From Taklimakanibacter albus (lineage in GTDB: Bacteria > Pseudomonadota > Alphaproteobacteria > Rhizobiales > Aestuariivirgaceae), in the NCBI RefSeq assembly GCF_016595235.1, contig NZ_JAENHL010000007.1:248001-312000 (forward strand): a stretch of DNA of 64,000 nt. Reading direction: 5' to 3'. The notes under the pieces were generated by a model that saw only the letters and a list, made by a program, of their open reading frames with translations, was not told the origin of the DNA and did not search any database. The position numbers and the translations under genes were made by a program. Below are positions 1-64,000 of this stretch, piece after piece; positions within the stretch are counted from its first letter, which is position 1; every line of letters starts with the position of its first letter.

Positions 1-99
1 ATGTCCCCCATTGCGAACGATCAGCAGGAAGCATCGGACGAACCTTGTCAAGCCGTTCCGACCAACGGGGGTCATGACCGGAAGGAACAGTCCATATGA

Positions 100-208
100 A
101 TTTTCGGCATTCGTGCCGGCTCATTATGTGTAATTAGTATACCGCAAAAGCGACAAGACACCGGGCGCCTAACGACCCGGATGGCAACAACAGGGAGAAG
201 GAAACATC
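100..208 (+). promoter_or_regulatory. Leader/promoter region of the first Pot-type operon
   Basis: This short non-coding stretch lies ahead of the binding-protein gene at 209. It holds a perfect 5-bp hairpin with a TTCG tetraloop (CGGCA-TTCG-TGCCG, 105-118) and a GTATAC palindrome at 137-142. The same core sits in the TTGTATACAA palindrome beside the GntR gene at 13774, so an FCD-type regulator could act here, which is inference. The ribosome-binding site GAAGGA lies just ahead of the ATG at 209. No convincing -35/-10 pair could be assigned. Confidence 0.3.
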
Positions 209-1330
209 ATGCAGCGCATCAAATTCATCGACAGAATGGCTTCGGGCCGGATCGACCGGCGCACCATGCTGCGCCAGGCGGGCGCTTTCGGCGTCGGGCT
301 CCTCGTCCTGCCCCGGCTGCCGCAGGCCGCCGAAGTGCTGACCTGCCTCGAATGGGCCGGCTACGACTCGCCCGATTATTTCAAGAGCTACACGGCCAAA
401 CACGGCGGCGCGCCGAACTTCTCGATCTTCTCGGGCGAGGAGGACGCGCTCGCCAAGGTCCTCGCCGGCTTCAAGGCCGATGTCATGCATCCCTGCAATT
501 ATTCGGTGAACCGCTTCGTCAACGCCAAGGTTGCAGCCGAGATCGACACCACGAAGCTGTCGAACTGGAAGGATGTCTTTCCCGCTTTGCAGATGGCAAG
601 CGGCGTCGTCATGGACGGCAAGGTCGTCATGGCGCCGGCCGACTGGGGCAATTCGAGCATCGCCTACCGCACCGACCTCGTCGATCCGGAATACGCCAAG
701 AACGAGAGCTGGAGCATCTTCTATGATGACAAATATGCCGGCAAGGTGTGCATGCTCGACAATGAGATCGCCATCACGATCGGCATGATGGTCGGCGGCG
801 AGAAATATGAGACGGCCGCTGTCGCCACCGGCGAGAAACTCGCCGCGGCGGCCAAGGAGTGGGGCACCAAAGTCGTGAAGAACTCCCGCTTCCTGTGGAA
901 CGATCCGTCCGAACTGCAGCAGGCCTTGGCCTCGGGCGAAGTCGTCGCCGCCTATGCCTGGAACGACGTCTATCGCAATCTGAAACGCGAAAACATACCG
1001 GTCGCCTATGCCAAGCCGAAGGAAGGCTATTTCACCTGGTTCTGCGGCCTGACCATGCTCAATACCGGCAAGGCCGACCCGGCTCTTGCCTATGACTTCA
1101 TCGATGCCTGGCTCTCGCCCGACACCGGCAAGCAGCTGATCGAAGGCTCGGGCTACGGCCATGCCAATATGAAGTCCTTCGAAATTTCCGACAAGCAAGC
1201 CATCACCGATATGGGCATCACCGATCCGGCCGAGCATATGAAGCAGGGCACGCTTCTGATCCAGGTCAGCGACGCGGTCCAGACCGAGTGGAACAAGGCC
1301 TGGGGCGATTTGAAAGCTCTCAAGCAGTAA
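209..1330 (+). CDS. Pot-type ABC transporter, periplasmic substrate-binding protein
   Basis: This is the periplasmic solute receptor of a spermidine/putrescine-family importer, 373 residues. The N-terminus carries a twin-arginine motif (DRRTMLR, about residues 16-22) followed by a hydrophobic stretch and a likely cleavage site near residue 41, so export by Tat is expected. The mature part begins with the LTCLEWAGY strand typical of PotD-like proteins, where a conserved W/Y-containing loop contacts the ligand. The start is supported by GAAGGA a few bases upstream. It is the first gene of a four-gene operon with two permeases and an ATPase. It resembles the third Pot-type receptor of this window (41549-42676) more than the second (10746-11789). 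The true ligand, whether a polyamine, another amine or an opine-like compound, cannot be read from sequence. Confidence 0.9.
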   Translation: MQRIKFIDRMASGRIDRRTMLRQAGAFGVGLLVLPRLPQAAEVLTCLEWAGYDSPDYFKSYTAKHGGAPNFSIFSGEEDALAKVLAGFKADVMHPCNYSVNRFVNAKVAAEIDTTKLSNWKDVFPALQMASGVVMDGKVVMAPADWGNSSIAYRTDLVDPEYAKNESWSIFYDDKYAGKVCMLDNEIAITIGMMVGGEKYETAAVATGEKLAAAAKEWGTKVVKNSRFLWNDPSELQQALASGEVVAAYAWNDVYRNLKRENIPVAYAKPKEGYFTWFCGLTMLNTGKADPALAYDFIDAWLSPDTGKQLIEGSGYGHANMKSFEISDKQAITDMGITDPAEHMKQGTLLIQVSDAVQTEWNKAWGDLKALKQ

Positions 1331-1332
1331 GC

Positions 1333-1346
1333 GGGGCATTCGCCCC
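1333..1346 (+). promoter_or_regulatory. Intercistronic hairpin after the binding-protein gene
   Basis: GGGGC-ATTC-GCCCC forms a short perfect hairpin that fills the gap between the receptor stop codon and the permease ATG at 1347. Hairpins here commonly stabilise the receptor mRNA against 3' exonucleases, so that receptor exceeds permease. It also covers the place where the permease ribosome-binding site should be, which could reduce permease translation. Both roles are inference. Confidence 0.45.
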
Positions 1347-2264
1347 ATGATCCAGCGGCGGCCCGACTGGCTCGCAGGCTACGGCCTGCTTTCACCGGCG
1401 ATCATCATCATGGCGGTCATGATGGTGACGCCGCTCCTCGCCATGGTGGCCTTGAGCTTCTGGACCCAGCAGGGCTTCGAGCTCGACCGCAGCTTCACCC
1501 TCGCCAATTATTTCGCCCTCGTCGAGCCGTCGTCCGAGCCCACTTACTGGATGGGCATCCCCTTCCCGCTCACCTATCCGGTGCCGGCGATCCTGCTGAT
1601 CAAGTCGCTCGCCATGTCACTGGCGATCACCCTTGCCGTCATCGCCTTGGCCTATCCCATGGCCTATTTCCTGGCCTTCCATGTCCGTGGTCAGAAGGCC
1701 CTGTGGCTCGTCCTCCTGACCATTCCCTTCTGGACGAGTTATCTCCTGCGCGTCTTTGCCTGGAAGATCATGCTCGGCTTCAACGGCGCCATCAATTCGG
1801 GGCTGAAATCCCTGGGCATCCTCACCGAACCCTTGTCCTTCCTTCTCTATAATCCGCTCGCGGTGATGATCACCCTCATCCATGCCTGGGTTGCCTTCGC
1901 CGTCCTTCCGATCTTTGTCTCGCTCGACAAGATCGACCGCTCCTATCTGGAGGCCGCCACCGATCTCGGCGACAGCCGGCTCCGGCGTTTCCTGCAGGTC
2001 ACGCTGCCGCTTTCGGCGCCCGGCACCATCGGCGCCGCCCTCCTCGTCTTCATCCCGACGGTCGGCGATTATGTGACGCCGACCCTTGTCGGCGGCCCCA
2101 GCGGCACCATGATCGGCAATCTCATTCAGGAATTGTTCCTCAAGCAGAACAACGCGCCCTTGGGGGCCGCGGTATCCATCACCATGATGGTGACGATCGC
2201 TGCGATCGTGACCTTGTTCCTCTGGCTCATCGGCTTCCGCCGCTTGCGATCCAGGGCCCGGTGA
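1347..2264 (+). CDS. Pot-type ABC transporter permease (PotB-like)
   Basis: This is the inner-membrane permease of the importer encoded at 209-4163, 305 residues with about six transmembrane segments. The cytoplasmic EAA loop that docks on the ATPase is visible as EAATDLGDSRLRRF at about residues 203-216, followed by the conserved TLPLSAPG and GDYVTPTLVGG segments typical of the PotB/HisM side. It follows the receptor gene by 16 bases and is followed by the second permease after a 4-base gap, so the cassette is one operon. No clear ribosome-binding site precedes the ATG because a hairpin occupies that space. Confidence 0.9.
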   Translation: MIQRRPDWLAGYGLLSPAIIIMAVMMVTPLLAMVALSFWTQQGFELDRSFTLANYFALVEPSSEPTYWMGIPFPLTYPVPAILLIKSLAMSLAITLAVIALAYPMAYFLAFHVRGQKALWLVLLTIPFWTSYLLRVFAWKIMLGFNGAINSGLKSLGILTEPLSFLLYNPLAVMITLIHAWVAFAVLPIFVSLDKIDRSYLEAATDLGDSRLRRFLQVTLPLSAPGTIGAALLVFIPTVGDYVTPTLVGGPSGTMIGNLIQELFLKQNNAPLGAAVSITMMVTIAAIVTLFLWLIGFRRLRSRAR

Positions 2265-2268
2265 CCGC

Positions 2269-3072
2269 ATGAGATCGTCGTCGCGCCCCTTCTACATCTA
2301 CGCCGTCCTCTTCATGCTGTTCCTTTATGGCCCGATCCTCCTGGCGCCGCTCTTCTCCGTCAATGACAGCATCTTCGCCACCTTCCCGCTCAAGGGTTTC
2401 ACGCTTCGGCATTATGCGGAGATGGCGAACAACACCGGACTGCTCAAGGCTTTGCGCAACAGCCTGATCGTTGCCAGCGCCTCGTCGATCATCGCCACCG
2501 CCGTCAGCGTGCCGGCCGCCATCGCGCTCACCCGTTACAAGCTGCGCGGCTCAGGCCTCATCATGACCGCCATGTCGGCTCCCCTCGTCGTACCGTCGAT
2601 CATTTTCGGCGTGGCGCTGCTCATCATCATCCTGCGGTTCCTCGACCTCGAGCTCACTTTGTGGACCATCGGCGCGAGCCATGTCTTCATTTCGATCCCC
2701 TTCGCCATGACGGTGCTGATGTCCAGGCTCGAAGGTTTCGACAAGAGTCTCGAGGAGGCCTCGCGCGATCTCGGCGAAGGCGCCTGGATGACCTTCCTGC
2801 GGGTGACCTTGCCGCTCGCCATGTCGGGCATCGTGTCGAGCCTGCTGCTCTGCTTCGTCACCTCCTTCGACGAATTCGTGCTCGCCTTCTTCCTGTCGGG
2901 CACCGAGACGACCTTGCCGGTCTATCTGTTCGGCCAGTTGCGCTTCCCCAATAAATTGCCGGGCATGCTGGCGCTCGGCACCACCATCCTGATGTTCTCT
3001 ACGCTCATCGTCATCCTCGCCGAGATCCTACGCCGGCGCGGCGTGCAATCCAACTCTCCGGGAGAGGTCTGA
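2269..3072 (+). CDS. Pot-type ABC transporter permease (PotC-like)
   Basis: This is the second inner-membrane permease of the same importer, 267 residues with about six transmembrane helices. The EAA loop reads [15 protein letters not shown] (about residues 160-175), followed by [12 protein letters not shown] and [14 protein letters not shown], which are hallmarks of PotC-type subunits. The stop codon overlaps the ATG of the ATPase gene by one base (TGATG), which implies translational coupling. It heterodimerises with the product of 1347-2264. Confidence 0.9.
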
Positions 3073-4163
3073 TGGCCGAACACACCGATGCGGTGATCGA
3101 GATCAGGGATGTCAGCAAGCTCTTCGGCCCGGTGGCAGCCGTCGATGGCGTCTCCTTCGGCATCATACGGGGTGAATTCTTCTCTCTCCTGGGCCCGTCG
3201 GGCTGCGGCAAGACCACGCTGCTGCGTATGCTGGCGGGTTTCGAGCAGCCGAGCCGCGGTGAAATCCTCATCGACAGCCAGCCGATGGCGGGCGTGCCAG
3301 CCAATAAACGCCCGACCAACATGGTGTTCCAGAGCTACGCCATTTTCCCGCATCTGAATGTCGAGGAGAATGTCGGTTACGGCCTCAGGAACCGCAAGCT
3401 CGGCAAGGACGAGACGCGGTCCAGGGTCGTCGCGGCGCTCGATCTCGTGAAGCTTTCGGGCTATGGCAAACGCGGCGCGCATCAGCTGTCCGGCGGCCAG
3501 CGCCAGCGCGTGGCGCTGGCCCGCGCGCTCGTCTGCCGGCCGAAAGTGCTGCTCCTCGACGAACCACTCGGGGCGCTCGACAAGAAGCTGCGCGAGGAGA
3601 TGCAGCTGGAGCTGCGCCAATTGCAGCGCAATGTCGGCATCACCTTTGTCTTCGTGACGCATGACCAGGAAGAGGCTTTGACTCTGTCGGACCGTATTGC
3701 CGTCATGTCGTCGGGCAAGGTGCTGCAGATCGCCCGCTCCGATGATCTCTATGAAAATCCGAATTGCCGCGAAGTGGCCGAGTTCATCGGCAACATGAAT
3801 CTGTTCGAAGGCAAGGTCGCCGCCGTCGCGCAAGGCAACGTCACGATCGCTACGGCCGCCGGCACGTTCACCGTGCCGCATGTGGCGCCTATCGGTGCCG
3901 GCAACGCGGTCCATCTCGCGATACGGCCCGAGAAGCTGGCGCTCTCCGCCGACAAACCAGCCCCGGGTCTCAATGCCGTCAAAGGCCGGGTCATCGCTCA
4001 GACCTATCTGGGTGACCGTCGCCAGTTTCTGACGCAAATCGACGGAATGGCGAAACCTCTCGCCATTTCGCGGCAGATCTCAGGCGCTGAATCGCCGATA
4101 TCGACCGACAGCGACGTGTGGGTGACCTGGCCGCCCCAGCTCGGCCGGCTTCTGACCAGCTAA
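3072..4163 (+). CDS. Pot-type ABC transporter ATP-binding protein (PotA-like)
   Basis: This is the ATPase that powers the importer, 363 residues. All nucleotide-binding motifs are intact: Walker [10 protein letters not shown] (41-49), signature LSGGQRQRV, Walker [13 protein letters not shown] and switch histidine [10 protein letters not shown]. The C-terminal 110 residues form a TOBE-type regulatory domain ([11 protein letters not shown], then IRPEKLALS), as in PotA and FbpC. It is the last gene of the operon. A repeat-rich gap separates it from a convergent SDR gene. Confidence 0.93.
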
Positions 4164-4198
4164 GACGCGATAAGAATTGGAACGCTCACTTCCCAACA

Positions 4199-4333
4199 CC
4201 CCTCATGCTGAGGTGCGAGCACAGCGAGCCTCGAAGCATCCATCAGGATAGAGCGACGATGGTGAAGCAGACCCTTCGAGGCCCGCCTTCGGCGGGCACC
4301 TCAGGGTGAGGGTGATGAGTCGGGAAAACTCAT
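4199..4333. repeat. REP-like inverted repeat and hairpin between convergent genes
   Basis: Two related arms face each other. The arm starting at 4201 reads CCTCA..CTGAGGTGC and continues to GCCTCGAAG; the arm from about 4273 to 4311 is its imperfect reverse complement, with an internal CCCGCC-TTC-GGCGGG hairpin. Dispersed palindromes of this type are familiar from rhizobial genomes. A second small hairpin (ATGAGT-CGGGAAA-ACTCAT, 4315-4333) abuts the SDR stop codon. The block sits between the convergent ATPase and SDR genes and may serve as a bidirectional transcription barrier. Confidence 0.6.
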
Positions 4334-4339
4334 GATGCA

Positions 4340-5173
4340 CTAACTCCTCACAAAAGTCGCGAAGCGCTCGCCGTAATCGGGATGCCAGCGCGACAGCGGC
4401 GGCCGGTTCTCGATGATGTCCTGCGCCGCCCACGCGATCCGCTTCTCATCGAGGCCGCGCGCCACCTCATTGTCGGGACAGAGGATGTAGAAGTCGCCCT
4501 GCCCCAGCCGTTCGATCATGAAATCCACCGTCTGCTCGGGCGTCCAGGCGCCTTCCGGCTTGTCCGCCCGCCCCTTGGCGGTGAGGCCGGTGAAGACGAA
4601 GCCCGGAATGAGGAGATGCGCCGTCACCTGGCAATCCTTCCGCGACCGCAATTCATGCTGCAGCGCCTCGGTGAAGACCTTTACGCCGGCTTTCGCGACA
4701 TTATAGGCGGGATCACCCGGCGGCGTCGTAATGCCCTGTTTCGAGCCGGTGTTGATGATGAGGCCCGGCGTGCCTTGCGCCAGCATATTGGGCGCGAAGA
4801 TCTGCGTGCCGTGAATGACACCTAGGAGATTGACGGTCAGGACCTGGTCCCAATTCTCCCACGCGCCGAAGATCTGGCTGCCCGGCTGAATGCCGGCATT
4901 GTTCATCACCACATCGATCCGGCCGAAATGCTCGCGCACCGTCTGCTCGACATTCCGCAATTCCTCAGGAATGCCGACATCGCAAGGCGCGATCAGACAG
5001 TCCTGGACGTCACCGAGATCGCTCGCCGCCTGCATCAGCCGCTCGGCATCCCGGTCGACGATGCAGACCTTCAGGCCAAGCGCCAGAAACTTCCGCGCCG
5101 CGGCGAGGCCGATCCCCGACGCGCCACCGGTGATGACCGCGACATTGCCGGGCTTCAGGGCTGCGATACTCAT
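4340..5173 (-). CDS. SDR-family NAD(P)-dependent oxidoreductase
   Basis: This is a classical short-chain dehydrogenase of 277 residues. The start at 5173 is chosen because GAGGAGG lies just upstream and overlaps the stop region of the preceding gene. The cofactor motif TGGASGIG (about 15-22), NNAG, the catalytic serine in NTGS and the YNVAK pair (Tyr and Lys) are all present. It is the tenth and last gene of the operon that starts at 13732 and includes a Pot-type importer. A long C-terminal extension after the SDR core (DFYILCPDNEVARG onward) is seen in some SDRs of unknown substrate. It probably oxidises or reduces a hydroxyl group on the imported compound or its breakdown product. Confidence 0.88.
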   Translation of the reverse strand: MSIAALKPGNVAVITGGASGIGLAAARKFLALGLKVCIVDRDAERLMQAASDLGDVQDCLIAPCDVGIPEELRNVEQTVREHFGRIDVVMNNAGIQPGSQIFGAWENWDQVLTVNLLGVIHGTQIFAPNMLAQGTPGLIINTGSKQGITTPPGDPAYNVAKAGVKVFTEALQHELRSRKDCQVTAHLLIPGFVFTGLTAKGRADKPEGAWTPEQTVDFMIERLGQGDFYILCPDNEVARGLDEKRIAWAAQDIIENRPPLSRWHPDYGERFATFVRS

Positions 5174-5183
5174 CCCGTCCTCC

Positions 5184-5963
5184 TCACAGCACGCCCGGAT
5201 AGGCGCCGCCATCGATCAGCAGATTCTGGCCCGTAATGTAGCCGGCATGGGCCGAGCACAAAAAGGCGCAGGCCTTGCCGAATTCTTCCGGGCTGCCGAA
5301 GCGTTTCGCCGGAATGGCCTTCTCTTCCTCGGCACGCAACGCATCGACGCCGACACCTTGCTTCAAGGCGGCCATGTTGAGCCCGTCGGTCAGACGGCGT
5401 GTCTCGAAGGAGCCCGGCAGCAGGAAATTGATGGTGACATTGGCATGCGCCACCGAGCGCGCCACGCCGGCGAGGAAGCCGGTGAGGCCGAGCCGCGCCC
5501 CGCTCGACAGGTCGAGCCCCGCCAGCGGCATCTTCACCGAACCCGAGGTGATATTGACGATGCGCCCGAAACGGCGCGCCACCATGCCGTCGATCACCGC
5601 CTGAACGAGCTCGATCGGGCTCACCATGTTGTTAACGAGGCCTTGGAGTTGCGCCTCGCGGTCGACCTGGCGGAAATCGCGGTAGGGTGGACCGCCATTA
5701 TTGTTCACCAATATGTCGACATAGGGCACCTCGGCCAGAATCCGGCTTTGGCCGTCGGCTGTCGCCACATCGGCGACGACCGGTATCACGGTGGCGCCCG
5801 TCTCGCCGGCAATCTCCCGGGCGGTTTCCTCGAGCGCCGTCTTGTCGCGACCATTGATCACCACCGTGCAGCCCGCTTTGGCGAGCTCGACGGCGCAGGC
5901 CTTGCCAAGCCCCCGGCTCGAGGCGCACACGACCGCATTGCGTCCGGCAATATCCAAATCCAC
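5184..5963 (-). CDS. SDR-family protein lacking the canonical catalytic tyrosine
   Basis: This Rossmann-fold SDR homologue has 259 residues. Translation starts at a GTG (5963), supported by GGAG eight bases upstream. The cofactor region is present as CASSRGLG and the structural asparagine as VNNNGG. Where classical SDRs carry YxxxK this protein reads SSGARLGL, so the catalytic Tyr and Lys are not in their usual places; an ITSGS serine precedes it. SDR subfamilies with this change are known among proteins annotated as 3-oxoacyl reductases. It may use a different mechanism, or be a structural or regulatory partner. It is ninth in the operon, 20 bases after the neighbouring SDR. Confidence 0.82.
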   Translation of the reverse strand: MDLDIAGRNAVVCASSRGLGKACAVELAKAGCTVVINGRDKTALEETAREIAGETGATVIPVVADVATADGQSRILAEVPYVDILVNNNGGPPYRDFRQVDREAQLQGLVNNMVSPIELVQAVIDGMVARRFGRIVNITSGSVKMPLAGLDLSSGARLGLTGFLAGVARSVAHANVTINFLLPGSFETRRLTDGLNMAALKQGVGVDALRAEEEKAIPAKRFGSPEEFGKACAFLCSAHAGYITGQNLLIDGGAYPGVL

Positions 5964-5983
5964 GTTGCTTCTCCGTCGATGGT

Positions 5984-6772
5984 TTAGAAGGTCGCCGAAG
6001 CGCCGCCATCGACGCTCAGGATCTGACCCGTCACATATTGTGCGTCATCCGAGCAGAGGAAGAAAGCGGGTCCTGCCATATCGGCCGGCTTGCCGTAACG
6101 GCGCATCGGAATCCGCCCATGTTTTACATAGATGTCACGGAACCAGTCGGCATCATATTCATGTGACCCGTCGGGGCGGATCGACATCGGCGTGTCGACG
6201 AAGCCCGGCGCGATGGCATTCACCATGATATTGTGGGGCGCCAGATCGCAGGCGAGCGCCCGGGTGAAATTGACGATGCCGCCCTTGGCTGTGGCATAGG
6301 CGATCTGGTTGGGCCAGCCGCGCAGGCCGAGGATCGAGGCGATATTGAGAATGCGCCGGCCCTCGCCTGCCTTCTTGATGAGCGGCACGAAAGCCATCGC
6401 CATGCGCACCGCGCCATCCTGGTTGATGGCGATCACCCGCTGATAGTCCTCGAATTTCATCGTCTCGATCTGGGTGTCGGCCCCGATGGCCGCATTGTTG
6501 ACCAGGATTTCGCAGCGCCCATGCGCTTCGTCCACCTGATGCGCCAAGGCGGCGACGGAGGCCGCATCGGCGATATCGAGCCTGGCGGCGCCGACCCGAT
6601 GCCCCTGTTCCACCAGTTTCGCGGCAGACGCCTTCGCCTTGTCGAAAGCGATATCGGCCAGGATGACGATGGCGCCTTCCTCGGCAAGACGCGTGCCGAT
6701 GCCGAGGCCGATGCCTTGCGCCCCGCCCGTCACCACCGCCACACGATCCTCGAGCCTCCGGCCTCTGTCCAT
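5984..6772 (-). CDS. SDR-family NAD(P)-dependent oxidoreductase
   Basis: This is a classical short-chain dehydrogenase of 262 residues. Motifs seen are TGGAQGIGLG near residue 16, NNAAIG, the catalytic serine in NIAS, YATAK (Tyr/Lys) and a C-terminal SVDGGASA. A GAGGGG element precedes the ATG. It follows the PotC-like permease gene by three bases and is eighth in the operon. With two further SDRs downstream and one at the operon head, it suggests that several hydroxyl/keto interconversions are needed to process the imported substrate. Confidence 0.88.
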   Translation of the reverse strand: MDRGRRLEDRVAVVTGGAQGIGLGIGTRLAEEGAIVILADIAFDKAKASAAKLVEQGHRVGAARLDIADAASVAALAHQVDEAHGRCEILVNNAAIGADTQIETMKFEDYQRVIAINQDGAVRMAMAFVPLIKKAGEGRRILNIASILGLRGWPNQIAYATAKGGIVNFTRALACDLAPHNIMVNAIAPGFVDTPMSIRPDGSHEYDADWFRDIYVKHGRIPMRRYGKPADMAGPAFFLCSDDAQYVTGQILSVDGGASATF

Positions 6773-6775
6773 TTC

Positions 6776-7579
6776 CTACCCCTCTTCCACCTGTCCCCTG
6801 GGCTTCATGCGCCAGGCCACGATTATGGCGAGAATGATGGAGACCAGCAAAACCAAAGTCACCAGCGCATTGATTTCAGGGCTGAAGCCCACCCGCATCA
6901 TCGCCCAGAGCCTGAGTGGCAAGGTCATCTGATCGCCCGCCACGAAAGTGCTGATCAGCGTTTCATCGAAGGACAGCGTCAAGGCCAGAACCGCGCCGGT
7001 CATCACCGCCGAAGCGAGATGCGGCAGCAGCACATAACGCAAGGTCTGGAAGCGCCCGGCGCCCAGATCGAAGGACGCCTCGATGAGCGAATGCGGCAGC
7101 GCCTGGAGCCTTGTCAGCACCAGGCGATAGGCGACGGCCAGCACGAATACCGCATGGCCGAGCACGATGGTGGCAAGCCCGCGATTGAGGCCGAGCTCGG
7201 CCGAGGCGACGAGAAGCGCGAGCCCCGTCACGATCGGCGGCAGCAGGAACGGCAGATAGATGACGAGTTCCAGCATGCGCCGGCCGATGGCGCCTTCCCA
7301 TTCGGTATAAAGCGCCAGCACCAGCGCCAGCACAGTCGCCACGGCGACCGATATCAGGGCGACGATCGCGGTATTGGAGAAGGCGCCCATCACGCTTGGA
7401 TTGGACCACAGCGTCACATAATGCCTGAAGCTCAGCGTCTCCCACAGGATCTTGCCCTGACGGATCTCGACGATCGAGAACAGCAGGCTGATGAACACGG
7501 GCAAATAGAGAAGGATGAAAACCAGGCCGGTCACCAGGCCGGCGATCCATAGAGGCAATCTGTCGCCCGCTGACCGCAT
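6776..7579 (-). CDS. Pot-type ABC transporter permease (PotC-like)
   Basis: This is an inner-membrane permease of 267 residues belonging to the second Pot-type importer. The reading frame stays open far upstream through the neighbouring gene, but the real start is the ATG at 7579, five bases after the PotB-like stop codon and followed by a hydrophobic first helix. The EAA loop reads EASFDLGAGRFQTLRYVLLP, followed by TLSFDETLISTFVAG. It works with the products of 7585-8430, 8427-9476 and 10746-11789. Confidence 0.88.
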   Translation of the reverse strand: MRSAGDRLPLWIAGLVTGLVFILLYLPVFISLLFSIVEIRQGKILWETLSFRHYVTLWSNPSVMGAFSNTAIVALISVAVATVLALVLALYTEWEGAIGRRMLELVIYLPFLLPPIVTGLALLVASAELGLNRGLATIVLGHAVFVLAVAYRLVLTRLQALPHSLIEASFDLGAGRFQTLRYVLLPHLASAVMTGAVLALTLSFDETLISTFVAGDQMTLPLRLWAMMRVGFSPEINALVTLVLLVSIILAIIVAWRMKPRGQVEEG

Positions 7580-7584
7580 CGCCG

Positions 7585-8430
7585 TCACACCCGCTGCCGG
7601 CTGATCGAATAGCCGGCGAGAAGAATGCCGATGAGTGCGGTAATGAACAGGATCGTCGCCATGGCCGCGCCGAATGGCCAGTTGTAAGCAAGCCCGAATT
7701 GCGAATAGATGACCCGCCCGATGGTGAAGCCGGTGGTGCCGCCCACCATTTGCGGCGTCACGAAATCGCCGAGCGCCAGGACGAAGGCGAAGAGCGCGCC
7801 GGCGATGGTGCCCGGCAAGGATAGCGGCAGAACGATGCGGCGGAATGTGTCCCAGCTGCCGGCGCCGAGATCGAGCGACGCCTGCAGCAGCGAGCGCGGG
7901 ATGCGCTCCAGCGCCAGGAAGATCGGCAGGACGACGAAAGGCAGATAGATCACCACCATGGTGATGAGTACCGCACGCTGATTGAACAGGAAGGCCTGGC
8001 TCGGCTTTTCGAGGATGCCGAGGCCCAGCAGCGCTTGGTTGACGAGTCCGTTCAAGCCCAGCATCGAGCGAAGCGTATAAAGCTTGACGATGTAACTCAT
8101 GAACAGCGGCATCACCGCCAGCAGCAGAAGCAGGTAACGGCGCGATCCCTTCTGTTGCCAGATGAACCAGGCGACCGGATAGCCGATGAGCACTGCGACG
8201 CCCATGACTTCGAGACAGAGCAGCACAGTGCCGAGGAAGGTGCCGAAATAGGTCCAGTTGCCGAAGAAGCTGCTGTAATTGCCGAAGGTGATCTCGCGGA
8301 TGATCACATTTTTCTCGGCCCGGAACAGCGACAGGAGGAGAAAGCTCGCGATCGGCGCCACGATCAGGAGCGCCGGCACGACGGCGATGCCGAGAAAGAT
8401 GAGCCAACGTCTTCGCATCTCCGTCATCAT
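7585..8430 (-). CDS. Pot-type ABC transporter permease (PotB-like)
   Basis: This inner-membrane permease has 281 residues and about six transmembrane helices. It contains the segments QASLDLGAGSWDTF (EAA loop) and LGDFVTPQMVGG, typical of the PotB side. Its ATG overlaps the ATPase stop codon by four bases (ATGA), so the two genes are translationally coupled. It is sixth in the GntR-linked operon. Confidence 0.9.
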   Translation of the reverse strand: MMTEMRRRWLIFLGIAVVPALLIVAPIASFLLLSLFRAEKNVIIREITFGNYSSFFGNWTYFGTFLGTVLLCLEVMGVAVLIGYPVAWFIWQQKGSRRYLLLLLAVMPLFMSYIVKLYTLRSMLGLNGLVNQALLGLGILEKPSQAFLFNQRAVLITMVVIYLPFVVLPIFLALERIPRSLLQASLDLGAGSWDTFRRIVLPLSLPGTIAGALFAFVLALGDFVTPQMVGGTTGFTIGRVIYSQFGLAYNWPFGAAMATILFITALIGILLAGYSISRQRV

Positions 8431-9476
8431 CGGCTCACCACGACCGCATCGGCCGGATCATAGGTGAGGCTCACCAGGTCACCCGGAATGGGCGCTTCGG
8501 CGCGCTGCCCGCCGGCGAGCCTGAGATCGAGCTTCACCGAGCGGTCGGCCGCGGCATGCAGGATGAGCTTCGTCATCGCGCCGCCGAATATGGCTTCTTC
8601 CACCTCCGCCCGGATCGTCACCGGTCCCTGCCCGAGCTTCAGCGATTCCGGCCTTATGCAGAGCAGCACGTCCTGCCCCGTCCGGACCTCGGACGTATCG
8701 GCGCAGAGAAGCTCGCCGGCCGTCGTCTGCAGCTTGCCCGGCCCTGCCAGGACTCCGGGGATCAGATTATTGTCGCCGAAGAAGCCCGCCACGAAACGCG
8801 TGCGTGGCTTGAAATAGATATCCTTGGGCGAGCCGACCTGCTCGATGCGGCCCTGGCTCATCACCACGATGCGGTCCGACATGGTGATCGCCTCGTCCTG
8901 ATCATGGGTGACGAAGACGAAGGTCGTCTCGATGCGGCGCTGGATCTGCTTGAGGAACAGTTGCATCTGCCGGCGCAGGGTGGCGTCGAGTGCCGCCAGC
9001 GGCTCGTCGAGCAGGATCACCTTGGGCTCGCAGACGATGGCGCGCGCCAAGGCGACACGCTGCTTCTGGCCGCCCGACAATTGCGCCGGATAGCGATCGC
9101 GCAGCGACGACAATCCGACGATATCGAGCGTATCGTCGATGAGTTTCGCTGTCTTGGGCCCGTTGCGGCGCTGGACCAGCGGCCCATAACCGGCATTCTC
9201 CAGCACCGTCATATGCGGGAAGAGCGCGTAGTCCTGGAAAACCGTGTTGAAAGGCCGGCGGTTGGCGGCGAGCCTGGTGATGTCCTGCCCCTCGAACAGG
9301 ATCTGCCCGCCCGACGCCTCGGTGAAGCCGCCCATCAGTCGGAGCACCGTGGTCTTGCCGGAGCCCGAGGGCCCGAGCAGCGTCAGGAACTCGCCATTCG
9401 CCACCCCGAGCGACAGAGGATGCAGAACCTCGACCGGCCCGTAACGTTTCGTGACGTCTCTGAGTTCGAGCCCCAT
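8427..9476 (-). CDS. Pot-type ABC transporter ATP-binding protein
   Basis: This importer ATPase has 349 residues. The start at 9476 (MGLELRDV) is preferred over an upstream in-frame start because a GGGGGA element precedes it and it lies just after the previous stop. It shows Walker A GPSGSGKTT, signature LSGGQKQRV, Walker B VILLDEPLAALD and switch loop FVTHDQDEAI, with a C-terminal TOBE-like domain (FFGDNNLIPG, IRPESLKLG). It energises the two permeases directly downstream. It is separated from its receptor gene by an enolase-superfamily gene, an unusual placement. Confidence 0.91.
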   Translation of the reverse strand: MGLELRDVTKRYGPVEVLHPLSLGVANGEFLTLLGPSGSGKTTVLRLMGGFTEASGGQILFEGQDITRLAANRRPFNTVFQDYALFPHMTVLENAGYGPLVQRRNGPKTAKLIDDTLDIVGLSSLRDRYPAQLSGGQKQRVALARAIVCEPKVILLDEPLAALDATLRRQMQLFLKQIQRRIETTFVFVTHDQDEAITMSDRIVVMSQGRIEQVGSPKDIYFKPRTRFVAGFFGDNNLIPGVLAGPGKLQTTAGELLCADTSEVRTGQDVLLCIRPESLKLGQGPVTIRAEVEEAIFGGAMTKLILHAAADRSVKLDLRLAGGQRAEAPIPGDLVSLTYDPADAVVVSR

Positions 9477-9487
9477 CGGTCCCCCGT

Positions 9488-10708
9488 TCAGGCGACAGTA
9501 TAGCGCTTCACCACGTCCCAATCGACCTCGACGCCGAGGCCGGGTTTCGTCGGCAGCGCGATGGTGCCGTCCGGTGCCAGCACCAGCTCTTCCTGCGCCA
9601 GCTCGCGGCGCAGCCGCTCATGGCAGAGCTGCGGCGGCAGATATTCGATGAAGGCGCAATGATCGGTGACGAAGGCCAGATGCGCCGTGGCGGAGATCGA
9701 TATGCCGGTCTTCCAGCAATGCGGCACGATGGTGCGCCCGCGTACTTTCGCCATGTCGCAGACGATCTTCGCCTCGCCGATGCCGCCGACGCGGCCGACA
9801 TCGGGCTGCGCCACCTGCACTTTGCCGATATCCAGAAGTTCCTCGAATTCGAAGCGCGTCGCGAGCCACTCACCAAATGCCAAAGGCATCGGCGCCTTCT
9901 CGGCCAGTTTCGCCATCTCCTTGACATTGTCGGACCACAGCGGCGTCTCGAGGAAATAGGGTTTGAACTCACCCCAGTCCTTAACGACCGAATAACAGGT
10001 GTCGGCATCTTCCCATAGATACTGCACATCGACCATCAAGGTGACGTCATAGCCGATCGTCTTGCGTACAGCGGCCAGCACCTCCGTGTGGCGGTCGTAG
10101 CTTTCCCGCATGCCGCCATGGGCATAGGGGCCGTTCATGGTGATCTCGGTCTTCATCGCCCTGAAGCCGAGCTTCTTGGCGCGCAAGGCGGATTCACACA
10201 AGGCGTCGCGATACTCCTCGAAGCGCCGGCCGGCCGGCTGCAATGAGGCATAGGGCGTGATCGTCTTCCTTGTCGCACCGCCGAGAAGTGCATGGACCGG
10301 CTCATCCACCGCCTTGCCGCACAGATCCCACAGCGCCATCTCGACGGCGCTCAGCGCGTGGATGACCATGCCGCGCCGCCCGTTCATCGCCGTGCCGATA
10401 TAGGCCTTGCGCCACAGCTCGCCGATGTCAAAGGGATCGGCGCCGATGAGCATCTCCTTGATGGAGAGGCCCATCGTATGGGTGCCCGGCGCCTCGATGC
10501 AGGCTTTCGCCATCCACGGATTGGCGTCGCATTCCCCCACGCCGCTCACGCCGCCGTCGGTATGGATGACGACGACGAGACTGTCCTGCGCCGATGAGGT
10601 GAAGCTCACATCATAATCGGGCGCCAGCAGCACATGGCATTCTATGTCGGTGATCTTGAGGCGCGGCGGTGTGGTCGTGAGCTGCGGCGAGACCGTCATC
10701 AGCGTCAT
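9488..10708 (-). CDS. Mandelate racemase/muconate lactonizing enzyme (enolase superfamily)
   Basis: This TIM-barrel enzyme of 406 residues belongs to the enolase superfamily, whose members abstract a proton alpha to a carboxylate using a divalent metal. Likely metal ligands are the Asp in MVDVQYLW, the Glu in FLETPLW and the Glu in AFGEWLA; a late His in VPHCWKTG is a candidate base. The usual KxK at the end of the second barrel strand reads KTE here, so the second lysine is replaced. The start is supported by GGAG seven bases upstream. It lies between the receptor and ATPase genes of a Pot-type importer, so it probably acts as a dehydratase or epimerase on the imported carboxylate or one made from it. 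Confidence 0.87.
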   Translation of the reverse strand: MTLMTVSPQLTTTPPRLKITDIECHVLLAPDYDVSFTSSAQDSLVVVIHTDGGVSGVGECDANPWMAKACIEAPGTHTMGLSIKEMLIGADPFDIGELWRKAYIGTAMNGRRGMVIHALSAVEMALWDLCGKAVDEPVHALLGGATRKTITPYASLQPAGRRFEEYRDALCESALRAKKLGFRAMKTEITMNGPYAHGGMRESYDRHTEVLAAVRKTIGYDVTLMVDVQYLWEDADTCYSVVKDWGEFKPYFLETPLWSDNVKEMAKLAEKAPMPLAFGEWLATRFEFEELLDIGKVQVAQPDVGRVGGIGEAKIVCDMAKVRGRTIVPHCWKTGISISATAHLAFVTDHCAFIEYLPPQLCHERLRRELAQEELVLAPDGTIALPTKPGLGVEVDWDVVKRYTVA

Positions 10709-10729
10709 GGTAACTCCATCATGCGTGGT

Positions 10730-10756
10730 AAAAAGGGAGGCCGGTCTACCCGGCCT
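10730..10756 (-). terminator. Hairpin plus T-run between receptor and enolase genes
   Basis: On the minus strand, AGGCCGG-GTAGA-CCGGCCT forms a 7-bp GC-rich stem overlapping the receptor stop codon, followed three bases later by TTTTT. This is the layout of an intrinsic terminator. Inside the operon it would act as a partial terminator or 3'-end stabiliser, giving more receptor transcript than downstream transcript. Confidence 0.6.
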
Positions 10757-11789
10757 TTATCTCATTCCAGAGCGCCACCCGCTTCTCGTAATTCTCGGCG
10801 GTTTCGAGCCAGGAAAGCTTGTCGCCGTAAGTGAGGCCGGCGGCCTTGTTCACATCGACATTGGTCGTATTGCCGTAATTGTGCTTCTCGGTGAGCGCCT
10901 TGCCGACCGCGCCGTCGAGACAGGCATTCATCCAGGCGAGCGCCAGCTCCTTGTCCTTCGCGCCGGCCGACAATTCCCAGCAATCGAGCCAGCCGACCGC
11001 CTTCTCCTTGGGGATGGTCAGCGCCGCCTTGACGCCCTTCTTCACCAGCGCCGGCACTTGCGGCTCACCCATCGAATACATGAGCTTGATGCCGTTCTGG
11101 GCGAAGAGATTCACCCCGTCGTCGAAGCCGGCATAATAGCTGAGCAGGAACTTCTTCTGACCCGTCAGCTTCTCCTTCACCTTGGCGAAGTCGTCATCGG
11201 TGAGCTTATAGGGATTGGCGGCGCCGACGATCAGCGCGCCGAGCGTGATCGAGTTGTTGGCGTCGTCCTGCCACAACATCTGCTGGGCGTATTTCTCGTC
11301 CCACATGACTTCCCAACTCTCGGGCGGCGTCGGGAATGCGTCGGTGTCATAAACGAGCGGCAGCGAGCCCCAGGCAAAGGGCAGGCCATAGCGCTCCTCG
11401 CCCTGCATTACCGCTTTCACGGTGGCGAATTCGGGTGCCAGATTCTTCAGATTGGGCAGCTTGGCCGGGTCGATGGGCTGCAGCAATTTGGCATCGACAT
11501 AACGCGGGAAAAGCGAGGTGTCGAAGGAGACGAGATCGAAGTCGGCGCCTTGCGAGCCCTGCATCTTGGCGAACATCTCATCAGCCGAGCCGGCATAGAC
11601 GACATTTACTGTGGCGCCCGTGTCCGACTTGAACTTGTCGAGCCATTCGGGCTCGGCATAACCTTCCCAGGTCAGGATCCGCAATGTGCGGTCCTGGGCG
11701 CGAAGCACGGCGGGAGCCGCCAGGGTGGCGGCGGCGGTGGCGAGCGATCCCGTGAGGAAGCGCCGGCGGTCGACAGTGGTCAAGATCAT
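10746..11789 (-). CDS. Pot-type ABC transporter, periplasmic substrate-binding protein
   Basis: This periplasmic receptor of the second Pot-type importer has 347 residues. A twin-arginine signal (DRRRFLTG, about residues 7-14) with an Ala-rich hydrophobic segment and an LRAQD cleavage region predicts Tat export. The mature domain begins LRILTWEGY, a PotD-like strand. A strong AAGGAGGAAC element precedes the ATG. It is third in the operon, after an SDR and a zinc alcohol dehydrogenase. It is clearly diverged from the other two Pot-type receptors in this window, so a different ligand is likely. Confidence 0.91.
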   Translation of the reverse strand: MILTTVDRRRFLTGSLATAAATLAAPAVLRAQDRTLRILTWEGYAEPEWLDKFKSDTGATVNVVYAGSADEMFAKMQGSQGADFDLVSFDTSLFPRYVDAKLLQPIDPAKLPNLKNLAPEFATVKAVMQGEERYGLPFAWGSLPLVYDTDAFPTPPESWEVMWDEKYAQQMLWQDDANNSITLGALIVGAANPYKLTDDDFAKVKEKLTGQKKFLLSYYAGFDDGVNLFAQNGIKLMYSMGEPQVPALVKKGVKAALTIPKEKAVGWLDCWELSAGAKDKELALAWMNACLDGAVGKALTEKHNYGNTTNVDVNKAAGLTYGDKLSWLETAENYEKRVALWNEIKAG

Positions 11790-11814
11790 GCTGTTCCTCC
11801 TTTTATGTTATGCG

Positions 11815-12942
11815 TCAAAATCCGTCGAAGCGCAGGACGACGCGGTTGACGCGCCCCGTTTCGACCAGAGCGATGGCTTCGTTGATGCGCTCGAAGCTCC
11901 AGACCTCGCTGACGAGCGATTTGAGATCGAGCAGTCCATGCTTGACGAAACGCAGCGCCTTGGGAAAGTCGATCATCGGCCGGGTCGAGCCATAGCTCGA
12001 GCCGATGACGCGGTTCTCGTCCTGCGCAATCCAGTAAGGTGGAAAGCCCGCCAGCGCATTTTCGGTCGGCTGTCCGATCAGCACCGTGGTGCCGGCCCGT
12101 CTTGTGGCCCGATAGCAAAGCTCGGCCTGCTCGGTGATGCCGGTCGCCTCGAAAGTGAAATCGGCGCCGTCGCCGGTGATGGCGCGCACCTGCGCCACCG
12201 GATCGCCTTCCGATGCATCGACGAAATGCGTCGCGCCGAAATGCAGCGCCTCCACTTTCTTCTCGGGCCTGACATCGACGGCGACGATGGGGAAGGCATT
12301 GCAGAGCTTGGCGCCCTGGACGACGCTGAGGCCAACGCCGCCGCAGCCGAACACGGCGACGCTGTCGCCGGGCCGGAGCCGCGCCGTGTTGATCGCCGCA
12401 CCAATGCCCGCCATCGCGCCGCAGCCCAGAAGGCAGGCCTCTTCGGACGAGGTTTCAGGCTCGACACGGATCGCGCCATTATGCGGCACGATCGTATATT
12501 CGCAGAAGGACGAGACGAGGCTCAGATGATGGATGGGCTTGCCGTCGCGCTCGAAGAAGCGCGTTGTATTGTCCCACATCGTGCCAAGCGCCGCGGCGCG
12601 CGCCACTTCCTCGCACAGCACCATGCGGCCGGCGACGCAGAAGCGGCACTGGCCGCAGGACGGCGTGAAGGTGAGCACCACTTTCTCACCGATGCGCGAC
12701 TTTGATACACCGGGACCGACGGACTCGATGATGCCGCAGGCCTCGTGTCCCAGGATCACCGGCTTCGGATGTGCCCACACACCGCGCAGATAATGGATAT
12801 CGCTCCGGCAGATGCCGGTGGTCTCGATCTTCACCCGCACTTCCATCGCATGCGGATCATCGATCTTCACCTGGCGGAGCGAAAGCACATCGCCTTCGCC
12901 CGGCGCATCGCAGACGGCGGCAAGCATGTCGAGCTGAGCCAT
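11815..12942 (-). CDS. Zinc-dependent alcohol dehydrogenase (MDR family)
   Basis: This medium-chain alcohol dehydrogenase has 375 residues. The start at 12942 is chosen for the GAGGAGGG element upstream. Catalytic zinc ligands are the Cys in TGICRSD, the His in GHEACG and the Cys in LLGCGAMAG. The structural zinc site is complete (CGQCRFCVAGRMVLC). The NAD-binding motif is FGCGGVGLS. The pattern resembles class III/aryl-alcohol-type enzymes. It is second in the operon after an SDR gene and probably oxidises an alcohol group of the imported substrate or an intermediate. Confidence 0.9.
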   Translation of the reverse strand: MAQLDMLAAVCDAPGEGDVLSLRQVKIDDPHAMEVRVKIETTGICRSDIHYLRGVWAHPKPVILGHEACGIIESVGPGVSKSRIGEKVVLTFTPSCGQCRFCVAGRMVLCEEVARAAALGTMWDNTTRFFERDGKPIHHLSLVSSFCEYTIVPHNGAIRVEPETSSEEACLLGCGAMAGIGAAINTARLRPGDSVAVFGCGGVGLSVVQGAKLCNAFPIVAVDVRPEKKVEALHFGATHFVDASEGDPVAQVRAITGDGADFTFEATGITEQAELCYRATRRAGTTVLIGQPTENALAGFPPYWIAQDENRVIGSSYGSTRPMIDFPKALRFVKHGLLDLKSLVSEVWSFERINEAIALVETGRVNRVVLRFDGF

Positions 12943-12952
12943 GGCGCCCTCC

Positions 12953-13732
12953 TCACACCATGACCAGGCCGCCATCGACCGGCAACACCGTGCCGGTGAT
13001 GAAGCTTGCCTGATCGGAAGCCAGGAACAGGACGGCGCTCGCCACCTCCGCCGGCGTCGCGTAACGCCCGATCGGATGCAGCCCGGCCAGCACCTTCATG
13101 CCGGCCGCCTCGCCGCCTTCCATGCCCGAGGCATAACCGCGCGTCAGCGGCGTATCAATGACGCCCGGCGCCACTGCATTGGCGCGCAGTCCCTGCTTGG
13201 CATAATCGGCGGCGATGCAGCGGGCGAGATGATGGAGACCCGCTTTGGCGACATTGTAGGCGACATCGCCTTCCCAGGCGACGAGCCCCGCCACCGATCC
13301 GACGAAAGTCACCGAAGGCTTCGTGCCTTTGACCAGCGCCGGCAGCAGGCGCTTCGAAAGATGGAAGGCGGCATTGAGATGCAGACCGATCATCCGGTCC
13401 CAGGTGTCATCGTCGGTTTCATGGGTGGGGGCGGTGCGGCTCACATCGATGCCCGCGCAATGCACGAAGATGTCGAGGCCGCCGAGCGTGGCAAGCACTT
13501 CTCTTGCCGCCCGGTCGAGTGCCGTGCGGTCGAGAAGATCGGCTTCGACCACACTCACTTGCCGTTCCGGCGACGACAGCCGCACCGCCATGGCACGCGC
13601 CTGCGTTCCATGCCGCGACGCACCGATCGCCACATGGGCGCCGGCGCCGGCCAGGGCTTCCACCACGGACGCCCCGATGCCGCTCGATCCGCCGGTCACA
13701 TAGGCCCGCCGGCCCACCAAAATCCCAGACAT
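12953..13732 (-). CDS. SDR-family NAD(P)-dependent oxidoreductase, first gene of the operon
   Basis: This classical short-chain dehydrogenase has 259 residues: TGGSSGIG near residue 14, catalytic serine in VGSVAG, YNVAK, and PVDGGLVM at the C-terminus. In place of NNAG it has HCAG. Ten bases separate its stop codon from the alcohol dehydrogenase start. It heads the ten-gene operon and is divergent from the GntR gene at 13809, a layout that strongly suggests local control by that regulator. Confidence 0.9.
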   Translation of the reverse strand: MSGILVGRRAYVTGGSSGIGASVVEALAGAGAHVAIGASRHGTQARAMAVRLSSPERQVSVVEADLLDRTALDRAAREVLATLGGLDIFVHCAGIDVSRTAPTHETDDDTWDRMIGLHLNAAFHLSKRLLPALVKGTKPSVTFVGSVAGLVAWEGDVAYNVAKAGLHHLARCIAADYAKQGLRANAVAPGVIDTPLTRGYASGMEGGEAAGMKVLAGLHPIGRYATPAEVASAVLFLASDQASFITGTVLPVDGGLVMV

Positions 13733-13758
13733 TTCCTGTATTTCCCTGGTATTTTATT

Positions 13759-13790
13759 ATGCTAATGTGCTAATTGTATACAAATAGCAT
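13759..13790. promoter_or_regulatory. Putative GntR/FCD operator between divergent genes
   Basis: A perfect 10-bp palindrome TTGTATACAA lies at 13774-13783, inside a wider pair of inverted hexamers (ATGCTA at 13759, TAGCAT at 13785). Short palindromes of this kind are typical operators of FCD-subfamily GntR regulators. For the minus-strand operon it overlaps a possible -35 (TTGTAT) lying 16 bases from CATAAT. Binding here could repress both the operon and the regulator gene. Confidence 0.55.
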
Positions 13791-13808
13791 GAATAGGCAA
13801 GGGCTTCC

Positions 13809-14468
13809 TTGGCTGCCGATACGCGATCCTCACCCGCACCTGCCCGACAGAGCCTCGCCGAGCAGGCCGCCGACGTCATCGTGACCGGGATCTATTCGGG
13901 CGCGCTCAAGCCCGGCGCGCGGCTCTTCGAAAAGGAGCTCGCGCAGCAACTCGCCATGAGCCGCGTACCCTTGCGCGAGGCGCTGAAGATCCTCGAGGCG
14001 CAAGGCATCGTCGAATCCATTCCCCATAAGGGCAGCCGCATCACTCTCTTCGGCGAGGAACGTACCGGCCATATCGTCGAGGCACGCATCGCGCTCGAGC
14101 GCATCGCCGTGACCGCGGCCGCGCCCCGTTACAAGGCCAACCCGGCGTTCGCCTCAGGCCTCGATCACCTCATCACGCGCATGGAAAGTGCTGCCGCCCA
14201 GCTCGACTGGATCACCATCAGCAAGGCCGATCTCGATTTCCACCGCGAGATCTGCCGGGTCAGCGGCAATGAAATCATCGGCAAGCTGTGGGAGTCGCTC
14301 GCCCGCCATGTCTTCATCACCTTCGGGCTGGAGAAGCGCAAGCCTGAGGACGCGGCGGCGCTGGGCGAACAGCACCGCCGCCTGCGCGATCTCCTCGTCG
14401 CCGGCGACGTCGCCAGCCTTCAGTCGGAGATCGAAGCCCATATCCTGCGCATCAGACGGCGGACTTAA
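13809..14468 (+). CDS. GntR-family transcriptional regulator (FCD subfamily)
   Basis: This DNA-binding repressor has 219 residues, with an N-terminal winged helix (VIVTGIYSGALKPG, then SRVPLREALKILEAQGIV) and an all-helical FCD ligand domain. The FCD metal or ligand site is suggested by DLDFHREI and a later EQHRRL. Translation starts at TTG (13809): the first in-frame stop upstream is at 13794 and an AAGGG element precedes the TTG. It is divergent from the SDR/enolase/Pot operon and convergent with the ankyrin-VOC gene, overlapping it by four bases. Effector is probably a carboxylate or intermediate of that pathway. Confidence 0.9.
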   Translation: MAADTRSSPAPARQSLAEQAADVIVTGIYSGALKPGARLFEKELAQQLAMSRVPLREALKILEAQGIVESIPHKGSRITLFGEERTGHIVEARIALERIAVTAAAPRYKANPAFASGLDHLITRMESAAAQLDWITISKADLDFHREICRVSGNEIIGKLWESLARHVFITFGLEKRKPEDAAALGEQHRRLRDLLVAGDVASLQSEIEAHILRIRRRT

Positions 14469-15727
14469 GCCCCCTCATTCAGCGCCGTCCCATCCGCGGG
14501 CCCCGTCGCCTCGCTGCCGATCCTGAGGCGATGCCCGTCGATATCCTCGACATTCATTTCGCGCAGGCCCCACGGAAAATTGGCCGGCGCCTGGCGGATG
14601 ATCGCACCGCTCTTCTTGTAATCCTCATAAAGCGCATCGACATCCCGGATGAAGATCGAGATCCACATGCCGCGCGCACCCTGCGCATCGTGGCACAGGA
14701 AAATCCGGATCGAGTCACGGAAGACGCAGCCGAAACTGGGCGGCGAGCCCCAATCCCATTCCTTGTAAAAGCCGAGCTTCTCCACATAATAGGCGATGGA
14801 AGCCGTCACATCCTTCACATTGAGGATCGGAACGGCGGATTCGAACCGGTTGTCGCTTTGCTCGGCGGGGCTCGCACCCGCCGCGACGAGCGCCTTGGCG
14901 ATCCTGCTGTCCATTTTTGGCGACACATAGTTGAGGGGCGTGTTGCCGCGATCGTCCTTGGCGCCCGGATCGGCGCCAAGCTCGAGCAGCAGCGCCACCA
15001 TGTCCGGCCGCTCCTTCAGCACCGCGAAATGAAGCGGCATGCGGCGATGCTCGAAGCGGCTCATCTGCCGGCTCAGCAGGTGAGGATCGGCCTTGACGAG
15101 CTTGCGCACCGGATCGGCGCGGTTGAGGGCGACGGCTGAGAAGATCGTCGGCGCGGCCCCCTTGGCCAGCAGATAGTCCGCGACCTCGCTCTGGATATGC
15201 TGGAAGCAGGTGGCCCAGCCGATCACACTCATCTCGTGATCATCCCCGGCCCCCTCGACATCACCGCCGACCGCGACGAGACGCTTCACGACAGCGAGGT
15301 GGCCCTCGGCCGCCGCCCAATGGAGTGGACAGGCGCGGTCGAACTTGTCGCGCTCATTGACGTCGCAGCCGAGGTCGAGCAGCAGGTTGACGCAATCGAG
15401 ATGCCCGCTTTGCGCCGCGAGATGCAGGAGCGGCATCCGCCACTGGCCACCGGTGAGCGTGATCTTGGCCGGATAGTCGGCAAGCAGGCGCTTGAGCTCG
15501 ACCGCATTGCCGGTCGTCACGGCGGCGATGATCTGGCCGTCGGCGCTTTCGACATCGACATGCGCCTTGAGTGCCCGCCAGCTCGCAAAGCCATAGTCGC
15601 GCGCGATGGCGAGCTGGGCTTGATGCAGCTTGGTTTCGGGATCCTTCACCCGCAATTCAGCCAGATGTTCCTTGGCGGCTTTCTTCAGCCACGCCAGATC
15701 GGGACGTTCGGGGAGTGCTTTAGTCAT
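14465..15727 (-). CDS. Ankyrin-repeat and glyoxalase (VOC) fusion protein
   Basis: This 420-residue protein has three parts. Residues 1-60 form a helical segment with LAWLKKAAKEHLAELR and YGFASWRALKAHV, seen in other ankyrin proteins of this type. Residues about 65-290 hold several ankyrin repeats, for example PLLHLAAQSGHLDCVNLLL and CPLHWAAAEGHLAVVKRLV. Residues about 300-405 form a vicinal-oxygen-chelate domain beginning VPILNVKDVTASIAYYVEKLG. The VOC part resembles bleomycin-resistance/glyoxalase folds, but whether it keeps a metal site is unclear. An AAGAAGG element precedes the ATG. Cytoplasmic; function unknown. Its stop codon overlaps that of the GntR gene at a shared TTAA. Confidence 0.87.
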   Translation of the reverse strand: MTKALPERPDLAWLKKAAKEHLAELRVKDPETKLHQAQLAIARDYGFASWRALKAHVDVESADGQIIAAVTTGNAVELKRLLADYPAKITLTGGQWRMPLLHLAAQSGHLDCVNLLLDLGCDVNERDKFDRACPLHWAAAEGHLAVVKRLVAVGGDVEGAGDDHEMSVIGWATCFQHIQSEVADYLLAKGAAPTIFSAVALNRADPVRKLVKADPHLLSRQMSRFEHRRMPLHFAVLKERPDMVALLLELGADPGAKDDRGNTPLNYVSPKMDSRIAKALVAAGASPAEQSDNRFESAVPILNVKDVTASIAYYVEKLGFYKEWDWGSPPSFGCVFRDSIRIFLCHDAQGARGMWISIFIRDVDALYEDYKKSGAIIRQAPANFPWGLREMNVEDIDGHRLRIGSEATGPADGTALNEGA

Positions 15728-15941
15728 AGAACACCTTCTTTCGAGGCGCCCGGTGTCCGCGGCTCACGGGCCGGAAAGAAGATGTGAATCACATCATGCG
15801 TGGAGGCGGGTTCAACCCTTTACGCGGACCGTCGGTCGCCTGCTCGACCGTTGCGGCGATCATATGGACTCCGCCACAGTAAAGTCAACTTCCACCCGAA
15901 ATGTCTCCGCGCCAAAGTCGGGTCTCAAAATCACAACGCCT

Positions 15942-16910
15942 ATGCGCCTCTTTCTCAAGCTTGCCCTCACGGTCGCAGCCCTACTGCTTGTGCTGATCGG
16001 CTTGACCGTCCAGCCACTGTTCCGGCAGACGAAGGTGATCGCAGTACCGGCAGTGTCGCCCGAACGCCTGAAGGCGCATGTGCGCATGCTGAGCGAGACC
16101 TTGCATCCGCGCAGCGTCGAGGAACTGACCAATCTCGAGGCGGCGGCCAGCTACATCCACACCGAGTTCACCGCAACGGGCGCCGTCGTCGCCGACCAAT
16201 GGTTCACGGACCGCGGTGAGAAATACCGCAATGTGATCGCCCGTTTCGGACCGGCGGAAGGCCCGCTCCTCGTCATCGGCGCGCATTATGATTCCTTTGA
16301 GACGACACCCGGCGCCGATGACAATGCCAGCGGCGTTGCCGGACTCATCGAACTGGCGGGCCTTCTCGGCCGTCATCCGCCGCAACGGCCGATCGAGCTC
16401 GTGGCCTATACGAACGAAGAGCCGCCGCATTTCCGATACCCGTCCATGGGCAGCGCCCATCATGCGGAATCACTGCGGGCCGGCGGCCGCGAGGTCTCGC
16501 TGATGCTGGCGCTCGAAATGGTCGGCTGGTTCAGCGACGCGCCGGACAGCCAGACCTATCCTGTGCCCGGTATGACTCTCCTCTATCCCGACAAGGGCGA
16601 TTTTATCGCCATCATCGGCCGCTTCGGCGATTGGTCCGAAACACGTGAAGTGAAGGCCGCGATGCGGAGCGCCGGCGATCTTCCGGTCCACTCCATGAAC
16701 AGTCTCGCGGTGATCCCCGGCGTCGACTTCTCCGACCATCTCAATTATTGGGCCGAAGGTTACCCGGCGCTGATGACCACCGACACCGCCTTCTACCGCA
16801 ATCCCTACTATCATGCGGCCGAAGACACCTATGACAGGCTCGACTATACGCGGATGGCCAAGGTCGTCGAAGGCGTCTTCGCCGTCGTGCAAGTCCACTC
16901 AGCCCGTTAA
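15942..16910 (+). CDS. M28-family zinc aminopeptidase, membrane-anchored or exported
   Basis: This protein has 322 residues from the ATG at 15942, which places a classic hydrophobic signal or anchor (RLFLKLALTVAALLLVLIG) at the very N-terminus. In-frame ATGs upstream, such as 15864, are possible but lack a better ribosome site. Di-zinc ligands of the M28 family are visible: His and Asp in GAHYDSF, Asp in PGADDNASG, catalytic Glu pair in NEEPPH and a late His in YYHAAEDTYD. It probably trims N-terminal residues from peptides in the periplasm. It is convergent with ggt, sharing a TTAA stop overlap; both products fit extracytoplasmic peptide or glutathione turnover. Confidence 0.85.
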   Translation: MRLFLKLALTVAALLLVLIGLTVQPLFRQTKVIAVPAVSPERLKAHVRMLSETLHPRSVEELTNLEAAASYIHTEFTATGAVVADQWFTDRGEKYRNVIARFGPAEGPLLVIGAHYDSFETTPGADDNASGVAGLIELAGLLGRHPPQRPIELVAYTNEEPPHFRYPSMGSAHHAESLRAGGREVSLMLALEMVGWFSDAPDSQTYPVPGMTLLYPDKGDFIAIIGRFGDWSETREVKAAMRSAGDLPVHSMNSLAVIPGVDFSDHLNYWAEGYPALMTTDTAFYRNPYYHAAEDTYDRLDYTRMAKVVEGVFAVVQVHSAR

Positions 16911-18640
16911 TAGCCCACCGCCTCGCCCGCTTGCGCCCGGCTGTCGATGGCGCCGTTGAGACGCGCGCCGCCGCCTTTCTCGATTTCGCTGAGGCTTGCG
17001 CCGCCTACGAGAATGCCGGCCGCCTGGCCCCAGGTTTTGCCAGGCCCCGCCATGTCGAGCTTGTAGCCCATGCCCGCGAGAATCTTCTGGGTGTCGGGCG
17101 ACAGCCCATTCGCTTCGATATAGACCGTGTCGGGCAGCCACTGATGATGGACACGCGGCGCGTCGATCGCTTCTCGTATATTCATGCCGTGATCGATGAC
17201 ATTGATGATGGCCTCGAGCGTGATGGTGATGATGCGTGACCCACCCGGGCTGCCGATCACCATGAACACCTTCCCGTCCTTGGAGACGATGGTCGGGCTC
17301 ATCGAGGAGAGCGGCGTCTTCTTGGGCGCGACGGCATTGGCCTCGCCCTGCACCAGCCCGTAGAGATTGGGCACGCCGGGCTTCTGGGTGAAATCATCCA
17401 TCTCGTTGTTGAGCAGGATGCCGGTGCCCGGCGCCACCACGCCCGCCCCGAAGTTGCCGTTGAGCGTATAGGTGACGGCAACGGCATTGCCGTCCTTGTC
17501 GACGATCGAATAATGCGTCGTCTCGGTGCTCTCGCCGAAGCCCTTGGGCATCAGGTCCTTGGAGACGCCGGCGTGGTATTTGTCGATCTTGCTGCGGATC
17601 TCGGCCGCGTAGGCCTTGTCGGTCAGCTTCGCCACCGGATTTTCCACGAAGGCCGGATCGCCCAGCGCCGAGTTGCGGTCGACATAAGCAAACCGCATCG
17701 CTTCCACCATCAGATGCACCGTCTCGGCCGACCCGAAGCCCAGATAGGAGATCGGGTAGCCCTCCAGCACATTGAGGATCTCGCAGATGATGAGGCCGCC
17801 CGAGCTCGGCGGGGGCGAGGAGACGATGTCATAGCCGCGATAGGAGCAGGTGACGGGCGCCAGCTCGCGCACCGAATAAAGCTCGAAGTCGGCTTTTGCG
17901 AGGATGCCGCCCTGCTCTGAGCTCGCTTTGACGATCTTGTCGGCGATGTCGCCCTTGTAGAAGGCGTCCGCCCCCTTCTCGGAGATGCTCGCCAATGCCG
18001 CACCGAGATCGGCCTGCACCAGCGTCTCGCCCATCGCATAAGGCTTGCCATCGGCCTTGAGGAAAATCTGCGCCGCAGCCTTGTCCTTGGCCAGCCGCTT
18101 GGCGTTGCGGGCCAGCATATCGGCATCGCCCTGATTGAGGACGAAACCTTCCCTGGCGAGCTTAACCGCCGGCGCCATCAGCTCGGCGCGCGTTTTGCTG
18201 CCGTATTTCTCGCGCGCCATCTCGAAGCCTGCCACCGATCCCGGCACGCCGACGGCGAGATAACCGTCGAGGCTCAGGCCTTCGACCGGCTTGCCGTCCT
18301 TGTCGAGATACATGGTCTTGGTCGCGGCGAGCGGCGCCCTTTCGCGGAAATCGAGGAAGGTCGAGGATCCGTCCTTGAAGCGGATGGTCATGAAGCCGCC
18401 GCCGCCGATATTGCCGGCTGAGGGATAGGCCACCGCCAGCGCATAACCGACCGCGACCGCCGCATCGACGGCATTGCCGCCCTGCTTCATCACGTCGACG
18501 CCGATCCTGGAGGCGAGATGCTGCGCCGTCACCACCATGCCGTTCTCGGCCTTGACCGGCGCCGGCGAGGCGGCAAAGGCTTCCCCGACAAAGAATACGG
18601 ACAGGACGACAGCTGTCGCCGCGCGGCGCATCTCCAACAT
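16907..18640 (-). CDS. ggt: Gamma-glutamyltransferase (glutathione hydrolase)
   Basis: This periplasmic Ntn-hydrolase has 577 residues and cleaves the gamma-glutamyl bond of glutathione and similar peptides. A Sec signal peptide (AVVLSVFFVGEAFA) is followed by the family start ENGMVVTAQHLAS. The precursor is expected to self-cleave before the nucleophile Thr in STETTHYSIVDKDGN, yielding large and small subunits. The oxyanion/glycine motif is GSPGGSRIITIT. Length matches bacterial Ggt. GAGGGAG lies upstream of the ATG. It stands alone on the minus strand. Confidence 0.95.
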   Translation of the reverse strand: MLEMRRAATAVVLSVFFVGEAFAASPAPVKAENGMVVTAQHLASRIGVDVMKQGGNAVDAAVAVGYALAVAYPSAGNIGGGGFMTIRFKDGSSTFLDFRERAPLAATKTMYLDKDGKPVEGLSLDGYLAVGVPGSVAGFEMAREKYGSKTRAELMAPAVKLAREGFVLNQGDADMLARNAKRLAKDKAAAQIFLKADGKPYAMGETLVQADLGAALASISEKGADAFYKGDIADKIVKASSEQGGILAKADFELYSVRELAPVTCSYRGYDIVSSPPPSSGGLIICEILNVLEGYPISYLGFGSAETVHLMVEAMRFAYVDRNSALGDPAFVENPVAKLTDKAYAAEIRSKIDKYHAGVSKDLMPKGFGESTETTHYSIVDKDGNAVAVTYTLNGNFGAGVVAPGTGILLNNEMDDFTQKPGVPNLYGLVQGEANAVAPKKTPLSSMSPTIVSKDGKVFMVIGSPGGSRIITITLEAIINVIDHGMNIREAIDAPRVHHQWLPDTVYIEANGLSPDTQKILAGMGYKLDMAGPGKTWGQAAGILVGGASLSEIEKGGGARLNGAIDSRAQAGEAVGY

Positions 18641-18702
18641 GATCGCTCTCCCTCAATCAAGCCTGCCGTCCGGCGGCCATCATAGCGGAAAGCTTGGCGA
18701 TG

Positions 18703-19455
18703 TCAGCAAGCTGCCGCGACCTTCGCCGCCGCCGTCATGTAAGCGACATCGGCGCCGATCGACGTCCACAGGAAGCCCATGTCGAGCATGCGGCGCGCAT
18801 AGGCCGGTGTGGCCACATGGATGCCGGCGACGACTCCGGCGGCAGCACTTCGCTTGAGGAGATGCGCATAGATCGCGAGGATTTCCGGCTCCTCGCGATC
18901 GAGAATGGGGGGCAAGCCCATCGAGAAGCCGAGATCGGTCGGTCCGACATAGATCGAATCGATGCCGGGCACGGCCAGGATGTCGTCGATATTGTCGACG
19001 CCTTGCTTGGTTTCGATCATGGCGATCACCAGCGTCTCGTCATTGGCCGTCGCCTGATAGGAGGATGGCCCATAAGTATAGAGGCCGGCCCTGACCGGAC
19101 CGTTGCTGCGCGTGCCACGCGGCGGATATTTCGCGGCCCTGACCAGCGCCTCGGCCTCCGCCTCGCTGCCGATCATCGGGCAGATGATGCCATGGGCGCC
19201 GGCATCGAGCGTCTTGCCGATGATGCCGGCCTCATTGGCCGGCACCCGTGCCAGGCGGGCGACCGGATGCGCATGCAGCGCCTGGAAGCAGGCGACCATC
19301 GACTGATAATCCTGCACGCCATGTTGCATATCGACGATGAGACCGTCGAAACCGGTCTGCGCCATGCTCTCGGCGGTAAAGGCCGATGGAATGAGAAGCC
19401 AGCTCAAGGTCGCCTTCTGCTTCTGCGCGAAGCGCCGCTTCAAGGGATTGTTCAT
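18703..19455 (-). CDS. HpcH/HpaI-family class II aldolase
   Basis: This metal-dependent pyruvate aldolase has 250 residues and belongs to the family that splits 2-keto-3-deoxy sugar acids or 4-hydroxy-2-oxo acids into pyruvate plus an aldehyde. The start at 19455 is preferred because GAGGG lies at correct spacing, whereas an ATG six bases earlier is too close. Likely residues are the catalytic His in VDMQHG, Arg in LARVPA, and metal ligands Glu in MIETKQG and Asp in VGPTDLG. It is the last gene of the sugar-acid operon starting at 28020 and probably performs its terminal cleavage. Confidence 0.9.
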   Translation of the reverse strand: MNNPLKRRFAQKQKATLSWLLIPSAFTAESMAQTGFDGLIVDMQHGVQDYQSMVACFQALHAHPVARLARVPANEAGIIGKTLDAGAHGIICPMIGSEAEAEALVRAAKYPPRGTRSNGPVRAGLYTYGPSSYQATANDETLVIAMIETKQGVDNIDDILAVPGIDSIYVGPTDLGFSMGLPPILDREEPEILAIYAHLLKRSAAAGVVAGIHVATPAYARRMLDMGFLWTSIGADVAYMTAAAKVAAAC

Positions 19456-19466
19456 GACCATCTCCC

Positions 19467-20489
19467 TCACGCCGCTACGAGCTTGCGCCAGACCGGATGG
19501 TCGGTCACTTGCCGGTTGATGATCGCATTCGGCAGACGGCGCTGGTTCACGGCGAGCGCATTGCGCACACAGGCATCGCCCAGCCCGGTGAAACACTCAT
19601 CGGTGAAGCAGATCGAATGCGGGGTGACGATGACATTGTCGAGATGCAGGATGGGCTCCTCTATGGGCGCCGGCTCGACCTCGAAGACATCGAGCCCCGC
19701 GCCGGCGATCTTCTTCGCCTTCAGTACATCATAAAGCGCCTTCTGGTCGACGATCGGTCCGCGCGCCGTGTTGATCAGGAAGGCGGTCGGCTTCATCAGC
19801 GCCAGGAGCCGGGCATTGACCATACCCTTCGTCTTTTCGCTGAGCGGCACGCTGACCGACAGGAAATCGGATTGCTTGAACAGCGTCTCTATGTCGACCA
19901 GCTCGACGCCGAGTTCGCGCGCCAACGCCGGATCGACGAAGGGATCATGGGCGAGGAAGCGCATGCCGAACGGGCCGGCGAGCCGCAGCACTTCGGCGCC
20001 GATATTGCCGATGCCGAGCTGGCCGAGCGTGCGCCCGGTAAGGCCGACCCCCATATGGTTGCTGCGCAGGTCCCAGCCCTCGACGCCCATGCGGGTCAGA
20101 TTGTCCTTGATCTTGAGCTGCCCGGCGAGCGCCAGCATGAAAGTGATGACGGAAACCGCCACCGGCCGCCTGACGCCATCGGGTGCGATCGTCACCGCGA
20201 TGCCGGCGCGTGTGCAGGCCTCGACATCGACCGTGTCATAGCCGACGCCGAACCGCGCCACGATCTTGAGGCGGCCGCTCGCCGGAATGCTCTCCTGGTT
20301 GAACTTCGGCGCCAGCAGAATGAGGGCGTCGGCCTCTTCCATGTCCTCGGCCTGCATGACGCCGTTGCGCGGCGCGGCGTAGAACATCTCGATCCCTTCC
20401 GTCATCAAGGGCGCGAGGTCGAACATCGGATAGGCCGGTGACCCATCGCTTTTGCGGAAATCGGCGCTGAGCGCCACACGGAAGGTCAT
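19467..20489 (-). CDS. D-isomer-specific 2-hydroxyacid dehydrogenase
   Basis: This NAD(P)-dependent dehydrogenase has 340 residues. The ATG at 20489 is supported by AAGGAG. The Rossmann motif is GIGNIGAEV, and the catalytic triad is readable as Arg in NTARGPIVD, Glu in DVFEVEP and His in TPHSICF. It reduces a 2-keto acid or aldehyde-acid, or oxidises the corresponding hydroxy acid. It lies 12 bases before the aldolase gene, so it may act on the aldolase product, such as a glyoxylate- or hydroxypyruvate-like compound. Confidence 0.91.
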   Translation of the reverse strand: MTFRVALSADFRKSDGSPAYPMFDLAPLMTEGIEMFYAAPRNGVMQAEDMEEADALILLAPKFNQESIPASGRLKIVARFGVGYDTVDVEACTRAGIAVTIAPDGVRRPVAVSVITFMLALAGQLKIKDNLTRMGVEGWDLRSNHMGVGLTGRTLGQLGIGNIGAEVLRLAGPFGMRFLAHDPFVDPALARELGVELVDIETLFKQSDFLSVSVPLSEKTKGMVNARLLALMKPTAFLINTARGPIVDQKALYDVLKAKKIAGAGLDVFEVEPAPIEEPILHLDNVIVTPHSICFTDECFTGLGDACVRNALAVNQRRLPNAIINRQVTDHPVWRKLVAA

Positions 20490-20533
20490 GCGTGACTCCT
20501 TGACTGGAATGAAGCGGATTGGATTGTGAGATA

Positions 20534-21403
20534 TCAGCCGGCGTAGCGGGGCTCCGGCAGGCCCGGCACATCGACCTCGACGGCGAAGAGAGCGCCCGCC
20601 AGAGGCTGCGCCTTGAGGCGCTCCGGCGTCAGGTCCCAGATGGCGGAAGTGACATAGAGCGTGCGCAGATCCGGTCCGCCGAAAATGCAGCTCGCCGGCT
20701 TCTCGATGGGCGTCTCGATGATGCGCTCGACACTGCCATCCGGCGCATAGCGCACCAGCCGCCAGCCGTCCCATTGCGCATTCCACAAATACCCCTCGAC
20801 ATCGATGGTCGAGCCGTCGGGATTGCCGGGCTGATCCGCCATGTCGGTGAAGACGCGGCGGTTGCTGATATTCCCCGTCTCGATGTCGAAATCATAAGCA
20901 AAGATCTTCCGCTGCATCGTATCGGCGAAATAGAAGATCTTGTCGTCCGGGCTCCAGGCCAGGCTGTTGGAAATGCCGATGCCCTCTTCCATCTGATGCA
21001 GCGAGCCGTCGGGATCGAGCCGGAACAGGCCGCCGGTCCGCTCGCGCAGCTGGTCGTCCATCGAGCCGACCCAGAAGCGCCCGCGCCGGTCGCATTTGCC
21101 GTCATTGAGGCGGTTGCGTTTCATGTCGTGATCGGGCGGCGGCAGGCGCTCGATATGGCCGGTCTCGGGATCGAAGAAGGCCAGTGTCGAGGCGAGCGCC
21201 ACCACGAGGCCGCCCTGTTCGCGCAAAGCGAAGGAGCAGATACGCTCCGGCATCGTCCAGCGCGTGACCTTGCCCGCCTGGTCGAGGCGCTGCAGCAGGT
21301 TGTTCTCGATATCGACCCAATAAAGCGCCTGCTCGGCCACATCCCATACCGGAACCTCGCCCAGCTTGTTCTTGGCGTCGACGACGCAACGCAGCGTGCT
21401 CAT
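20534..21403 (-). CDS. SMP-30/gluconolactonase family lactonase
   Basis: This six-bladed beta-propeller enzyme of 289 residues hydrolyses aldono-lactones. Metal ligands of the family are visible as the Glu in KLGEVPVWD (about residue 16), the Asn in RLNDGKCD and the Asn/Asp region NSLAWSPDD. GGAGGAGG precedes the ATG. In this operon it fits between sugar oxidation to a lactone and dehydration of the aldonate by the enzyme at 26848-28020. No sugar dehydrogenase is encoded in the operon, so that step must come from elsewhere, or the lactone itself is imported. Confidence 0.92.
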   Translation of the reverse strand: MSTLRCVVDAKNKLGEVPVWDVAEQALYWVDIENNLLQRLDQAGKVTRWTMPERICSFALREQGGLVVALASTLAFFDPETGHIERLPPPDHDMKRNRLNDGKCDRRGRFWVGSMDDQLRERTGGLFRLDPDGSLHQMEEGIGISNSLAWSPDDKIFYFADTMQRKIFAYDFDIETGNISNRRVFTDMADQPGNPDGSTIDVEGYLWNAQWDGWRLVRYAPDGSVERIIETPIEKPASCIFGGPDLRTLYVTSAIWDLTPERLKAQPLAGALFAVEVDVPGLPEPRYAG

Positions 21404-21421
21404 ATGCTTCCTCCTCCGGGT

Positions 21422-23932
21422 CTATTTCTTATGGGGTGATCGCTGCAGCGCGTGGCTCGCCACGGCGATAAGCGTGAGAGCGCCGGCCCAGATATATTGG
21501 TAATAGGCGGTCACCTGCATGAGATTGAGCGCGTTCTGCATGAGGCCGACGACGATGGCGCCAAGCAAGGTGCCGACCGCCGTGCCGCGGCCGCCGAACA
21601 CGCTGGCGCCGCCCACCACCACCGCGGTGATCGAGGTCAGCGTGAACGCCATGCCCGCTTGCGGGTCACCGCTGCCGATACGCGCCGCGATCAGAAGCCC
21701 GGCCAGCGCGCTCATCACCGCGCAGAACGAATAGGCGCCGAGCCGGATGAGTCCCGTCGCCAGCCCCGCGACCCGCGCCGCTTCCGGGCTCGAGCCGGTA
21801 CCATAAAGCCTCTGCCCGAGCCGGCCGCGCAGCAGCAGAATCTCGAAGATGATCGCCAGCACCAGGACAAGCAGGGCCGCCACCGGCACCGGTCCCAGAT
21901 GCGCCTCGAAGAAGTCGAGATAGCTGTCGCTCACCATGCCGCCCGGGCTCGGCCGCAAGGTGAGTGCCAGGCCGAAGACGATCGAATAGCTCGCCAGCGT
22001 GGCGATGAGATCGGGAATGCGCAGCCACAGGATCAAGATGGCATTGAACAATCCGACGGCGAGGCCGGCCATCAGGCTGAGCGCGATGGCCTCGGCCACC
22101 GCCAATCCGCTGTCCTGGATCGCCACGAAGGAGACGACCGCCGTGATGAGGCTGATCAACGGCCCGACCGAAAGATCGATGCCGCCCAGCAGGATGACCG
22201 CAAGCTGGCCGAGCGCCACGAGCGCCAAAGGTGTGATCTGGTTGGCCAGATTGACCGCATTGGCGCTGGTTAGGAAATAAGGCGAGACGAAAGCCGTCAC
22301 CACCGCGAGAAGCACGGTCAGCAAAGCGAGGGCGAAGCTGCTGGCATAGCGGTCGAACAGCGGACGTTCCGGTCGCGAGGCTGTCGAGGCGCGTGCGACG
22401 CCGGCACCATGGGATGTCAGAACGCCGCCGACATGGGCGGCTCCCGTGGCGCTGCCGACGATCCGCTCCTCGGTTGCTTCCGCTCCCGCTACTTCGTCGA
22501 CGATCCGTCCTTGCGAGAAAATGAGGATGCGATCGCTGAGCCCGATCAGCTCCATGAGATCGGAGGCGACGAGGATGACGGCGGCACCCTCCTCCGCGAG
22601 GCCCCGGATCTGGCGGTAGATATCGAGCTTGGTCGCGACGTCGACGCCACGCGTCGGATCTTCGAAAATATAGACACGCGGCGTGCCCGCGGTCCATCGC
22701 CCGAGCACGACCTTCTGCTGATTGCCGCCCGACAGCGTGGCGACGCCTGCCTCGGCCGACGGCGTCTTGACAGCATAACGCGCGATCGCATCACGGGCGA
22801 GCCGGTTCTCCTTGGAAGCAGAGATGAAGCCGGCGGTGACCAGCGACTTCAGATGCGGCAGCGAGAGATTCTCGCGGATCGAATGGGGCATGAACAGCCC
22901 CTCGCGATGGCGATCACCGGGAATATAGACGACGCCCTTGGCGATGGCCTCGCGCGGTGACGTGAGCTCCACTTTCTCGCCGTCGAGGCGCAACTCGCCG
23001 CTGAGCGGTGAAAGACCGAAAATGGCGCGCACGATATCGGCCTGGCCGTTGCCCTGGATGCCGCCGAAGCCGACGATCTCGCCCGCCGAAAGGGTGAAGC
23101 TCGCTTCGTGAAACCGGCCGGGACTCGTGAGCTGGCGTGCCTCGAGCCGCACCGGCCCCGTCTTCGCCGCGCGCGGCGGATAGGCGACGGTCATCTCGCG
23201 CCCGACCATCATGCGGACCAGTTGCGCGGCGTCCGTCTGGCTGCGCTCGACCGTGCCGACGGCCTCGCCGTCCTTCAGCACGGTGATCCGGTCGGCGATC
23301 GCGAAGATCTCCGGCAGCCGGTGCGAGATGAAAATGATCGTCTTGCCTTGGTCCTTCAGACCGCGGACGATGGCGAACAACCGGTCGATCTCCGCCATGT
23401 CGAGCGCCGAGGTCGGCTCGTCGAGAATCAGGATCGACGGGTCGCGGGTCAGGGCACGGGCGATCTCGACGATCTGCCGTTCCGCCACGCTGAGGTCGCT
23501 CACCTTGCGCGCCAGGGGAATGACCGCATCGAGTCGCGTCAGGATTTCCTGTGTTGCGCGCTCCATCTGATTCCGGTCGACCAGCACGCCGCCGGGCTCA
23601 TGGCCGAGCCAGACATTCTGCGCGACATCGAGATCGGGGACGAGCCGCGTGTCCTGATAGACCATGGCGATGCCGAGGTCCTGCGCGGCGCGGGGCGACG
23701 TCAGCTCCACCTCCCGGCCGCCGATGGTAATGCGCCCGGCATCGGGCCGCATCACACCGGCGAGGATGCGCATCAGCGTCGACTTGCCGGCGCCGTTTTC
23801 GCCGAGAAGGCAATGCACTTCTCCCTTGCGACAGAAGAAGGAGACGCCCTTCAGCGCCTTTACGCCGCCGAAGCTCTTCTCGATCTTATGAAGGGCGAGC
23901 TCGTCTGCTGACATGTCTTCTGCCTTGGGCAT
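21422..23932 (-). CDS. Ribose-type ABC transporter: tandem ATPase fused to permease
   Basis: This single 836-residue polypeptide joins an RbsA-type double ATPase to an RbsC-type permease. ATPase half 1 (about residues 10-240) has Walker A GENGAGKST, signature LSVAERQIVEIARAL and Walker B ILILDEPTSALD. Half 2 (about 255-500) lacks a proper Walker A (GGIQGNGQAD), as usual for this family, but has SGGNQQKVVLGRW. After a low-complexity linker, about residues 530-836 contain a multi-pass permease with LLGGIDLSVG and VGGASVFGGRGTAVG. Translation may begin at 23932 or six codons later at 23914, where AAGG is better placed. A separate permease gene lies upstream (25112), so the complex likely pairs two different permeases. 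Confidence 0.92.
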   Translation of the reverse strand: MPKAEDMSADELALHKIEKSFGGVKALKGVSFFCRKGEVHCLLGENGAGKSTLMRILAGVMRPDAGRITIGGREVELTSPRAAQDLGIAMVYQDTRLVPDLDVAQNVWLGHEPGGVLVDRNQMERATQEILTRLDAVIPLARKVSDLSVAERQIVEIARALTRDPSILILDEPTSALDMAEIDRLFAIVRGLKDQGKTIIFISHRLPEIFAIADRITVLKDGEAVGTVERSQTDAAQLVRMMVGREMTVAYPPRAAKTGPVRLEARQLTSPGRFHEASFTLSAGEIVGFGGIQGNGQADIVRAIFGLSPLSGELRLDGEKVELTSPREAIAKGVVYIPGDRHREGLFMPHSIRENLSLPHLKSLVTAGFISASKENRLARDAIARYAVKTPSAEAGVATLSGGNQQKVVLGRWTAGTPRVYIFEDPTRGVDVATKLDIYRQIRGLAEEGAAVILVASDLMELIGLSDRILIFSQGRIVDEVAGAEATEERIVGSATGAAHVGGVLTSHGAGVARASTASRPERPLFDRYASSFALALLTVLLAVVTAFVSPYFLTSANAVNLANQITPLALVALGQLAVILLGGIDLSVGPLISLITAVVSFVAIQDSGLAVAEAIALSLMAGLAVGLFNAILILWLRIPDLIATLASYSIVFGLALTLRPSPGGMVSDSYLDFFEAHLGPVPVAALLVLVLAIIFEILLLRGRLGQRLYGTGSSPEAARVAGLATGLIRLGAYSFCAVMSALAGLLIAARIGSGDPQAGMAFTLTSITAVVVGGASVFGGRGTAVGTLLGAIVVGLMQNALNLMQVTAYYQYIWAGALTLIAVASHALQRSPHKK

Positions 23933-23942
23933 GGGAAGTCCG

Positions 23943-23969
23943 GCACCCCGCCTGGAATGGGCGGGGTGC
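23943..23969 (-). promoter_or_regulatory. Strong hairpin between receptor and ATPase-permease genes
   Basis: GCACCCCGCC and GGCGGGGTGC form a perfect 10-bp stem with a 7-base loop. It lies directly after the receptor gene and before the fused transporter gene on the same transcript. It has no T-run, so it is better seen as an mRNA stabiliser that keeps receptor message abundant than as a terminator. Confidence 0.55.
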
Positions 23970-23990
23970 GCTTGACGATCGATGTTATGA

Positions 23991-25070
23991 TCAGCTGAAG
24001 ATCTTCTTCAGCTCTTCGTCGCTGAGATCGGTGTCGACGCAGACGCCGTCCGGCAGATCGCGCTTGATGAACTTCTCATAATTGTCGCCGGTGATGGTGC
24101 GCGCCCCGATCAGCTGATATTTCGGGACGTCCTGTCCCGAGACGAGCTTGACCGTCTCGCGCAGCGCCACGACGCTCTGCCAGGTCGGCTCCGACACCAT
24201 CAGGATCTTGAAGCTCGGATGCTTGGCCTTCTCGGCGTCATAGAGCTTCAGAATGCCGTTATAGTCATCACCGGTGACCGGCACCAAGGGCCGGTTCGCC
24301 GCGAGCAGCGCCTTCATCGCGCCGGTCGCCACCTGGCCGCCATCGCACCACACGCCGTCGATCTCAGGATGCGCCGCGATGAGGTCGGCCATGACGATCT
24401 TGGCGCGGTCCTCTTCCCAATTGGCATCCTTGAAGGCGAGGATCTCGATATCCTTGCTCAGCCCCTTCTGCGTCGCCTCCCAGATCGCGGCCGTGTAGGA
24501 ATTGCCGGGCAGCCCGCCCAGCGCCACGATCTTGCCTTTGCCTTTGAGCTCGGTGTTGAAGAACTCGCTGATGAGCTTGCCCTTGCTCACCGGATCGACA
24601 CCGACATAGGCGGAATAGTTGCCGCCTTCGACCGGCAGGTTGAACGGCATGGTGAGGATGCCGGCGCGCGTCGCCTTGCGCAGCACCGGCGCCACCGCGG
24701 TGCCGGAATTGGGGATGCACATGATCGCATCGACATTCTGCACGATCAGATCCTCGATGTCGTTGACCTGCTTGGCGATGTCGCCCTGACCGTCGACGAT
24801 GATGAGCTCGCCCACCACGTCCTTCAGCTTCTCGGCTTCCTTGCGCATCGAGGCGAGCGACTCGGTCCGCCAGGAATTGCCGGAGAAACCGTTGGAGAAG
24901 CCAATGCGGAACGGCTTCTTTTTGGCCACGCCCTTGGCGATCTCGCTCGACGCCTCGATCGTGGCTTCGGACGCCACATCGGCGAAAGCCGGCAACGCGC
25001 CGAGGCCGCCGGCCAGCGCGGCGCCTCCCATGAGGAGAGCCTGTCGCCGGTTCAGTTGCTTCATATTCAT
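23991..25070 (-). CDS. Ribose-type ABC transporter, periplasmic sugar-binding protein
   Basis: This receptor of the type I periplasmic-binding fold has 359 residues. A Tat-like signal (NRRQALLMGG, about residues 7-16) precedes an Ala-rich hydrophobic stretch ending FADVASEA. The mature part shows KKPFRIGFSNGF, an SGNSWR ligand loop and GQGDIAKQVNDIEDL, common in sugar receptors such as RbsB. GGGAGG precedes the ATG by nine bases. It is followed by a strong hairpin, then the fused ATPase-permease. The ligand is probably an aldose, aldonate or lactone, given the enzymes in the operon. Confidence 0.92.
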   Translation of the reverse strand: MNMKQLNRRQALLMGGAALAGGLGALPAFADVASEATIEASSEIAKGVAKKKPFRIGFSNGFSGNSWRTESLASMRKEAEKLKDVVGELIIVDGQGDIAKQVNDIEDLIVQNVDAIMCIPNSGTAVAPVLRKATRAGILTMPFNLPVEGGNYSAYVGVDPVSKGKLISEFFNTELKGKGKIVALGGLPGNSYTAAIWEATQKGLSKDIEILAFKDANWEEDRAKIVMADLIAAHPEIDGVWCDGGQVATGAMKALLAANRPLVPVTGDDYNGILKLYDAEKAKHPSFKILMVSEPTWQSVVALRETVKLVSGQDVPKYQLIGARTITGDNYEKFIKRDLPDGVCVDTDLSDEELKKIFS

Positions 25071-25111
25071 ATGCTGTTACCTCCCATTTTGACGTTTATG
25101 TAGTCAGGCAC

Positions 25112-26053
25112 TCAAGTGATCCGGCGCTTCTCCGCGAGCGCCCGGTAGACCATCACGCTGAGAATGATGAGCGCGCCCTGCACGATGTATTGCGTGCCGG
25201 TCGATACCCGCGCGATGTTGGTGAAGCTGACGAGAACGGTCATGAACAAGGCGCCGCCGATGGTGGCGACGGCGCTGCCGACGCCGCCCGTCAGGGCGGC
25301 GCCGCCGACCACGACCGCGGCGACGGAGTTGAGCAGGAATTGCTCGCCGATGCCGAGGCTCGGATTGCCGATATAGGATGTGATGAGAAGTCCGCCGAGG
25401 ACGGCCATGACCGAGCACATGACATAGGCGCCGATCAGCGTGCGTTTGACCGGCACGCCCATCAAGGCGGCGGCTTCGCTATTGGCGCCGACCGCATAGA
25501 TCCAGCGCCCGAAGATCGTGCGCCGAAGGATGACCGCGACCGCGATCGCCACGGCGAGCCAGGCGACGGCGCTGAGCGGAATGCCCAGCACAGCGCCCTG
25601 CCCGATGATCTTGAAGGCGGGCGCCGCCGTGCCGCGTGTGGCACCGCCGGTATAGACCAGCGCCGCGCCGAACAGGATGGAGTTCATGGCGAGCGTGGTG
25701 ATCAGCGGCGCCACTTTGAGCACCGCCACCATGAAGCCGTTGAGCGCACCGACCAGGATGCCGAGCAGAAGGCAGACGGCGATCGCCAGCGGGATGGATG
25801 AATCCTGCCCCAGCATGATGCTGGTGGCGACGATATTGGTGAGCGTGACGACGCCGCCGACCGACAGATCGATGCCGCCGACCAGGAGGGCGATCACCTG
25901 CCCGGTGGCGACGAGGCCGAGAAGGGCCGCCACCTGCAGCACATTGAGGGCCTGGCCGGTGCTGAGCATCGCCGGTGATACGATGCCGGCCAGCACATAG
26001 AAGAGAATGACGGCGAACCAGATCGGCGAGATGCGGGCAAGGAGCTGCGCCAT
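25112..26053 (-). CDS. Ribose-type ABC transporter permease (RbsC-like)
   Basis: This inner-membrane permease has 313 residues and eight to ten hydrophobic segments. The family motif LVGGIDLSVGG sits near residue 60 and VGGAALTGGVGS near the C-terminus. AAGAGGTAGG precedes the ATG. It is three bases downstream of the GntR gene. Because the ATPase gene carries its own fused permease, this protein most likely forms a heterodimer with that domain. Confidence 0.92.
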   Translation of the reverse strand: MAQLLARISPIWFAVILFYVLAGIVSPAMLSTGQALNVLQVAALLGLVATGQVIALLVGGIDLSVGGVVTLTNIVATSIMLGQDSSIPLAIAVCLLLGILVGALNGFMVAVLKVAPLITTLAMNSILFGAALVYTGGATRGTAAPAFKIIGQGAVLGIPLSAVAWLAVAIAVAVILRRTIFGRWIYAVGANSEAAALMGVPVKRTLIGAYVMCSVMAVLGGLLITSYIGNPSLGIGEQFLLNSVAAVVVGGAALTGGVGSAVATIGGALFMTVLVSFTNIARVSTGTQYIVQGALIILSVMVYRALAEKRRIT

Positions 26054-26056
26054 GAC

Positions 26057-26845
26057 CTACCTCTTGTCGTCCGGCTTGCGCTTTGTCCGCGCCGTGGCCT
26101 TCGGCACATAGTCATCGGCATGGGTCAGGTCCCGCGCCGCGATGTCGAGCATCTGATGCATGCCGGCGCGCGCGCCGGCGGCGTCGCGGAAACGGATGCG
26201 TTCCATGATGTGGCGATGCGCGGCGAGGGCCTCGTCCGGCGCGTCGGTGACCGTGTTGGTGATGAGCAATGCCGCGCCGAGTGCCGCTTCGATGGTGCTA
26301 CCGATCCGCTGCAGCACCACATTGCCGCTCGCCGCGATGATGCCGCTGTGGAAGGCGAGATCCGCTTCGGTCTCGGCCTGGAGATCGTTCGGACTTGCCG
26401 TCTCCATGCGGTGGAAGGCTTCTTCGATACGGGCGAGATCCGCCGCGGTCGCGCGCTGTGCCGCGAGCTCGGCTGCCGCCGGCTCGATGATACGGCGCAC
26501 TTCCAGCAGCCCGGCGATCAGGTCATGCTCCTTGCTGATATCGGGATGCCAGCTCAGAACCGCCGGGTCGAGCAGGTTCCAGTCGTGCCGCGGCTTGACC
26601 CTGACGCCGATGCGCTGGCGCGTCTCGAGCAGACCTTTGGCGCACAGAACCTTGATCGCCTCGCGCAAGGTCGTGCGGCTGACACCGAGACTGCCCATCA
26701 GCACGTCCTCGCGCGGCAGCACCTCGCCCGGAATGAAACGTCCGCCCAATATGTCGGCCCCGAGCGCCGAGACGACCGCTTCGAGCATCTTGCCGCCGAT
26801 CGGCTTGGTCCGCTTGAGCGGGATTGCTTTCTTCGCAACGGCCAT
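26057..26845 (-). CDS. GntR-family transcriptional regulator (FCD subfamily)
   Basis: This FadR-like repressor has 262 residues: winged helix (LGADILGGRFIPGEVLPRE, SRTTLREAIKVL) and FCD domain with DLAFHSGI and later AAHRHIMERI, which supply the conserved His ligands. The ATG at 26845 follows the dehydratase stop codon by two bases; a GTG at 26851 overlapping that stop is an alternative. It is the second gene of the operon it probably controls. Candidate targets are the AT-rich palindromes upstream of 28020. The likely effector is an aldonate or 2-keto-3-deoxy acid. Confidence 0.91.
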   Translation of the reverse strand: MAVAKKAIPLKRTKPIGGKMLEAVVSALGADILGGRFIPGEVLPREDVLMGSLGVSRTTLREAIKVLCAKGLLETRQRIGVRVKPRHDWNLLDPAVLSWHPDISKEHDLIAGLLEVRRIIEPAAAELAAQRATAADLARIEEAFHRMETASPNDLQAETEADLAFHSGIIAASGNVVLQRIGSTIEAALGAALLITNTVTDAPDEALAAHRHIMERIRFRDAAGARAGMHQMLDIAARDLTHADDYVPKATARTKRKPDDKR

Positions 26846-26847
26846 GA

Positions 26848-28020
26848 TCACCAGTCCACGATCGTGCCGTCATCGAGCACGGCGTTCAGCGTATGCAGAA
26901 TTTCGGGCGCATAAGGGTGGCGCGCGCATTCGGTCTCATCGACGGTGATGCCGAGCCCCGGCGCCTCGGGCACGCGCCAGAAGCCGTCCTTCATTTCGAT
27001 CGGCCCCTGCACCACATCGAAATACCAGGGCACCGCGCCCACCATCTCTTCCTGGATGACGTGATTGGGCGTCGAGACCGCGAAATGCAGCGCCGCCGCG
27101 CCGGCAATTGGGCCTAAGGGATTGTGCGGCGCCACGCCAACCGACACGGCTTCCGCCATCGCCGCGATCTTCTTCGCCTCGCTCAAGCCGCCGCAATGGC
27201 AGATGTCGGGCTGCAGAATGCTGATTGCCGACGCCGCGAGGACGTCATGGAATTCCGCCCGGTCGATGAGCCTTTCACCGGTGGCAAGTGGGACCTTCGT
27301 CTTGGCGGCGAGCTCACGCAGGGCGCCCGTCTCGCCGGGTGGCAGCGGCTCTTCGACGAACATCGGCCGGAACGGCGCCAGCGCATCGATATAAGCCAGC
27401 GCCGCACTGGCGCCGGCGGGCCGGCCATGGAAGTCGACCATGATCTCGATATCGGGGCCGACGGCGCCGCGTAGCGCCTCCATCAGCCGGCTGACCTTCG
27501 CCACATCGGGCAAGGGCGCGTGATAATGCGTATAGGGAATGAACACCGCCTTCAGCGCGCGATAGCCTTTGGCGACGACCTCCAGCGCGCGCTCGACCAG
27601 CGGGTCCTCGTCGAGCGTTTCATAGACGGCCTTCATGTCGCCGAGGCCCAGATGCGTATAGACACGCACTTTGTCCCTGACCTTGCCGCCGAGCAGGCGC
27701 CAGACCGGTACGTTGAGGGATTTGCCGAGAATGTCCCACAGCGCGATCTCGATGCCGGACACGGCACTCATGCCGATGACGCCGAGCCGCCAGAAGGAGT
27801 GCTTCTTCATCACCCTGACCGCCTGCTCGATGTCGCGCGGATCGCGGCCGATGAGCAGCGGCGCCAGATCGTTGATCGCACCGACGACGGCCTGCGTCTT
27901 CCATTCGAGCGTCGCCTCACCCCAGCCGAACAGCCCGGGCTGATCCGTCACCACTTTGACGAATACCCAGTTGCGCATGTCGGCATTGACGATCCGGGCC
28001 TCGATGGCGGCGATCTTCAC
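26848..28020 (-). CDS. Galactonate-dehydratase-like enolase-superfamily enzyme
   Basis: This sugar-acid dehydratase has 390 residues. The start is GTG at 28020, set by GGAGG nine bases upstream and by the family N-terminus KIAAIEARIV. The sequence follows the D-galactonate dehydratase pattern closely: VDFHGR (Asp ligand), FVEEPL (Glu), TGERL (Glu), SILQPDICHCGG (Asp) and APHNPLGPIA (catalytic His). It removes water from an aldonate to give a 2-keto-3-deoxy acid, which the HpcH/HpaI aldolase of the same operon can cleave. The exact sugar acid is not certain. It is the first gene of the operon. Confidence 0.9.
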   Translation of the reverse strand: MKIAAIEARIVNADMRNWVFVKVVTDQPGLFGWGEATLEWKTQAVVGAINDLAPLLIGRDPRDIEQAVRVMKKHSFWRLGVIGMSAVSGIEIALWDILGKSLNVPVWRLLGGKVRDKVRVYTHLGLGDMKAVYETLDEDPLVERALEVVAKGYRALKAVFIPYTHYHAPLPDVAKVSRLMEALRGAVGPDIEIMVDFHGRPAGASAALAYIDALAPFRPMFVEEPLPPGETGALRELAAKTKVPLATGERLIDRAEFHDVLAASAISILQPDICHCGGLSEAKKIAAMAEAVSVGVAPHNPLGPIAGAAALHFAVSTPNHVIQEEMVGAVPWYFDVVQGPIEMKDGFWRVPEAPGLGITVDETECARHPYAPEILHTLNAVLDDGTIVDW

Positions 28021-28092
28021 GGATCGCGTCCTCCCTAAATAATAGTATTTTTTATTTAAGAAATCATATGATAATGAAATTGTCAACGGCGC
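28021..28092 (-). promoter_or_regulatory. Promoter and operator-like palindromes of the sugar-acid operon
   Basis: This AT-rich stretch contrasts with its surroundings. On the minus strand a perfect -35 hexamer TTGACA occupies 28086-28081. Downstream are a perfect ATCATATGAT palindrome (28063-28072) and an AAATAA...TTATTT inverted repeat (28036-28056). The GntR product of the second gene is the obvious candidate ligand for these palindromes. A single best -10 element cannot be chosen. Confidence 0.45.
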
Positions 28093-28148
28093 TCTAAGCG
28101 CGCGCCGCCCAAAAACCAATCTTTTCTGGAAACTGCCGGAACCGCGCC

Positions 28149-29447
28149 TCAGCGCGGAAAGCCGAATATATGCAGCGGCTCCGGCCTGCCGCGTAGCTCG
28201 GCGGCACCGAGATCGCGCCATAGCGCAAGGTCCTCGCCCGCTTTGCCGAGCGTCTCGGCCGAGGCGATGAACGCCACCTCATGCTGCTTGGTCGCCTGCT
28301 CCAGGCGGTTGGCGACATTGACCGTGTCGCCGAGCACGGTGAATTCGAGCCGCGTGTCGTCGCCGACCGCGCCGATGAAGGCCTCGCCTTCATGCACGCC
28401 GATGCCGACCGCGATCTCATCGTCACCCGCTTTCAGCCGGGCTCTGTTCCATTCGGCGAGATCCGCCAGAATGGCCTTGGCGCAGGCGATGGCGCGTCTG
28501 GCGTCATCGTCGCGCGGATCCGGAATGCCGAAGACGAGGAAGGCGCCGTCGCCGACGAATTTGTCGACGATGCCGCCATGCCGCTCGGCCGCCAGGCGCA
28601 CGCGGCTGCGAAAAGCGCTCACCACTTGCGCGAGCAGCGCCGGATCGAGCGCTTCTTCCATCGCCACCGAATTGCGGATGTCGATGAACAGCAGCGCAAC
28701 GCGGGCGCGCCGGCCGGAGCGGAGCTCGTTCACATTGCCGGAAGCCAGCATGGGCGCCAGCTCGGTCGGCAGATAACGCACCAGGTTGGTCCGCCGCATC
28801 GACTCCTCGACGCCGTGGCGCAGGAGATATTGACCGCGCCAGGCGGCGGCGATGAGCACCAGGCCGCAGAGGATGAACATCGCCAGACGGGCGGTATTGG
28901 CGGTCGGCCCGAAGAATTGATAGACCGCGACGCCGACCGAATCCGTTTCGGTCGCGTCGGTCAGATGATCGATATTGAGCGCCACGGTGAGGAGCGCCAG
29001 CATGAGCACGAGGCTGTAGATCTGGACGGCGGGTCTCAGGCGCAGAGAGCCGACCGCGAGCACCAGCAGTGCCGCCACCGCGGTCGGGAGAGCGGCGGCG
29101 AAACGGCCGGGCAATTGCGCCTCGAGAAGGTCTCCGGTCAGCGACAGGCCGATGACCAATATGTCGATGGTCACCGTGACATAAGCGATCCAGCGTGACC
29201 AAAAGCCGAAGCGGAGGAGCGCATAAGCCAGCGCGCCCGTGAGAAACAAGATACCGATGACGATGCGGGCGCCCGTGCGCGCCTCGACGACACCGACATC
29301 GACCATGGGGCCGCGCGAGAAGGCGAATTCGACGGCGATGAGCAGCGCCACGGCGACCAGCATGCGCGCCACGGCCACGAACTTCTCGGCCGCGACATCG
29401 GCCTCGCGCAGCAGGGCGTCTGGGGCGCTTTGCGGGGATTTCGGCAT
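28149..29447 (-). CDS. Class III adenylate/guanylate cyclase, membrane-bound
   Basis: This 432-residue protein has about six N-terminal transmembrane helices (residues 20-230) and a C-terminal class III nucleotidyl cyclase domain (about 250-420). Both metal-binding aspartates are present (FIDIRN and FVGDGAF), as are the transition-state residues Asn and Arg in NVANRLE. The substrate-selecting pair is Lys in IVDKF and Asp in FTVLGDT, the adenylyl-cyclase type. cAMP is therefore the expected product. It is divergent from a VOC gene and follows the start of the sugar-acid operon, with no obvious partner. No good ribosome-binding site is seen. Confidence 0.9.
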   Translation of the reverse strand: MPKSPQSAPDALLREADVAAEKFVAVARMLVAVALLIAVEFAFSRGPMVDVGVVEARTGARIVIGILFLTGALAYALLRFGFWSRWIAYVTVTIDILVIGLSLTGDLLEAQLPGRFAAALPTAVAALLVLAVGSLRLRPAVQIYSLVLMLALLTVALNIDHLTDATETDSVGVAVYQFFGPTANTARLAMFILCGLVLIAAAWRGQYLLRHGVEESMRRTNLVRYLPTELAPMLASGNVNELRSGRRARVALLFIDIRNSVAMEEALDPALLAQVVSAFRSRVRLAAERHGGIVDKFVGDGAFLVFGIPDPRDDDARRAIACAKAILADLAEWNRARLKAGDDEIAVGIGVHEGEAFIGAVGDDTRLEFTVLGDTVNVANRLEQATKQHEVAFIASAETLGKAGEDLALWRDLGAAELRGRPEPLHIFGFPR

Positions 29448-29586
29448 GTGAGGAAAGTGATGGACGCGCGGGTTACCGGGATGGGGCCTTGATCATAGCA
29501 CTCATACCCTCCCCTTCGCCAAGGAACCTGTTTCAGGCTGAATCGCTTCTATTGGCGTGGCCGGTTCATTCAGGGAATTGTGAAAC

Positions 29587-29970
29587 ATGCCGATTTTCGA
29601 TCACCTCTCTATCGGGGTCCGCAATATCGAGGCGGCCAGGCGTTTTTATGACGCGGCCTTGGCGCCTTTGGGCATCACTTGCCTCTATGAAGGTGCCGAC
29701 TACGCCGCCTACGGACGAGACGGCGAGGATGATTTCAGCATTCATCAGGGTGGTGAAGGCTGGTGCCCGGATCCGAAAGTCCACATTGCCTTCAAGGCCG
29801 CTTCACGGGACACCGTGGAGGAGTTCTATCGCCGGGGCATCGACGCCGGCGGATCAGACGACGGCGCGCCCGCCATCCGTGATGAATATGCCGAGGACTA
29901 TTTCGCCGCCTTCCTCAAGGACCCCGACGGTCAGCGGATCGAAGCCGTCTGCCATATCAGGCAAACTTGA
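29587..29970 (+). CDS. VOC-family (glyoxalase/bleomycin resistance-like) protein
   Basis: This small cytoplasmic protein has 127 residues, with the vicinal-oxygen-chelate start FDHLSIGVRNIEAARRFYDAA and a C-terminal FLKDPDGQRIEAV. Possible metal ligands are the early His in FDHLS, a mid His in VHIAFKA and the Glu in RIEAVCH. Its substrate is unknown. A GGAAC at 29523-29527 followed 16 bases later by CGCT resembles an EcfG-type promoter with one mismatch in the -10, so general-stress control is possible. Confidence 0.85.
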   Translation: MPIFDHLSIGVRNIEAARRFYDAALAPLGITCLYEGADYAAYGRDGEDDFSIHQGGEGWCPDPKVHIAFKAASRDTVEEFYRRGIDAGGSDDGAPAIRDEYAEDYFAAFLKDPDGQRIEAVCHIRQT

Positions 29971-29971
29971 G

Positions 29972-30091
29972 TCACGCGACATTCGCCGCCGTCACCAGCA
30001 TTGCCGCGGCGAGCAGGCTGAGCGAGAAGCGAAAGCTCGCCCGCCGCGCAAGATCGATGACGACGGCGAAGGTTCCGACCGCGATGCGGGG
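29972..30091 (-). pseudogene. Truncated C-terminal remnant of a small membrane protein paralogue
   Basis: The minus-strand frame ending in TGA at 29974-29972 encodes IAVGTFAVVIDLARR followed by SFRFSLSLLAAAMLV. This aligns residue by residue with the C-terminal 40 residues of the intact membrane protein at 31085-31405 (IAVGALAVIIDMARH, then FGLALSVLALSALVI). No start codon or N-terminal part exists: the frame runs into the 3' end of the CBS-protein gene at about 30091. It is therefore a leftover of a duplicated gene, not a working gene. Confidence 0.7.
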
Positions 30092-30102
30092 ACAGTCATT
30101 GC

Positions 30103-30561
30103 TCAGTCCAGCGCCAGACCGATACCGTCGGTCGTCTGCGAATGGAGACCGCCCTTGCGTGAAATGTCGCCCAGCGTGGTCCCGGTCTTCGCTCGGACAT
30201 CGGTCTTGGCGAGATCACCCAGCGACACGATACCGACCAGCCGTTTGTCGCGATTGAGCACTGGCAGGCGCCGAATCTGGATGTCTCCCATATTATTGAG
30301 CACCTGTTCGACCGCCTCGTCCTCGAAGCAATACATAACTTCGGTGCTCATGACATCACCGACGAGGTCCTCCGGTCCAAGCCCATGCGCCACGCCCCGA
30401 ACCGCGATGTCGCGATCGGTGATCATGCCCACGAGCCGATCGTCCTCGCTCACCGGCATGACGCCGGCGTCGATCTCGGCCATTGCCAAGGCGACGGTTT
30501 CCAACGTGTCGTCCGGCCGCGCGATCCGGACATCAGTGCTCATGCATTCCCTGATCTTCAT
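30103..30561 (-). CDS. CBS-domain protein
   Basis: This 152-residue protein has two CBS repeats: VMPVSEDDRLVGMITDRDIA (about residues 34-53) and RLPVLNRDKRLVGIVSLGDLA (about 98-118). Paired CBS domains bind adenosine nucleotides and sense energy status or stress. AGGAG lies correctly before the ATG. A minus-strand GGAAC-N16-CGTA element at 30759-30735 resembles an EcfG promoter and would give a leader of roughly 160-170 bases. It is a stand-alone CBS protein of the type often found in rhizobial stress regulons. Confidence 0.9.
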   Translation of the reverse strand: MKIRECMSTDVRIARPDDTLETVALAMAEIDAGVMPVSEDDRLVGMITDRDIAVRGVAHGLGPEDLVGDVMSTEVMYCFEDEAVEQVLNNMGDIQIRRLPVLNRDKRLVGIVSLGDLAKTDVRAKTGTTLGDISRKGGLHSQTTDGIGLALD

Positions 30562-30734
30562 GGTTATCTCCTCGCTTTCCGCAATGACGCGGCAGGGCGC
30601 CCTCCCTTCAACTCGCCGGATGGCTGTTCCCTTCCATCGATGAATGAGAAGCCGGTCCGGTTGCGCGAGGCAGCTCGGACCGGCCCTGTCCTGATCGAAA
30701 GTGGCGAAAACCAGAAGTCACAGGACACAGGGTC

Positions 30735-30800
30735 TACGCGGTGGGCGCCATATGGTTCCAAGAAAATTGCACCTCGGAACTTTCATTCCGCCGTCGGGTT
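30735..30800. promoter_or_regulatory. Divergent GGAAC-type (EcfG-like) promoter pair
   Basis: Plus strand: GGAAC at 30776-30780, a 17-base spacer, then GTT at 30798-30800, an exact match to the core of the alphaproteobacterial general-stress promoter. Minus strand: GGAAC at 30759-30755, a 16-base spacer, then CGTA at 30738-30735, one mismatch from CGTT. The two point away from each other, towards the proline-rich microprotein gene and the CBS gene. Confidence 0.6.
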
Positions 30801-30808
30801 GAAGTTCC

Positions 30809-30958
30809 ATGGCTACAATCCCCACCCCTGAAACGCCCGATCAGCCGGAACCGCCGGCGCCCAAGCCGGATCCGATCCCGCCGGAACCGGGAAAGCCGCC
30901 CGCCAGCCCTGAAATCGAGCCGCCCGACCGGCGCAAGAATCAGCCGATGCGGGTGTGA
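30809..30958 (+). CDS. Small proline-rich protein (49 aa)
   Basis: This short reading frame encodes 49 residues of which about one third are proline, with many Glu, Lys and Asp (for example PTPETPDQPEPPAPKPDP). It lacks hydrophobic segments and is probably disordered. The GGAAC-type promoter just upstream puts the predicted transcript start within a few bases of the ATG. With no ribosome-binding site visible, the mRNA may be leaderless or nearly so. Similar tiny proline-rich proteins of unknown function occur in rhizobia. A hairpin follows it at 30970. Confidence 0.6.
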   Translation: MATIPTPETPDQPEPPAPKPDPIPPEPGKPPASPEIEPPDRRKNQPMRV

Positions 30959-30969
30959 AGCCCTGCGCT

Positions 30970-31085
30970 GTTAGCGCGGGATGCGAAAAAGTGGATGCCG
31001 GTTTTTCGCGAGAATCCCGCGCTAACATATGGGAATCGATCACGTTTCTGAGTTTGGGTTGATTCAACCCAAACTCATCGTGATC
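30970..31085. repeat. Tandem double-hairpin intergenic element (copy A)
   Basis: Hairpin 1 spans 30970-31026: a perfect 13-bp outer stem (GTTAGCGCGGGAT) enclosing an 8-bp inner stem (GCGAAAAA/TTTTTCGC). Hairpin 2 spans 31038-31085: a 7-bp outer stem (GATCACG/CGTGATC) enclosing a 12-bp inner stem (GAGTTTGGGTTG) with an ATT loop. Hairpin 2 touches the stop codon of the membrane-protein gene and could end its transcript. A similarly built element lies at 54280-54389. Confidence 0.65.
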
Positions 31086-31405
31086 TAATGCGTCGCACTG
31101 ACGGCGATGACCAGGGCGGATAATGCCAACACAGAAAGCGCCAGGCCGAAATGCGAGTGCCGGGCCATGTCGATGATGACGGCGAGCGCGCCCACCGCGA
31201 TGACGAAAAAGCCCAGGCCCACCGGCATGATATGCCCGAAGGCGAAGGACACCAGCCCCGTCAGGGCGAACGCGATCAGCAGCAGCGCGGCGCGCAGCAG
31301 GCTGATGAAGAAGTCATAGGTCTGCTTCTTGTCCAGGGCCAGATGCTCGGTCCAGTCGTGGATCGGCGCGCCGGCGCCTTCCATGTTGGGATGGATGTCG
31401 GCCAT
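31085..31405 (-). CDS. Small membrane protein of unknown function
   Basis: This protein has 106 residues starting at 31405, where GGAGGA sits at ideal spacing. A soluble N-terminal 40 residues (TEHLALDKKQTYDFF) is followed by three hydrophobic helices. The TYDFF segment before the first helix vaguely resembles subunit IV of aa3-type oxidases, but the protein is longer and I do not assign it. A GGAAC-N16-CGTC element on the minus strand at 31491-31467 resembles an EcfG promoter with one mismatch. A truncated paralogue lies at 29972-30091. Confidence 0.8.
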   Translation of the reverse strand: MADIHPNMEGAGAPIHDWTEHLALDKKQTYDFFISLLRAALLLIAFALTGLVSFAFGHIMPVGLGFFVIAVGALAVIIDMARHSHFGLALSVLALSALVIAVSATH

Positions 31406-31466
31406 GTCGTCCTCCTTCGGCCCCTCAGGCGATGAAGGCGGTTCCATGCACACGAGTCGATCCGAT

Positions 31467-31491
31467 GACGCGCGAGCGGGCAGCGAGTTCC
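31467..31491 (-). promoter_or_regulatory. GGAAC-type (EcfG-like) promoter of the small membrane protein
   Basis: Minus strand GGAAC (31491-31487), a 16-base spacer and CGTC (31470-31467). The -35 is exact and the -10 differs from CGTT at one position. It lies about 60 bases ahead of the ATG at 31405. Together with the divergent pair at 30735-30800 it suggests that these small genes belong to the general stress regulon. Confidence 0.45.
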
Positions 31492-31534
31492 CTCGCCGCC
31501 TTCGGCTACGAAAATGTAATCTGTGGACGCATGC

Positions 31535-31903
31535 TCACGCGACGCAGATGCCCGGCACCGCGACCTTCTGGAACAGATGCGGCGACGCGACAGCGGAAGC
31601 CGGATGGGCCGAAATATGCGCCCGGAATTCCGGATGGGTGAAAGCCGCGCGGAAATCGGCGATCGACTCCCACACCGCCTCGTTCAGATAGGTCGGGCTG
31701 TCGCCGACCGCGCGATGAAGCTGGGTCGAGATGAAGCCCGGCTGCCGCTTCATGAAGGCGGCATCGTTCTGCCAGGCTTTGAGAAAGGTCTCCTCGTCGG
31801 CCTTGTCGAGAGTCATGATATTGACGAGCACGACCGGGGCGGCGTCGAGGCCGATCTGGCGGTCGATCGGAAAAGCGGGGTCGAGTGGGCGCAATTGCGG
31901 CAT
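31535..31903 (-). CDS. Antibiotic-biosynthesis-monooxygenase-fold protein
   Basis: This 122-residue dimeric alpha-beta-barrel (ABM-like) protein is recognised by PVVLVNIMTLDKADEETFLKAW and GFISTQLHRAVG. Such proteins include quinol monooxygenases and heme- or reactive-aromatic-processing enzymes; the substrate here is unknown. The start at 31903 is set by AAGGAG. It is divergent from a MarR regulator across a region with two copies of an operator-like palindrome, so induction by a small aromatic ligand is likely. Confidence 0.85.
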   Translation of the reverse strand: MPQLRPLDPAFPIDRQIGLDAAPVVLVNIMTLDKADEETFLKAWQNDAAFMKRQPGFISTQLHRAVGDSPTYLNEAVWESIADFRAAFTHPEFRAHISAHPASAVASPHLFQKVAVPGICVA

Positions 31904-31919
31904 GGCAAACTCCTTCTTA

Positions 31920-31981
31920 TTTGGTATCATGATGTCAATACAGCACAATAGACACAATCATATTGACATTATGATGTCAAT
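31920..31981. promoter_or_regulatory. Two MarR operator-like palindromes
   Basis: Site 2 (31962-31981) is a perfect inverted repeat, ATTGACAT-TATG-ATGTCAAT. Site 1 (31920-31939) keeps the right half exactly (ATGTCAAT) with a degenerate left half (TTTGGTAT) and the same 4-base centre spacing. The two sites are 42 bases apart, about four helical turns. They lie between the divergent ABM-protein and MarR genes, the expected place for MarR autoregulation. Confidence 0.7.
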
Positions 31982-31999
31982 TAAAATACATGGTGACAA

Positions 32000-32470
32000 A
32001 TGCGCGAAACCAAGCGGACGCCGGCCGGCACGGCGCTGAGCGATCTCATCCTCGACTTGTTCCGGCTGAACAACGGGATCCTGACCGGCGGCGACAGGCT
32101 CGTGTCCGGCCTCGGCCTCACCAGCGCCCGCTGGCAGGTTCTCGGCACCATCATCGCGGCCGAGCGGCCGCAACCGGTCGCCTGGCTGGCGCGCGACACA
32201 GGCGCCAACCGCCAGAATGTACAGCGGATCGTCAATGATCTGGAAAAGGAGGGCCTCGTCGCCTTCGAGACCAACCCGCATCACCGGCGGGCGCAACTCG
32301 TCGTGCTGACCGACAAAGGCAAGCAGGCCTTCGAGTCCGCCATGCGCCTCCAGGCCCCCTGGATCAACAAGCTCGCGCAAGGGATTCCGGTCGCAGATCT
32401 CGCGACAACACATCGTGTTTTGCTGGCGCTGTACCGGAATCTAGAAACCGGCGATGAGGGCGCCGCATGA
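32000..32470 (+). CDS. MarR-family transcriptional regulator
   Basis: This winged-helix regulator has 156 residues. The recognition region is VAWLARDTGANRQNVQRIVNDLEKEGLV and the wing is NPHHRRAQLVVLTDKGKQ. It is divergent from the ABM-type monooxygenase gene, and paired palindromes between them are its probable operators. The ribosome-binding site is weak (GGTGA). It probably represses the monooxygenase until a phenolic or other small ligand binds. Confidence 0.92.
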   Translation: MRETKRTPAGTALSDLILDLFRLNNGILTGGDRLVSGLGLTSARWQVLGTIIAAERPQPVAWLARDTGANRQNVQRIVNDLEKEGLVAFETNPHHRRAQLVVLTDKGKQAFESAMRLQAPWINKLAQGIPVADLATTHRVLLALYRNLETGDEGAA

Positions 32471-32672
32471 CGCCCACACTGGGCGGCCAAGCTCGGAGAG
32501 TGTTTCTTATAAAACACAACAGATTGACGGATGAATTGCCAATGCTTCCGCGCTGTAGCTTGCCTGCCGATGAGAAGTTCGTCTTGAACAACAACGAAGA
32601 ACCTGACAGATTTTGATAACACCCAGGCAAAAGACCGAGAAATCTCTTTTTTCCGAACTATTTCAGGGGAAC

Positions 32673-33191
32673 ATGACGGCCACCTATAGAGCGCTCAGAT
32701 CGAAGGTCTTTGAATTGTGCGAACAATCCAAATTCAGAGACGCGATCGCTTTATGTCGGGCCAAAATTGACAAAGCCAGAGATGAGGATGAACACGTCCG
32801 CATCTCCTTGTTGATTCCGTATATCCTGGGTTGCGAAGGGCGGGATTCCGAAAGTGTGGAGGCGCAACAGTCCATAGTTGATGCAAACGACCTTCATCGT
32901 GGAGAATTTTACGATTTACTCCTGACATTGATCAACCAGGGCGATCATGAGCAGGCGATTGCGACTGCCGATCAACTCATTGAGGTTGATAAAAAATTTC
33001 CCTTTCAGTCCTTCACCTCATCGGCTTACTTTCATAAAGCCTATGCAGCTTGGAAACTAAGGCGTTTCAGACAGGCAAAGGCTGCTCTCGACAAGAGTGA
33101 TGAAAAAGGAGCGATTTGGATCGACGGGCATTTGCTTTCGAGAAGGCAATTGGCCTCAAATATATCTCGTAAGGGGCTCGATCCCACCTAG
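32673..33191 (+). CDS. Hypothetical TPR-like helical-repeat protein
   Basis: This cytoplasmic protein has 172 residues, starting at 32673 where GGGGA precedes the ATG. It is almost entirely helical with repeats resembling tetratricopeptide motifs, for example FRDAIALCRAKIDKA, QGDHEQAIATADQLIEV and LRRFRQAKAALDKS. No catalytic motif is seen. Its codon use is visibly more AT-rich than its neighbours, as is the 200-base leader before it, which suggests recent acquisition. Function unknown; a protein-protein adaptor role is plausible. Confidence 0.7.
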   Translation: MTATYRALRSKVFELCEQSKFRDAIALCRAKIDKARDEDEHVRISLLIPYILGCEGRDSESVEAQQSIVDANDLHRGEFYDLLLTLINQGDHEQAIATADQLIEVDKKFPFQSFTSSAYFHKAYAAWKLRRFRQAKAALDKSDEKGAIWIDGHLLSRRQLASNISRKGLDPT

Positions 33192-33204
33192 TGCCCGTCG
33201 AGCT

Positions 33205-34116
33205 TCACCGCTTCGGCAGCCATTTCTTCGCGATGCGGCAGACCATAGTGTAGGCCGGATCATAGACATTGCCCACATCATAGCGCACGACCTGGCCCAT
33301 CAGGTGGCTCGCGGCCTTGGGGGACAGACCGTAGTCGCTGGTCAGCCAGTTGAACATGTCGGTCGTCGCGTGCTGCAGCGCCTGGTCGAGCGGCCGTGCA
33401 TTGCCGATCGAATAGATGTCGTCGGCGCTCTCGCCGCGCGGCCACACGAGCGAACGGCCTTTCTCGACCGTGAGACGTATCTCGACCTCGAAGCAGGTCT
33501 CGATGCCCGTGCCGACGATTTCGCCATCGCCTTGCGTCGCATGGCAGTCGCCGACGAAGAAGAGAGCGCCCGGTACGGCGACCGGAAACCACACGGTGGC
33601 GCCGGGACCGAAGCCCCGATAGTCCATATTGCCGCCATTCTCCGCGCTGGTCGCGGTGGAAAAGGCCTGGCCGCCGGCCGGCGCCACGCCGAAGCAGCCG
33701 ATCATCGGTTCGAGCGGCAGGACGAAATCTTCGAGCCCCGGCACGGCGGGCTCGAGCGTGGCGGTCAGCCCCTGCCTGTCGATCCGCCAATTCGCCTTGT
33801 CCCGCGGCGGCAGGCCACGAACAAATTCCGGATCGACGACATTGCCGGCGAGCGCCGCGCGCGTCCACCCGGTCGCCCGGATCGGCGTCATGCGCAAAAT
33901 CTCGATCTTCAATGCATCACCGGGCTCAGCGCCGGTGACGAAGATCGGGCCGTTCATCGGATTGGGTTCGGGCGCGCGCTGCACGCCGTCCTTGTCGAAG
34001 CCATGCGCATCGATCGTTTCGGTGATCACAATATCACCTGAGGCGACCGTAAGGGCCGCCGGCAAGGTGCCCAGCACATTGTGCCACTGGGTGGCAGTAA
34101 AACGATGTGTTTTCAT
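33205..34116 (-). CDS. Acetamidase/formamidase family protein
   Basis: This 303-residue beta-rich enzyme belongs to the FmdA/AmdA family, which hydrolyses formamide or short amides to ammonia and the acid. Family segments include VTGAEPGDALKIEIL, IGCFGVAPAGG, NMDYRGFGPGATVWFPV and GDCHATQGDGEI. The start at 34116 (MKTHRF) matches the family N-terminus. No ribosome-binding site precedes it: the 38-base leader begins right after the CCA end of tRNA-Ile, so the gene may be transcribed together with the tRNA. Convergent with the TPR-like gene. Confidence 0.88.
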   Translation of the reverse strand: MKTHRFTATQWHNVLGTLPAALTVASGDIVITETIDAHGFDKDGVQRAPEPNPMNGPIFVTGAEPGDALKIEILRMTPIRATGWTRAALAGNVVDPEFVRGLPPRDKANWRIDRQGLTATLEPAVPGLEDFVLPLEPMIGCFGVAPAGGQAFSTATSAENGGNMDYRGFGPGATVWFPVAVPGALFFVGDCHATQGDGEIVGTGIETCFEVEIRLTVEKGRSLVWPRGESADDIYSIGNARPLDQALQHATTDMFNWLTSDYGLSPKAASHLMGQVVRYDVGNVYDPAYTMVCRIAKKWLPKR

Positions 34117-34154
34117 GATTTGAGGCGCAGCCCGAGTTTCACAGAAAGACATGT

Positions 34155-34230
34155 TGGTGGGCCCGGAGGGACTCGAACCCCCAACCAGACGGTTATGAGC
34201 CGTCAGCTCTAACCATTGAGCTACAGGCCC
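34155..34230 (-). tRNA. tRNA-Ile (CAU anticodon, lysidine type)
   Basis: The minus strand folds as a complete 76-nt tRNA: acceptor GGGCCTG paired with CGGGCCC (one G-U), D-arm GCTCAATGGTTAGAGC, anticodon loop CTCATAA with CAT, T-arm GGGGGTTCGAGTCCCTC, and an encoded CCA. The GGTTAGAGC and TCATAA context matches the minor tRNA-Ile whose CAU is modified to lysidine (reading AUA) better than elongator or initiator tRNA-Met. An annotation program may still call it Met. Confidence 0.93.
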
Positions 34231-34280
34231 CACCCGGCGCGCATGGCTACAGCAATTCGTTTCCTAATTCCAGCCTGACT

Positions 34281-37200
34281 TCAGAACTCCTGCTTGAGCT
34301 GGATTTCACCACCCCAGGCTTCGAAATCAGCACTGCCGAGCCCGTCATAGAAGCCGGAGGCCGAGAGTGACGATGAGCCTCCGCCGAACAGCGTGAAGCC
34401 GAGTTCACCCCGCCCGCGCAGGCCCTTGTCCTCGAGGCCCGGGCTTTCCGCTACGGTGGTCGCGGTGTTCTCCTGGGCGAAGGTCCAGATGCCTTCCAGC
34501 GTGACGAAAGGCTCGAGCCTGGTGAAGTCATTGAGCTCCATCTGGGTGCTCACGCGCGGACCGAAGGTGAAGGTGCCGGTCGACGTCTTGACGGAGGGGA
34601 TGTCGAAGCCGAGGCTGTCCTCGTACTCCTCGCTCTTCTCCTCGAAATAAGCGACCTCGGCCTTGGGCTGGATCGTGAGCCGGTCGAAATCGAAACGTCC
34701 GATGAGCGCGCCCGAGATCAGCCAGCGCGTCGCATCGACCTCGTCGTCATAGGTGCCGAAGGGCGACACGGTGTTATAGGACTGCCCCCAGGCGGCGCGG
34801 GCGTCGAAGAAGAAGTTCTCCGACAGGCGCGCCGTCAGATAAGGCCCGATCATATAGCCGAAACCGTCCATCTCGGCATCGTCCTCGCCCTCCAGGTCGG
34901 TCCAGTCGAGCTGGCCACCGAGCCCCAGGAGCAGGCCCGGCGTCACCAGATAATCGGCGCCGGCATGCAGGATGGCGAAATTGCCGTCACCGCCTTCCGC
35001 ATTGAAGCGGGCGAACTTGCCTTCGACCCAGATATCGAAGGGATTGAGCGGCGCGTCGTTGTTGCGGTCGGCATAGAGTCCGTCGAAACGAAGCCCCTGC
35101 TCATCTTCACTCCGGTCGTCCTTCGCCATGGCGCGGCGCAGGCTGTAGCTGAAAGTGGCATCGCGCTCGGTGAAGCGCAGGCCGAAAGGCAGCATGTCGC
35201 CGCCGAAGCTCATGCCGAAGCCCGACACGCCACCCTGCCCCGAATAATTGCCGGTCAGCCGTTCGATGCGGCGGGTGGACTCCGGCCCGTTGGTGAGGAT
35301 CAGCTGCGAGCGTGCTTCCAGAAGCTGGCCGATGAGCCCGGTCGTCTTGCTGATATCGGAGGCCGACAGCGTGCAGGTGACCTGGACGCCCGACACGACG
35401 GTGATGCTGCCGCTGCGCGTCTTGGGATCGATTGTGCTCACCCCGTCGCTGCAGGTCGCCTCGGCCACGTCGAAACTCTGCGGCACGCTGAAGGAAATCG
35501 GGAAGGTGCCGGGATTGACGCCGATGGCGCCCGATGAGCCGCTGCCCGATGTGGTGCTGACCGAGAAATTGAGCGGCGTCTCGGGTGAGGAGAAGTTGAA
35601 GGTGCCGTCGACCGTCGTGTTGATGACCATCGTCACGCGGCCCTGCGCGCGCTGCACCACCGTGACGGTGAAACTGTCGGTCGTCTCATTGCCGGCGACA
35701 TCGCGCGCGACATAGGTGTTCACCGTCGGTCCCAGCGGGAAGGTTGCGCCGCTGGCTAATCCGGAGGTCTGGGTGATGGTGACGCCTGGGATATTGTCGG
35801 TCGCGGTCGGCCCGCTCCAGGTCACCATCTTGCCCGTCAAAGGCGGGTCGACCTCGACGGTGATATCGTCCGGGAATGTGTCGAAGACCGGCGGCGTGTC
35901 GTCATGGGCCGTCAGCGTGTAGCTCTCAGCGCTGCTGGAGAACGGACCGCCATCGCCGACCGGCGTGGCGTCCGTCGCCCTGACCGTGAAACTGAATGCA
36001 CCGGTCTGGGTGACAGTGCCGGACAGGACACCGTCTTCGCTGAAGCTCAGGCCCGTGGGCAAAGTGCCGGTCAGCGTGAACTTATGCGGGGTCTGCCCGC
36101 CCGTCGCGGTGAAGGTCTGGCTGAAGGCGGCGCTGGAATAAGCATTGAGCGCGCTGCCCGGTGTCGGACCGGTCACGGTCACCGTCGGATCGGTGACGGC
36201 GAGCGAATAGGACACGGCAGCGCTTTCGAAGGGACCGCCGTCGATGGCGGGTGTGCTGTCGGAGACGATGATGTCGAAACTGTAGTTACCGGCGGCATTG
36301 GGCGTGCCGGACAGGACGCCGGCGGTCGAGAGCGTCATGCCGGGAGGTGCGGATGAGCCGGCGGCGAAGGCGAAGACATGCGCGCCATTGCCGCCGCTGG
36401 CGGTGAAACTCTGGCTATAGGCGACGCCTGTCGTCGCCGCTGCGGGAAGTGCACCCGCTGCCGGACCCGTGATCACGATGGTGGGGTTGGTCACTTCGAG
36501 CGTGTAGGTGACAGCGGTGCTGGCGAACGGACCGCCATCGCCGGCGGGCGTGCTGTCCGAGGCGATGATGTCGAAGCTGTAGTTACCGGCGGCATTGGGC
36601 GTGCCGGACAGGACGCCGGCGACCGAGAGCGTCATGCCGGGCGGCGCTGATGAGCCCGAGGCAATGGCGAATGTATGAGAGCCATTGCCGCCCGTCGCGC
36701 CGAAGCTCTGGCTATAGGCGGTGCCGGTCGTCGCCGCCGGCAGCGCGCCCGCCGCCGGTGAATTGATGGCGACGGTGGGATCGGTGACTTCGAGCGTGTA
36801 GGTCACCGCGACGCTGGCGAACGGACCGCCGTCGCCGACGGGCGTGCCGTCCGTGGCGATGATGTCGAAGCTGTAGCTCCCCGCCGCATTGGGCGTGCCG
36901 GACAGGACGCCGGCGGCCGAGAGCGTCATGCCGGGAGGCGCCGATGAGCCCGGCACAAAAGCGAATGTATGAGAGCCATTGCCCCCGCTCGCGGTGAAGC
37001 TCTGGCTGTAAGCGGAGCCCGTCGCCGCCGCCGGCAGCGCGCCCGCCGCCGGCGCGCTGATCGCAACGACCGGATCAATGACGGTCAGTGTGTAAGCCAC
37101 GGAAGCGCCGGTAAAGGGGCCGCCCATGCCGGGCGCGGTTCCATCGCTCGGCGTGACCAGGAAACTGTAGGTGCCCGCCTCGTTTGGGGTGCCGGACAGC

Positions 37201-39737
37201 ACACCGCCCGGCGAAAGCGACAGTCCAGGCGGCAGGCCGGCGAGGACCACGAAACTATGCGTGCCGGTGCCACCGCTCGCGGTGAAGCTCTCGCTGTAGG
37301 CAGTGCCGGTCGTCGCCGCCGGCAGCGCGCCTGCCGCGGGCGAGGTGATCGCCACCGTCGGTGCGCCGATGGTGATCAGATAGGCCTGAGCCCCGGTCGC
37401 GCCATAGACGTCGGTGGCGGTGATGATGAAGCTGAACGGACCGACCGCGGCCGGTGTGCCGGTTATCGCACCGGTGTCCGGATCGAGATCGAGCCCATCC
37501 GGCAGATTCCCGCTGATAAGCTCGAATTCATAAGGCGCGGTGCCGAGTGAAGCGATGATGGTCGATGAATATGGTGTAGTCGCCGCCTCGCCGGTCGTGG
37601 CGATCGCCGACAGAGTGAGCGTCGGCGGCGTCACGGTGATCGACACCGTGGCTGGCGTCGAGGTGCCGGTTACATTGGTCGCGGTATAGGTAAAGCTGTC
37701 CGCGCCGGAATAGCCGGCCGTCGGCGTATAGGTGATCGACGTCCCGACCGCCGTTGCCGTCCCATGCGCCGCTGTCCCGGCCGCGACACTGGCCGGCGCT
37801 CCCCCGGTGATGTTGAGCGTGATCGCATTGTTGGCGCTGTTCGCCGCCACCGTGGCGCTGACATCGTTGGCGATCGGCGCCGCCGGATTGACGGTGATCG
37901 AGACCGTCGCCGGCGCCGAGGTGCCACCGGCATTGGTCGCCGTGTAGGTGAAGCTGTCCGGCCCGAAATAGCCGGCCGTCGGCGTGTAGGTGATCGATGT
38001 GCCGCTGGCGGTGGCGGTGCCGTTGCTGGCCTGCGTTCCAACGGCAACGCTGGTGGGAACACCACCAGTGATGCTGAGGGTGATCGGATTATTGGAGCTG
38101 TTGAAGGCCACGGCGGGCGCGGTAACTGCATTGGCCACAGGCGGCGGCGGGTTGACGGTGACCGTCACCGTGGCCGGCGCCGAGGTGCCGTCCGCATTGG
38201 TGGCGGTATAGGTGAAGCTGTCGGGGCCGAAATAACCGCTGGTCGGCGTATAAGTGATCGATGTGCCGGAGGCGGTGGCGGTGCCGTGGCTCGCTTGCGT
38301 TGCAACCGCAACGCTGGCGGGCGTGCCCCCGGTGATGCTGAGCGTGATCGGATTGCTGGTGCTGTTGTACGCCACCGTCGCGCTGACCGCGCCAGCGATC
38401 GGCGGATTGGGCGCCACGGTGGTGACCGAATAAGTACGGTCGCCGGTATAGGGACCGTCGCCGGTGCTCGAATCCTGAGCCGTCACCGTGAAACTGGACG
38501 CTCCCGCGCCGGTCGGTGTGCCGGAGATCACCCCACTGCTCGGATCGATCGAGAGGCCGGCCGGCAAATCACCAGGCGGGACACTATAGGTATAGGGGCC
38601 GGTGCCGCCGCTCGCCGTCACTGTCCGGCTGTAGGGAATGCCTGTCACCGGATTGGGCAAGGTCGACGGATTGACCGTGATGGTCGGCGGGCTGACTGTG
38701 ATGGTCACCGTGGCGGGCGCCGAGGTGCCGGCGCTATTGGTCGCCGTATAGGTGAAGCTGTCGGGGCCGCCATATCCCGCATGAGGCGTATAGGTGATCG
38801 TGGTGCCGACGGCGGTCGCCGTGCCATGGGTCGCCTGTGTGCCAACCGCGACAGTCTGCGGCGTCCCCACGGTGATGTTGAGCGTGATCGGATTATTCGT
38901 ACTGCCATAACCAACCGTCGCCGCCACCGGATTGGCGACCGGTTGCTGGGGAGCGATTGTGATCGAATAGGCGCGTGAGATACGGAGCTTGCCGTCGGGC
39001 GGTGTCGTGCCGGTCGAGCTGTCGGCTGCTTCGATGGTGAAGTTATAGGTGCCCGCCATGGTCGGCGTGCCCGACAGCTGGGCGGTGCTCGACGTGCCGG
39101 TGGGCGAGGTGACCGTGCCCAGCGACAGGCCCGGCGGCAAGGTGCCCGAGGAAACGGTGAAGGCATAAGGCGAAGCGCTGCCGGACGCGGTGAGTGTGAC
39201 GGCCGGATAGGCCGTGGCGACAGTCCCTCCCGCAAGCGCGCCAGCGGCCGGCGTCATCGACAGTGTCGGAGGACCAACCGTCACTGTGACCGTGGCCAGA
39301 CGGTTATTGGCGACATTGCAGCCGATATTGTCGTTGCAGAACCATACTGTGAAGGTGTCGGTGCCGGAGAAATTTGCTGCCGGTGTATAGGTGAGCGTGT
39401 CATCCGCGGTGTTGACCGCCGTCACATACGAGCCGCCTCCCTGCGTCGTTCCCCTCTGGGTATAGGGCGAAAAACCTGAACTCGGCGAACCGGGATGCAA
39501 TATATAGTTCGTATCGCAAGCTGAGAACTCGTCGAAGTTCTCCGTCATGCTCATCACATGATTATACGCCGCAGAATTATAGGGAACGCTGAAATCGATG
39601 CTGCAGGTGGCCTGCGCCTGTGCTTCGCGCGGTACGATCAATGCGGAAATGCCGAGAAGCGCCGAAAGGAGAAGCCGGATCGCTGTCAGCCGACGCCTCG
39701 CATAGCCACGCGCCGCCGCTCGTTGCGGTATCCCCAT
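34281..39737 (-). CDS. Large autotransporter adhesin with Ig-like repeats
   Basis: This 1818-residue surface protein has a long signal peptide (about 1-42, ending REAQAQA), a unique N-terminal domain, then alternating Ig-like folds. One type carries ITYTP..GYFGPDSFTYTATN (five copies). The other is a putative-Ig type with LPPGLSL..GVLSGTP (several copies, four to five nearly identical near 35.9-37.4 kb). A HYR-like domain follows (PPVFDTFPDDITVEV). Residues about 1550-1818 form an autotransporter beta-barrel ending in Phe (IQLKQEF), the outer-membrane insertion signal. The repeats form a stalk on the cell surface, and adhesion to hosts or other cells is the likely job. The start is supported by GAGAGGG upstream. 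Confidence 0.88.
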   Translation of the reverse strand: MGIPQRAAARGYARRRLTAIRLLLSALLGISALIVPREAQAQATCSIDFSVPYNSAAYNHVMSMTENFDEFSACDTNYILHPGSPSSGFSPYTQRGTTQGGGSYVTAVNTADDTLTYTPAANFSGTDTFTVWFCNDNIGCNVANNRLATVTVTVGPPTLSMTPAAGALAGGTVATAYPAVTLTASGSASPYAFTVSSGTLPPGLSLGTVTSPTGTSSTAQLSGTPTMAGTYNFTIEAADSSTGTTPPDGKLRISRAYSITIAPQQPVANPVAATVGYGSTNNPITLNITVGTPQTVAVGTQATHGTATAVGTTITYTPHAGYGGPDSFTYTATNSAGTSAPATVTITVSPPTITVNPSTLPNPVTGIPYSRTVTASGGTGPYTYSVPPGDLPAGLSIDPSSGVISGTPTGAGASSFTVTAQDSSTGDGPYTGDRTYSVTTVAPNPPIAGAVSATVAYNSTSNPITLSITGGTPASVAVATQASHGTATASGTSITYTPTSGYFGPDSFTYTATNADGTSAPATVTVTVNPPPPVANAVTAPAVAFNSSNNPITLSITGGVPTSVAVGTQASNGTATASGTSITYTPTAGYFGPDSFTYTATNAGGTSAPATVSITVNPAAPIANDVSATVAANSANNAITLNITGGAPASVAAGTAAHGTATAVGTSITYTPTAGYSGADSFTYTATNVTGTSTPATVSITVTPPTLTLSAIATTGEAATTPYSSTIIASLGTAPYEFELISGNLPDGLDLDPDTGAITGTPAAVGPFSFIITATDVYGATGAQAYLITIGAPTVAITSPAAGALPAATTGTAYSESFTASGGTGTHSFVVLAGLPPGLSLSPGGVLSGTPNEAGTYSFLVTPSDGTAPGMGGPFTGASVAYTLTVIDPVVAISAPAAGALPAAATGSAYSQSFTASGGNGSHTFAFVPGSSAPPGMTLSAAGVLSGTPNAAGSYSFDIIATDGTPVGDGGPFASVAVTYTLEVTDPTVAINSPAAGALPAATTGTAYSQSFGATGGNGSHTFAIASGSSAPPGMTLSVAGVLSGTPNAAGNYSFDIIASDSTPAGDGGPFASTAVTYTLEVTNPTIVITGPAAGALPAAATTGVAYSQSFTASGGNGAHVFAFAAGSSAPPGMTLSTAGVLSGTPNAAGNYSFDIIVSDSTPAIDGGPFESAAVSYSLAVTDPTVTVTGPTPGSALNAYSSAAFSQTFTATGGQTPHKFTLTGTLPTGLSFSEDGVLSGTVTQTGAFSFTVRATDATPVGDGGPFSSSAESYTLTAHDDTPPVFDTFPDDITVEVDPPLTGKMVTWSGPTATDNIPGVTITQTSGLASGATFPLGPTVNTYVARDVAGNETTDSFTVTVVQRAQGRVTMVINTTVDGTFNFSSPETPLNFSVSTTSGSGSSGAIGVNPGTFPISFSVPQSFDVAEATCSDGVSTIDPKTRSGSITVVSGVQVTCTLSASDISKTTGLIGQLLEARSQLILTNGPESTRRIERLTGNYSGQGGVSGFGMSFGGDMLPFGLRFTERDATFSYSLRRAMAKDDRSEDEQGLRFDGLYADRNNDAPLNPFDIWVEGKFARFNAEGGDGNFAILHAGADYLVTPGLLLGLGGQLDWTDLEGEDDAEMDGFGYMIGPYLTARLSENFFFDARAAWGQSYNTVSPFGTYDDEVDATRWLISGALIGRFDFDRLTIQPKAEVAYFEEKSEEYEDSLGFDIPSVKTSTGTFTFGPRVSTQMELNDFTRLEPFVTLEGIWTFAQENTATTVAESPGLEDKGLRGRGELGFTLFGGGSSSLSASGFYDGLGSADFEAWGGEIQLKQEF

Positions 39738-39757
39738 CTGCCCGTCCCTCTCACCGT

Positions 39758-39779
39758 GTAAGTCAGTATAGTGACTTAC
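39758..39779 (-). promoter_or_regulatory. Operator-like palindrome at the adhesin promoter
   Basis: GTAAGTCA-GTATAG-TGACTTAC is a perfect 8-bp inverted repeat 21 bases upstream of the adhesin ATG. On the minus strand its centre reads CTATAC, giving a good -10 (TATACT) inside the palindrome, so a bound protein would block the promoter. The half-site TAAGTCAGT recurs on the minus strand upstream of the IclR gene (near 53120-53112), which may be chance. Confidence 0.45.
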
Positions 39780-39801
39780 TTAACGTGAGTCCGCAACAAA
39801 A

Positions 39802-41490
39802 TCAGACGGCGGGTTGCGCCTTCGCAACACTCAACTGAACATTGCCGAGCCGGCCGGCAAAAGGCGCCTTGAGGGGATCGAGCTTGCGGCCCAGGATCGC
39901 GTCGGCGAGCTTTTCCGCCACCATCATCACCGGCACATTGGTATTGCCGGTGGTGACACTCGGAAAAACCGAGGCATCGATGACACGCAGCCCCTCGACC
40001 CCCTGCAGCCGACCATCGGAATCAACCACCGATTGCGCATTTTCCTTGGGTCCCATGCGGCAAGTACCGGACGGATGGAAGCCGCTGGTGCCAGTATTGC
40101 GACAGAATTCCAGCACGGCCTCATCCGAGGTCGTATCGGGACCGGGCCTGAGCTCTTCCCCCCGCACCCCATCAAAGGCCCTTTGCGCAACAATGTTGCG
40201 CGCAATTCTGACACAGGTGATCGCCTTCTGCCGGTCGAACTCGGTCGAGAGATAGTTGAAGGTGATGTGGGGCGCCGCCAACGGGTCCGCCGAGGGGATT
40301 TCGACCTGCCCCCGGCTCTTCGGCCGCTGGTGGCAGATGGCGATGGAGAAACCCGCGGGAGACGGCTGCGGCACATAGCCGGTCGCCGTCTGGAACGGCA
40401 TGAATTGCATCTCGGTATCGGGATAGCCGAGCGCGGCCTCGCTGCGGACGAAGGCCACAGCCTCGTCATGATTGGATTCGCCCAGGCCCTTGCGCGTCAG
40501 CATCCAGCGCAGGCCGATCAACGCCTTGCTGAGCTTGGTGAGCCGCGGATTGAGCGACGCCGCCGGCGGACAGGTCCAGCACAGATAGAATTCGAGATGA
40601 TCCTGCAGATTGCGCCCGACACCCGGCAGCTCATGCACGAGCGCGATGCCGGCCTTGCGCAGGGCCTCGCCCGGACCGATGCCGGAGCGCAGCAGGATCT
40701 GCGGGCTGTTGAAGGCGCCGGCCGACAGGATGACCTCGCGCCGGGCGCGCGCCTCCTTGCGAAGCCCCCTCTGGATATAGGCGACACCGCGGGCGCGCCC
40801 CTCTTCCACCAGCACCTTGTCAGCGGTCGCTTCGGTGATGATGCTGAGATTCTTGCGGCCGCGCACCGGACGCAGATAGGCCCAGGACGTGCTCGCCCTG
40901 ATCCCATCGTCGGTATTGCGGTCAAAGAGGCCGAAGCCCTCCTGCTGAGGACCGTTGATGTCGGCCGTCCGCGGATAGCCTGCCTGCTCGCCCGCCGCCA
41001 GAAACGTGTTGTAGGACGAGAAGCTCAACGGCCCATTGCGCACCTTCACGGGACCGGAACGGCCGCGATAGAGATCATCGCCGCCCTCGAAACTCTCGAG
41101 CCTTTTGAAATAGGGCAGCACGTCCGCATAGGACCAGCCCGCCGCCCCTTCGCTCACCCAGCGCTCATAGTCATTGGGATTGCCGCGCGTATAACACATG
41201 CCGTTGATCGAGGACGAACCGCCCAGGATCTTGCCGCGCGGATGAAACACCTGCCGGCCGTTAAGATAGGGCTCGGGCTCGGAATTATAGAGGTAATTGT
41301 ATTTGGCGCGCTCGAAATTGATGCCCATCGCGGCAGGCATCCTGACCGTCCAGTCGCTGTCGCGGTCGGCCGGCCCCGCTTCGAGCAGCAGCACCCTCAG
41401 CTTCGGATCGGCCGACAGGCGATTGGCGACGATTGCCCCCGCCGAGCCCCCACCCACGATGATGTAGTCGAATTCCGCCGGGCTCGTCAC
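39802..41490 (-). CDS. GMC-family FAD-dependent oxidoreductase (choline dehydrogenase-like)
   Basis: This flavoprotein of 562 residues oxidises an alcohol to an aldehyde. The start is GTG at 41490, with GAGGAAC upstream. Motifs: FAD dinucleotide fold IIVGGGSAGAIVANRL (about residues 10-25), GGSSSINGM, GAFNSPQILLRSGIG, catalytic His in GFHPSGTCRMG and Asn/His-type pair in TTGNTNVPVMMVAEK. The GESNHDEAVAFVRS loop resembles alphaproteobacterial BetA, but that alone does not prove choline as substrate. It is the last gene of the IclR-linked operon and could feed the aldehyde dehydrogenase at 48642-50072. Confidence 0.88.
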   Translation of the reverse strand: MTSPAEFDYIIVGGGSAGAIVANRLSADPKLRVLLLEAGPADRDSDWTVRMPAAMGINFERAKYNYLYNSEPEPYLNGRQVFHPRGKILGGSSSINGMCYTRGNPNDYERWVSEGAAGWSYADVLPYFKRLESFEGGDDLYRGRSGPVKVRNGPLSFSSYNTFLAAGEQAGYPRTADINGPQQEGFGLFDRNTDDGIRASTSWAYLRPVRGRKNLSIITEATADKVLVEEGRARGVAYIQRGLRKEARARREVILSAGAFNSPQILLRSGIGPGEALRKAGIALVHELPGVGRNLQDHLEFYLCWTCPPAASLNPRLTKLSKALIGLRWMLTRKGLGESNHDEAVAFVRSEAALGYPDTEMQFMPFQTATGYVPQPSPAGFSIAICHQRPKSRGQVEIPSADPLAAPHITFNYLSTEFDRQKAITCVRIARNIVAQRAFDGVRGEELRPGPDTTSDEAVLEFCRNTGTSGFHPSGTCRMGPKENAQSVVDSDGRLQGVEGLRVIDASVFPSVTTGNTNVPVMMVAEKLADAILGRKLDPLKAPFAGRLGNVQLSVAKAQPAV

Positions 41491-41513
41491 AGAAGATGTT
41501 CCTCAACAAAAAC

Positions 41514-41544
41514 ATACCCTCACCCCCAACGGGGGAGAGGGTAT
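41514..41544. repeat. Hairpin between receptor and GMC genes
   Basis: ATACCCTC-A-CCCCC-AAC-GGGGG-A-GAGGGTAT forms two stacked stems (8 and 5 bp) with a single A-A mismatch. It lies in the 58-base gap between the receptor gene stop and the GMC gene start. Half of the same sequence (CCCTCACCCCCT) recurs near 51992, indicating a dispersed repeat. It may stabilise receptor mRNA or attenuate transcription of the GMC gene. Confidence 0.5.
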
Positions 41545-41548
41545 CGGA

Positions 41549-42676
41549 TCAAATCCCCGCCTTCACTTCCTCGAACATGGCATTGACCTTGGCGTTGACC
41601 TCGGGCGCGAACTCCTCATAGAAGCGCCCGCCCTGCAGCACCTTGTCGGGATTATCGATGCCGAGCTCCTCGAGCCGGCTGGTATCGGTGATCGCATAGG
41701 CTTTCGCATTGGGCGAGCCATAGCCGAATTTGTCGATCAGGACCTTGCCGCTTTCGGCCGAGATGAAGGCGTCGATATAGGCGAGCGCCTCCTCCTCCGA
41801 GCCCGGCCCGCCCTTGACGCGCACCGTGACGTCGACCCAGCTGAGCCGCCCCTCTTTCGGCGTCATATAGCCGACATCGACGCCTTGGCTCTTGAGCGTC
41901 GAATAGGAGCTGTTCCAGCCATAGGCGGCGACGATCTCGCCCGACGCCATGGCCTGTTGCATATCGGTTTCGTTGGTCCAGTAGAAGCGCAGCAACGGCC
42001 GCTGCTCGACCAGCTTGGCGCGGATCTTGGCCAGATCGTCATCCGACATATTGTAGGGATCGGCGATACCGAGCACGAGGGCGGCCACCACGGTCACCGA
42101 ATCCATGCCATCGCGCTGGGCCAGACGGCCGCTATATTTGGGATCCCACAGGATGTTCCAGCTCTGGTTCTCGACATATTCGGGCGCCAGATCGCGGCGA
42201 TAGATCACCGAGCTGTTGCCCCAGGCCGCCGGCACCGCCACCACGTCCTCACCGACCTTCATGCCCCTGAGCGTTTTCAACTGTGGGAAGACATCCGCGT
42301 AATTCGGAAGTTTTGAGACATCAATGGGCGCGAGCAGTCCGGCATCATGGAAGCGCTTGAGGACGGCGCTGCCCGGCTGCGCCAGCGTCGGAAGTGCACC
42401 GGCGCGCATGCGCTGCAGCGCTTCCTCATTGTCCGCGAACAGCTGGACCGCCGGCGAGCCGCCATAGGTTTCCGTGAATTTCTTATGCAGATCGGGCGAC
42501 GAATAGGCCTCCCAGGTGGCGATCGAGATCGACGGCGCCGCCGCGGCGGGACGAATATAAGGCAGCGTCAGCACACCGACGCCCACCGCCATCAACGCCT
42601 TGTGGATGTCGCGCCGGGTGAAAGCCTTTTTGGTAAGCCCGTCCTTGAATTCGGAGAGTTCGATTTTCCTGGTCAT
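41549..42676 (-). CDS. Pot-type ABC transporter, periplasmic substrate-binding protein
   Basis: This receptor of the third Pot-type importer has 375 residues. The start at 42676 is chosen because GAGGG lies upstream and a promoter occupies the region where an earlier TTG would start. The N-terminus holds FTRRDIHKAL, a twin-arginine motif, then GVGVLTLPYIRPAAA. The mature part starts ISIATWEAY. It is related to the receptor at 209-1330 (shared VPAAWGNSSVIYR-type segment). It has its own promoter (42713-42742), which fits the need for excess receptor. Confidence 0.91.
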   Translation of the reverse strand: MTRKIELSEFKDGLTKKAFTRRDIHKALMAVGVGVLTLPYIRPAAAAPSISIATWEAYSSPDLHKKFTETYGGSPAVQLFADNEEALQRMRAGALPTLAQPGSAVLKRFHDAGLLAPIDVSKLPNYADVFPQLKTLRGMKVGEDVVAVPAAWGNSSVIYRRDLAPEYVENQSWNILWDPKYSGRLAQRDGMDSVTVVAALVLGIADPYNMSDDDLAKIRAKLVEQRPLLRFYWTNETDMQQAMASGEIVAAYGWNSSYSTLKSQGVDVGYMTPKEGRLSWVDVTVRVKGGPGSEEEALAYIDAFISAESGKVLIDKFGYGSPNAKAYAITDTSRLEELGIDNPDKVLQGGRFYEEFAPEVNAKVNAMFEEVKAGI

Positions 42677-42712
42677 TTCTGCCCTCTTTCTGGGTCGTTT
42701 CCCTGACAATCT

Positions 42713-42752
42713 GGTATATTTGCTATTATCGGATGTCAACCGCTATTATAGC
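42713..42752 (-). promoter_or_regulatory. Promoter/operator P1 of the third Pot-type receptor gene
   Basis: On the minus strand CGGTTGACATCCGATA (42742-42727) contains a perfect -35 TTGACA; TATACC (42718-42713) follows after a 15-base spacer. The same 16-base block with the same spacing to TATAC occurs in P2 at 51932-51961, upstream of the TPP-enzyme gene. A perfect 11-bp palindrome GCTAT-T-ATAGC overlaps the upstream edge (42742-42752). Shared control of both transcription units is inferred. Confidence 0.6.
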
Positions 42753-42756
42753 AATA

Positions 42757-43860
42757 TCAACTTACCGGCAGGAGAACGCAGGCCTCCGGCGTCCAATTGA
42801 GCCAGACGCCCTGCCCTTCATCGACACACGACTCGACGCTGCGGGTGAGCTTCTGGGTGGCGACCGCGATGCGCCGGGGATGGCCCGCCGCCTCGACGTA
42901 ATAATGGCTGCGGTCGCCGAGATAGGCTTCAGGTCCCATCCGGCCGGCGATCATGTTGGGCCCGGGCGCGGGGGCGCTCTTAAGGAGCCGCAGCTTCTCC
43001 GGCCTGACCGCCAACGAAACCCGCTCTCCTGTCACCGGGCGATGCTCGCTCACGCCTGACAGCAATGTGCCGAGCGGACCTCCATCGATCTCGATCTCGT
43101 TGCCGCGCACCGCTTTCACGACGCCGTCGAAGAAATTCATCGTGCCGATGAACTCCGCCACGGTCCGGCAATTGGGCGTCTCATAGATGCGTGTCGCCGT
43201 ATCGATCTGCAGCACCTTGCCCTTCGCCATGATGGCGATACGGTCAGACATGGTGAGCGCTTCTTCCTGGTCATGCGTCACGAAGACGAAAGTGATGCCG
43301 ACCTGGCGCTGGATCTGGCGCAATTCGAGCTGCATCTCCTCGCGCAGTTTCTTGTCGAGCGCGCCGAGCGGCTCATCGAGCAGCAGTACCTTCGGCTTGC
43401 AGACGAGTGCCCGCGCCAGAGCGACGCGCTGGCGCTGGCCGCCCGACAGCTGGTCCGGCCGGCGCGATCCATAACCCGGCAATTTGATCGTCTCGAGCGC
43501 CTGATCGACGATCGCATTGAGCTCACTCTTCGGCAGCCGCAGGCGCGCCAGGCCGTAACCGATATTGGCGCGCACATCGAGATGCGGGAAGATCGCATAA
43601 TTCTGGAACACCATATTGGTCGGGCGCCGGTTCGGCGCCACGTTCGACATCGGCTGGCCGTCGATGAGGATCTCGCCGCGGCTCGGTTGCTCGAAGCCCG
43701 CCAGCATGCGCAGCAAGGTCGTCTTGCCACAGCCCGAGGGGCCGAGGAGCGAGAAGAACTCGCCGCGCCCGATGTCGAAGGAGACGTCGTCGACCGCCTG
43801 GAAGGCGCCGAAGGATTTGCCGACGCCGCGGATGGAAATATAGGTTTCGGATGCGGTCAT
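42757..43860 (-). CDS. Pot-type ABC transporter ATP-binding protein (PotA-like)
   Basis: This 367-residue ATPase of the third Pot-type importer has Walker [10 protein letters not shown], signature LSGGQRQRV, Walker [13 protein letters not shown] and switch [10 protein letters not shown], followed by a TOBE-like C-terminal domain (FIGTMNFFDG, VRPEKLRLL). GAGG lies eight bases before the ATG. It is eighth in the operon, after the two permeases and before the receptor. Confidence 0.93.
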   Translation of the reverse strand: MTASETYISIRGVGKSFGAFQAVDDVSFDIGRGEFFSLLGPSGCGKTTLLRMLAGFEQPSRGEILIDGQPMSNVAPNRRPTNMVFQNYAIFPHLDVRANIGYGLARLRLPKSELNAIVDQALETIKLPGYGSRRPDQLSGGQRQRVALARALVCKPKVLLLDEPLGALDKKLREEMQLELRQIQRQVGITFVFVTHDQEEALTMSDRIAIMAKGKVLQIDTATRIYETPNCRTVAEFIGTMNFFDGVVKAVRGNEIEIDGGPLGTLLSGVSEHRPVTGERVSLAVRPEKLRLLKSAPAPGPNMIAGRMGPEAYLGDRSHYYVEAAGHPRRIAVATQKLTRSVESCVDEGQGVWLNWTPEACVLLPVS

Positions 43861-43870
43861 GGATCGCGCC

Positions 43871-44665
43871 TCATTTGGCCTGAACGTCCTGCCGCCTCAG
43901 CCATTCGGAGAGAGCGACCGCGACGAAGGAAAACAGCAGGATCAGGCTGCCCAGCGCCAGCACGCCCGGCAGCTTGTTCGGAAAGCGCAGCTGGCTGAAG
44001 ATGAACATCGGCAGCGTCGCCTCATTGCCGGCGAGGAAGAAGGCGAGCACGAATTCATCAAAGGATATGGTGAAGCAGAGAAGCAGGCTCGCCACGATGC
44101 CGGGCAACGCCAAGGGCACGGTGACCCGCCAGAAGGTACGCCAGGCGCTTTCGCCGAGATCGAGGGACGCCTCCTCGAGGCTGCGGTCGAAACCCTCGAG
44201 CCGCGAAGTCAGCACCAAAGTAGCGAAAGGCAGGCAGAGCAGCACATGGCCGGCGCCGACGGTGAAGAGCGACAGCGGGATCTCGAAGATCTGCCGCGCG
44301 ATGACGAGAAGCCCGATGCCCAGAATGAGGACCGGCACGACCAGCGGCAGCAGCAGCAACCCGGTGATGAGCCTTTTGCCGGGTAGATATGGACGCGTCA
44401 GCCCCTTAGCGGCGAGAAGGCCCAGCGCCGTGCAGATGATCGACACCGTGACCGCGAGCTTGAGGCTGTTCTGCAGCGCCTGGATCAGCGGCCCGTTCTC
44501 CGCCATCTGGCGGTACCATTCGAAGGTGAAGCCCTTCAAAGGGAAGGCGATATAGATGCTGTCATTGAAGGAGAACAAAGGCAGCAGCAGTACCGGCGCA
44601 TAGAGGAACAGCAGGTAGAGCACCGCATAGAGGAAAAGCGCGTCGAAGCGGAACAGCCGGCTCAT
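43871..44665 (-). CDS. Pot-type ABC transporter permease (PotC-like)
   Basis: This 264-residue inner-membrane permease has the EAA loop EEASLDLGESAWRTFWRVTV and [15 protein letters not shown]. Its ATG overlaps the PotB-like stop codon by four bases (ATGA), giving translational coupling. It is part of the third Pot-type importer. Confidence 0.91.
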   Translation of the reverse strand: MSRLFRFDALFLYAVLYLLFLYAPVLLLPLFSFNDSIYIAFPLKGFTFEWYRQMAENGPLIQALQNSLKLAVTVSIICTALGLLAAKGLTRPYLPGKRLITGLLLLPLVVPVLILGIGLLVIARQIFEIPLSLFTVGAGHVLLCLPFATLVLTSRLEGFDRSLEEASLDLGESAWRTFWRVTVPLALPGIVASLLLCFTISFDEFVLAFFLAGNEATLPMFIFSQLRFPNKLPGVLALGSLILLFSFVAVALSEWLRRQDVQAK

Positions 44666-45603
44666 GCGCGCGCTCCCTTGGCCGAGGACCGGCCGGGGCC
44701 GACGAGCTTAAGGAAGAGGCAGACGAGCAATGTGATCGCCAGCATGGCGATGATCGACACCGCGGCGCCGAGCGGCGCATTATTGGCCTTGCCGAAAAGC
44801 GACTGGATGATGTTGCCGATCATCACGCCTTCGGTGCCGCCGACCAGCGTCGGCGTGATGTAATCGCCGACCGTCGGGATGAAGACGAGCAAAGTGGCCG
44901 CGATCACCCCCGGCATCGACAACGGCAAGGTCACGCGCAGGAAACGCCTCAACCGCCCGTCGCCGAGATCCGTTGCCGCCTCGAGCAGCGACCGGTCGAT
45001 CTTCTCGAGCGAGACATAGATCGGTAAGATCGCGAAGGCGGCCCAGCTATGGGCGAGCGTGCCCGTCACCGCGATCGGATTATAGAGCAGGAATTCGAGC
45101 GGCTTGTCGATCAGGCCGAGGGAGATCAGCCCGGAATTGATCACGCCATTGAACCCTAAGATCACCTTCCAGGCGAAGACGCGCAGCAGATAGCTGGTCC
45201 AGAACGGCACCGTGATCAGGATCAGCCAGACGAGCTTGTGGCGCTTGACCCGGAAGACCAGGAAATAGGCCATGGGATAAGCGAGCAGCACGACGATGAG
45301 GGTCGCTACGAGCGACATCTTGATCGAGCGCCACAAGAGCGTCAGATAGATCGGCTTCTCGAAGATGCCGAAGGGATTGGCCAGGAAATCGATCGGCTTG
45401 TCGGCAAGCGCGAAGATCGCCGCGTAATTCTTGAAGGTGAATTCCTTGACCAGGGTGAAATAATCCTGGCTCCAGAAGCTCAGCACGATCAGCGCCAGGA
45501 GCGGCACCACCAGCATGGCGAAGGCCACCACCAGCGCCGGCGCCAGCAAAAGATAGCCGCGCAGGCTCTCGGGCCCCAAAGGTGATGTGCCGGGCGCGCC
45601 CAT
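44662..45603 (-). CDS. Pot-type ABC transporter permease (PotB-like)
   Basis: This 313-residue inner-membrane permease has the EAA loop EAATDLGDGRLRRFLRVTLP, followed by VGDYITPTLVGG. It starts three bases after the stop codon of the TIM-barrel isomerase gene, so enzymes and transporter lie on one transcript. It is close in sequence to the permease at 1347-2264. Confidence 0.91.
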   Translation of the reverse strand: MGAPGTSPLGPESLRGYLLLAPALVVAFAMLVVPLLALIVLSFWSQDYFTLVKEFTFKNYAAIFALADKPIDFLANPFGIFEKPIYLTLLWRSIKMSLVATLIVVLLAYPMAYFLVFRVKRHKLVWLILITVPFWTSYLLRVFAWKVILGFNGVINSGLISLGLIDKPLEFLLYNPIAVTGTLAHSWAAFAILPIYVSLEKIDRSLLEAATDLGDGRLRRFLRVTLPLSMPGVIAATLLVFIPTVGDYITPTLVGGTEGVMIGNIIQSLFGKANNAPLGAAVSIIAMLAITLLVCLFLKLVGPGRSSAKGARA

Positions 45604-45606
45604 CGC

Positions 45607-46428
45607 TCAGAGCCGACGCGTGAGCGCGGCGGCGCTCTGCTTGAGATCGGCGTCGGGGTTGGTCGAGATGATCTCGAAGACGAGGACCGACCCGAGATCG
45701 AGATCCGTAATGCTCCGCGCCAGCGTTTCGAGCGGCACGATGCCGTGCGGCGTGTCGAAGGCACGGTGCTCCGGCACATCAGCGCGTGTATCGGAGAGAT
45801 GCACCGCTTTGAGCCTCGGCTTCAGGAGCTCCAGGCTCTCGGCCAAATCCTCCTGCAGGAAGGCGGCATTGGCGATGTCATAAGCGATACCGATCCCGTC
45901 ATCGCCATGCTCCGCGAGCGCCGTCATCAGATTGGCGGCGCGCGGCAGGATCGACATCGGCATGTTCTCGACCAGGAGCTGCACGCCGAGCCGCTTGCCG
46001 ACGGCATTCAACGTCGCGAGCCCGTCATGGAACCAGCTGAGCGTCGTCTCGCGCGGCAGCGATAGGAGCCCATTGGGCTTGCCCGGCCCGATGATCAACG
46101 CCGGAGCGCCCAGATCGGCAGCGAGCTCGAGCCCGCCGCGCATGAGCGCCAGCGTATAGGCACGCATCTCCGGCGTCGCCCCGGTGAGATTGAGATCCAT
46201 ATTGGGCTGGTTGAGCCCGCTGATGGTGATCTCTTCGGCATCGACGAGGCGGCGCAGCGCCAGGCGCTCAGGCTTTGACAGTTCCGATGGCCAAAGATGG
46301 CCCGGAAACATCATCAGCTCGAAGCTGCGATAGCCCTCCTTCATGAGATGCCGAAGGCAATCGACGGCGCTCATGGCATACATGTAGGAATAGGTGTTCA
46401 CGCCGAAAGGCGATGCCTCGACTGCCAT
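45607..46428 (-). CDS. Sugar phosphate isomerase/epimerase-like TIM-barrel protein
   Basis: This 273-residue protein is of the xylose-isomerase/AP-endonuclease-2-like TIM-barrel family. The ATG at 46428 has GGTGGAG upstream; a GTG four codons earlier is an alternative. Metal-ligand candidates are Glu in LLVENMPMS, Asp/His in YDIANAAF and VHLSDTRAD, and Glu in LVFEIIST. Members isomerise or epimerise sugars, keto acids (hydroxypyruvate isomerase) or inositol derivatives. In this operon it likely works on a small hydroxy-keto intermediate. Confidence 0.84.
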   Translation of the reverse strand: MAVEASPFGVNTYSYMYAMSAVDCLRHLMKEGYRSFELMMFPGHLWPSELSKPERLALRRLVDAEEITISGLNQPNMDLNLTGATPEMRAYTLALMRGGLELAADLGAPALIIGPGKPNGLLSLPRETTLSWFHDGLATLNAVGKRLGVQLLVENMPMSILPRAANLMTALAEHGDDGIGIAYDIANAAFLQEDLAESLELLKPRLKAVHLSDTRADVPEHRAFDTPHGIVPLETLARSITDLDLGSVLVFEIISTNPDADLKQSAAALTRRL

Positions 46429-46466
46429 GGCCTGCTCCACCGGCTTGCCCGCTCAGTTATGTCCGC

Positions 46467-47399
46467 TCAGTTGTACTCGACCGGCGTCGCATCCGGGCCT
46501 TGGCCGTGGCGCGCCCAATAGCCGTCGCGCAGGCGCGACGTCACGGCGCCCGGCCGGTCATTGCCGTAGATGCGCCCATCGAGACGCGTCACCGGCATCA
46601 CGCCGCCGCCGGTCGAGGTGATGAATACCTCGTCCGCCCCGCGCAATTCCTCGGCGCTGAGCTTGCGCTCCTCCGCCACAAATCCCTGCTCCCTGGCGAG
46701 CTCGAGCACGGTGCGCCGTGTCACGCCTTCGAGCACCCCGGCATCGGGTGTCACCACCTTGTTGCCGATGACGGCAAACACATTGAAGCCCGGCCCTTCG
46801 GTGACATTGCCGTCATAATCGAGCAGGAACACCGAATCGACGCCCTTGTCATAGGCTTCCCAGATGCTGCGCACCGAATCGAGATGGTGGAAGTTCTTCA
46901 CTTTCGGATCGACCGAGCCGGGTGGGATGCGGAAGGTGGAGCCGATGATGACATGCAGCCCCTTCTCGCGCTTTTCCGGCGAAGCGAGCCAAACGAAGGG
47001 AATGGAATAGGCGATGAAGCGGTTCTGGCACAGCCGCATGTCGCGGCTACCGACCGGCGGGCGCCCGCGCGTGCAGATCATCGCCACATAGGCATCGCGA
47101 TAGCCGCTGCGCTTGACGCATTCCATCAGGATCGTGCGGACTTCATCGCGGCTATAGGGGATCTTGTAACGCAGGGCGTCCATCGAAGCGAAGAAGCGGT
47201 CGAGATGCGCCTCCAGGCGGAAGAAGCTGCCCTGCCACACATGCGCGACGTCATAGGTGACGTCCGAGCGGGTGAAGCCGAAATCGAAGACCGAAACCGT
47301 CGCCTCGCTCACCGGCACGAACTTGCCGTTGAAGAAGGCGACGCCCGGAATGTCCTCGACGGGCCTGGTGTCTTTTTCGATTTTCTCGATGATCGTCAT
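46467..47399 (-). CDS. Class IV (branched-chain/D-amino-acid type) aminotransferase
   Basis: This PLP enzyme of the fold-type IV family has 310 residues. The PLP lysine is in PKVKNFHHLDSVR, the cofactor-phosphate region in TEGPGFNVFAV, and STGGGVMPV near the C-terminus completes the site. GGGAGGAAAC precedes the ATG. It transfers an amino group between an amino acid or amine and a keto acid. Its substrate range (branched-chain L-, D-amino acids or (R)-amines) cannot be fixed from sequence. The FHHLDS and RPPVGSRD elements are less usual than in IlvE. Confidence 0.88.
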   Translation of the reverse strand: MTIIEKIEKDTRPVEDIPGVAFFNGKFVPVSEATVSVFDFGFTRSDVTYDVAHVWQGSFFRLEAHLDRFFASMDALRYKIPYSRDEVRTILMECVKRSGYRDAYVAMICTRGRPPVGSRDMRLCQNRFIAYSIPFVWLASPEKREKGLHVIIGSTFRIPPGSVDPKVKNFHHLDSVRSIWEAYDKGVDSVFLLDYDGNVTEGPGFNVFAVIGNKVVTPDAGVLEGVTRRTVLELAREQGFVAEERKLSAEELRGADEVFITSTGGGVMPVTRLDGRIYGNDRPGAVTSRLRDGYWARHGQGPDATPVEYN

Positions 47400-47424
47400 T
47401 GTTTCCTCCCTGGTTCCTTGCCGT

Positions 47425-48603
47425 TCAAGCCCCGATCACGGTGATCTCGCGCGGCGTGCGGCGGTTCAGTGCTTCCTTGCCGGTCTCCGTCATCACCAGG
47501 ATCTCCTCGATGGTGATGTCGCAGCCATTGCCATAAGTGAGATTGGGCTCGACCGAAACCACGAGGCCCGGTGTGAGCTCGGTATCGTCATTGCGCGTGA
47601 TCGAGGGCGCCTCGGTGATCTGGAAACCGATGCCATGGCCCATGCGCTCGCCGCGTGCCGCCGGCCCCTCGCCCGACAGCACCTTATACTGCGCGTGCCA
47701 GACATCGCGGGTGCGCACGCCGGGCTTCATCGCCTGGAGCCCGGCCTCGGTCGAACGCCAGACGAGGTCGTAAGCATGTTTCGTCGCCTTGTCGGGCTCG
47801 CCGATGCCGAAAATGCGCGGCACATCGGTGAAATAGCCGTCGATCTGGCCGCAGACATGCAGCAGCAGCACATCGCCCTTCCGCATCGGCCGGTCGGTCG
47901 AGGGCAGGATGGTCGAGGTATAGCCGCCGGGGCCGGAGGTCGAGATCAGATAGGGCACCGCATCGGCGCCATTCTGCATCAGATGCAGGCTGAGCTTGCG
48001 GGCGATGCTGCGCTCGCTGTCGCCCGGCTCATAAAGGCTCGGCAGCACATCGAGGCTGTCGCAGACGATGTCGCCGGCAAGCTTGATGCGGGCCACCTCG
48101 CCCGGTGATTTCACGCTGCGCAGCCGCGCCATGAGCTTGCTGCAATCGACGAAGGTCAAAGGCTGGATACGGTCGCGGATGGCGAGGAAATCGTTGAAGG
48201 GCACGCCCAGCCGGCATTCCGGCCCGAGCTCGGCGCCGATCCAGCCGAATTCACGTTTCACGTTGGCGAGAGTGGAGCTCACCAGCGACACGCCTTCATC
48301 GCCGGGCTGCGGCGACGGCCAGGTCTCGATCCGGTCAATCGCCGAGGTGGCGCGCATGACCACCGCGCCATGCTCGGAAACGATGGCGACCGGGTCACCC
48401 ACCCGCGGCAGAATGAAGAACCACGGCCGCGTCAGGCTCAGCCAGAAGGGGGTGACGAGCCCGGTCAGGTAATTGAAATTGAACTCCGACGTGATCAGCA
48501 GCGCGTCGAGCTTGGCTTCCGTCATCAGCGCGCGGGCGCGCTCCATGCGCGCTTCGAATTCCGGCCGGGTGAATGCCGCGGGGCGCTTTCGGGCGCTTGT
48601 CAT
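47425..48603 (-). CDS. M24-family (prolidase/creatinase-fold) hydrolase with altered metal site
   Basis: This 392-residue pita-bread-fold protein starts at 48603, with GGAGGAAC upstream. The N-terminal creatinase-type domain is followed by the M24 core. Of the five metal ligands of true aminopeptidases the first Asp is replaced (LLLHVCGQIDGY, His and Cys where Asp-x-Gly is usual). The second Asp (TDVPR), His (MGHGIG), Glu (TEAPS) and final Glu residues (VEPNL, TIEEIL) remain. Relatives with altered ligands act as creatinase or ectoine/DMSP-type enzymes rather than peptidases. In this operon it probably hydrolyses an amide or C-N bond of the imported compound. Confidence 0.86.
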   Translation of the reverse strand: MTSARKRPAAFTRPEFEARMERARALMTEAKLDALLITSEFNFNYLTGLVTPFWLSLTRPWFFILPRVGDPVAIVSEHGAVVMRATSAIDRIETWPSPQPGDEGVSLVSSTLANVKREFGWIGAELGPECRLGVPFNDFLAIRDRIQPLTFVDCSKLMARLRSVKSPGEVARIKLAGDIVCDSLDVLPSLYEPGDSERSIARKLSLHLMQNGADAVPYLISTSGPGGYTSTILPSTDRPMRKGDVLLLHVCGQIDGYFTDVPRIFGIGEPDKATKHAYDLVWRSTEAGLQAMKPGVRTRDVWHAQYKVLSGEGPAARGERMGHGIGFQITEAPSITRNDDTELTPGLVVSVEPNLTYGNGCDITIEEILVMTETGKEALNRRTPREITVIGA

Positions 48604-48641
48604 TGGTGTTCCTCCATCCATTTTCTTCTGCCCGGCATGCC

Positions 48642-50072
48642 TCAAAGATTGAAGACGACGAGACGCTGATCGGTCATATCCTCGATCGCATAACGCGGCC
48701 CCTCGCGCCCCATGCCGCTATCCCTGACGCCGCCATAGGCCAATTGATCGGTCCTCCAGGTCGATGTCCCGTTGACGATGATGCCACCGGTCTTGAGCTT
48801 GCGCACGAGATCGAAGGTCGTTTGATTCGAGGCGGTGAAGATACCGCATTGCAGCCCGAAACGGCTTCGATTGGTGAAGTCGACGACCTCGCTCAAATCA
48901 TCATAAGGAAGGATGCTGACGACCGGACCGAAGACCTCGTTGCACACCACCTCCATCTGCGGCTTGACGTCGACGAGAACGGTAGGCTCATGGGCGGCGC
49001 CGTGGCGGACACCACCGGTCAGGACCTTCGCGCCATTTTTCCGCGCATCATCGACCCAGCTTTCGACCCGCTTCGCCGCCGCCTCATCGATCAGCGTGCC
49101 GACATCGGTCGCCGGATCGAGCGGATCGCCGAGCTTTAGCTCCTTCACCTTGTCGAGCAGGATGGCCACGAAGGCGTCGAAACGCGAACGCTCGACCAGC
49201 ACCGTCTGCACCGAGATGCAGCTCTGCCCGGCAAGGCGCATCGAATTGCGCGCGCAGGCGGTCGCCGCCGCGGTGATATCGGCATCGGAATGGACGATGG
49301 TCACGCCATTGCCGCCGAGCTCCAGCGCCACGCGCTTCAAGCCGCTGCCGGCCTTGATCGCCGTGCCCGCCTGGGTCGAGCCGGTGAAGGTAATGAAGTC
49401 GACGCCCGGATGGGCAACCAGCGCCTTGCCGATCTCGGCGCCGCCATGCACCACATTGAGCGCGCCCTCTGGAAAGCCCACTTCCTGGACGATCTCGATC
49501 ATCCGCTGGATGGCGAGCGGCGTCTGCGGCGGTGGCTTCAGCACGATCGCATTGCCGGCGGCGAGCGCCGGCGCGACTTTATGCGCGGTGAGATTGACCG
49601 GCGCATTGAAGGGCGTGATCGCCGCCACGACGCCGACCGGAAAGCGCAGGAGAAAGGCATAGCGCCCCGCCCCCATGGCCGACCCGTCGAGCGGCACATG
49701 GCGGCCCTCGATGCGGATCGCTTCCCCCGCCGACAGCGAGAACGTGTCGACGGCCCGGTCGATCTCACCTTGCGAATCGCGCACGGCCTTGCCGCTCTCA
49801 CGGCTGAGCAGCTTGGCGATCTCCGACTTCTCGGCGGCAAGCCGCCCCGCCACCTTTTGCAGGCGGTTCTGGCGCTCATGGCCGGGCATCGCCGCCATGG
49901 CGTCCGCTCCTTTGCGCGCCGCGGCAATGGCGTCTTCGAGATCGCTCAGGGTCGCCTGTGCCGAGGCGCCCACCGTGTCGCCGCGATAGGGATCGACGAT
50001 CGGATGTTGGTTCTTGGAGCTGCGCCAGGCGCCGGCGATCAGCATCGGCGCGTCTTTGTGGTCTTTCGTCAT
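48642..50072 (-). CDS. NAD(P)-dependent aldehyde dehydrogenase
   Basis: This 476-residue ALDH-superfamily enzyme oxidises an aldehyde to an acid. The catalytic Cys is in LAGQSCISVQ, the general-base Glu in LELGGNG and the Asn in TPFNAPVN. The N-terminus (APMLIAGAWR) resembles phosphonoacetaldehyde- and lactaldehyde-type dehydrogenases. GAGAGG precedes the ATG. It is second in the operon and would act on the aldehyde made by the GMC oxidase or released by the TPP enzyme or M24 protein. Confidence 0.92.
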   Translation of the reverse strand: MTKDHKDAPMLIAGAWRSSKNQHPIVDPYRGDTVGASAQATLSDLEDAIAAARKGADAMAAMPGHERQNRLQKVAGRLAAEKSEIAKLLSRESGKAVRDSQGEIDRAVDTFSLSAGEAIRIEGRHVPLDGSAMGAGRYAFLLRFPVGVVAAITPFNAPVNLTAHKVAPALAAGNAIVLKPPPQTPLAIQRMIEIVQEVGFPEGALNVVHGGAEIGKALVAHPGVDFITFTGSTQAGTAIKAGSGLKRVALELGGNGVTIVHSDADITAAATACARNSMRLAGQSCISVQTVLVERSRFDAFVAILLDKVKELKLGDPLDPATDVGTLIDEAAAKRVESWVDDARKNGAKVLTGGVRHGAAHEPTVLVDVKPQMEVVCNEVFGPVVSILPYDDLSEVVDFTNRSRFGLQCGIFTASNQTTFDLVRKLKTGGIIVNGTSTWRTDQLAYGGVRDSGMGREGPRYAIEDMTDQRLVVFNL

Positions 50073-50087
50073 CGGAGCCTCTCGGGA

Positions 50088-51869
50088 TCAGAACAGGACG
50101 CGGCTGCCGAAGACCGGCTCGCGATGCTGAAGCGGTGGCAACTGCCAGGTGCCGGTGCTCGGCGGCTTGATGTCGGAGCGCACATGCACGTCGATCAGGC
50201 AGGGCTTGCCGAGGCGGAGCGCATGCTGAACGGCGCTGCCAAGCTCGTCCTCATGTTTGACCGTCAGGCCCTCGACGCCGCAGGAGCGCGCCATCGCGGC
50301 GAAGTCCGGATTATAGGCGTCCTTGTTGGAGCCGTGATGGAAGGCGGTGCCGATCTCGCGCCCGTCGAACAGCCCATGCTGCAGGTCGCGGATGGCGCCC
50401 CAGGCGAAATTGTTCCACACGATCCAGATCGCCGGGATGTCGTATTCGACCGCCGTGCACAGCACATGCGGCGCCATGGTGAAGCCGCCATCGCCGACCA
50501 CCGCCACATGCGGCCGGCCGGGGGCGGCGAGCGCCGCGCCGAGCACCCCGCATACCCCGAAGCCCATCGCCGAGAAGCCCCAGGAATTGAGCATGGCTTG
50601 CGGATGCCGCGCTTTCCAGAACTGCATGAACCAGTTGTGATGCTGGCCTGAATCGAGGCTCAGGATCGTGTCGGCCGGCAGGATGCGCTGCAGATCGGCG
50701 ACGATCGTCTCCGGCCTGACCGGAGATGTGCTCTCTGTCTCATCGGGTTTGAGGAAGTCCTGCCATTCGCGCTGCCAGCCGGCGATCGCCTTGCGCCATT
50801 GCGCGAAACGGCTGTTGGCGTCGAAAGCGCCGCGGCCGGCAAGCTCTTCCACCAGCTGGCGCAGGAAAGTGCGCGCATCGGCGGTGGCACCGATGGTGAC
50901 CGGATAATTGCGGCCGATCTCGGCCGGATCGATGTCGATATGGACGAGCTTGGTCGCCGGGAAATTCCACGAATAGCCCTGGATCCAGGTCGAGGATGAG
51001 CGATCGTCGAAACGCGCGCCGACCGCGATGACGAGATCGGCATGGCGGCCCGCCTGGTTCGCCGGATATGCGCCATTGCGGCCGATGAAGCCCAAGGACA
51101 GCGGATGATACATGTCGAGCGTGCCCATGCCATTGGGTGAGCTGATCACCGGAATGGCGAAACGTTCGACGAGCTGGGTCAGGTCGGCGGAGGCTTCCGA
51201 CAAGGTCACGCCATGGCCGACGAATAGCACCGGACGTTCGGCGCGGGCGACGAGATCGGCGATCTCGGCGATGGTCTCGCGCGCCACGCCGGAGCGGATC
51301 GTCGTGCCCTTGGCGTCGGACCGCGTCACCGTCACGTCGGCCTCTTCCTGGAAGACGTCATAGGGCACATCGAGATGCACCGGGCCCGGGCGTCCCGACA
51401 CCATGAGATTCATGCTCTGGCGCAAAGCGAGCGGCAGCATCTCCGGCCGCGACGGCTGGAAAGAGCGTTTCACATAAGGCCGCATCACCGAGGGAAAGTC
51501 GCCCTGGAAATGCTGATAGGATTCCTGGAACGGCCCGCGATTGAATTGCGAGGTCGGCACATTGGCGGTGATGGCGAGAAAGGCCGAGGAATCGGCCTGG
51601 GCGCAGGCGGTCGCCATGACGATATTGGCCGAGCCCGGCCCGCAGGAGGTGAGCGTCGCCACCGGTTTGTGCGCCACGCGGAAATAGGCATCCGCCATAT
51701 GGCCGGCCACCTGCTCATGGCGTGGCGAGATCAGCTTGATCTTATCCTGATAGTCGTAAAGCGTGTCGAGGATGCCGACATTGCCATGCCCGCAGATGCC
51801 AAAAATATAGGGCACCTCTTCCTTGGCGAGAAATTCGGCAATGATTTCAGCGCCCTTCATCTTTCCCAT
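50088..51869 (-). CDS. Thiamine-diphosphate-dependent enzyme (acetolactate synthase-like)
   Basis: This 593-residue enzyme has the three-domain architecture of decarboxylases and carboligases. The catalytic Glu is in SPRHEQVAGHMADAY (about residue 52). The C-terminal ThDP motif runs from VGDGGFTMAPH to VWNNFAWG (GDG to NN). It has no regulatory-subunit partner next to it and sits at the head of a catabolic operon, so a role in branched-chain synthesis is unlikely; a glyoxylate-carboligase- or sulfoacetaldehyde-type catabolic reaction is more plausible. GAGGGAG precedes the ATG. An alternative start lies three codons downstream. Confidence 0.88.
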   Translation of the reverse strand: MGKMKGAEIIAEFLAKEEVPYIFGICGHGNVGILDTLYDYQDKIKLISPRHEQVAGHMADAYFRVAHKPVATLTSCGPGSANIVMATACAQADSSAFLAITANVPTSQFNRGPFQESYQHFQGDFPSVMRPYVKRSFQPSRPEMLPLALRQSMNLMVSGRPGPVHLDVPYDVFQEEADVTVTRSDAKGTTIRSGVARETIAEIADLVARAERPVLFVGHGVTLSEASADLTQLVERFAIPVISSPNGMGTLDMYHPLSLGFIGRNGAYPANQAGRHADLVIAVGARFDDRSSSTWIQGYSWNFPATKLVHIDIDPAEIGRNYPVTIGATADARTFLRQLVEELAGRGAFDANSRFAQWRKAIAGWQREWQDFLKPDETESTSPVRPETIVADLQRILPADTILSLDSGQHHNWFMQFWKARHPQAMLNSWGFSAMGFGVCGVLGAALAAPGRPHVAVVGDGGFTMAPHVLCTAVEYDIPAIWIVWNNFAWGAIRDLQHGLFDGREIGTAFHHGSNKDAYNPDFAAMARSCGVEGLTVKHEDELGSAVQHALRLGKPCLIDVHVRSDIKPPSTGTWQLPPLQHREPVFGSRVLF

Positions 51870-51931
51870 CGGCTCCCTCGGAAATTATCGACCTGGCCGG
51901 ACCGTCTGGTGCGGCCTCTCTGGGTCTGGTT

Positions 51932-51961
51932 CGTATATCTCACAATATCGGATGTCAACCG
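51932..51961 (-). promoter_or_regulatory. Promoter/operator P2 of the TPP-enzyme operon
   Basis: On the minus strand CGGTTGACATCCGATA (51961-51946) supplies -35 TTGACA; TATACG (51937-51932) follows at a 15-base spacer. Block and spacing are identical to P1 at 42713-42742. The intervening TCTCACAATATCG (plus-strand reading, 51938-51950) also occurs upstream of the IclR gene (53097-53109), making this a likely IclR-regulated site. Confidence 0.6.
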
Positions 51962-51964
51962 ACA

Positions 51965-52257
51965 ATGTAGAAATACTGTGGATGACGCGTTTACCCTCAC
52001 CCCCTTGCGGGAGGATCGACGCGAAACGCCGGGATTGGGATCTGGAAGTGTCGAATGCTTGGCGGCAGGATCAGGGTGCTCTTCTCAACCTTTCCGCGCG
52101 ATCGGAAGAGCCCTCCCGCCTATGAGGCTCTCCCAATTCATTCGCACATCTCCTCCTTCCCACGCAAAGCGGGGGAAGGAGAAGGATGTGTGAATCCTGC
52201 AGCTTGCCCACGAGGTGGAGCGTAAAAACAGAGATAAATCCGAACCCGCTGTGAGAC
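51965..52257. repeat. Intergenic region with dispersed repeat fragments and a hairpin
   Basis: Between the TPP operon promoter and the IclR stop codon no gene is supported. It contains a partial copy of the CCCTCACCCCC repeat (near 51992) and an inverted repeat at 52145-52190: CACATC and CTCCTTCCC pair with GGGAAGGAG and GATGTG. That hairpin may end the IclR transcript, but no T-run follows it. Confidence 0.45.
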
Positions 52258-53073
52258 TCAGGCCTTGGCCTTGCCTTCCGAGAAGCCCAGCTCCGCCGAC
52301 AGCCGGTTGGCGGCTACGATCACCTTTTGCGTGAGCTCGGGCAATTGCTGCAGGCTCACGCGCCACAGCGGTCCCGAAAGGCCGAGCGCCGCGATGACCT
52401 TGCCGGAGTAATTGCGCACCGGTGCGGCGATGCATCTGAGCTCGCCGTTGAATTCGCGGTCATCATAGGCGGCGCCGACCCGGCGCGCTTCCTTCAGATC
52501 GGCAAGGAGCCGCTCCGGGCTGGTAATCGTGCTGTCGGTGACGGATGTGAGCTTGTTGCGTGCCAGATAGGCCTCGATATCCTTGTCGGAAAGCTGGGCC
52601 AGCAGCGTCTTGCCGATCGCCGTGCAATAGGCCGGCCGCTGCGCGCCGACGCGTTCCGACAGCCTGACCGTGGCCTTGCCTTCATGGCGCGCCAGGATGA
52701 CCGCCATGTCGTTGGCCATCACCGCGATATGGGTCGTCTCGCCTGTTTCATTGGCGAGCCATTCGAGATGCGGCATGGCGTCGGCGACCAGATTGGCCTC
52801 CGTCGCCGCGCTCGCCGCGAGGCCATAGATATAAGGCCCGATGCGGTATTTCTTGTCGGCATCCTGCTTCACCGGCCCGATGACGCAGAGCGTGCGCAGG
52901 AGATGGAAGGTGGTGCTGGTATGGAGCCCGATCGCCTTGCTGATCTCGGCCAGGGTCAAGGCGTGGTCGGCGCGCGCGATCAGGTCGATGATGGCGAAGC
53001 CGCGCTCGATCGACTGCACGGTGCGGACCTGCGCTTTGTCGGCGCTGTCGGCCGGGCCCTTCATGTCATCCAT
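52258..53073 (-). CDS. IclR-family transcriptional regulator
   Basis: This 271-residue regulator has an N-terminal winged helix (LTLAEISKAIGLHTSTTFHLLRTL without gaps across about residues 39-62) and a C-terminal IclR effector domain with AYCTAIGKTLLAQL and DREFNGELRCIAAPV, the usual ligand-pocket segments. It lies directly upstream of the TPP/Pot/GMC operon on the same strand. Its own upstream region shares 13 bases with promoter P2, so it probably regulates itself and the operon in response to the substrate or an intermediate. Confidence 0.92.
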   Translation of the reverse strand: MDDMKGPADSADKAQVRTVQSIERGFAIIDLIARADHALTLAEISKAIGLHTSTTFHLLRTLCVIGPVKQDADKKYRIGPYIYGLAASAATEANLVADAMPHLEWLANETGETTHIAVMANDMAVILARHEGKATVRLSERVGAQRPAYCTAIGKTLLAQLSDKDIEAYLARNKLTSVTDSTITSPERLLADLKEARRVGAAYDDREFNGELRCIAAPVRNYSGKVIAALGLSGPLWRVSLQQLPELTQKVIVAANRLSAELGFSEGKAKA

Positions 53074-53096
53074 CTCGGAAATCCTACAAAAAGGCT

Positions 53097-53109
53097 TCTC
53101 ACAATATCG
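53097..53109 (-). promoter_or_regulatory. Candidate IclR operator (P3)
   Basis: TCTCACAATATCG is identical over 13 bases to the segment inside P2 at 51938-51950 and matches P1 at about 8 of 13 positions. It lies 24 bases upstream of the IclR start codon, a usual position for autoregulation. Confidence 0.5.
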
Positions 53110-53150
53110 TAAGACTGACTTAGCCCCCCACGGGCCAATTCACAAGTGCC

Positions 53151-54245
53151 TCACCGCGCCGGGGCGAGCTGCGCCAGGAGCCGCGCAAGGTCGACTTGCC
53201 GCCGGCAGCCGGTCTTGCCGAGTACGCTCTTCAGCTGGTTGCGCACGGTTTCGACGCTTTTGCCGTCGGCGCGGGCGATTTGCTCAGCTGTCTGCCCAGC
53301 CGCGACCCGCGCCGCCACCACCGCTTCCACCGGTGACAGATCGAACAGCGCCTGGAGCAGCGGCGTCGCCTCGGTCGGCACCGTCGAAGCCGTGGTGAGG
53401 ACCAGGATGGCCGCCGCCTGCCCGAAAAGATCATGCGCGGCGCGCCGGATCGGCACCACATGCAGCACCGCCGGCGGCGCATCTTCCTCCGGCACAAGCG
53501 GCAGCGACCGCACCCCCAGCCCCGTCGCGATCAGGCCGAGCGCTTCGCCGAGCATCTCGTCAGCGCGCCGGTCGGTGAGCGCGATGCGGTTACGGCCGCG
53601 TGTCGTCCACAGGGCCTTGGCCGCTTCAAACTCGGTATTCGCGACCACCACAGTGCCCGCCCGGCTGACCGCGCAGGCTGCGAGGCCCAGGCCCGACAGG
53701 GTCTCGACTGCGGTGCGTGCCCGCTCGAAGGCAAGCCGTGCCGCCACCAGCGCCGAGCGAGCGAGATGCGGCCTGAGACCGTCGAGGCTCTGAAAGATCG
53801 CCGGTGTGAACGGCCCGAGCCGGTAATCGCCTTCGGCGCTCAGAATGATCGTGTCGCCGGTCGGCACATTGATCGCGGTGGCGATGCCGCGCCCGAAGCC
53901 GGTCGGGATCAGATACTCCGCATAAAGCGGCTCGGTAAGCATCTCGGTTTCCGTATAAACCTCGTGGTCGCCGACGAACCCGGCCCGGTTCATCGCCATA
54001 AGACGTCGCGAGCGATCCGCCCCGCCCGGGAAGCTGTAATGCTGGCGCGCAAGTTCCTCGGCGAGCGGCGAGCAGCCGATCCATTTGAAGCTCCCTGCCC
54101 GCGTGGCGACCAGCGCCGCGGCACGGCACTCCGCCACCTCCGCGAAGCCGCGCAGTACTTGCGGCCAGAACTCCGGCAGCACGGCGGCTTCATAGATGCC
54201 GTCCACCAAGTCCTCATGCGCCGATCCGCCGTCAGATCGTATCAT
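53151..54245 (-). CDS. LuxR-type HTH transcriptional regulator (orphan)
   Basis: This 364-residue protein ends in a LuxR/FixJ-type helix-turn-helix: LSPVEAVVAARVAAGQTAEQIA, then SVETVRNQLKSVLGKTG. The N-terminal 290 residues resemble a PAS/GAF-like sensor seen in stand-alone rhizobial regulators, not an autoinducer-binding domain, and no receiver domain is present. The ATG at 54245 is chosen as the first Met in a plausible context; an upstream extension would run through a hairpin element. No partner kinase or synthase is nearby. Target unknown; possibly the adjacent Liv-type operon. Confidence 0.8.
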   Translation of the reverse strand: MIRSDGGSAHEDLVDGIYEAAVLPEFWPQVLRGFAEVAECRAAALVATRAGSFKWIGCSPLAEELARQHYSFPGGADRSRRLMAMNRAGFVGDHEVYTETEMLTEPLYAEYLIPTGFGRGIATAINVPTGDTIILSAEGDYRLGPFTPAIFQSLDGLRPHLARSALVAARLAFERARTAVETLSGLGLAACAVSRAGTVVVANTEFEAAKALWTTRGRNRIALTDRRADEMLGEALGLIATGLGVRSLPLVPEEDAPPAVLHVVPIRRAAHDLFGQAAAILVLTTASTVPTEATPLLQALFDLSPVEAVVAARVAAGQTAEQIARADGKSVETVRNQLKSVLGKTGCRRQVDLARLLAQLAPAR

Positions 54246-54279
54246 CGCTCGTCCCGGAACTGTTACAGGTCCAACACTA

Positions 54280-54389
54280 GGGCAAATCCCGCCAAAGTTG
54301 AAGACTTTGGCGATAAGGATTTGCCCCAAGATATAGATCTCGCGCGAATCCTCTTCGGCGAAGTGATTCCACTTCGCCGGGATGCGCGC
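54280..54389. repeat. Tandem double-hairpin intergenic element (copy B)
   Basis: Hairpin 1 spans 54280-54326: outer stem GGGCAAATCC/GGATTTGCCC and inner stem CGCCAAAGT/ACTTTGGCG with loop TGAAG. Hairpin 2 spans 54342-54389: outer stem GCGCGAATCC/GGATGCGCGC (9 of 10) and inner stem CGGCGAAGTG/CACTTCGCCG with loop ATTC. It sits between the LuxR gene and the end of the Liv-type operon. Architecture parallels copy A at 30970-31085 although the sequences differ. Confidence 0.65.
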
Positions 54390-54416
54390 TAGAACGGCGG
54401 GAAAGTCAAAGCCGGT

Positions 54417-55376
54417 TCAGGAAGCCGGACGCGACGGGCGCAACCGGTCGAGCAGGCTCACCAGGCCGCCCGGCGCGAGGCGCAGGATGAGCACCATGAC
54501 GACGGCGACGACGATGAAACGGGCTTCCTCGAAGCCCTGGATGCCGGCCAGCGCCTCGGTCAGGAAGGTCAGCGCCAGTGCCGCGGCGATCGGGCCATAA
54601 AGCGTGCCGACGCCGCCGAGCAGCACCATCGACAGGACCAGCGACATCGTGCCGAAGCCGAAGACCTCGGGCGAGGCGACGCGCAGATAGATGGCGTAGA
54701 ACCCGCCGGCGATGCCGGTGAAGATGGCGCTCAGCACCAGAACGAGGATGCGCTGGCGCGACACCGAGATGCCGCGCGCGGTCGAATAATCCTGCGCGTC
54801 GCGCACCGCCAGCAGCGCCTTGCCGAAAGGCGACTGCACCACGAAACGCAGGAACAGCGTCGACAGCACCAGAAGCCCCAGCGCGACATAATAATAGCCG
54901 AACTTGAAATCGCGGATGAAGCTGTAGTCGCCGAGCTGCAAAAACGGAATGCGCACCATGCCCTCGCCGCCGCCGGTGATCTGCGACTGGCTGAGCACCA
55001 GCTGCATGGCGAGCTGGCTGACGGCGAAGGTGACGAGCACCACATAGATGCCTTTGAGCCGGGCCACCGGTGCCGCGATGAGAAACGCCGCCCCTGCCGC
55101 GGTGATGCCGCCGAGCGGAATGGCGAGCCAGGGCGTGATGCCGAAGGTCTTGGCGGCGATCGCCGCCGTATAGACGCCGACGCCGAAGAAGGTGAGATGC
55201 CCGAAATTGAACACGCCGCAATAGCCGAGGCTCAAATTCCAGTTGGCGGCGACGATGGCGTAGATGAAGGCGATGATGAACAGATGGCGCGTATAGCTGT
55301 CGGTCGCCAGGAACGGCACGACAAGCAGCAAAGCGAGCGCAAGGAGAGGTGCGAAGCGGCGCAGCGAAGACGTCAT
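54417..55376 (-). CDS. Branched-chain amino acid-type ABC permease (LivM-like)
   Basis: This 319-residue inner-membrane permease has the LivM signature NWNLSLGYCGVFNFGH and later MVLLGGVGTLYGPIAAA. The frame is open far upstream, but the ATG at 55376 overlaps the LivH-type stop by one base (TGATG) and precedes the first helix. It is the last gene of the operon led by the M20 peptidase. Confidence 0.9.
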   Translation of the reverse strand: MTSSLRRFAPLLALALLLVVPFLATDSYTRHLFIIAFIYAIVAANWNLSLGYCGVFNFGHLTFFGVGVYTAAIAAKTFGITPWLAIPLGGITAAGAAFLIAAPVARLKGIYVVLVTFAVSQLAMQLVLSQSQITGGGEGMVRIPFLQLGDYSFIRDFKFGYYYVALGLLVLSTLFLRFVVQSPFGKALLAVRDAQDYSTARGISVSRQRILVLVLSAIFTGIAGGFYAIYLRVASPEVFGFGTMSLVLSMVLLGGVGTLYGPIAAALALTFLTEALAGIQGFEEARFIVVAVVMVLILRLAPGGLVSLLDRLRPSRPAS

Positions 55377-56239
55377 CACGCCCTCCCGAACAGGCCGTTG
55401 GGCCGGAAGATGAGGACCGCGATCATCAGGAGGAACAGCGCGAAGGGCGTCCAATAGAGCCCGATCCACAGGATAAGAAAGGCTTCGAGGAGCCCGATGA
55501 CATAGGCCGCACCGGCGGTGGCGCCGAGACTGCCGAGCCCGCCGAAGATCACCACGATCATCGCTTTCACCAAAGGCTCCGATCCCATCACCGGCGTGAT
55601 GAAGCGGATCGATCCGAGAAGCGCGCCGGTGAGGCCGGCGAGCGCCGCCGCGAGGCCGAAGGCGATGGCGAAAGCATAGGGCACATCGATGCCGATCAGC
55701 GCCGCCGCATCCTGGTTCTGGCCGACGGCGCGCAACGACCGCCCGCGATTGGTCATCGCCGTGAAGCGCCACAGCAGCAGAAGCACGATCGGCGCCAGCA
55801 GGATGATGATCGCCTCATGCCAGGAGATTGTGGCGCCGAAGATCGACACATCGCCGGTGACGAGGCGCGGCAGCTGCTTGAGCTTGGCGCCCCAGATCAG
55901 CTGGGCGCCCTTTTCCAGGATGATCAGGGCGGCGAGCGTCGTCATCACGGTGACGAGCAGCATGTGCCGCGTGCCGTAGAACGGCCGGATCAGCAGGTAT
56001 TCGATGACGATGCCGCACAAGGCAGCCGTGGCAACGCCGGCCAGGATGCCCGGCAGCAGCCCGAGCCCCATGCCCTCGCTCACCGTCCAGGCGGCATAGG
56101 CGCCGATCATCATCAAGGCGCCATGGGCGAAATTGAATACCCCGAGCGTCGTCCACACCACGCTGAGGCCACTCGCCATCAGGGCATAGAGCGATCCGAG
56201 CAGGATACCGGAGACGAGGGTTGCGACGATCGAGTTCAT
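55376..56239 (-). CDS. Branched-chain amino acid-type ABC permease (LivH-like)
   Basis: This 287-residue inner-membrane permease has the LivH features LYALMASGLSVVWTTLGVFNFAHG and VVIFGGLGSLGATAGA. Its start overlaps the LivF-type stop codon by four bases. It forms the membrane channel with the LivM-like protein. Confidence 0.92.
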   Translation of the reverse strand: MNSIVATLVSGILLGSLYALMASGLSVVWTTLGVFNFAHGALMMIGAYAAWTVSEGMGLGLLPGILAGVATAALCGIVIEYLLIRPFYGTRHMLLVTVMTTLAALIILEKGAQLIWGAKLKQLPRLVTGDVSIFGATISWHEAIIILLAPIVLLLLWRFTAMTNRGRSLRAVGQNQDAAALIGIDVPYAFAIAFGLAAALAGLTGALLGSIRFITPVMGSEPLVKAMIVVIFGGLGSLGATAGAAYVIGLLEAFLILWIGLYWTPFALFLLMIAVLIFRPNGLFGRA

Positions 56240-56961
56240 GCCTCGCCTCCTTGGCCGAAATAGAGCTGCATCACTTGCCCATGGTCCAAGCCGTCATTGC
56301 GGTCGATCTCGCGCGACACCGCGCCATGTTCGATCATGTAGAGGCGCTGGGTCAGCGCCAGCAGGAATTCGACATCCTGCTCGACCACGATGAGCGGCAC
56401 GCCGCTGCGTGCAATGGCGCCGACCGCTTCCGCCAGCTCTTCCTTGAGCCGCGGCGACAGGCCGAGCGTCGGCTCGTCGAGCATCAGGAGGCGCGGATCG
56501 CACATCAGCGCGCAACCGATCGACAGCATCTGCCGTTCACCACCCGACAAGGTCCGCGCCAGCTGCTTGCGCCGCTCTGCGAGCCGCGGAAACAGCGTCA
56601 GAACCTGCTCCATGCGCTGCTTAGCCCCTGCGCGGGCGCGTGGCGCGAAGGCGGCAAGCTCGAGCGTCTCGGCGATCGCCATGTCGCCGAACATCGTATT
56701 GGCCTGCGGCGAATGTACGAGGCCGGCATTGACGATCGTCGCCGGACGTTGCCGGCTGATATCGGCGCCGTCAAAATGGATGCGCCCCGCGCTCGCGCGC
56801 AAGAGTCCCGATATGGTCCGCAGCAAAGTCGTCTTGCCATGTCCGTTCGGCCCGAACAGGCCGATCGACTCGTTGCGCCCGACATGGAGGGTGAGATCGC
56901 GCAGGACGGTGATGGCGCCATAGCCGGCGCTGATCCCCTCAACGCTCAAAAGCGCGGTCAT
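56236..56961 (-). CDS. Branched-chain amino acid-type ABC ATPase (LivF-like)
   Basis: This 241-residue ATPase starts with MTALLSVEGISAGYG at 56961, overlapping the LivG-type stop by four bases. Walker A GPNGHGKTT, signature LSGGERQML and Walker B LLMLDEPTLGL are intact. It pairs with the LivG-like ATPase encoded just upstream. Confidence 0.92.
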   Translation of the reverse strand: MTALLSVEGISAGYGAITVLRDLTLHVGRNESIGLFGPNGHGKTTLLRTISGLLRASAGRIHFDGADISRQRPATIVNAGLVHSPQANTMFGDMAIAETLELAAFAPRARAGAKQRMEQVLTLFPRLAERRKQLARTLSGGERQMLSIGCALMCDPRLLMLDEPTLGLSPRLKEELAEAVGAIARSGVPLIVVEQDVEFLLALTQRLYMIEHGAVSREIDRNDGLDHGQVMQLYFGQGGEA

Positions 56962-57692
56962 TGCGTGCGTTTCCCGAGATAGGCTTCGATGACGTCGGGT
57001 TGGCGCATCACCGCGCGCGGCTCGCCTTCCGCCAGCTGCTGCCCTTGATTGAGGATGAGAAGCCGCTGCGAAACCGACATCAGCAAGGTCAGCACATGTT
57101 CGATGAGAAGAATCGTCACGCCGGCGGCGTTGACGTTGCGCAGAAGCGTGTCGAGCGCCTGGATCTCGGGCTTGGTGAGCCCCGAGGCCGGCTCGTCGAG
57201 CATCAGGATGTCGGGCTTCGATACCAGCGCCGAGGCGATCATCAGCTGTTTCTTCTCGAAGACCGACAATCCCGCCGACGCCATGTCGCGCCGGTGGGGA
57301 GCGAAGGCGACCAGTGCGAAGGCCTCCTCGCTGCGCTCCGCGGCTTGCCGCCGGTCGAGGCCGCCGCAGAAGACGGCGCTGACCGCGAGCGTCTCCCGGG
57401 CGCTGAGATCGGGGAATTCGGCATCCTTCTGGAAGGTCCGGCTGAGCCCCATGCGGGCGATTTTGAAGGCCGGCTGGCCGTCGATGCGCTTGCCCTTGAA
57501 CCACACCTCGCCGGCATTCGGCCCGAAGGGAATGCCGGTGATGATGTTGAACAGCGTGCTCTTACCGGACCCGTTGGGTCCGGCAATGCCGAAGATCTCG
57601 CCAGGCGCTACTTCGAAGGAGACATCGCGGATCGCTTTCAGTCCGCCGAAGGACTTCGAGACCCGCGATGTCTTGAGTATGGGCTCGCTCAC
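56958..57692 (-). CDS. Branched-chain amino acid-type ABC ATPase (LivG-like), degenerate signature
   Basis: This 244-residue ATPase starts at a GTG (57692), four bases after the receptor stop codon. Walker A GPNGSGKST and Walker B ILMLDEPASGL are normal, but the signature reads AGLSVFEKKQLMIASAL, lacking the LSGGQ-type glycines that contact ATP in the partner subunit. One of the two composite ATP sites of the LivG/LivF heterodimer may therefore be weak. The rest follows LivG closely, including a long insertion before the signature. Confidence 0.9.
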   Translation of the reverse strand: MSEPILKTSRVSKSFGGLKAIRDVSFEVAPGEIFGIAGPNGSGKSTLFNIITGIPFGPNAGEVWFKGKRIDGQPAFKIARMGLSRTFQKDAEFPDLSARETLAVSAVFCGGLDRRQAAERSEEAFALVAFAPHRRDMASAGLSVFEKKQLMIASALVSKPDILMLDEPASGLTKPEIQALDTLLRNVNAAGVTILLIEHVLTLLMSVSQRLLILNQGQQLAEGEPRAVMRQPDVIEAYLGKRTQ

Positions 57693-57696
57693 CTGT

Positions 57697-58929
57697 TCAC
57701 TTCATCCAGGAGGGCTGCTTGAAGTCGCCAGTCTTGTATTGCGGCGGGTAGAACATGATCCGCTTGCCGTCGAGGATCTGGTAGAACTGGATTGGCACGT
57801 GATCATTGTCCTGGACGCTCAGATGCGTCTTGGGGTCGAACATCACGCGGCCCACCGCCGTCACCTTGTCGGTCTTGCCGATGGCGGCGCCGATCTCGGC
57901 GCGCTTCGCGGGATCACCGACGGTCTTCAGCGCATCGGCATAGATCATCACCTCTTCATAGAGCATGATCCCGTAGCTGCCCGGCTCATTGCCATAGGCC
58001 GCTTCATATTTCTTGAGCAGCTCATCGGCGCGGGGGCTCGCCTCGCGCGGCAGCACGCCGCCCAGAAGATTATAGACGACGCCCGATGACTTCTCCTTGG
58101 TCAGCGTCAGAAACTCCGGCACCGAGGGCGCGTATTGGATGAACACCAGGCTGTTGGTCGGGTTCTCCATGAACTGGGTCATGAAGGTCGCGGCATTGGC
58201 CGACACGTAATCGGTGTTGATGAGGAGCGCCGGCGGATCCTGATGGACCTTGGCCAGGAAGGCGCGCCAGTCATTGATCTCGCCGAACGGCAGGAGATCG
58301 TTCTGGGTGATCTGCCAGCCGGCCGCTTCGAAGGCCTTGGTCATGCCCTCGGCGATGCCCTTCGAATAGGGATTGTCGGAGGCGATCATCGCCACCTTCT
58401 TGTTCGGCAGCTTGAGCTGGCCGTCGGCGACGAGCTTGTCGATGGCCGGCACGATCTCGGTATTGTAGCCATCATAGGACGGCGTCAGCGACCACACGGT
58501 GCCGAAATTCTCAGGATTGGGCGAAATGATCCCGGCGGTCTGCGCCGAATTGCCGGCGATCAGATAGACCATTTCCTGCTCGGCCATCATTTCGATCTCG
58601 AAATTGGTGGTCGAGGCATAACCGGTCACGATGGCGCCTACCGCCTTGTCGCCGAGCAGGCGCTCGGCGGCGGTGGCCACCGCATCGGCGCTGGCGTCGC
58701 CGATATCGCCGACCACGACCTCGAACGTGTCGCCATTGACGCCGCCGGCCTTGTTGAGGTCTTCGACCGCGAGCTTGGCGCCGCGCACCATATCCTCGCC
58801 GTCGGCGGCCTGCTTGCCGGTGACCGGCGCCAGCACGCCGATCTTGACGACATCGGCGAGCGCCGACTGAACCATTACCCCGAGGACGAGAGCGCTGACC
58901 GCGCCCAATAGGCCCTTCCTGGCAGACAT
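57697..58929 (-). CDS. Branched-chain amino acid-type ABC substrate-binding protein (LivK-like)
   Basis: This 410-residue periplasmic receptor of the leucine/isoleucine/valine-type fold starts at 58929, with AGGGAGAAAC upstream. It has a Sec signal peptide (GAVSALVLGVMVQSALA) and begins VVKIGVLAPVTGKQAADGEDM. The family also binds amides, urea, aromatic acids and peptides, so the ligand is open. It follows the M20 peptidase gene by 29 bases, which suggests that its ligand is an N-acyl or peptide-like compound. Confidence 0.91.
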   Translation of the reverse strand: MSARKGLLGAVSALVLGVMVQSALADVVKIGVLAPVTGKQAADGEDMVRGAKLAVEDLNKAGGVNGDTFEVVVGDIGDASADAVATAAERLLGDKAVGAIVTGYASTTNFEIEMMAEQEMVYLIAGNSAQTAGIISPNPENFGTVWSLTPSYDGYNTEIVPAIDKLVADGQLKLPNKKVAMIASDNPYSKGIAEGMTKAFEAAGWQITQNDLLPFGEINDWRAFLAKVHQDPPALLINTDYVSANAATFMTQFMENPTNSLVFIQYAPSVPEFLTLTKEKSSGVVYNLLGGVLPREASPRADELLKKYEAAYGNEPGSYGIMLYEEVMIYADALKTVGDPAKRAEIGAAIGKTDKVTAVGRVMFDPKTHLSVQDNDHVPIQFYQILDGKRIMFYPPQYKTGDFKQPSWMK

Positions 58930-58958
58930 GTTGTTTCTCCCTGTATGTTTGTGTGTTG

Positions 58959-60269
58959 TCAGCGTGTGCCGCAATTATCGATCACGGTGGCGGCGATCAC
59001 CTTGGTCGTCTCGATGAGGCTCGGTATGTCGACGCATTCGTTCTTGCCGTGGAAACCGTCGCCCGACGGCCCGTAGATCACCGGCACCACGCCGGCGCCG
59101 GCATAATGGGCGGCATCCGTCACCGCCTCGAAGCCCTTCACCTCGGGCGCCTTGGCCTGCACGGACGTCGCATGGGCGACGACCGACTTCACCAGCGGAT
59201 GGTCGACCGGCGTGTTCAGCGGCGGGAAGTTGAGATCGAAGAGATCCCACAGGATCTTCGGCGGATTGTCGCGCATCCACGCATCGGCGGCGGCGAAATG
59301 ATGGACGAAGCTCTCGAACTCGGCTTTGACGTCCTCGAATTTCTCGTTGGGCAGGAACTTGTAGTCGAGATCGATGGTCACCACGTCCGGAATGATCGCC
59401 GCATTGCTCATGATCAGCGGATTGCCGTCGGGCCCGAGACCGGCGCCGCCGCGGATGACACCCGGATTGATGGTGGCGAGGCCGGCCGGCACCAAGGGAT
59501 GCCAGGTGTTGCGGCAGCGTGACATTTCGAAGTCGCGCAGCGCGCTGAGAAACCGGTTGGCGAGCTCGATGGCATTGACGCCGGGCTCGAGGCGGCCCGC
59601 CACATGCGGCTGCGGAAAGATCGAGTTGAAGCGCCAGCCGGCATGCGCCGCCTTGCCGAAGATCGTGACCCGGACCCAGGTCAGGCCGCCTTCCGCGGGC
59701 ACGACATTGCCCCAGGTCGGCTCGGCGATCAGCGCCCGCTTGGCGAGCTTGCCGCGCTTCACCGCATCCATGGCGCCGAAGCCGCCGGCCTCTTCATCGA
59801 CCACGGTATGGATCGACAGGCGCCCGTCGAGCTTGATGCCGGCTTTGCGGATGGCATGCGCCGCGGCCATGCAGGCGGCGACCCCGCCTTTCATATCGAC
59901 GGCGCCCCGGCCCCAGACGCGGCCATCGGCGATCTCGCCGCTGAAGGGTTTGCGCGCCCAGCCGGCGCCATCGCCGGTCGGCACGACGTCGATATGGCCG
60001 CACAGGATGAAGCTCTTGTCTTCGCTGCCGTCCCAGTTGGCGACCAGATTGGGCCGGCCGGGAAACACGTCCCACTGCTCGGTCGCAAAGCCTTCCGCCT
60101 TCAGGCGTTTGTCGATGACGCCCTGGACCGCCGCCTCTTCATTGAGGCCGGCCGTCTGCTCGAATTTCGGATTGACCGAGGGGATGCGCACCAGTTCGGA
60201 CGTAAGCTCGACCACATAATTCGGATCGGCGTCGATCGCGGCCCAGACCGCAGTGATGGCATCGCTCAT
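58959..60269 (-). CDS. M20-family metallopeptidase/deacylase (ArgE/DapE/CPG2 type)
   Basis: This 436-residue cytoplasmic zinc hydrolase has metal ligands His in GHIDVVP, bridging Asp in GAVDMKGG, catalytic and ligand Glu in VDEEAGG, Asp/Glu in AEPTWGN and a late His in GDGFHGKNE. A dimerisation lid domain lies in the middle. GAGGGG precedes the ATG. It is the first gene of a Liv-type importer operon, so it probably removes an acyl or aminoacyl group from the imported compound. Confidence 0.91.
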   Translation of the reverse strand: MSDAITAVWAAIDADPNYVVELTSELVRIPSVNPKFEQTAGLNEEAAVQGVIDKRLKAEGFATEQWDVFPGRPNLVANWDGSEDKSFILCGHIDVVPTGDGAGWARKPFSGEIADGRVWGRGAVDMKGGVAACMAAAHAIRKAGIKLDGRLSIHTVVDEEAGGFGAMDAVKRGKLAKRALIAEPTWGNVVPAEGGLTWVRVTIFGKAAHAGWRFNSIFPQPHVAGRLEPGVNAIELANRFLSALRDFEMSRCRNTWHPLVPAGLATINPGVIRGGAGLGPDGNPLIMSNAAIIPDVVTIDLDYKFLPNEKFEDVKAEFESFVHHFAAADAWMRDNPPKILWDLFDLNFPPLNTPVDHPLVKSVVAHATSVQAKAPEVKGFEAVTDAAHYAGAGVVPVIYGPSGDGFHGKNECVDIPSLIETTKVIAATVIDNCGTR

Positions 60270-60616
60270 GGCACCCCTCTTCTAATTGCCGCAGCCTTGG
60301 CCGCGCTGCTCCCTGACCAGGGGATAGTGATGTAGAAAAAATATCATTGTCAATCAGATTTCATAAACTGAAGAAAAAAATTCAGAATCAAGGGACAAGG
60401 CATCACCTCCGCTCCTGTACCCGCCTCCCGCCGGCCGACAGCAAAAGCAAATACATATTTCATTTCATGTTATCAAGATAAAAAATGGATCAAATAGTTC
60501 AAAAATGGATCAAAGCCCTTGCGCTCCGGAATTCGAACACGGCGCCTCTATGAGTTGCGGCAAGTCAGATCAGAGGGGCTTGTGTTAATATCACAACAAC
60601 CCGACCGTCGCGGCTC
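60270..60616. promoter_or_regulatory. AT-rich intergenic region with promoter and 20-bp-spaced direct repeats
   Basis: This 347-base gap holds no gene. For the minus-strand M20/Liv operon a perfect -35 TTGACA lies at 60353-60348 with TCACTA 17 bases downstream. Farther up are two exact copies of AAAAATGGATCAAA at 60481-60494 and 60501-60514, 20 bases apart (two helical turns), a spacing typical of paired regulator sites. The region is distinctly richer in A and T than its surroundings. Confidence 0.5.
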
Positions 60617-62926
60617 TTATTCCTTGATGGCCCAGGCCTGATAGGCGCCGTCGACGACGACCGTGCCTTCCACTTCCTTCTCGAAGCCCGGGAAGGTCTG
60701 GCCCCAGTCCTCCAGCGCGCGGATATAAGAGAGCCACGGCCCGTCGGCCGGTCCGAAATTCTCGCCCGGCAGGACGATCGGAATGCCCGGCGGATAGGGA
60801 ATGATGCCGACGCCGGCGACGCGGTTGGCAAGCTCCTCGACGGGCAGCAATTCCGCCTCCCCCGCCATCAGCATGCCATTGGCGCGGCGCGGCAGCATCT
60901 GCGGCTCGGGCAGCACGCAGAAGGCCTGCGCCTGCAGCTGGCCCGCGCGGCTTTCCTTCATATGCCGGAACATCTTGTCGGCGAGATCCCTGAGGCCCAT
61001 CCCGCCATAGACGCGCGGCGCTTCCGCGACGAGGTCCGGCAGGCATTCGACCAGCGGACGGTTGGCGTCGTAATCATCCTTGAAGTCGAGCAGCACGCTC
61101 ATCAGCGTGCCCCATTTGCCCTTGGTGATGCCGATCGAGAACAGGCAAAGCACCATGTGATCGGTGGTGCGGGACGGGATGTTGCCGAAATGATGGAGAT
61201 AGGCCGACAGCACCGGCGCCGGTATGCCGCTCGCCTGCATCTCGCCGTCATCGCCCATGCCCGGACAGACAATGCCGACCTTGATCGGGTCGAGCATGCA
61301 CCAGCCGTCCGGAAGACCGTCGAAACCGTGCCATTTCTCGCCCGGATGGAGCACCCAGCATTCGGGATCGGTGATGAGCTGCTGCAGGTCGGCATCGGCG
61401 AAGGTGACGTTCTTGCCCGTCTTCGGGTCCTTCACCTTGGGCGCGTTCCACGGCCAGAAGAACCAGTCCTTCTTGCGGGCGAATTCGCGATGCGCGCGCG
61501 CCAGGGTCTGGCGGAAGCTGACGGCCTCCTCGATCACCTCATCGGTGAGCGCCTTGCCGCTCGGACCGTCCATCATCGAGGCGCCGATCTCGTTGGAGGC
61601 GATGAGCGCATAAAGCGGCGAGGTCGTCGTCTGCGCCATGTAGCTTACATTGAAGCGGCTGTGCTCGATCGGATTGCGCCCGTCGCGGATGTGGATGTAG
61701 GACGACTGCGACAGCGCCGCGAGCAGCTTATGCGTCGACTGCGTCGAAAAGACCGTCGGATCACTCTCTTTGTGCGCCTTGGGATCGCCGCGCATGGCGA
61801 AGCGGTTTTCATAAATCGGGTTGAAGCGGGCATAGCCGAACCAGGCTTCGTCGAGATGAATGCGGTCGACGGTCTTGCCGAGCAGCGCCTCGACATGGGC
61901 GGAATCGTAGCACAGCCCGTCATAGGTGGAATTGGTGACGACCGCATAGACGGGATCGGGCTTCACCGCATGCGACCGCAACGGATGCGCGGCGAGCTTG
62001 GCGCGGATGGCCTTGGGCTCGAATTCCTCCGGCAGGATCGGGCCGATGATGCCATAGCGGTTGCGGGTCGGCACCAGGAAGGCCGGGATGCCGCCCGACA
62101 GGATCAGCCCCTGCTCGATCGACTTGTGGCAATTGCGGTCGCACAGCGCGAACTGGCCGTCACCGACCGCGGCGGCGAAAATGGTGCGGTTGGCGCCGGA
62201 CGTGCCGGTGAGGCCGGAATAGCTGCGATGTGCGCCGAAGACGCGCGCCGCATAGGCTTCCGCCTCGCCGATCGGCCCTGAATGCTCGAGCAGCGAGCCG
62301 AGCCCGCCGCGCTCGATACCGGTATCGGCGCGGAACAGATTCTCGCCAAAGAAGTCGAAGAAGATGCGCCCCGCCGGTGTCTTGGTGAAGGCGACGCCGC
62401 CCTGGTGGCCGGGGGCCGCCCAGGAATATTCGGCAAGATTCATGTAGCTGAGAAGCGCCCGGTTGAAGGGCGGCAGGATATTGCGCTGATAGCGTTGGAT
62501 CGCCGCCATCACGCGGCTGGCGATGAAGGGAATGGTGTCGGCATGGAGCCACACATATTCATCGGTGAGCTGCATCACCTCGACCGTCAGGTCGTCCCGG
62601 GCCGCCTGGTCGGCCATCAGCATGATCGGCACGGTGGCGTTGCGGCTGCGGATGGTTCGGAGCAGGTCCAAGGCCTCGGCGCGGCTCTTCTTGTCCTTGC
62701 CCTCGCGTGTCGTCCAGTCGATCAGGATCGCATCGATCGAAGCATCCGAGAGGAACACCGAGCGGCCGTCATGATAGCTCGCCGCCTCGACGACCTCGAT
62801 ATCGCGCGAGGTGAGCTCGTCCGCCAGCGCGCGCACGGCCCGCCCGCCGACGCTTTTCGGCACCGCCAGTTCCTCATCGATGATGAGGACCTCGAGCTTC
62901 TGGAGCTTGATCGTTCGTTCGAGCAT
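60617..62926 (-). CDS. Biodegradative Orn/Lys/Arg decarboxylase (AdiA-like)
   Basis: This 769-residue PLP-dependent decarboxylase of fold type I has an N-terminal wing domain (residues 1-130), a PLP core and a C-terminal domain. The PLP lysine is in TQSTHKLLAALSQSSYIH (about residue 390), matching the biodegradative arginine decarboxylase AdiA very closely, as do WVLHPGEKWHGF and IPYPPGIPIVLPGENF. Products would be agmatine (or cadaverine/putrescine) plus CO2, consuming a proton. TGAGGT precedes the ATG. No antiporter such as AdiC is adjacent. Polyamine or agmatine supply fits the three Pot-type importers in this window. Confidence 0.9.
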   Translation of the reverse strand: MLERTIKLQKLEVLIIDEELAVPKSVGGRAVRALADELTSRDIEVVEAASYHDGRSVFLSDASIDAILIDWTTREGKDKKSRAEALDLLRTIRSRNATVPIMLMADQAARDDLTVEVMQLTDEYVWLHADTIPFIASRVMAAIQRYQRNILPPFNRALLSYMNLAEYSWAAPGHQGGVAFTKTPAGRIFFDFFGENLFRADTGIERGGLGSLLEHSGPIGEAEAYAARVFGAHRSYSGLTGTSGANRTIFAAAVGDGQFALCDRNCHKSIEQGLILSGGIPAFLVPTRNRYGIIGPILPEEFEPKAIRAKLAAHPLRSHAVKPDPVYAVVTNSTYDGLCYDSAHVEALLGKTVDRIHLDEAWFGYARFNPIYENRFAMRGDPKAHKESDPTVFSTQSTHKLLAALSQSSYIHIRDGRNPIEHSRFNVSYMAQTTTSPLYALIASNEIGASMMDGPSGKALTDEVIEEAVSFRQTLARAHREFARKKDWFFWPWNAPKVKDPKTGKNVTFADADLQQLITDPECWVLHPGEKWHGFDGLPDGWCMLDPIKVGIVCPGMGDDGEMQASGIPAPVLSAYLHHFGNIPSRTTDHMVLCLFSIGITKGKWGTLMSVLLDFKDDYDANRPLVECLPDLVAEAPRVYGGMGLRDLADKMFRHMKESRAGQLQAQAFCVLPEPQMLPRRANGMLMAGEAELLPVEELANRVAGVGIIPYPPGIPIVLPGENFGPADGPWLSYIRALEDWGQTFPGFEKEVEGTVVVDGAYQAWAIKE

Positions 62927-63053
62927 GGTTTTACCTCAAGCTTTTGCCGGGCTGCGGTCCGCCCCATCACTTCTACCAGAATAAACAAGAGGATGATGAA
63001 GGTTGGCTGACGCTATGGTGAGTCTCTTGCGGCCGTCAAATGGCGCGCCTTCC

Positions 63054-63377
63054 CTAGGCTGACGGCAAGTACCTCAAGAACACATAGACGGAAGCGCCCG
63101 CGATTATTCCCCCAACCGTGAGCAGGTACATTGGCCAGGGCGCGGGTGCAATACGTTCGCCCCGGCGCGCCCGCCAATAGAGTACAAAATACATCCCTAG
63201 AGCTGGGCCACTCGACGAGATGCTGGTGGTCACGGCCGCCCTGAGAAGGGCTGCATTTGGAAGCGCGCCCCATGAAGCCTTCGACGCCCGTGTGATGCCG
63301 AGCGCAGCCAGCGGATCGAAATAGAAATAAGCTGCGAGAAAGCCAGAAGAGTGAGGCCACCATAAGAAGCGGTCCAA
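63054..63377 (-). CDS. Hypothetical small membrane protein
   Basis: This frame of up to 107 residues has at least two hydrophobic segments (GPALGMYFVLYWRA and MYLLTVGGIIAGASVYVFL) and a basic loop between them. The only start is a TTG without a good ribosome site. A second frame just upstream (GTG at 63414) begins VDWYLHKQAIG, so a frameshift may have split one gene. Base composition is less GC-rich than the neighbours. Function unknown. Confidence 0.45.
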   Translation of the reverse strand: MDRFLWWPHSSGFLAAYFYFDPLAALGITRASKASWGALPNAALLRAAVTTSISSSGPALGMYFVLYWRARRGERIAPAPWPMYLLTVGGIIAGASVYVFLRYLPSA

Positions 63378-63532
63378 GCCGTCCGATTGCCTGCTTGTGC
63401 AGATACCAGTCCACGGCGCGCCCCTAAATCAGCCTCATGACGAAATCTCCGAAACGTTTCCTTAAGGCAGACTACCGAATGCCATTCTTTATTGTAAGGG
63501 TCAGCCCCCAGCCTGTGGCAGCCCCCGAACCC

Positions 63533-63544
63533 GTGCTATAGCAC
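63533..63544. promoter_or_regulatory. Palindrome upstream of amn
   Basis: GTGCTATAGCAC is a perfect 12-bp palindrome 19 bases before the amn start codon. It includes a possible -10 (TATAGC), so a protein bound here could block transcription. No matching -35 is clear. Confidence 0.35.
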
Positions 63545-63562
63545 CTCCGCAAAGGAGTGCTT

Positions 63563-64000
63563 ATGAACCGCCCGGACCGCCCCGACACCGAGACCTTGAC
63601 GCCCGAAACCGCCGTGGAGCGCCTGATCGCGCTGCATGAGGATGCGGTGGATTCCCTGCGCCAGGCGCTCGACCGGTTCTTCACCCAGAGCATTCCGCCC
63701 TCCTCCAAGGAACGCGCCCGCTTCCGCTATCCCGAACTGCGCCTTGTCTATGGCTCGGGCCAGGCCCAGCCCTCGCTGGCACGCGCTTATGCCAAATTCG
63801 AGAGCCCCGGCATCTATGCAACGACCATCACCCAGCCGCGCGCCTTCCGGGACTATCTCGTCGAGCAGTTGCGCCTTCTCGTCGCCGACTATCCGACCAC
63901 CATCTCGGTCGGCCGCGGCAACCAGGACATTCCCTACCCTTACGTGCTCGATCAGGGCGACGAGCTCGGCCGCGACAATGTCTCGGCCGCCGAGCTGGCG
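63563..64000 (+). CDS. amn: AMP nucleosidase, N-terminal part (runs off the window)
   Basis: The first 146 residues are present. The N-terminal AMP-nucleosidase domain is recognised by ETAVERLIALHEDAVDSLRQAL, then YPELRLVYG, TTITQPRAFRDYLVEQL and QDIPYPYVLD, which match bacterial Amn closely. AMP nucleosidase hydrolyses AMP to adenine and ribose 5-phosphate in purine salvage and energy-charge control. AAAGGAG sits at ideal spacing before the ATG. The catalytic nucleoside-phosphorylase-like domain lies beyond position 64000. Confidence 0.93.
   Translation, partial: MNRPDRPDTETLTPETAVERLIALHEDAVDSLRQALDRFFTQSIPPSSKERARFRYPELRLVYGSGQAQPSLARAYAKFESPGIYATTITQPRAFRDYLVEQLRLLVADYPTTISVGRGNQDIPYPYVLDQGDELGRDNVSAAELA

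Follow-up and report, generated by a model that had tools for sequence, protein, structure and literature searches.

Predicted tandem operators of an IclR-family regulator in a catabolic operon of Taklimakanibacter albus and at a second, unlinked operon

Results

Two distant genes of one operon share a predicted tandem palindromic operator

We analysed a stretch of 64,000 nucleotides from Taklimakanibacter albus (contig NZ_JAENHL010000007.1, positions 248,001 to 312,000; hereafter the window), in which the 16-mer CGGTTGACATCCGATA stands on the minus strand before two distant genes of the same operon. The finding is real and its explanation is mostly ordinary: it is a new set of IclR-family tandem operators. 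Judged by its sequence, the 16-mer forms the middle of a tandem operator of 37 bp, composed of two imperfect 17-bp palindromes whose centres lie 20 bp apart. We predict that these sites are the tandem operator of the neighbouring IclR-family regulator (52258 to 53073, minus strand), an assignment of operator and regulator that we regard as highly probable.

The genes form a sugar-type catabolic operon with two candidate promoters, each with such an operator around its −35 box. All are on the minus strand, and the first one behind the upstream operator encodes a TPP-dependent, acetolactate-synthase-like enzyme (50088 to 51869), which stayed below the cut-off in every NCBIfam model among the 25 matches listed. 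The others encode an aldehyde dehydrogenase (48642 to 50072), an M24 peptidase/creatinase-like protein (47425 to 48645), a class IV aminotransferase (46467 to 47399), a xylose-isomerase-like TIM barrel (AP_endonuc_2; 45607 to 46440), two permeases and one ATPase of an ABC transporter whose nearest models are polyamine-type (42757 to 45603), an extracellular solute-binding protein (SBP, the receptor; 41549 to 42706) lying behind the second operator, and a GMC oxidoreductase (39802 to 41490). Adjoining the operon end, positions 34281 to 39737 encode an 1818-residue protein with repeated Ig/cadherin-like domains.

The upstream operator (51937 to 51973, minus strand) reads TTTCTACATTGTCGGTT gac ATCCGATATTGTGAGAT, its boxes occupying positions 51957-51973 and 51937-51953. 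The second one (42718 to 42754, minus strand) sits in the short gap between the stop codon of the ABC ATPase gene, which ends at 42757, and the start of the SBP gene at 42706; it reads TTGCTATAATAGCGGTT gac ATCCGATAATAGCAAAT, with boxes at 42738-42754 and 42718-42734. In both operators a TTGACA hexamer, the candidate −35, runs from the end of the first box across the linker of three bases into the second box, of which it takes the first base (51953 to 51958 and 42734 to 42739, minus strand). A single box, TTACGATATTGTGAGAA, lies upstream of iclR (53096 to 53112, minus strand) and is putatively autoregulatory. It contains a partial third copy of the 16-mer, CGATATTGTGAGA at 53109-53097, that was absent from the preliminary description. 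No good second box was found 18-22 bp from this single box.

For group 1 of the IclR family, a subgroup consensus WTTYCRYW3RYGRAAW and a spacing of 18-22 nt between tandem sites are given in PMC8222616. Of the 17 positions of this consensus, the boxes match 13 and 14 at the TPP operator, 11 and 13 at the SBP operator, and 14 at the box before iclR; over the ten boxes of this genome (G000) and of the congener G437 the fit ranges from 11 to 15 of 17, that is, the boxes are imperfect. When pairs spaced by exactly 20 bp were sought in the window with the consensus, the TPP and SBP operators ranked first and second of 63,964 positions, ties not counted. When all spacings from 18 to 22 were allowed, the TPP operator was still first (score of 27), and several pairs at 25-26 ranked above the SBP operator (24). 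Four marks of an IclR-family tandem operator were found: fit to the group 1 consensus, a spacing within 18-22, a neighbouring IclR gene with HTH and effector domains, and a site before that gene itself. Two other descriptions of the site were dropped. A single extended inverted repeat with TTGACAT at its centre (a 14-base matrix) gave way to the two tandem palindromes, since the direct-repeat spacing of 20 recurs elsewhere with or without TTGACAT between the boxes; a lengthened central part, which the Aminobacter TPP site had suggested by eye, failed at the other sites.

We compared four congeners (G247, G435, G436 and G437). The TPP gene is present at 98% identity in two of them, G435 and G437, and both carry both operators together with the box before iclR. 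In G435, one base of the 16-mer is altered at the TPP site, and the iclR box, which differs by one base, is by eye a better palindrome. G437, in which a sequence related to the iclR box is also found, has one base altered in each of the two sites; its DNA upstream of the TPP gene aligns poorly with that of the window, save for the operator and the presumed leader.

Tandem pairs follow an IclR homologue in related loci

We then studied a held-out set of 17 loci carrying relatives of the TPP enzyme at 49-67% identity, from six plasmids and 11 other genomes. The TPP enzyme served as the probe; the M24 protein, when used as such, returned one near-identical record and matches in other species of at most 44%. 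The plasmids were the 6 of 46 records reaching at least 60%; the 40 below 60% were left out, as were four same-family TPP loci at 45-46% (G422, G423, G427 and G428). Eight of the 17 loci contain a homologue of IclR, at 42-46% identity and with a tblastn E of at most 1e-15.

The loci were scanned with a symmetric matrix built from the ten boxes of G000 and G437. The best tandem pair was unmatched by 60 shuffles in seven of the eight loci with an IclR homologue and in none of the nine without (5 of 5 against 2 of 12 under the initial labels, in which L077, L083 and L084 were classed as lacking IclR; these three were moved, on the basis of earlier tblastn matches, after the scores had been seen). 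No shuffle reached the best pair in L070, L072, L073, L077, L079, L081 or L084, two of 60 did so in L083, and between 8 and 55 of 60 did so in the nine loci without IclR. With 300 column-permuted matrices, the score was reached by none in six of the IclR loci, by one in L084 and by seven in L083, which is marginal; in the loci without IclR it was reached by 52 to 250 (Fisher p of 4e-4 for the split). The spacing of 20 was the best in the range 8-60 in six of the eight loci with IclR and in none of the nine others, the exceptions being L077 (32 first, 21 second) and L083 (38 first). The second box is often weak in these loci, as in L072 (18.4 and −0.2).

The plasmid pUSP3 of Aminobacter sp. MSH1 (L070) has three tandem pairs with a spacing of 20, at 7389, 10042 and 17689. 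They stand before an SBP gene, a Gfo/Idh gene and a TPP gene, with scores of 35.1, 33.9 and 29.2; of 60 shuffles, none reached either of the first two scores and one reached the third. GCGGTTGACAT occurs in both the SBP and the Gfo/Idh pairs. Sites resembling those of the window recur, as far as sequence likeness tells, in other Alphaproteobacteria; what the DNA itself shows are the boxes with their spacing and position, their conservation, and their presence together with IclR homologues.

Two observations on the loci themselves may be added. In the L070 cluster there are two TPP genes, with 50% and 67% identity to that of the window. The TPP homologue of Ponticoccus alexandrii p-SCP2 (L072:383-2162) is annotated as two overlapping genes and matched in three pieces, and it may be frameshifted in that record.

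A second operon carries two tandem pairs in trans

A looser pattern search led to a third place in the genome, at about 680.4 kb of contig C7 and some 380 kb from the window sites. Two tandem pairs with a spacing of 20 are found there (L117:12371-12407 and 12495-12531, about 680.4-680.5 kb), with scores of 29.1 and 32.9; the window pairs, having trained the matrix, score 41.3 and 37.1. They occupy a divergent gap with isomerase and GMC oxidoreductase genes on one side and an SBP gene on the other, and this isomerase and this oxidoreductase are 47% and 60% identical to those of the window. Both pairs recur in G435 (32.9 and 28.8). We found no second copy of this isomerase in G437, G247 or G436 (E up to 1e-30); the 19 kb around the pairs contain no homologue of IclR at E up to 1e-5. 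A lone pair scoring near 29 is no proof, since one of the 60 L070 shuffles reached 30.1; chance would hardly produce two such pairs within 160 bases next to related genes. The tandem matrix was applied to the loci returned by the pattern searches and to a 400-kb genome sample (GC 0.628), in which the top tandem score was 17.9; the regulon may therefore have further members.

Elsewhere in the genome the single-box pattern gave 22 matches, against one for the reversed control, and the best tandem context outside the known operators scored 16.2 (C8:2147058). At this place, remote from the operon, the exact single-box pattern YYCGATAWTGTGAGAW is found (G000:C8:2147058-2147073, L096). Another single strong box, ACCTCACATTATCGAAT (L118:11364, C7:247363-247378, score of 16.6), lies about 0.6 kb before the window start, near SBP and permease genes starting just inside the window that are 34% and 59% related to those of the operon.

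Position of the boxes and sign of control

The candidate −10 sequences, TATACG (51932 to 51937) and TATACC (42713 to 42718), both on the minus strand, lie 15 bases from the TTGACA hexamers. The preliminary description had given this TTGACA and 15-base spacer; its arithmetic is right, and a −10 at TATAC with that spacer is plausible from the sequence, although unproven. It had also placed the 16-mer nine bases before TATAC: eight bases separate the two, and TATAC begins at the ninth.

Should the boxes be occupied as we predict, two IclR dimers, that is, a tetramer, could sit on one face of the DNA, their centres being 20 bp or two helical turns apart. The −35 would then lie at the junction of the boxes and the second box would fill the spacer between −35 and −10. 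In such a model, where we infer DNA binding, tetramer, inducer, −10 position and transcript starts alike, the IclR tetramer would keep RNA polymerase off both promoters, that of the TPP gene and the internal one of the SBP gene, as long as no ligand is present, and a metabolite of the pathway, acting as inducer, would release it from the operators. The internal promoter could yield extra binding protein compared with the membrane components while keeping both under common control; the placement of an operator before SBP genes recurs in Aminobacter and at 680 kb of C7. Through the single box before its gene, IclR would in addition regulate itself.

We consider repression, as opposed to activation, to be the probable sign of control, since protein on both boxes would lie over the −35 as well as the spacer. 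With the operator and its regulator unchanged, IclR might instead activate these promoters or act in both ways, the 15-base spacer making them dependent on it. This is possible and clearly the less likely sign. The IclR family does include activators and dual regulators (PMC8222616), and BhcR, whose model is the nearest NCBIfam match of the window protein, is described as possibly dual (PMC11323563). Moreover, a promoter scan with spacers of 16-18 reported no promoter using the two TTGACA hexamers, which stand 15 bases from TATAC; over the SBP operator it gave TTGCTA-18-GATAAT on the minus strand and TTGCTA-18-TATTAT on the plus strand (9 of 12 matching positions each), with four promoters found in the stretch against 2.1 expected. 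Against activation, the second box lies between the −35 and the candidate −10, where a bound protein normally blocks polymerase. The earlier suggestion that the short spacer makes the promoters dependent on a regulator is likely as to the dependence; the argument for a regulator stands independently of the spacer.

The neighbouring IclR is the best candidate regulator

The protein encoded at 52258-53073 matches HTH_IclR (53.3 bits) and IclR_C (152.6 bits). In its presumed recognition helix, the position of which was deduced from the HTH match, it carries ST[TA]FHL, and so do all eight IclR homologues of the TPP clusters. Another regulator of this genome, either an IclR paralogue or the adjacent LuxR-type protein (53151 to 54329), could in principle bind the sites, and the genome does contain 18 further IclR-family matches (E up to 1e-8). 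These paralogues are, however, at most about 33% identical to the window protein, and ST[TA]FHL is found in none of the 15 of them that could be aligned through the helix. By hand count, 1-7 of 13 helix residues of the window IclR are matched in the paralogues and 7-12 in the cluster IclRs, the lowest of which, that of L077 with 7, does no better than the best paralogues. As for the LuxR-type match, it is weak, with 20.5 bits for a cut-off of 23.5. Control by such another regulator is thus improbable, and the neighbouring IclR, at which the preliminary description had hinted, stands as the best candidate by its helix motif and by the co-occurrence of its homologues with the tandem pairs.

The operator, not the −35, is the constant element

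A further explanation would dispense with a specific regulator: the −35 and its flank would be conserved as a sigma-70 promoter module, selected for polymerase. In its favour, TTGACA and TATAC are identical and equally spaced at both sites, in the window as in G437. We scored 17 tandem pairs, some with a weak second box, for TTGACA at the junction with at most one mismatch. It is present in eight of them, or in 6 of 15 when the two given sites are excluded, for a chance of about 0.009 per pair if even base use is assumed. At 31 other offsets it occurs in 0-4 of the 15 pairs, the highest counts being four at offset 2 and three at offset 22, inside the boxes. The remaining 9 of 17 pairs lack it at the junction, and two of these (the SBP pair at C7:680 and the Aminobacter TPP pair) have TTGACA within the second box. 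Since TTGACA occupies the junction, to within one mismatch, in 6 of the 15 other pairs, hexamer and operator can be told apart: what stays constant is the operator, in many but not all cases with the −35 placed at its centre. Conservation also spans the two palindromic boxes outside the hexamers, and the tandem pairs track an IclR homologue, so that a module kept for polymerase is very unlikely. The "identical promoter module" of the preliminary description does not hold as such, its identity being explained by a tandem pair of IclR-type boxes; its claim of shared promoter-region DNA at two starts of one operon is borne out as shared regulatory DNA.

The 16-mer occurs exactly at 51961-51946 and 42742-42727 of the minus strand, before genes starting at 51869 and 42706, as had been reported for the TPP and receptor genes, and no other exact copy exists in the window or elsewhere in the 7,174,682-base genome. 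A genome-wide search for the 16-mer shows it to be no common repeat: when at most three mismatches were allowed, 20 matches were obtained (two exact, none with one mismatch, one with two, 17 with three), and the reversed pattern gave nine in the same search. Over the stretch that begins with ATTTCTA and ends with TATACG, the two sites agree at 32 of 43 positions; in the immediate flanks they agree at 14 of 47 on the upstream side and at 17 of 45 on the downstream side. A mobile or genome-wide repeat is ruled out by the two exact copies and the unrelated flanks, and a recent duplication, or a mobile repeat, that carried one promoter to the second place, which the 16-base identity within that similar stretch might suggest, is hardly credible in view of the same counts and flanks and of the presence of both sites in G437, whose SBP is 91% identical.

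Discussion

What began as a visual repeat has become a candidate regulon, made up of a regulator, the code of its operator and five candidate sites within this genome; the gains are the definition of the operator, its likely regulator and an unlinked second operon. The two unlinked gene sets are joined by related isomerases and GMC oxidoreductases, which offers a handle on the substrate, and a −35 embedded in the operator is a simple arrangement through which an IclR tetramer could repress or activate. More tentatively, a single kind of IclR regulator may serve TPP clusters in several alphaproteobacterial families, its dimers flanking a junction −35. In this genus it may also have come to act in trans on an unlinked operon whose isomerase and oxidoreductase are paralogous, so that the two operons would make up a small, uncharacterised regulon for catabolism. 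Literature searches on IclR with TPP-enzyme, GMC oxidoreductase or isomerase genes, and on operator-overlapping IclR-family tetramer repressors, gave no match; we do not claim that the motif is absent from print.

As far as the sites presented by Suvorova and Gelfand (2021, PMC8222616) go, the published WTT-11-AAW tandem sites and ours are alike in box length, in a nearly identical consensus and in a spacing within 18-22 nt. Group 1 sites resemble ours further in their position at gene starts and in an adjacent regulator gene with its own box (PMC8222616). The window boxes are unlike the published ones in that they match at just 11-15 of 17 positions and that several pairs wrap the −35. The two pairs at an unlinked operon also contrast with the general description of IclR-family regulators as controlling themselves and one or two adjacent operons (PMC8222616). 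TtgV of Pseudomonas putida is an IclR-family protein with a DNA-bound structure, and tetramer binding is reported for the family (PMC8222616); TtgV is an efflux regulator, unlike the window IclR, and the likeness noted here is one of protein family. BhcR of Paracoccus denitrificans (PMC11323563) has the nearest NCBIfam model, and the window IclR scores 193.9 bits against this equivalog (NF045644), for a cut-off of 350. The palindromic site predicted for BhcR lies near a −35, as do those of the window; it is placed upstream of the bhcA −35 (PMC11323563), whereas the window boxes wrap theirs.
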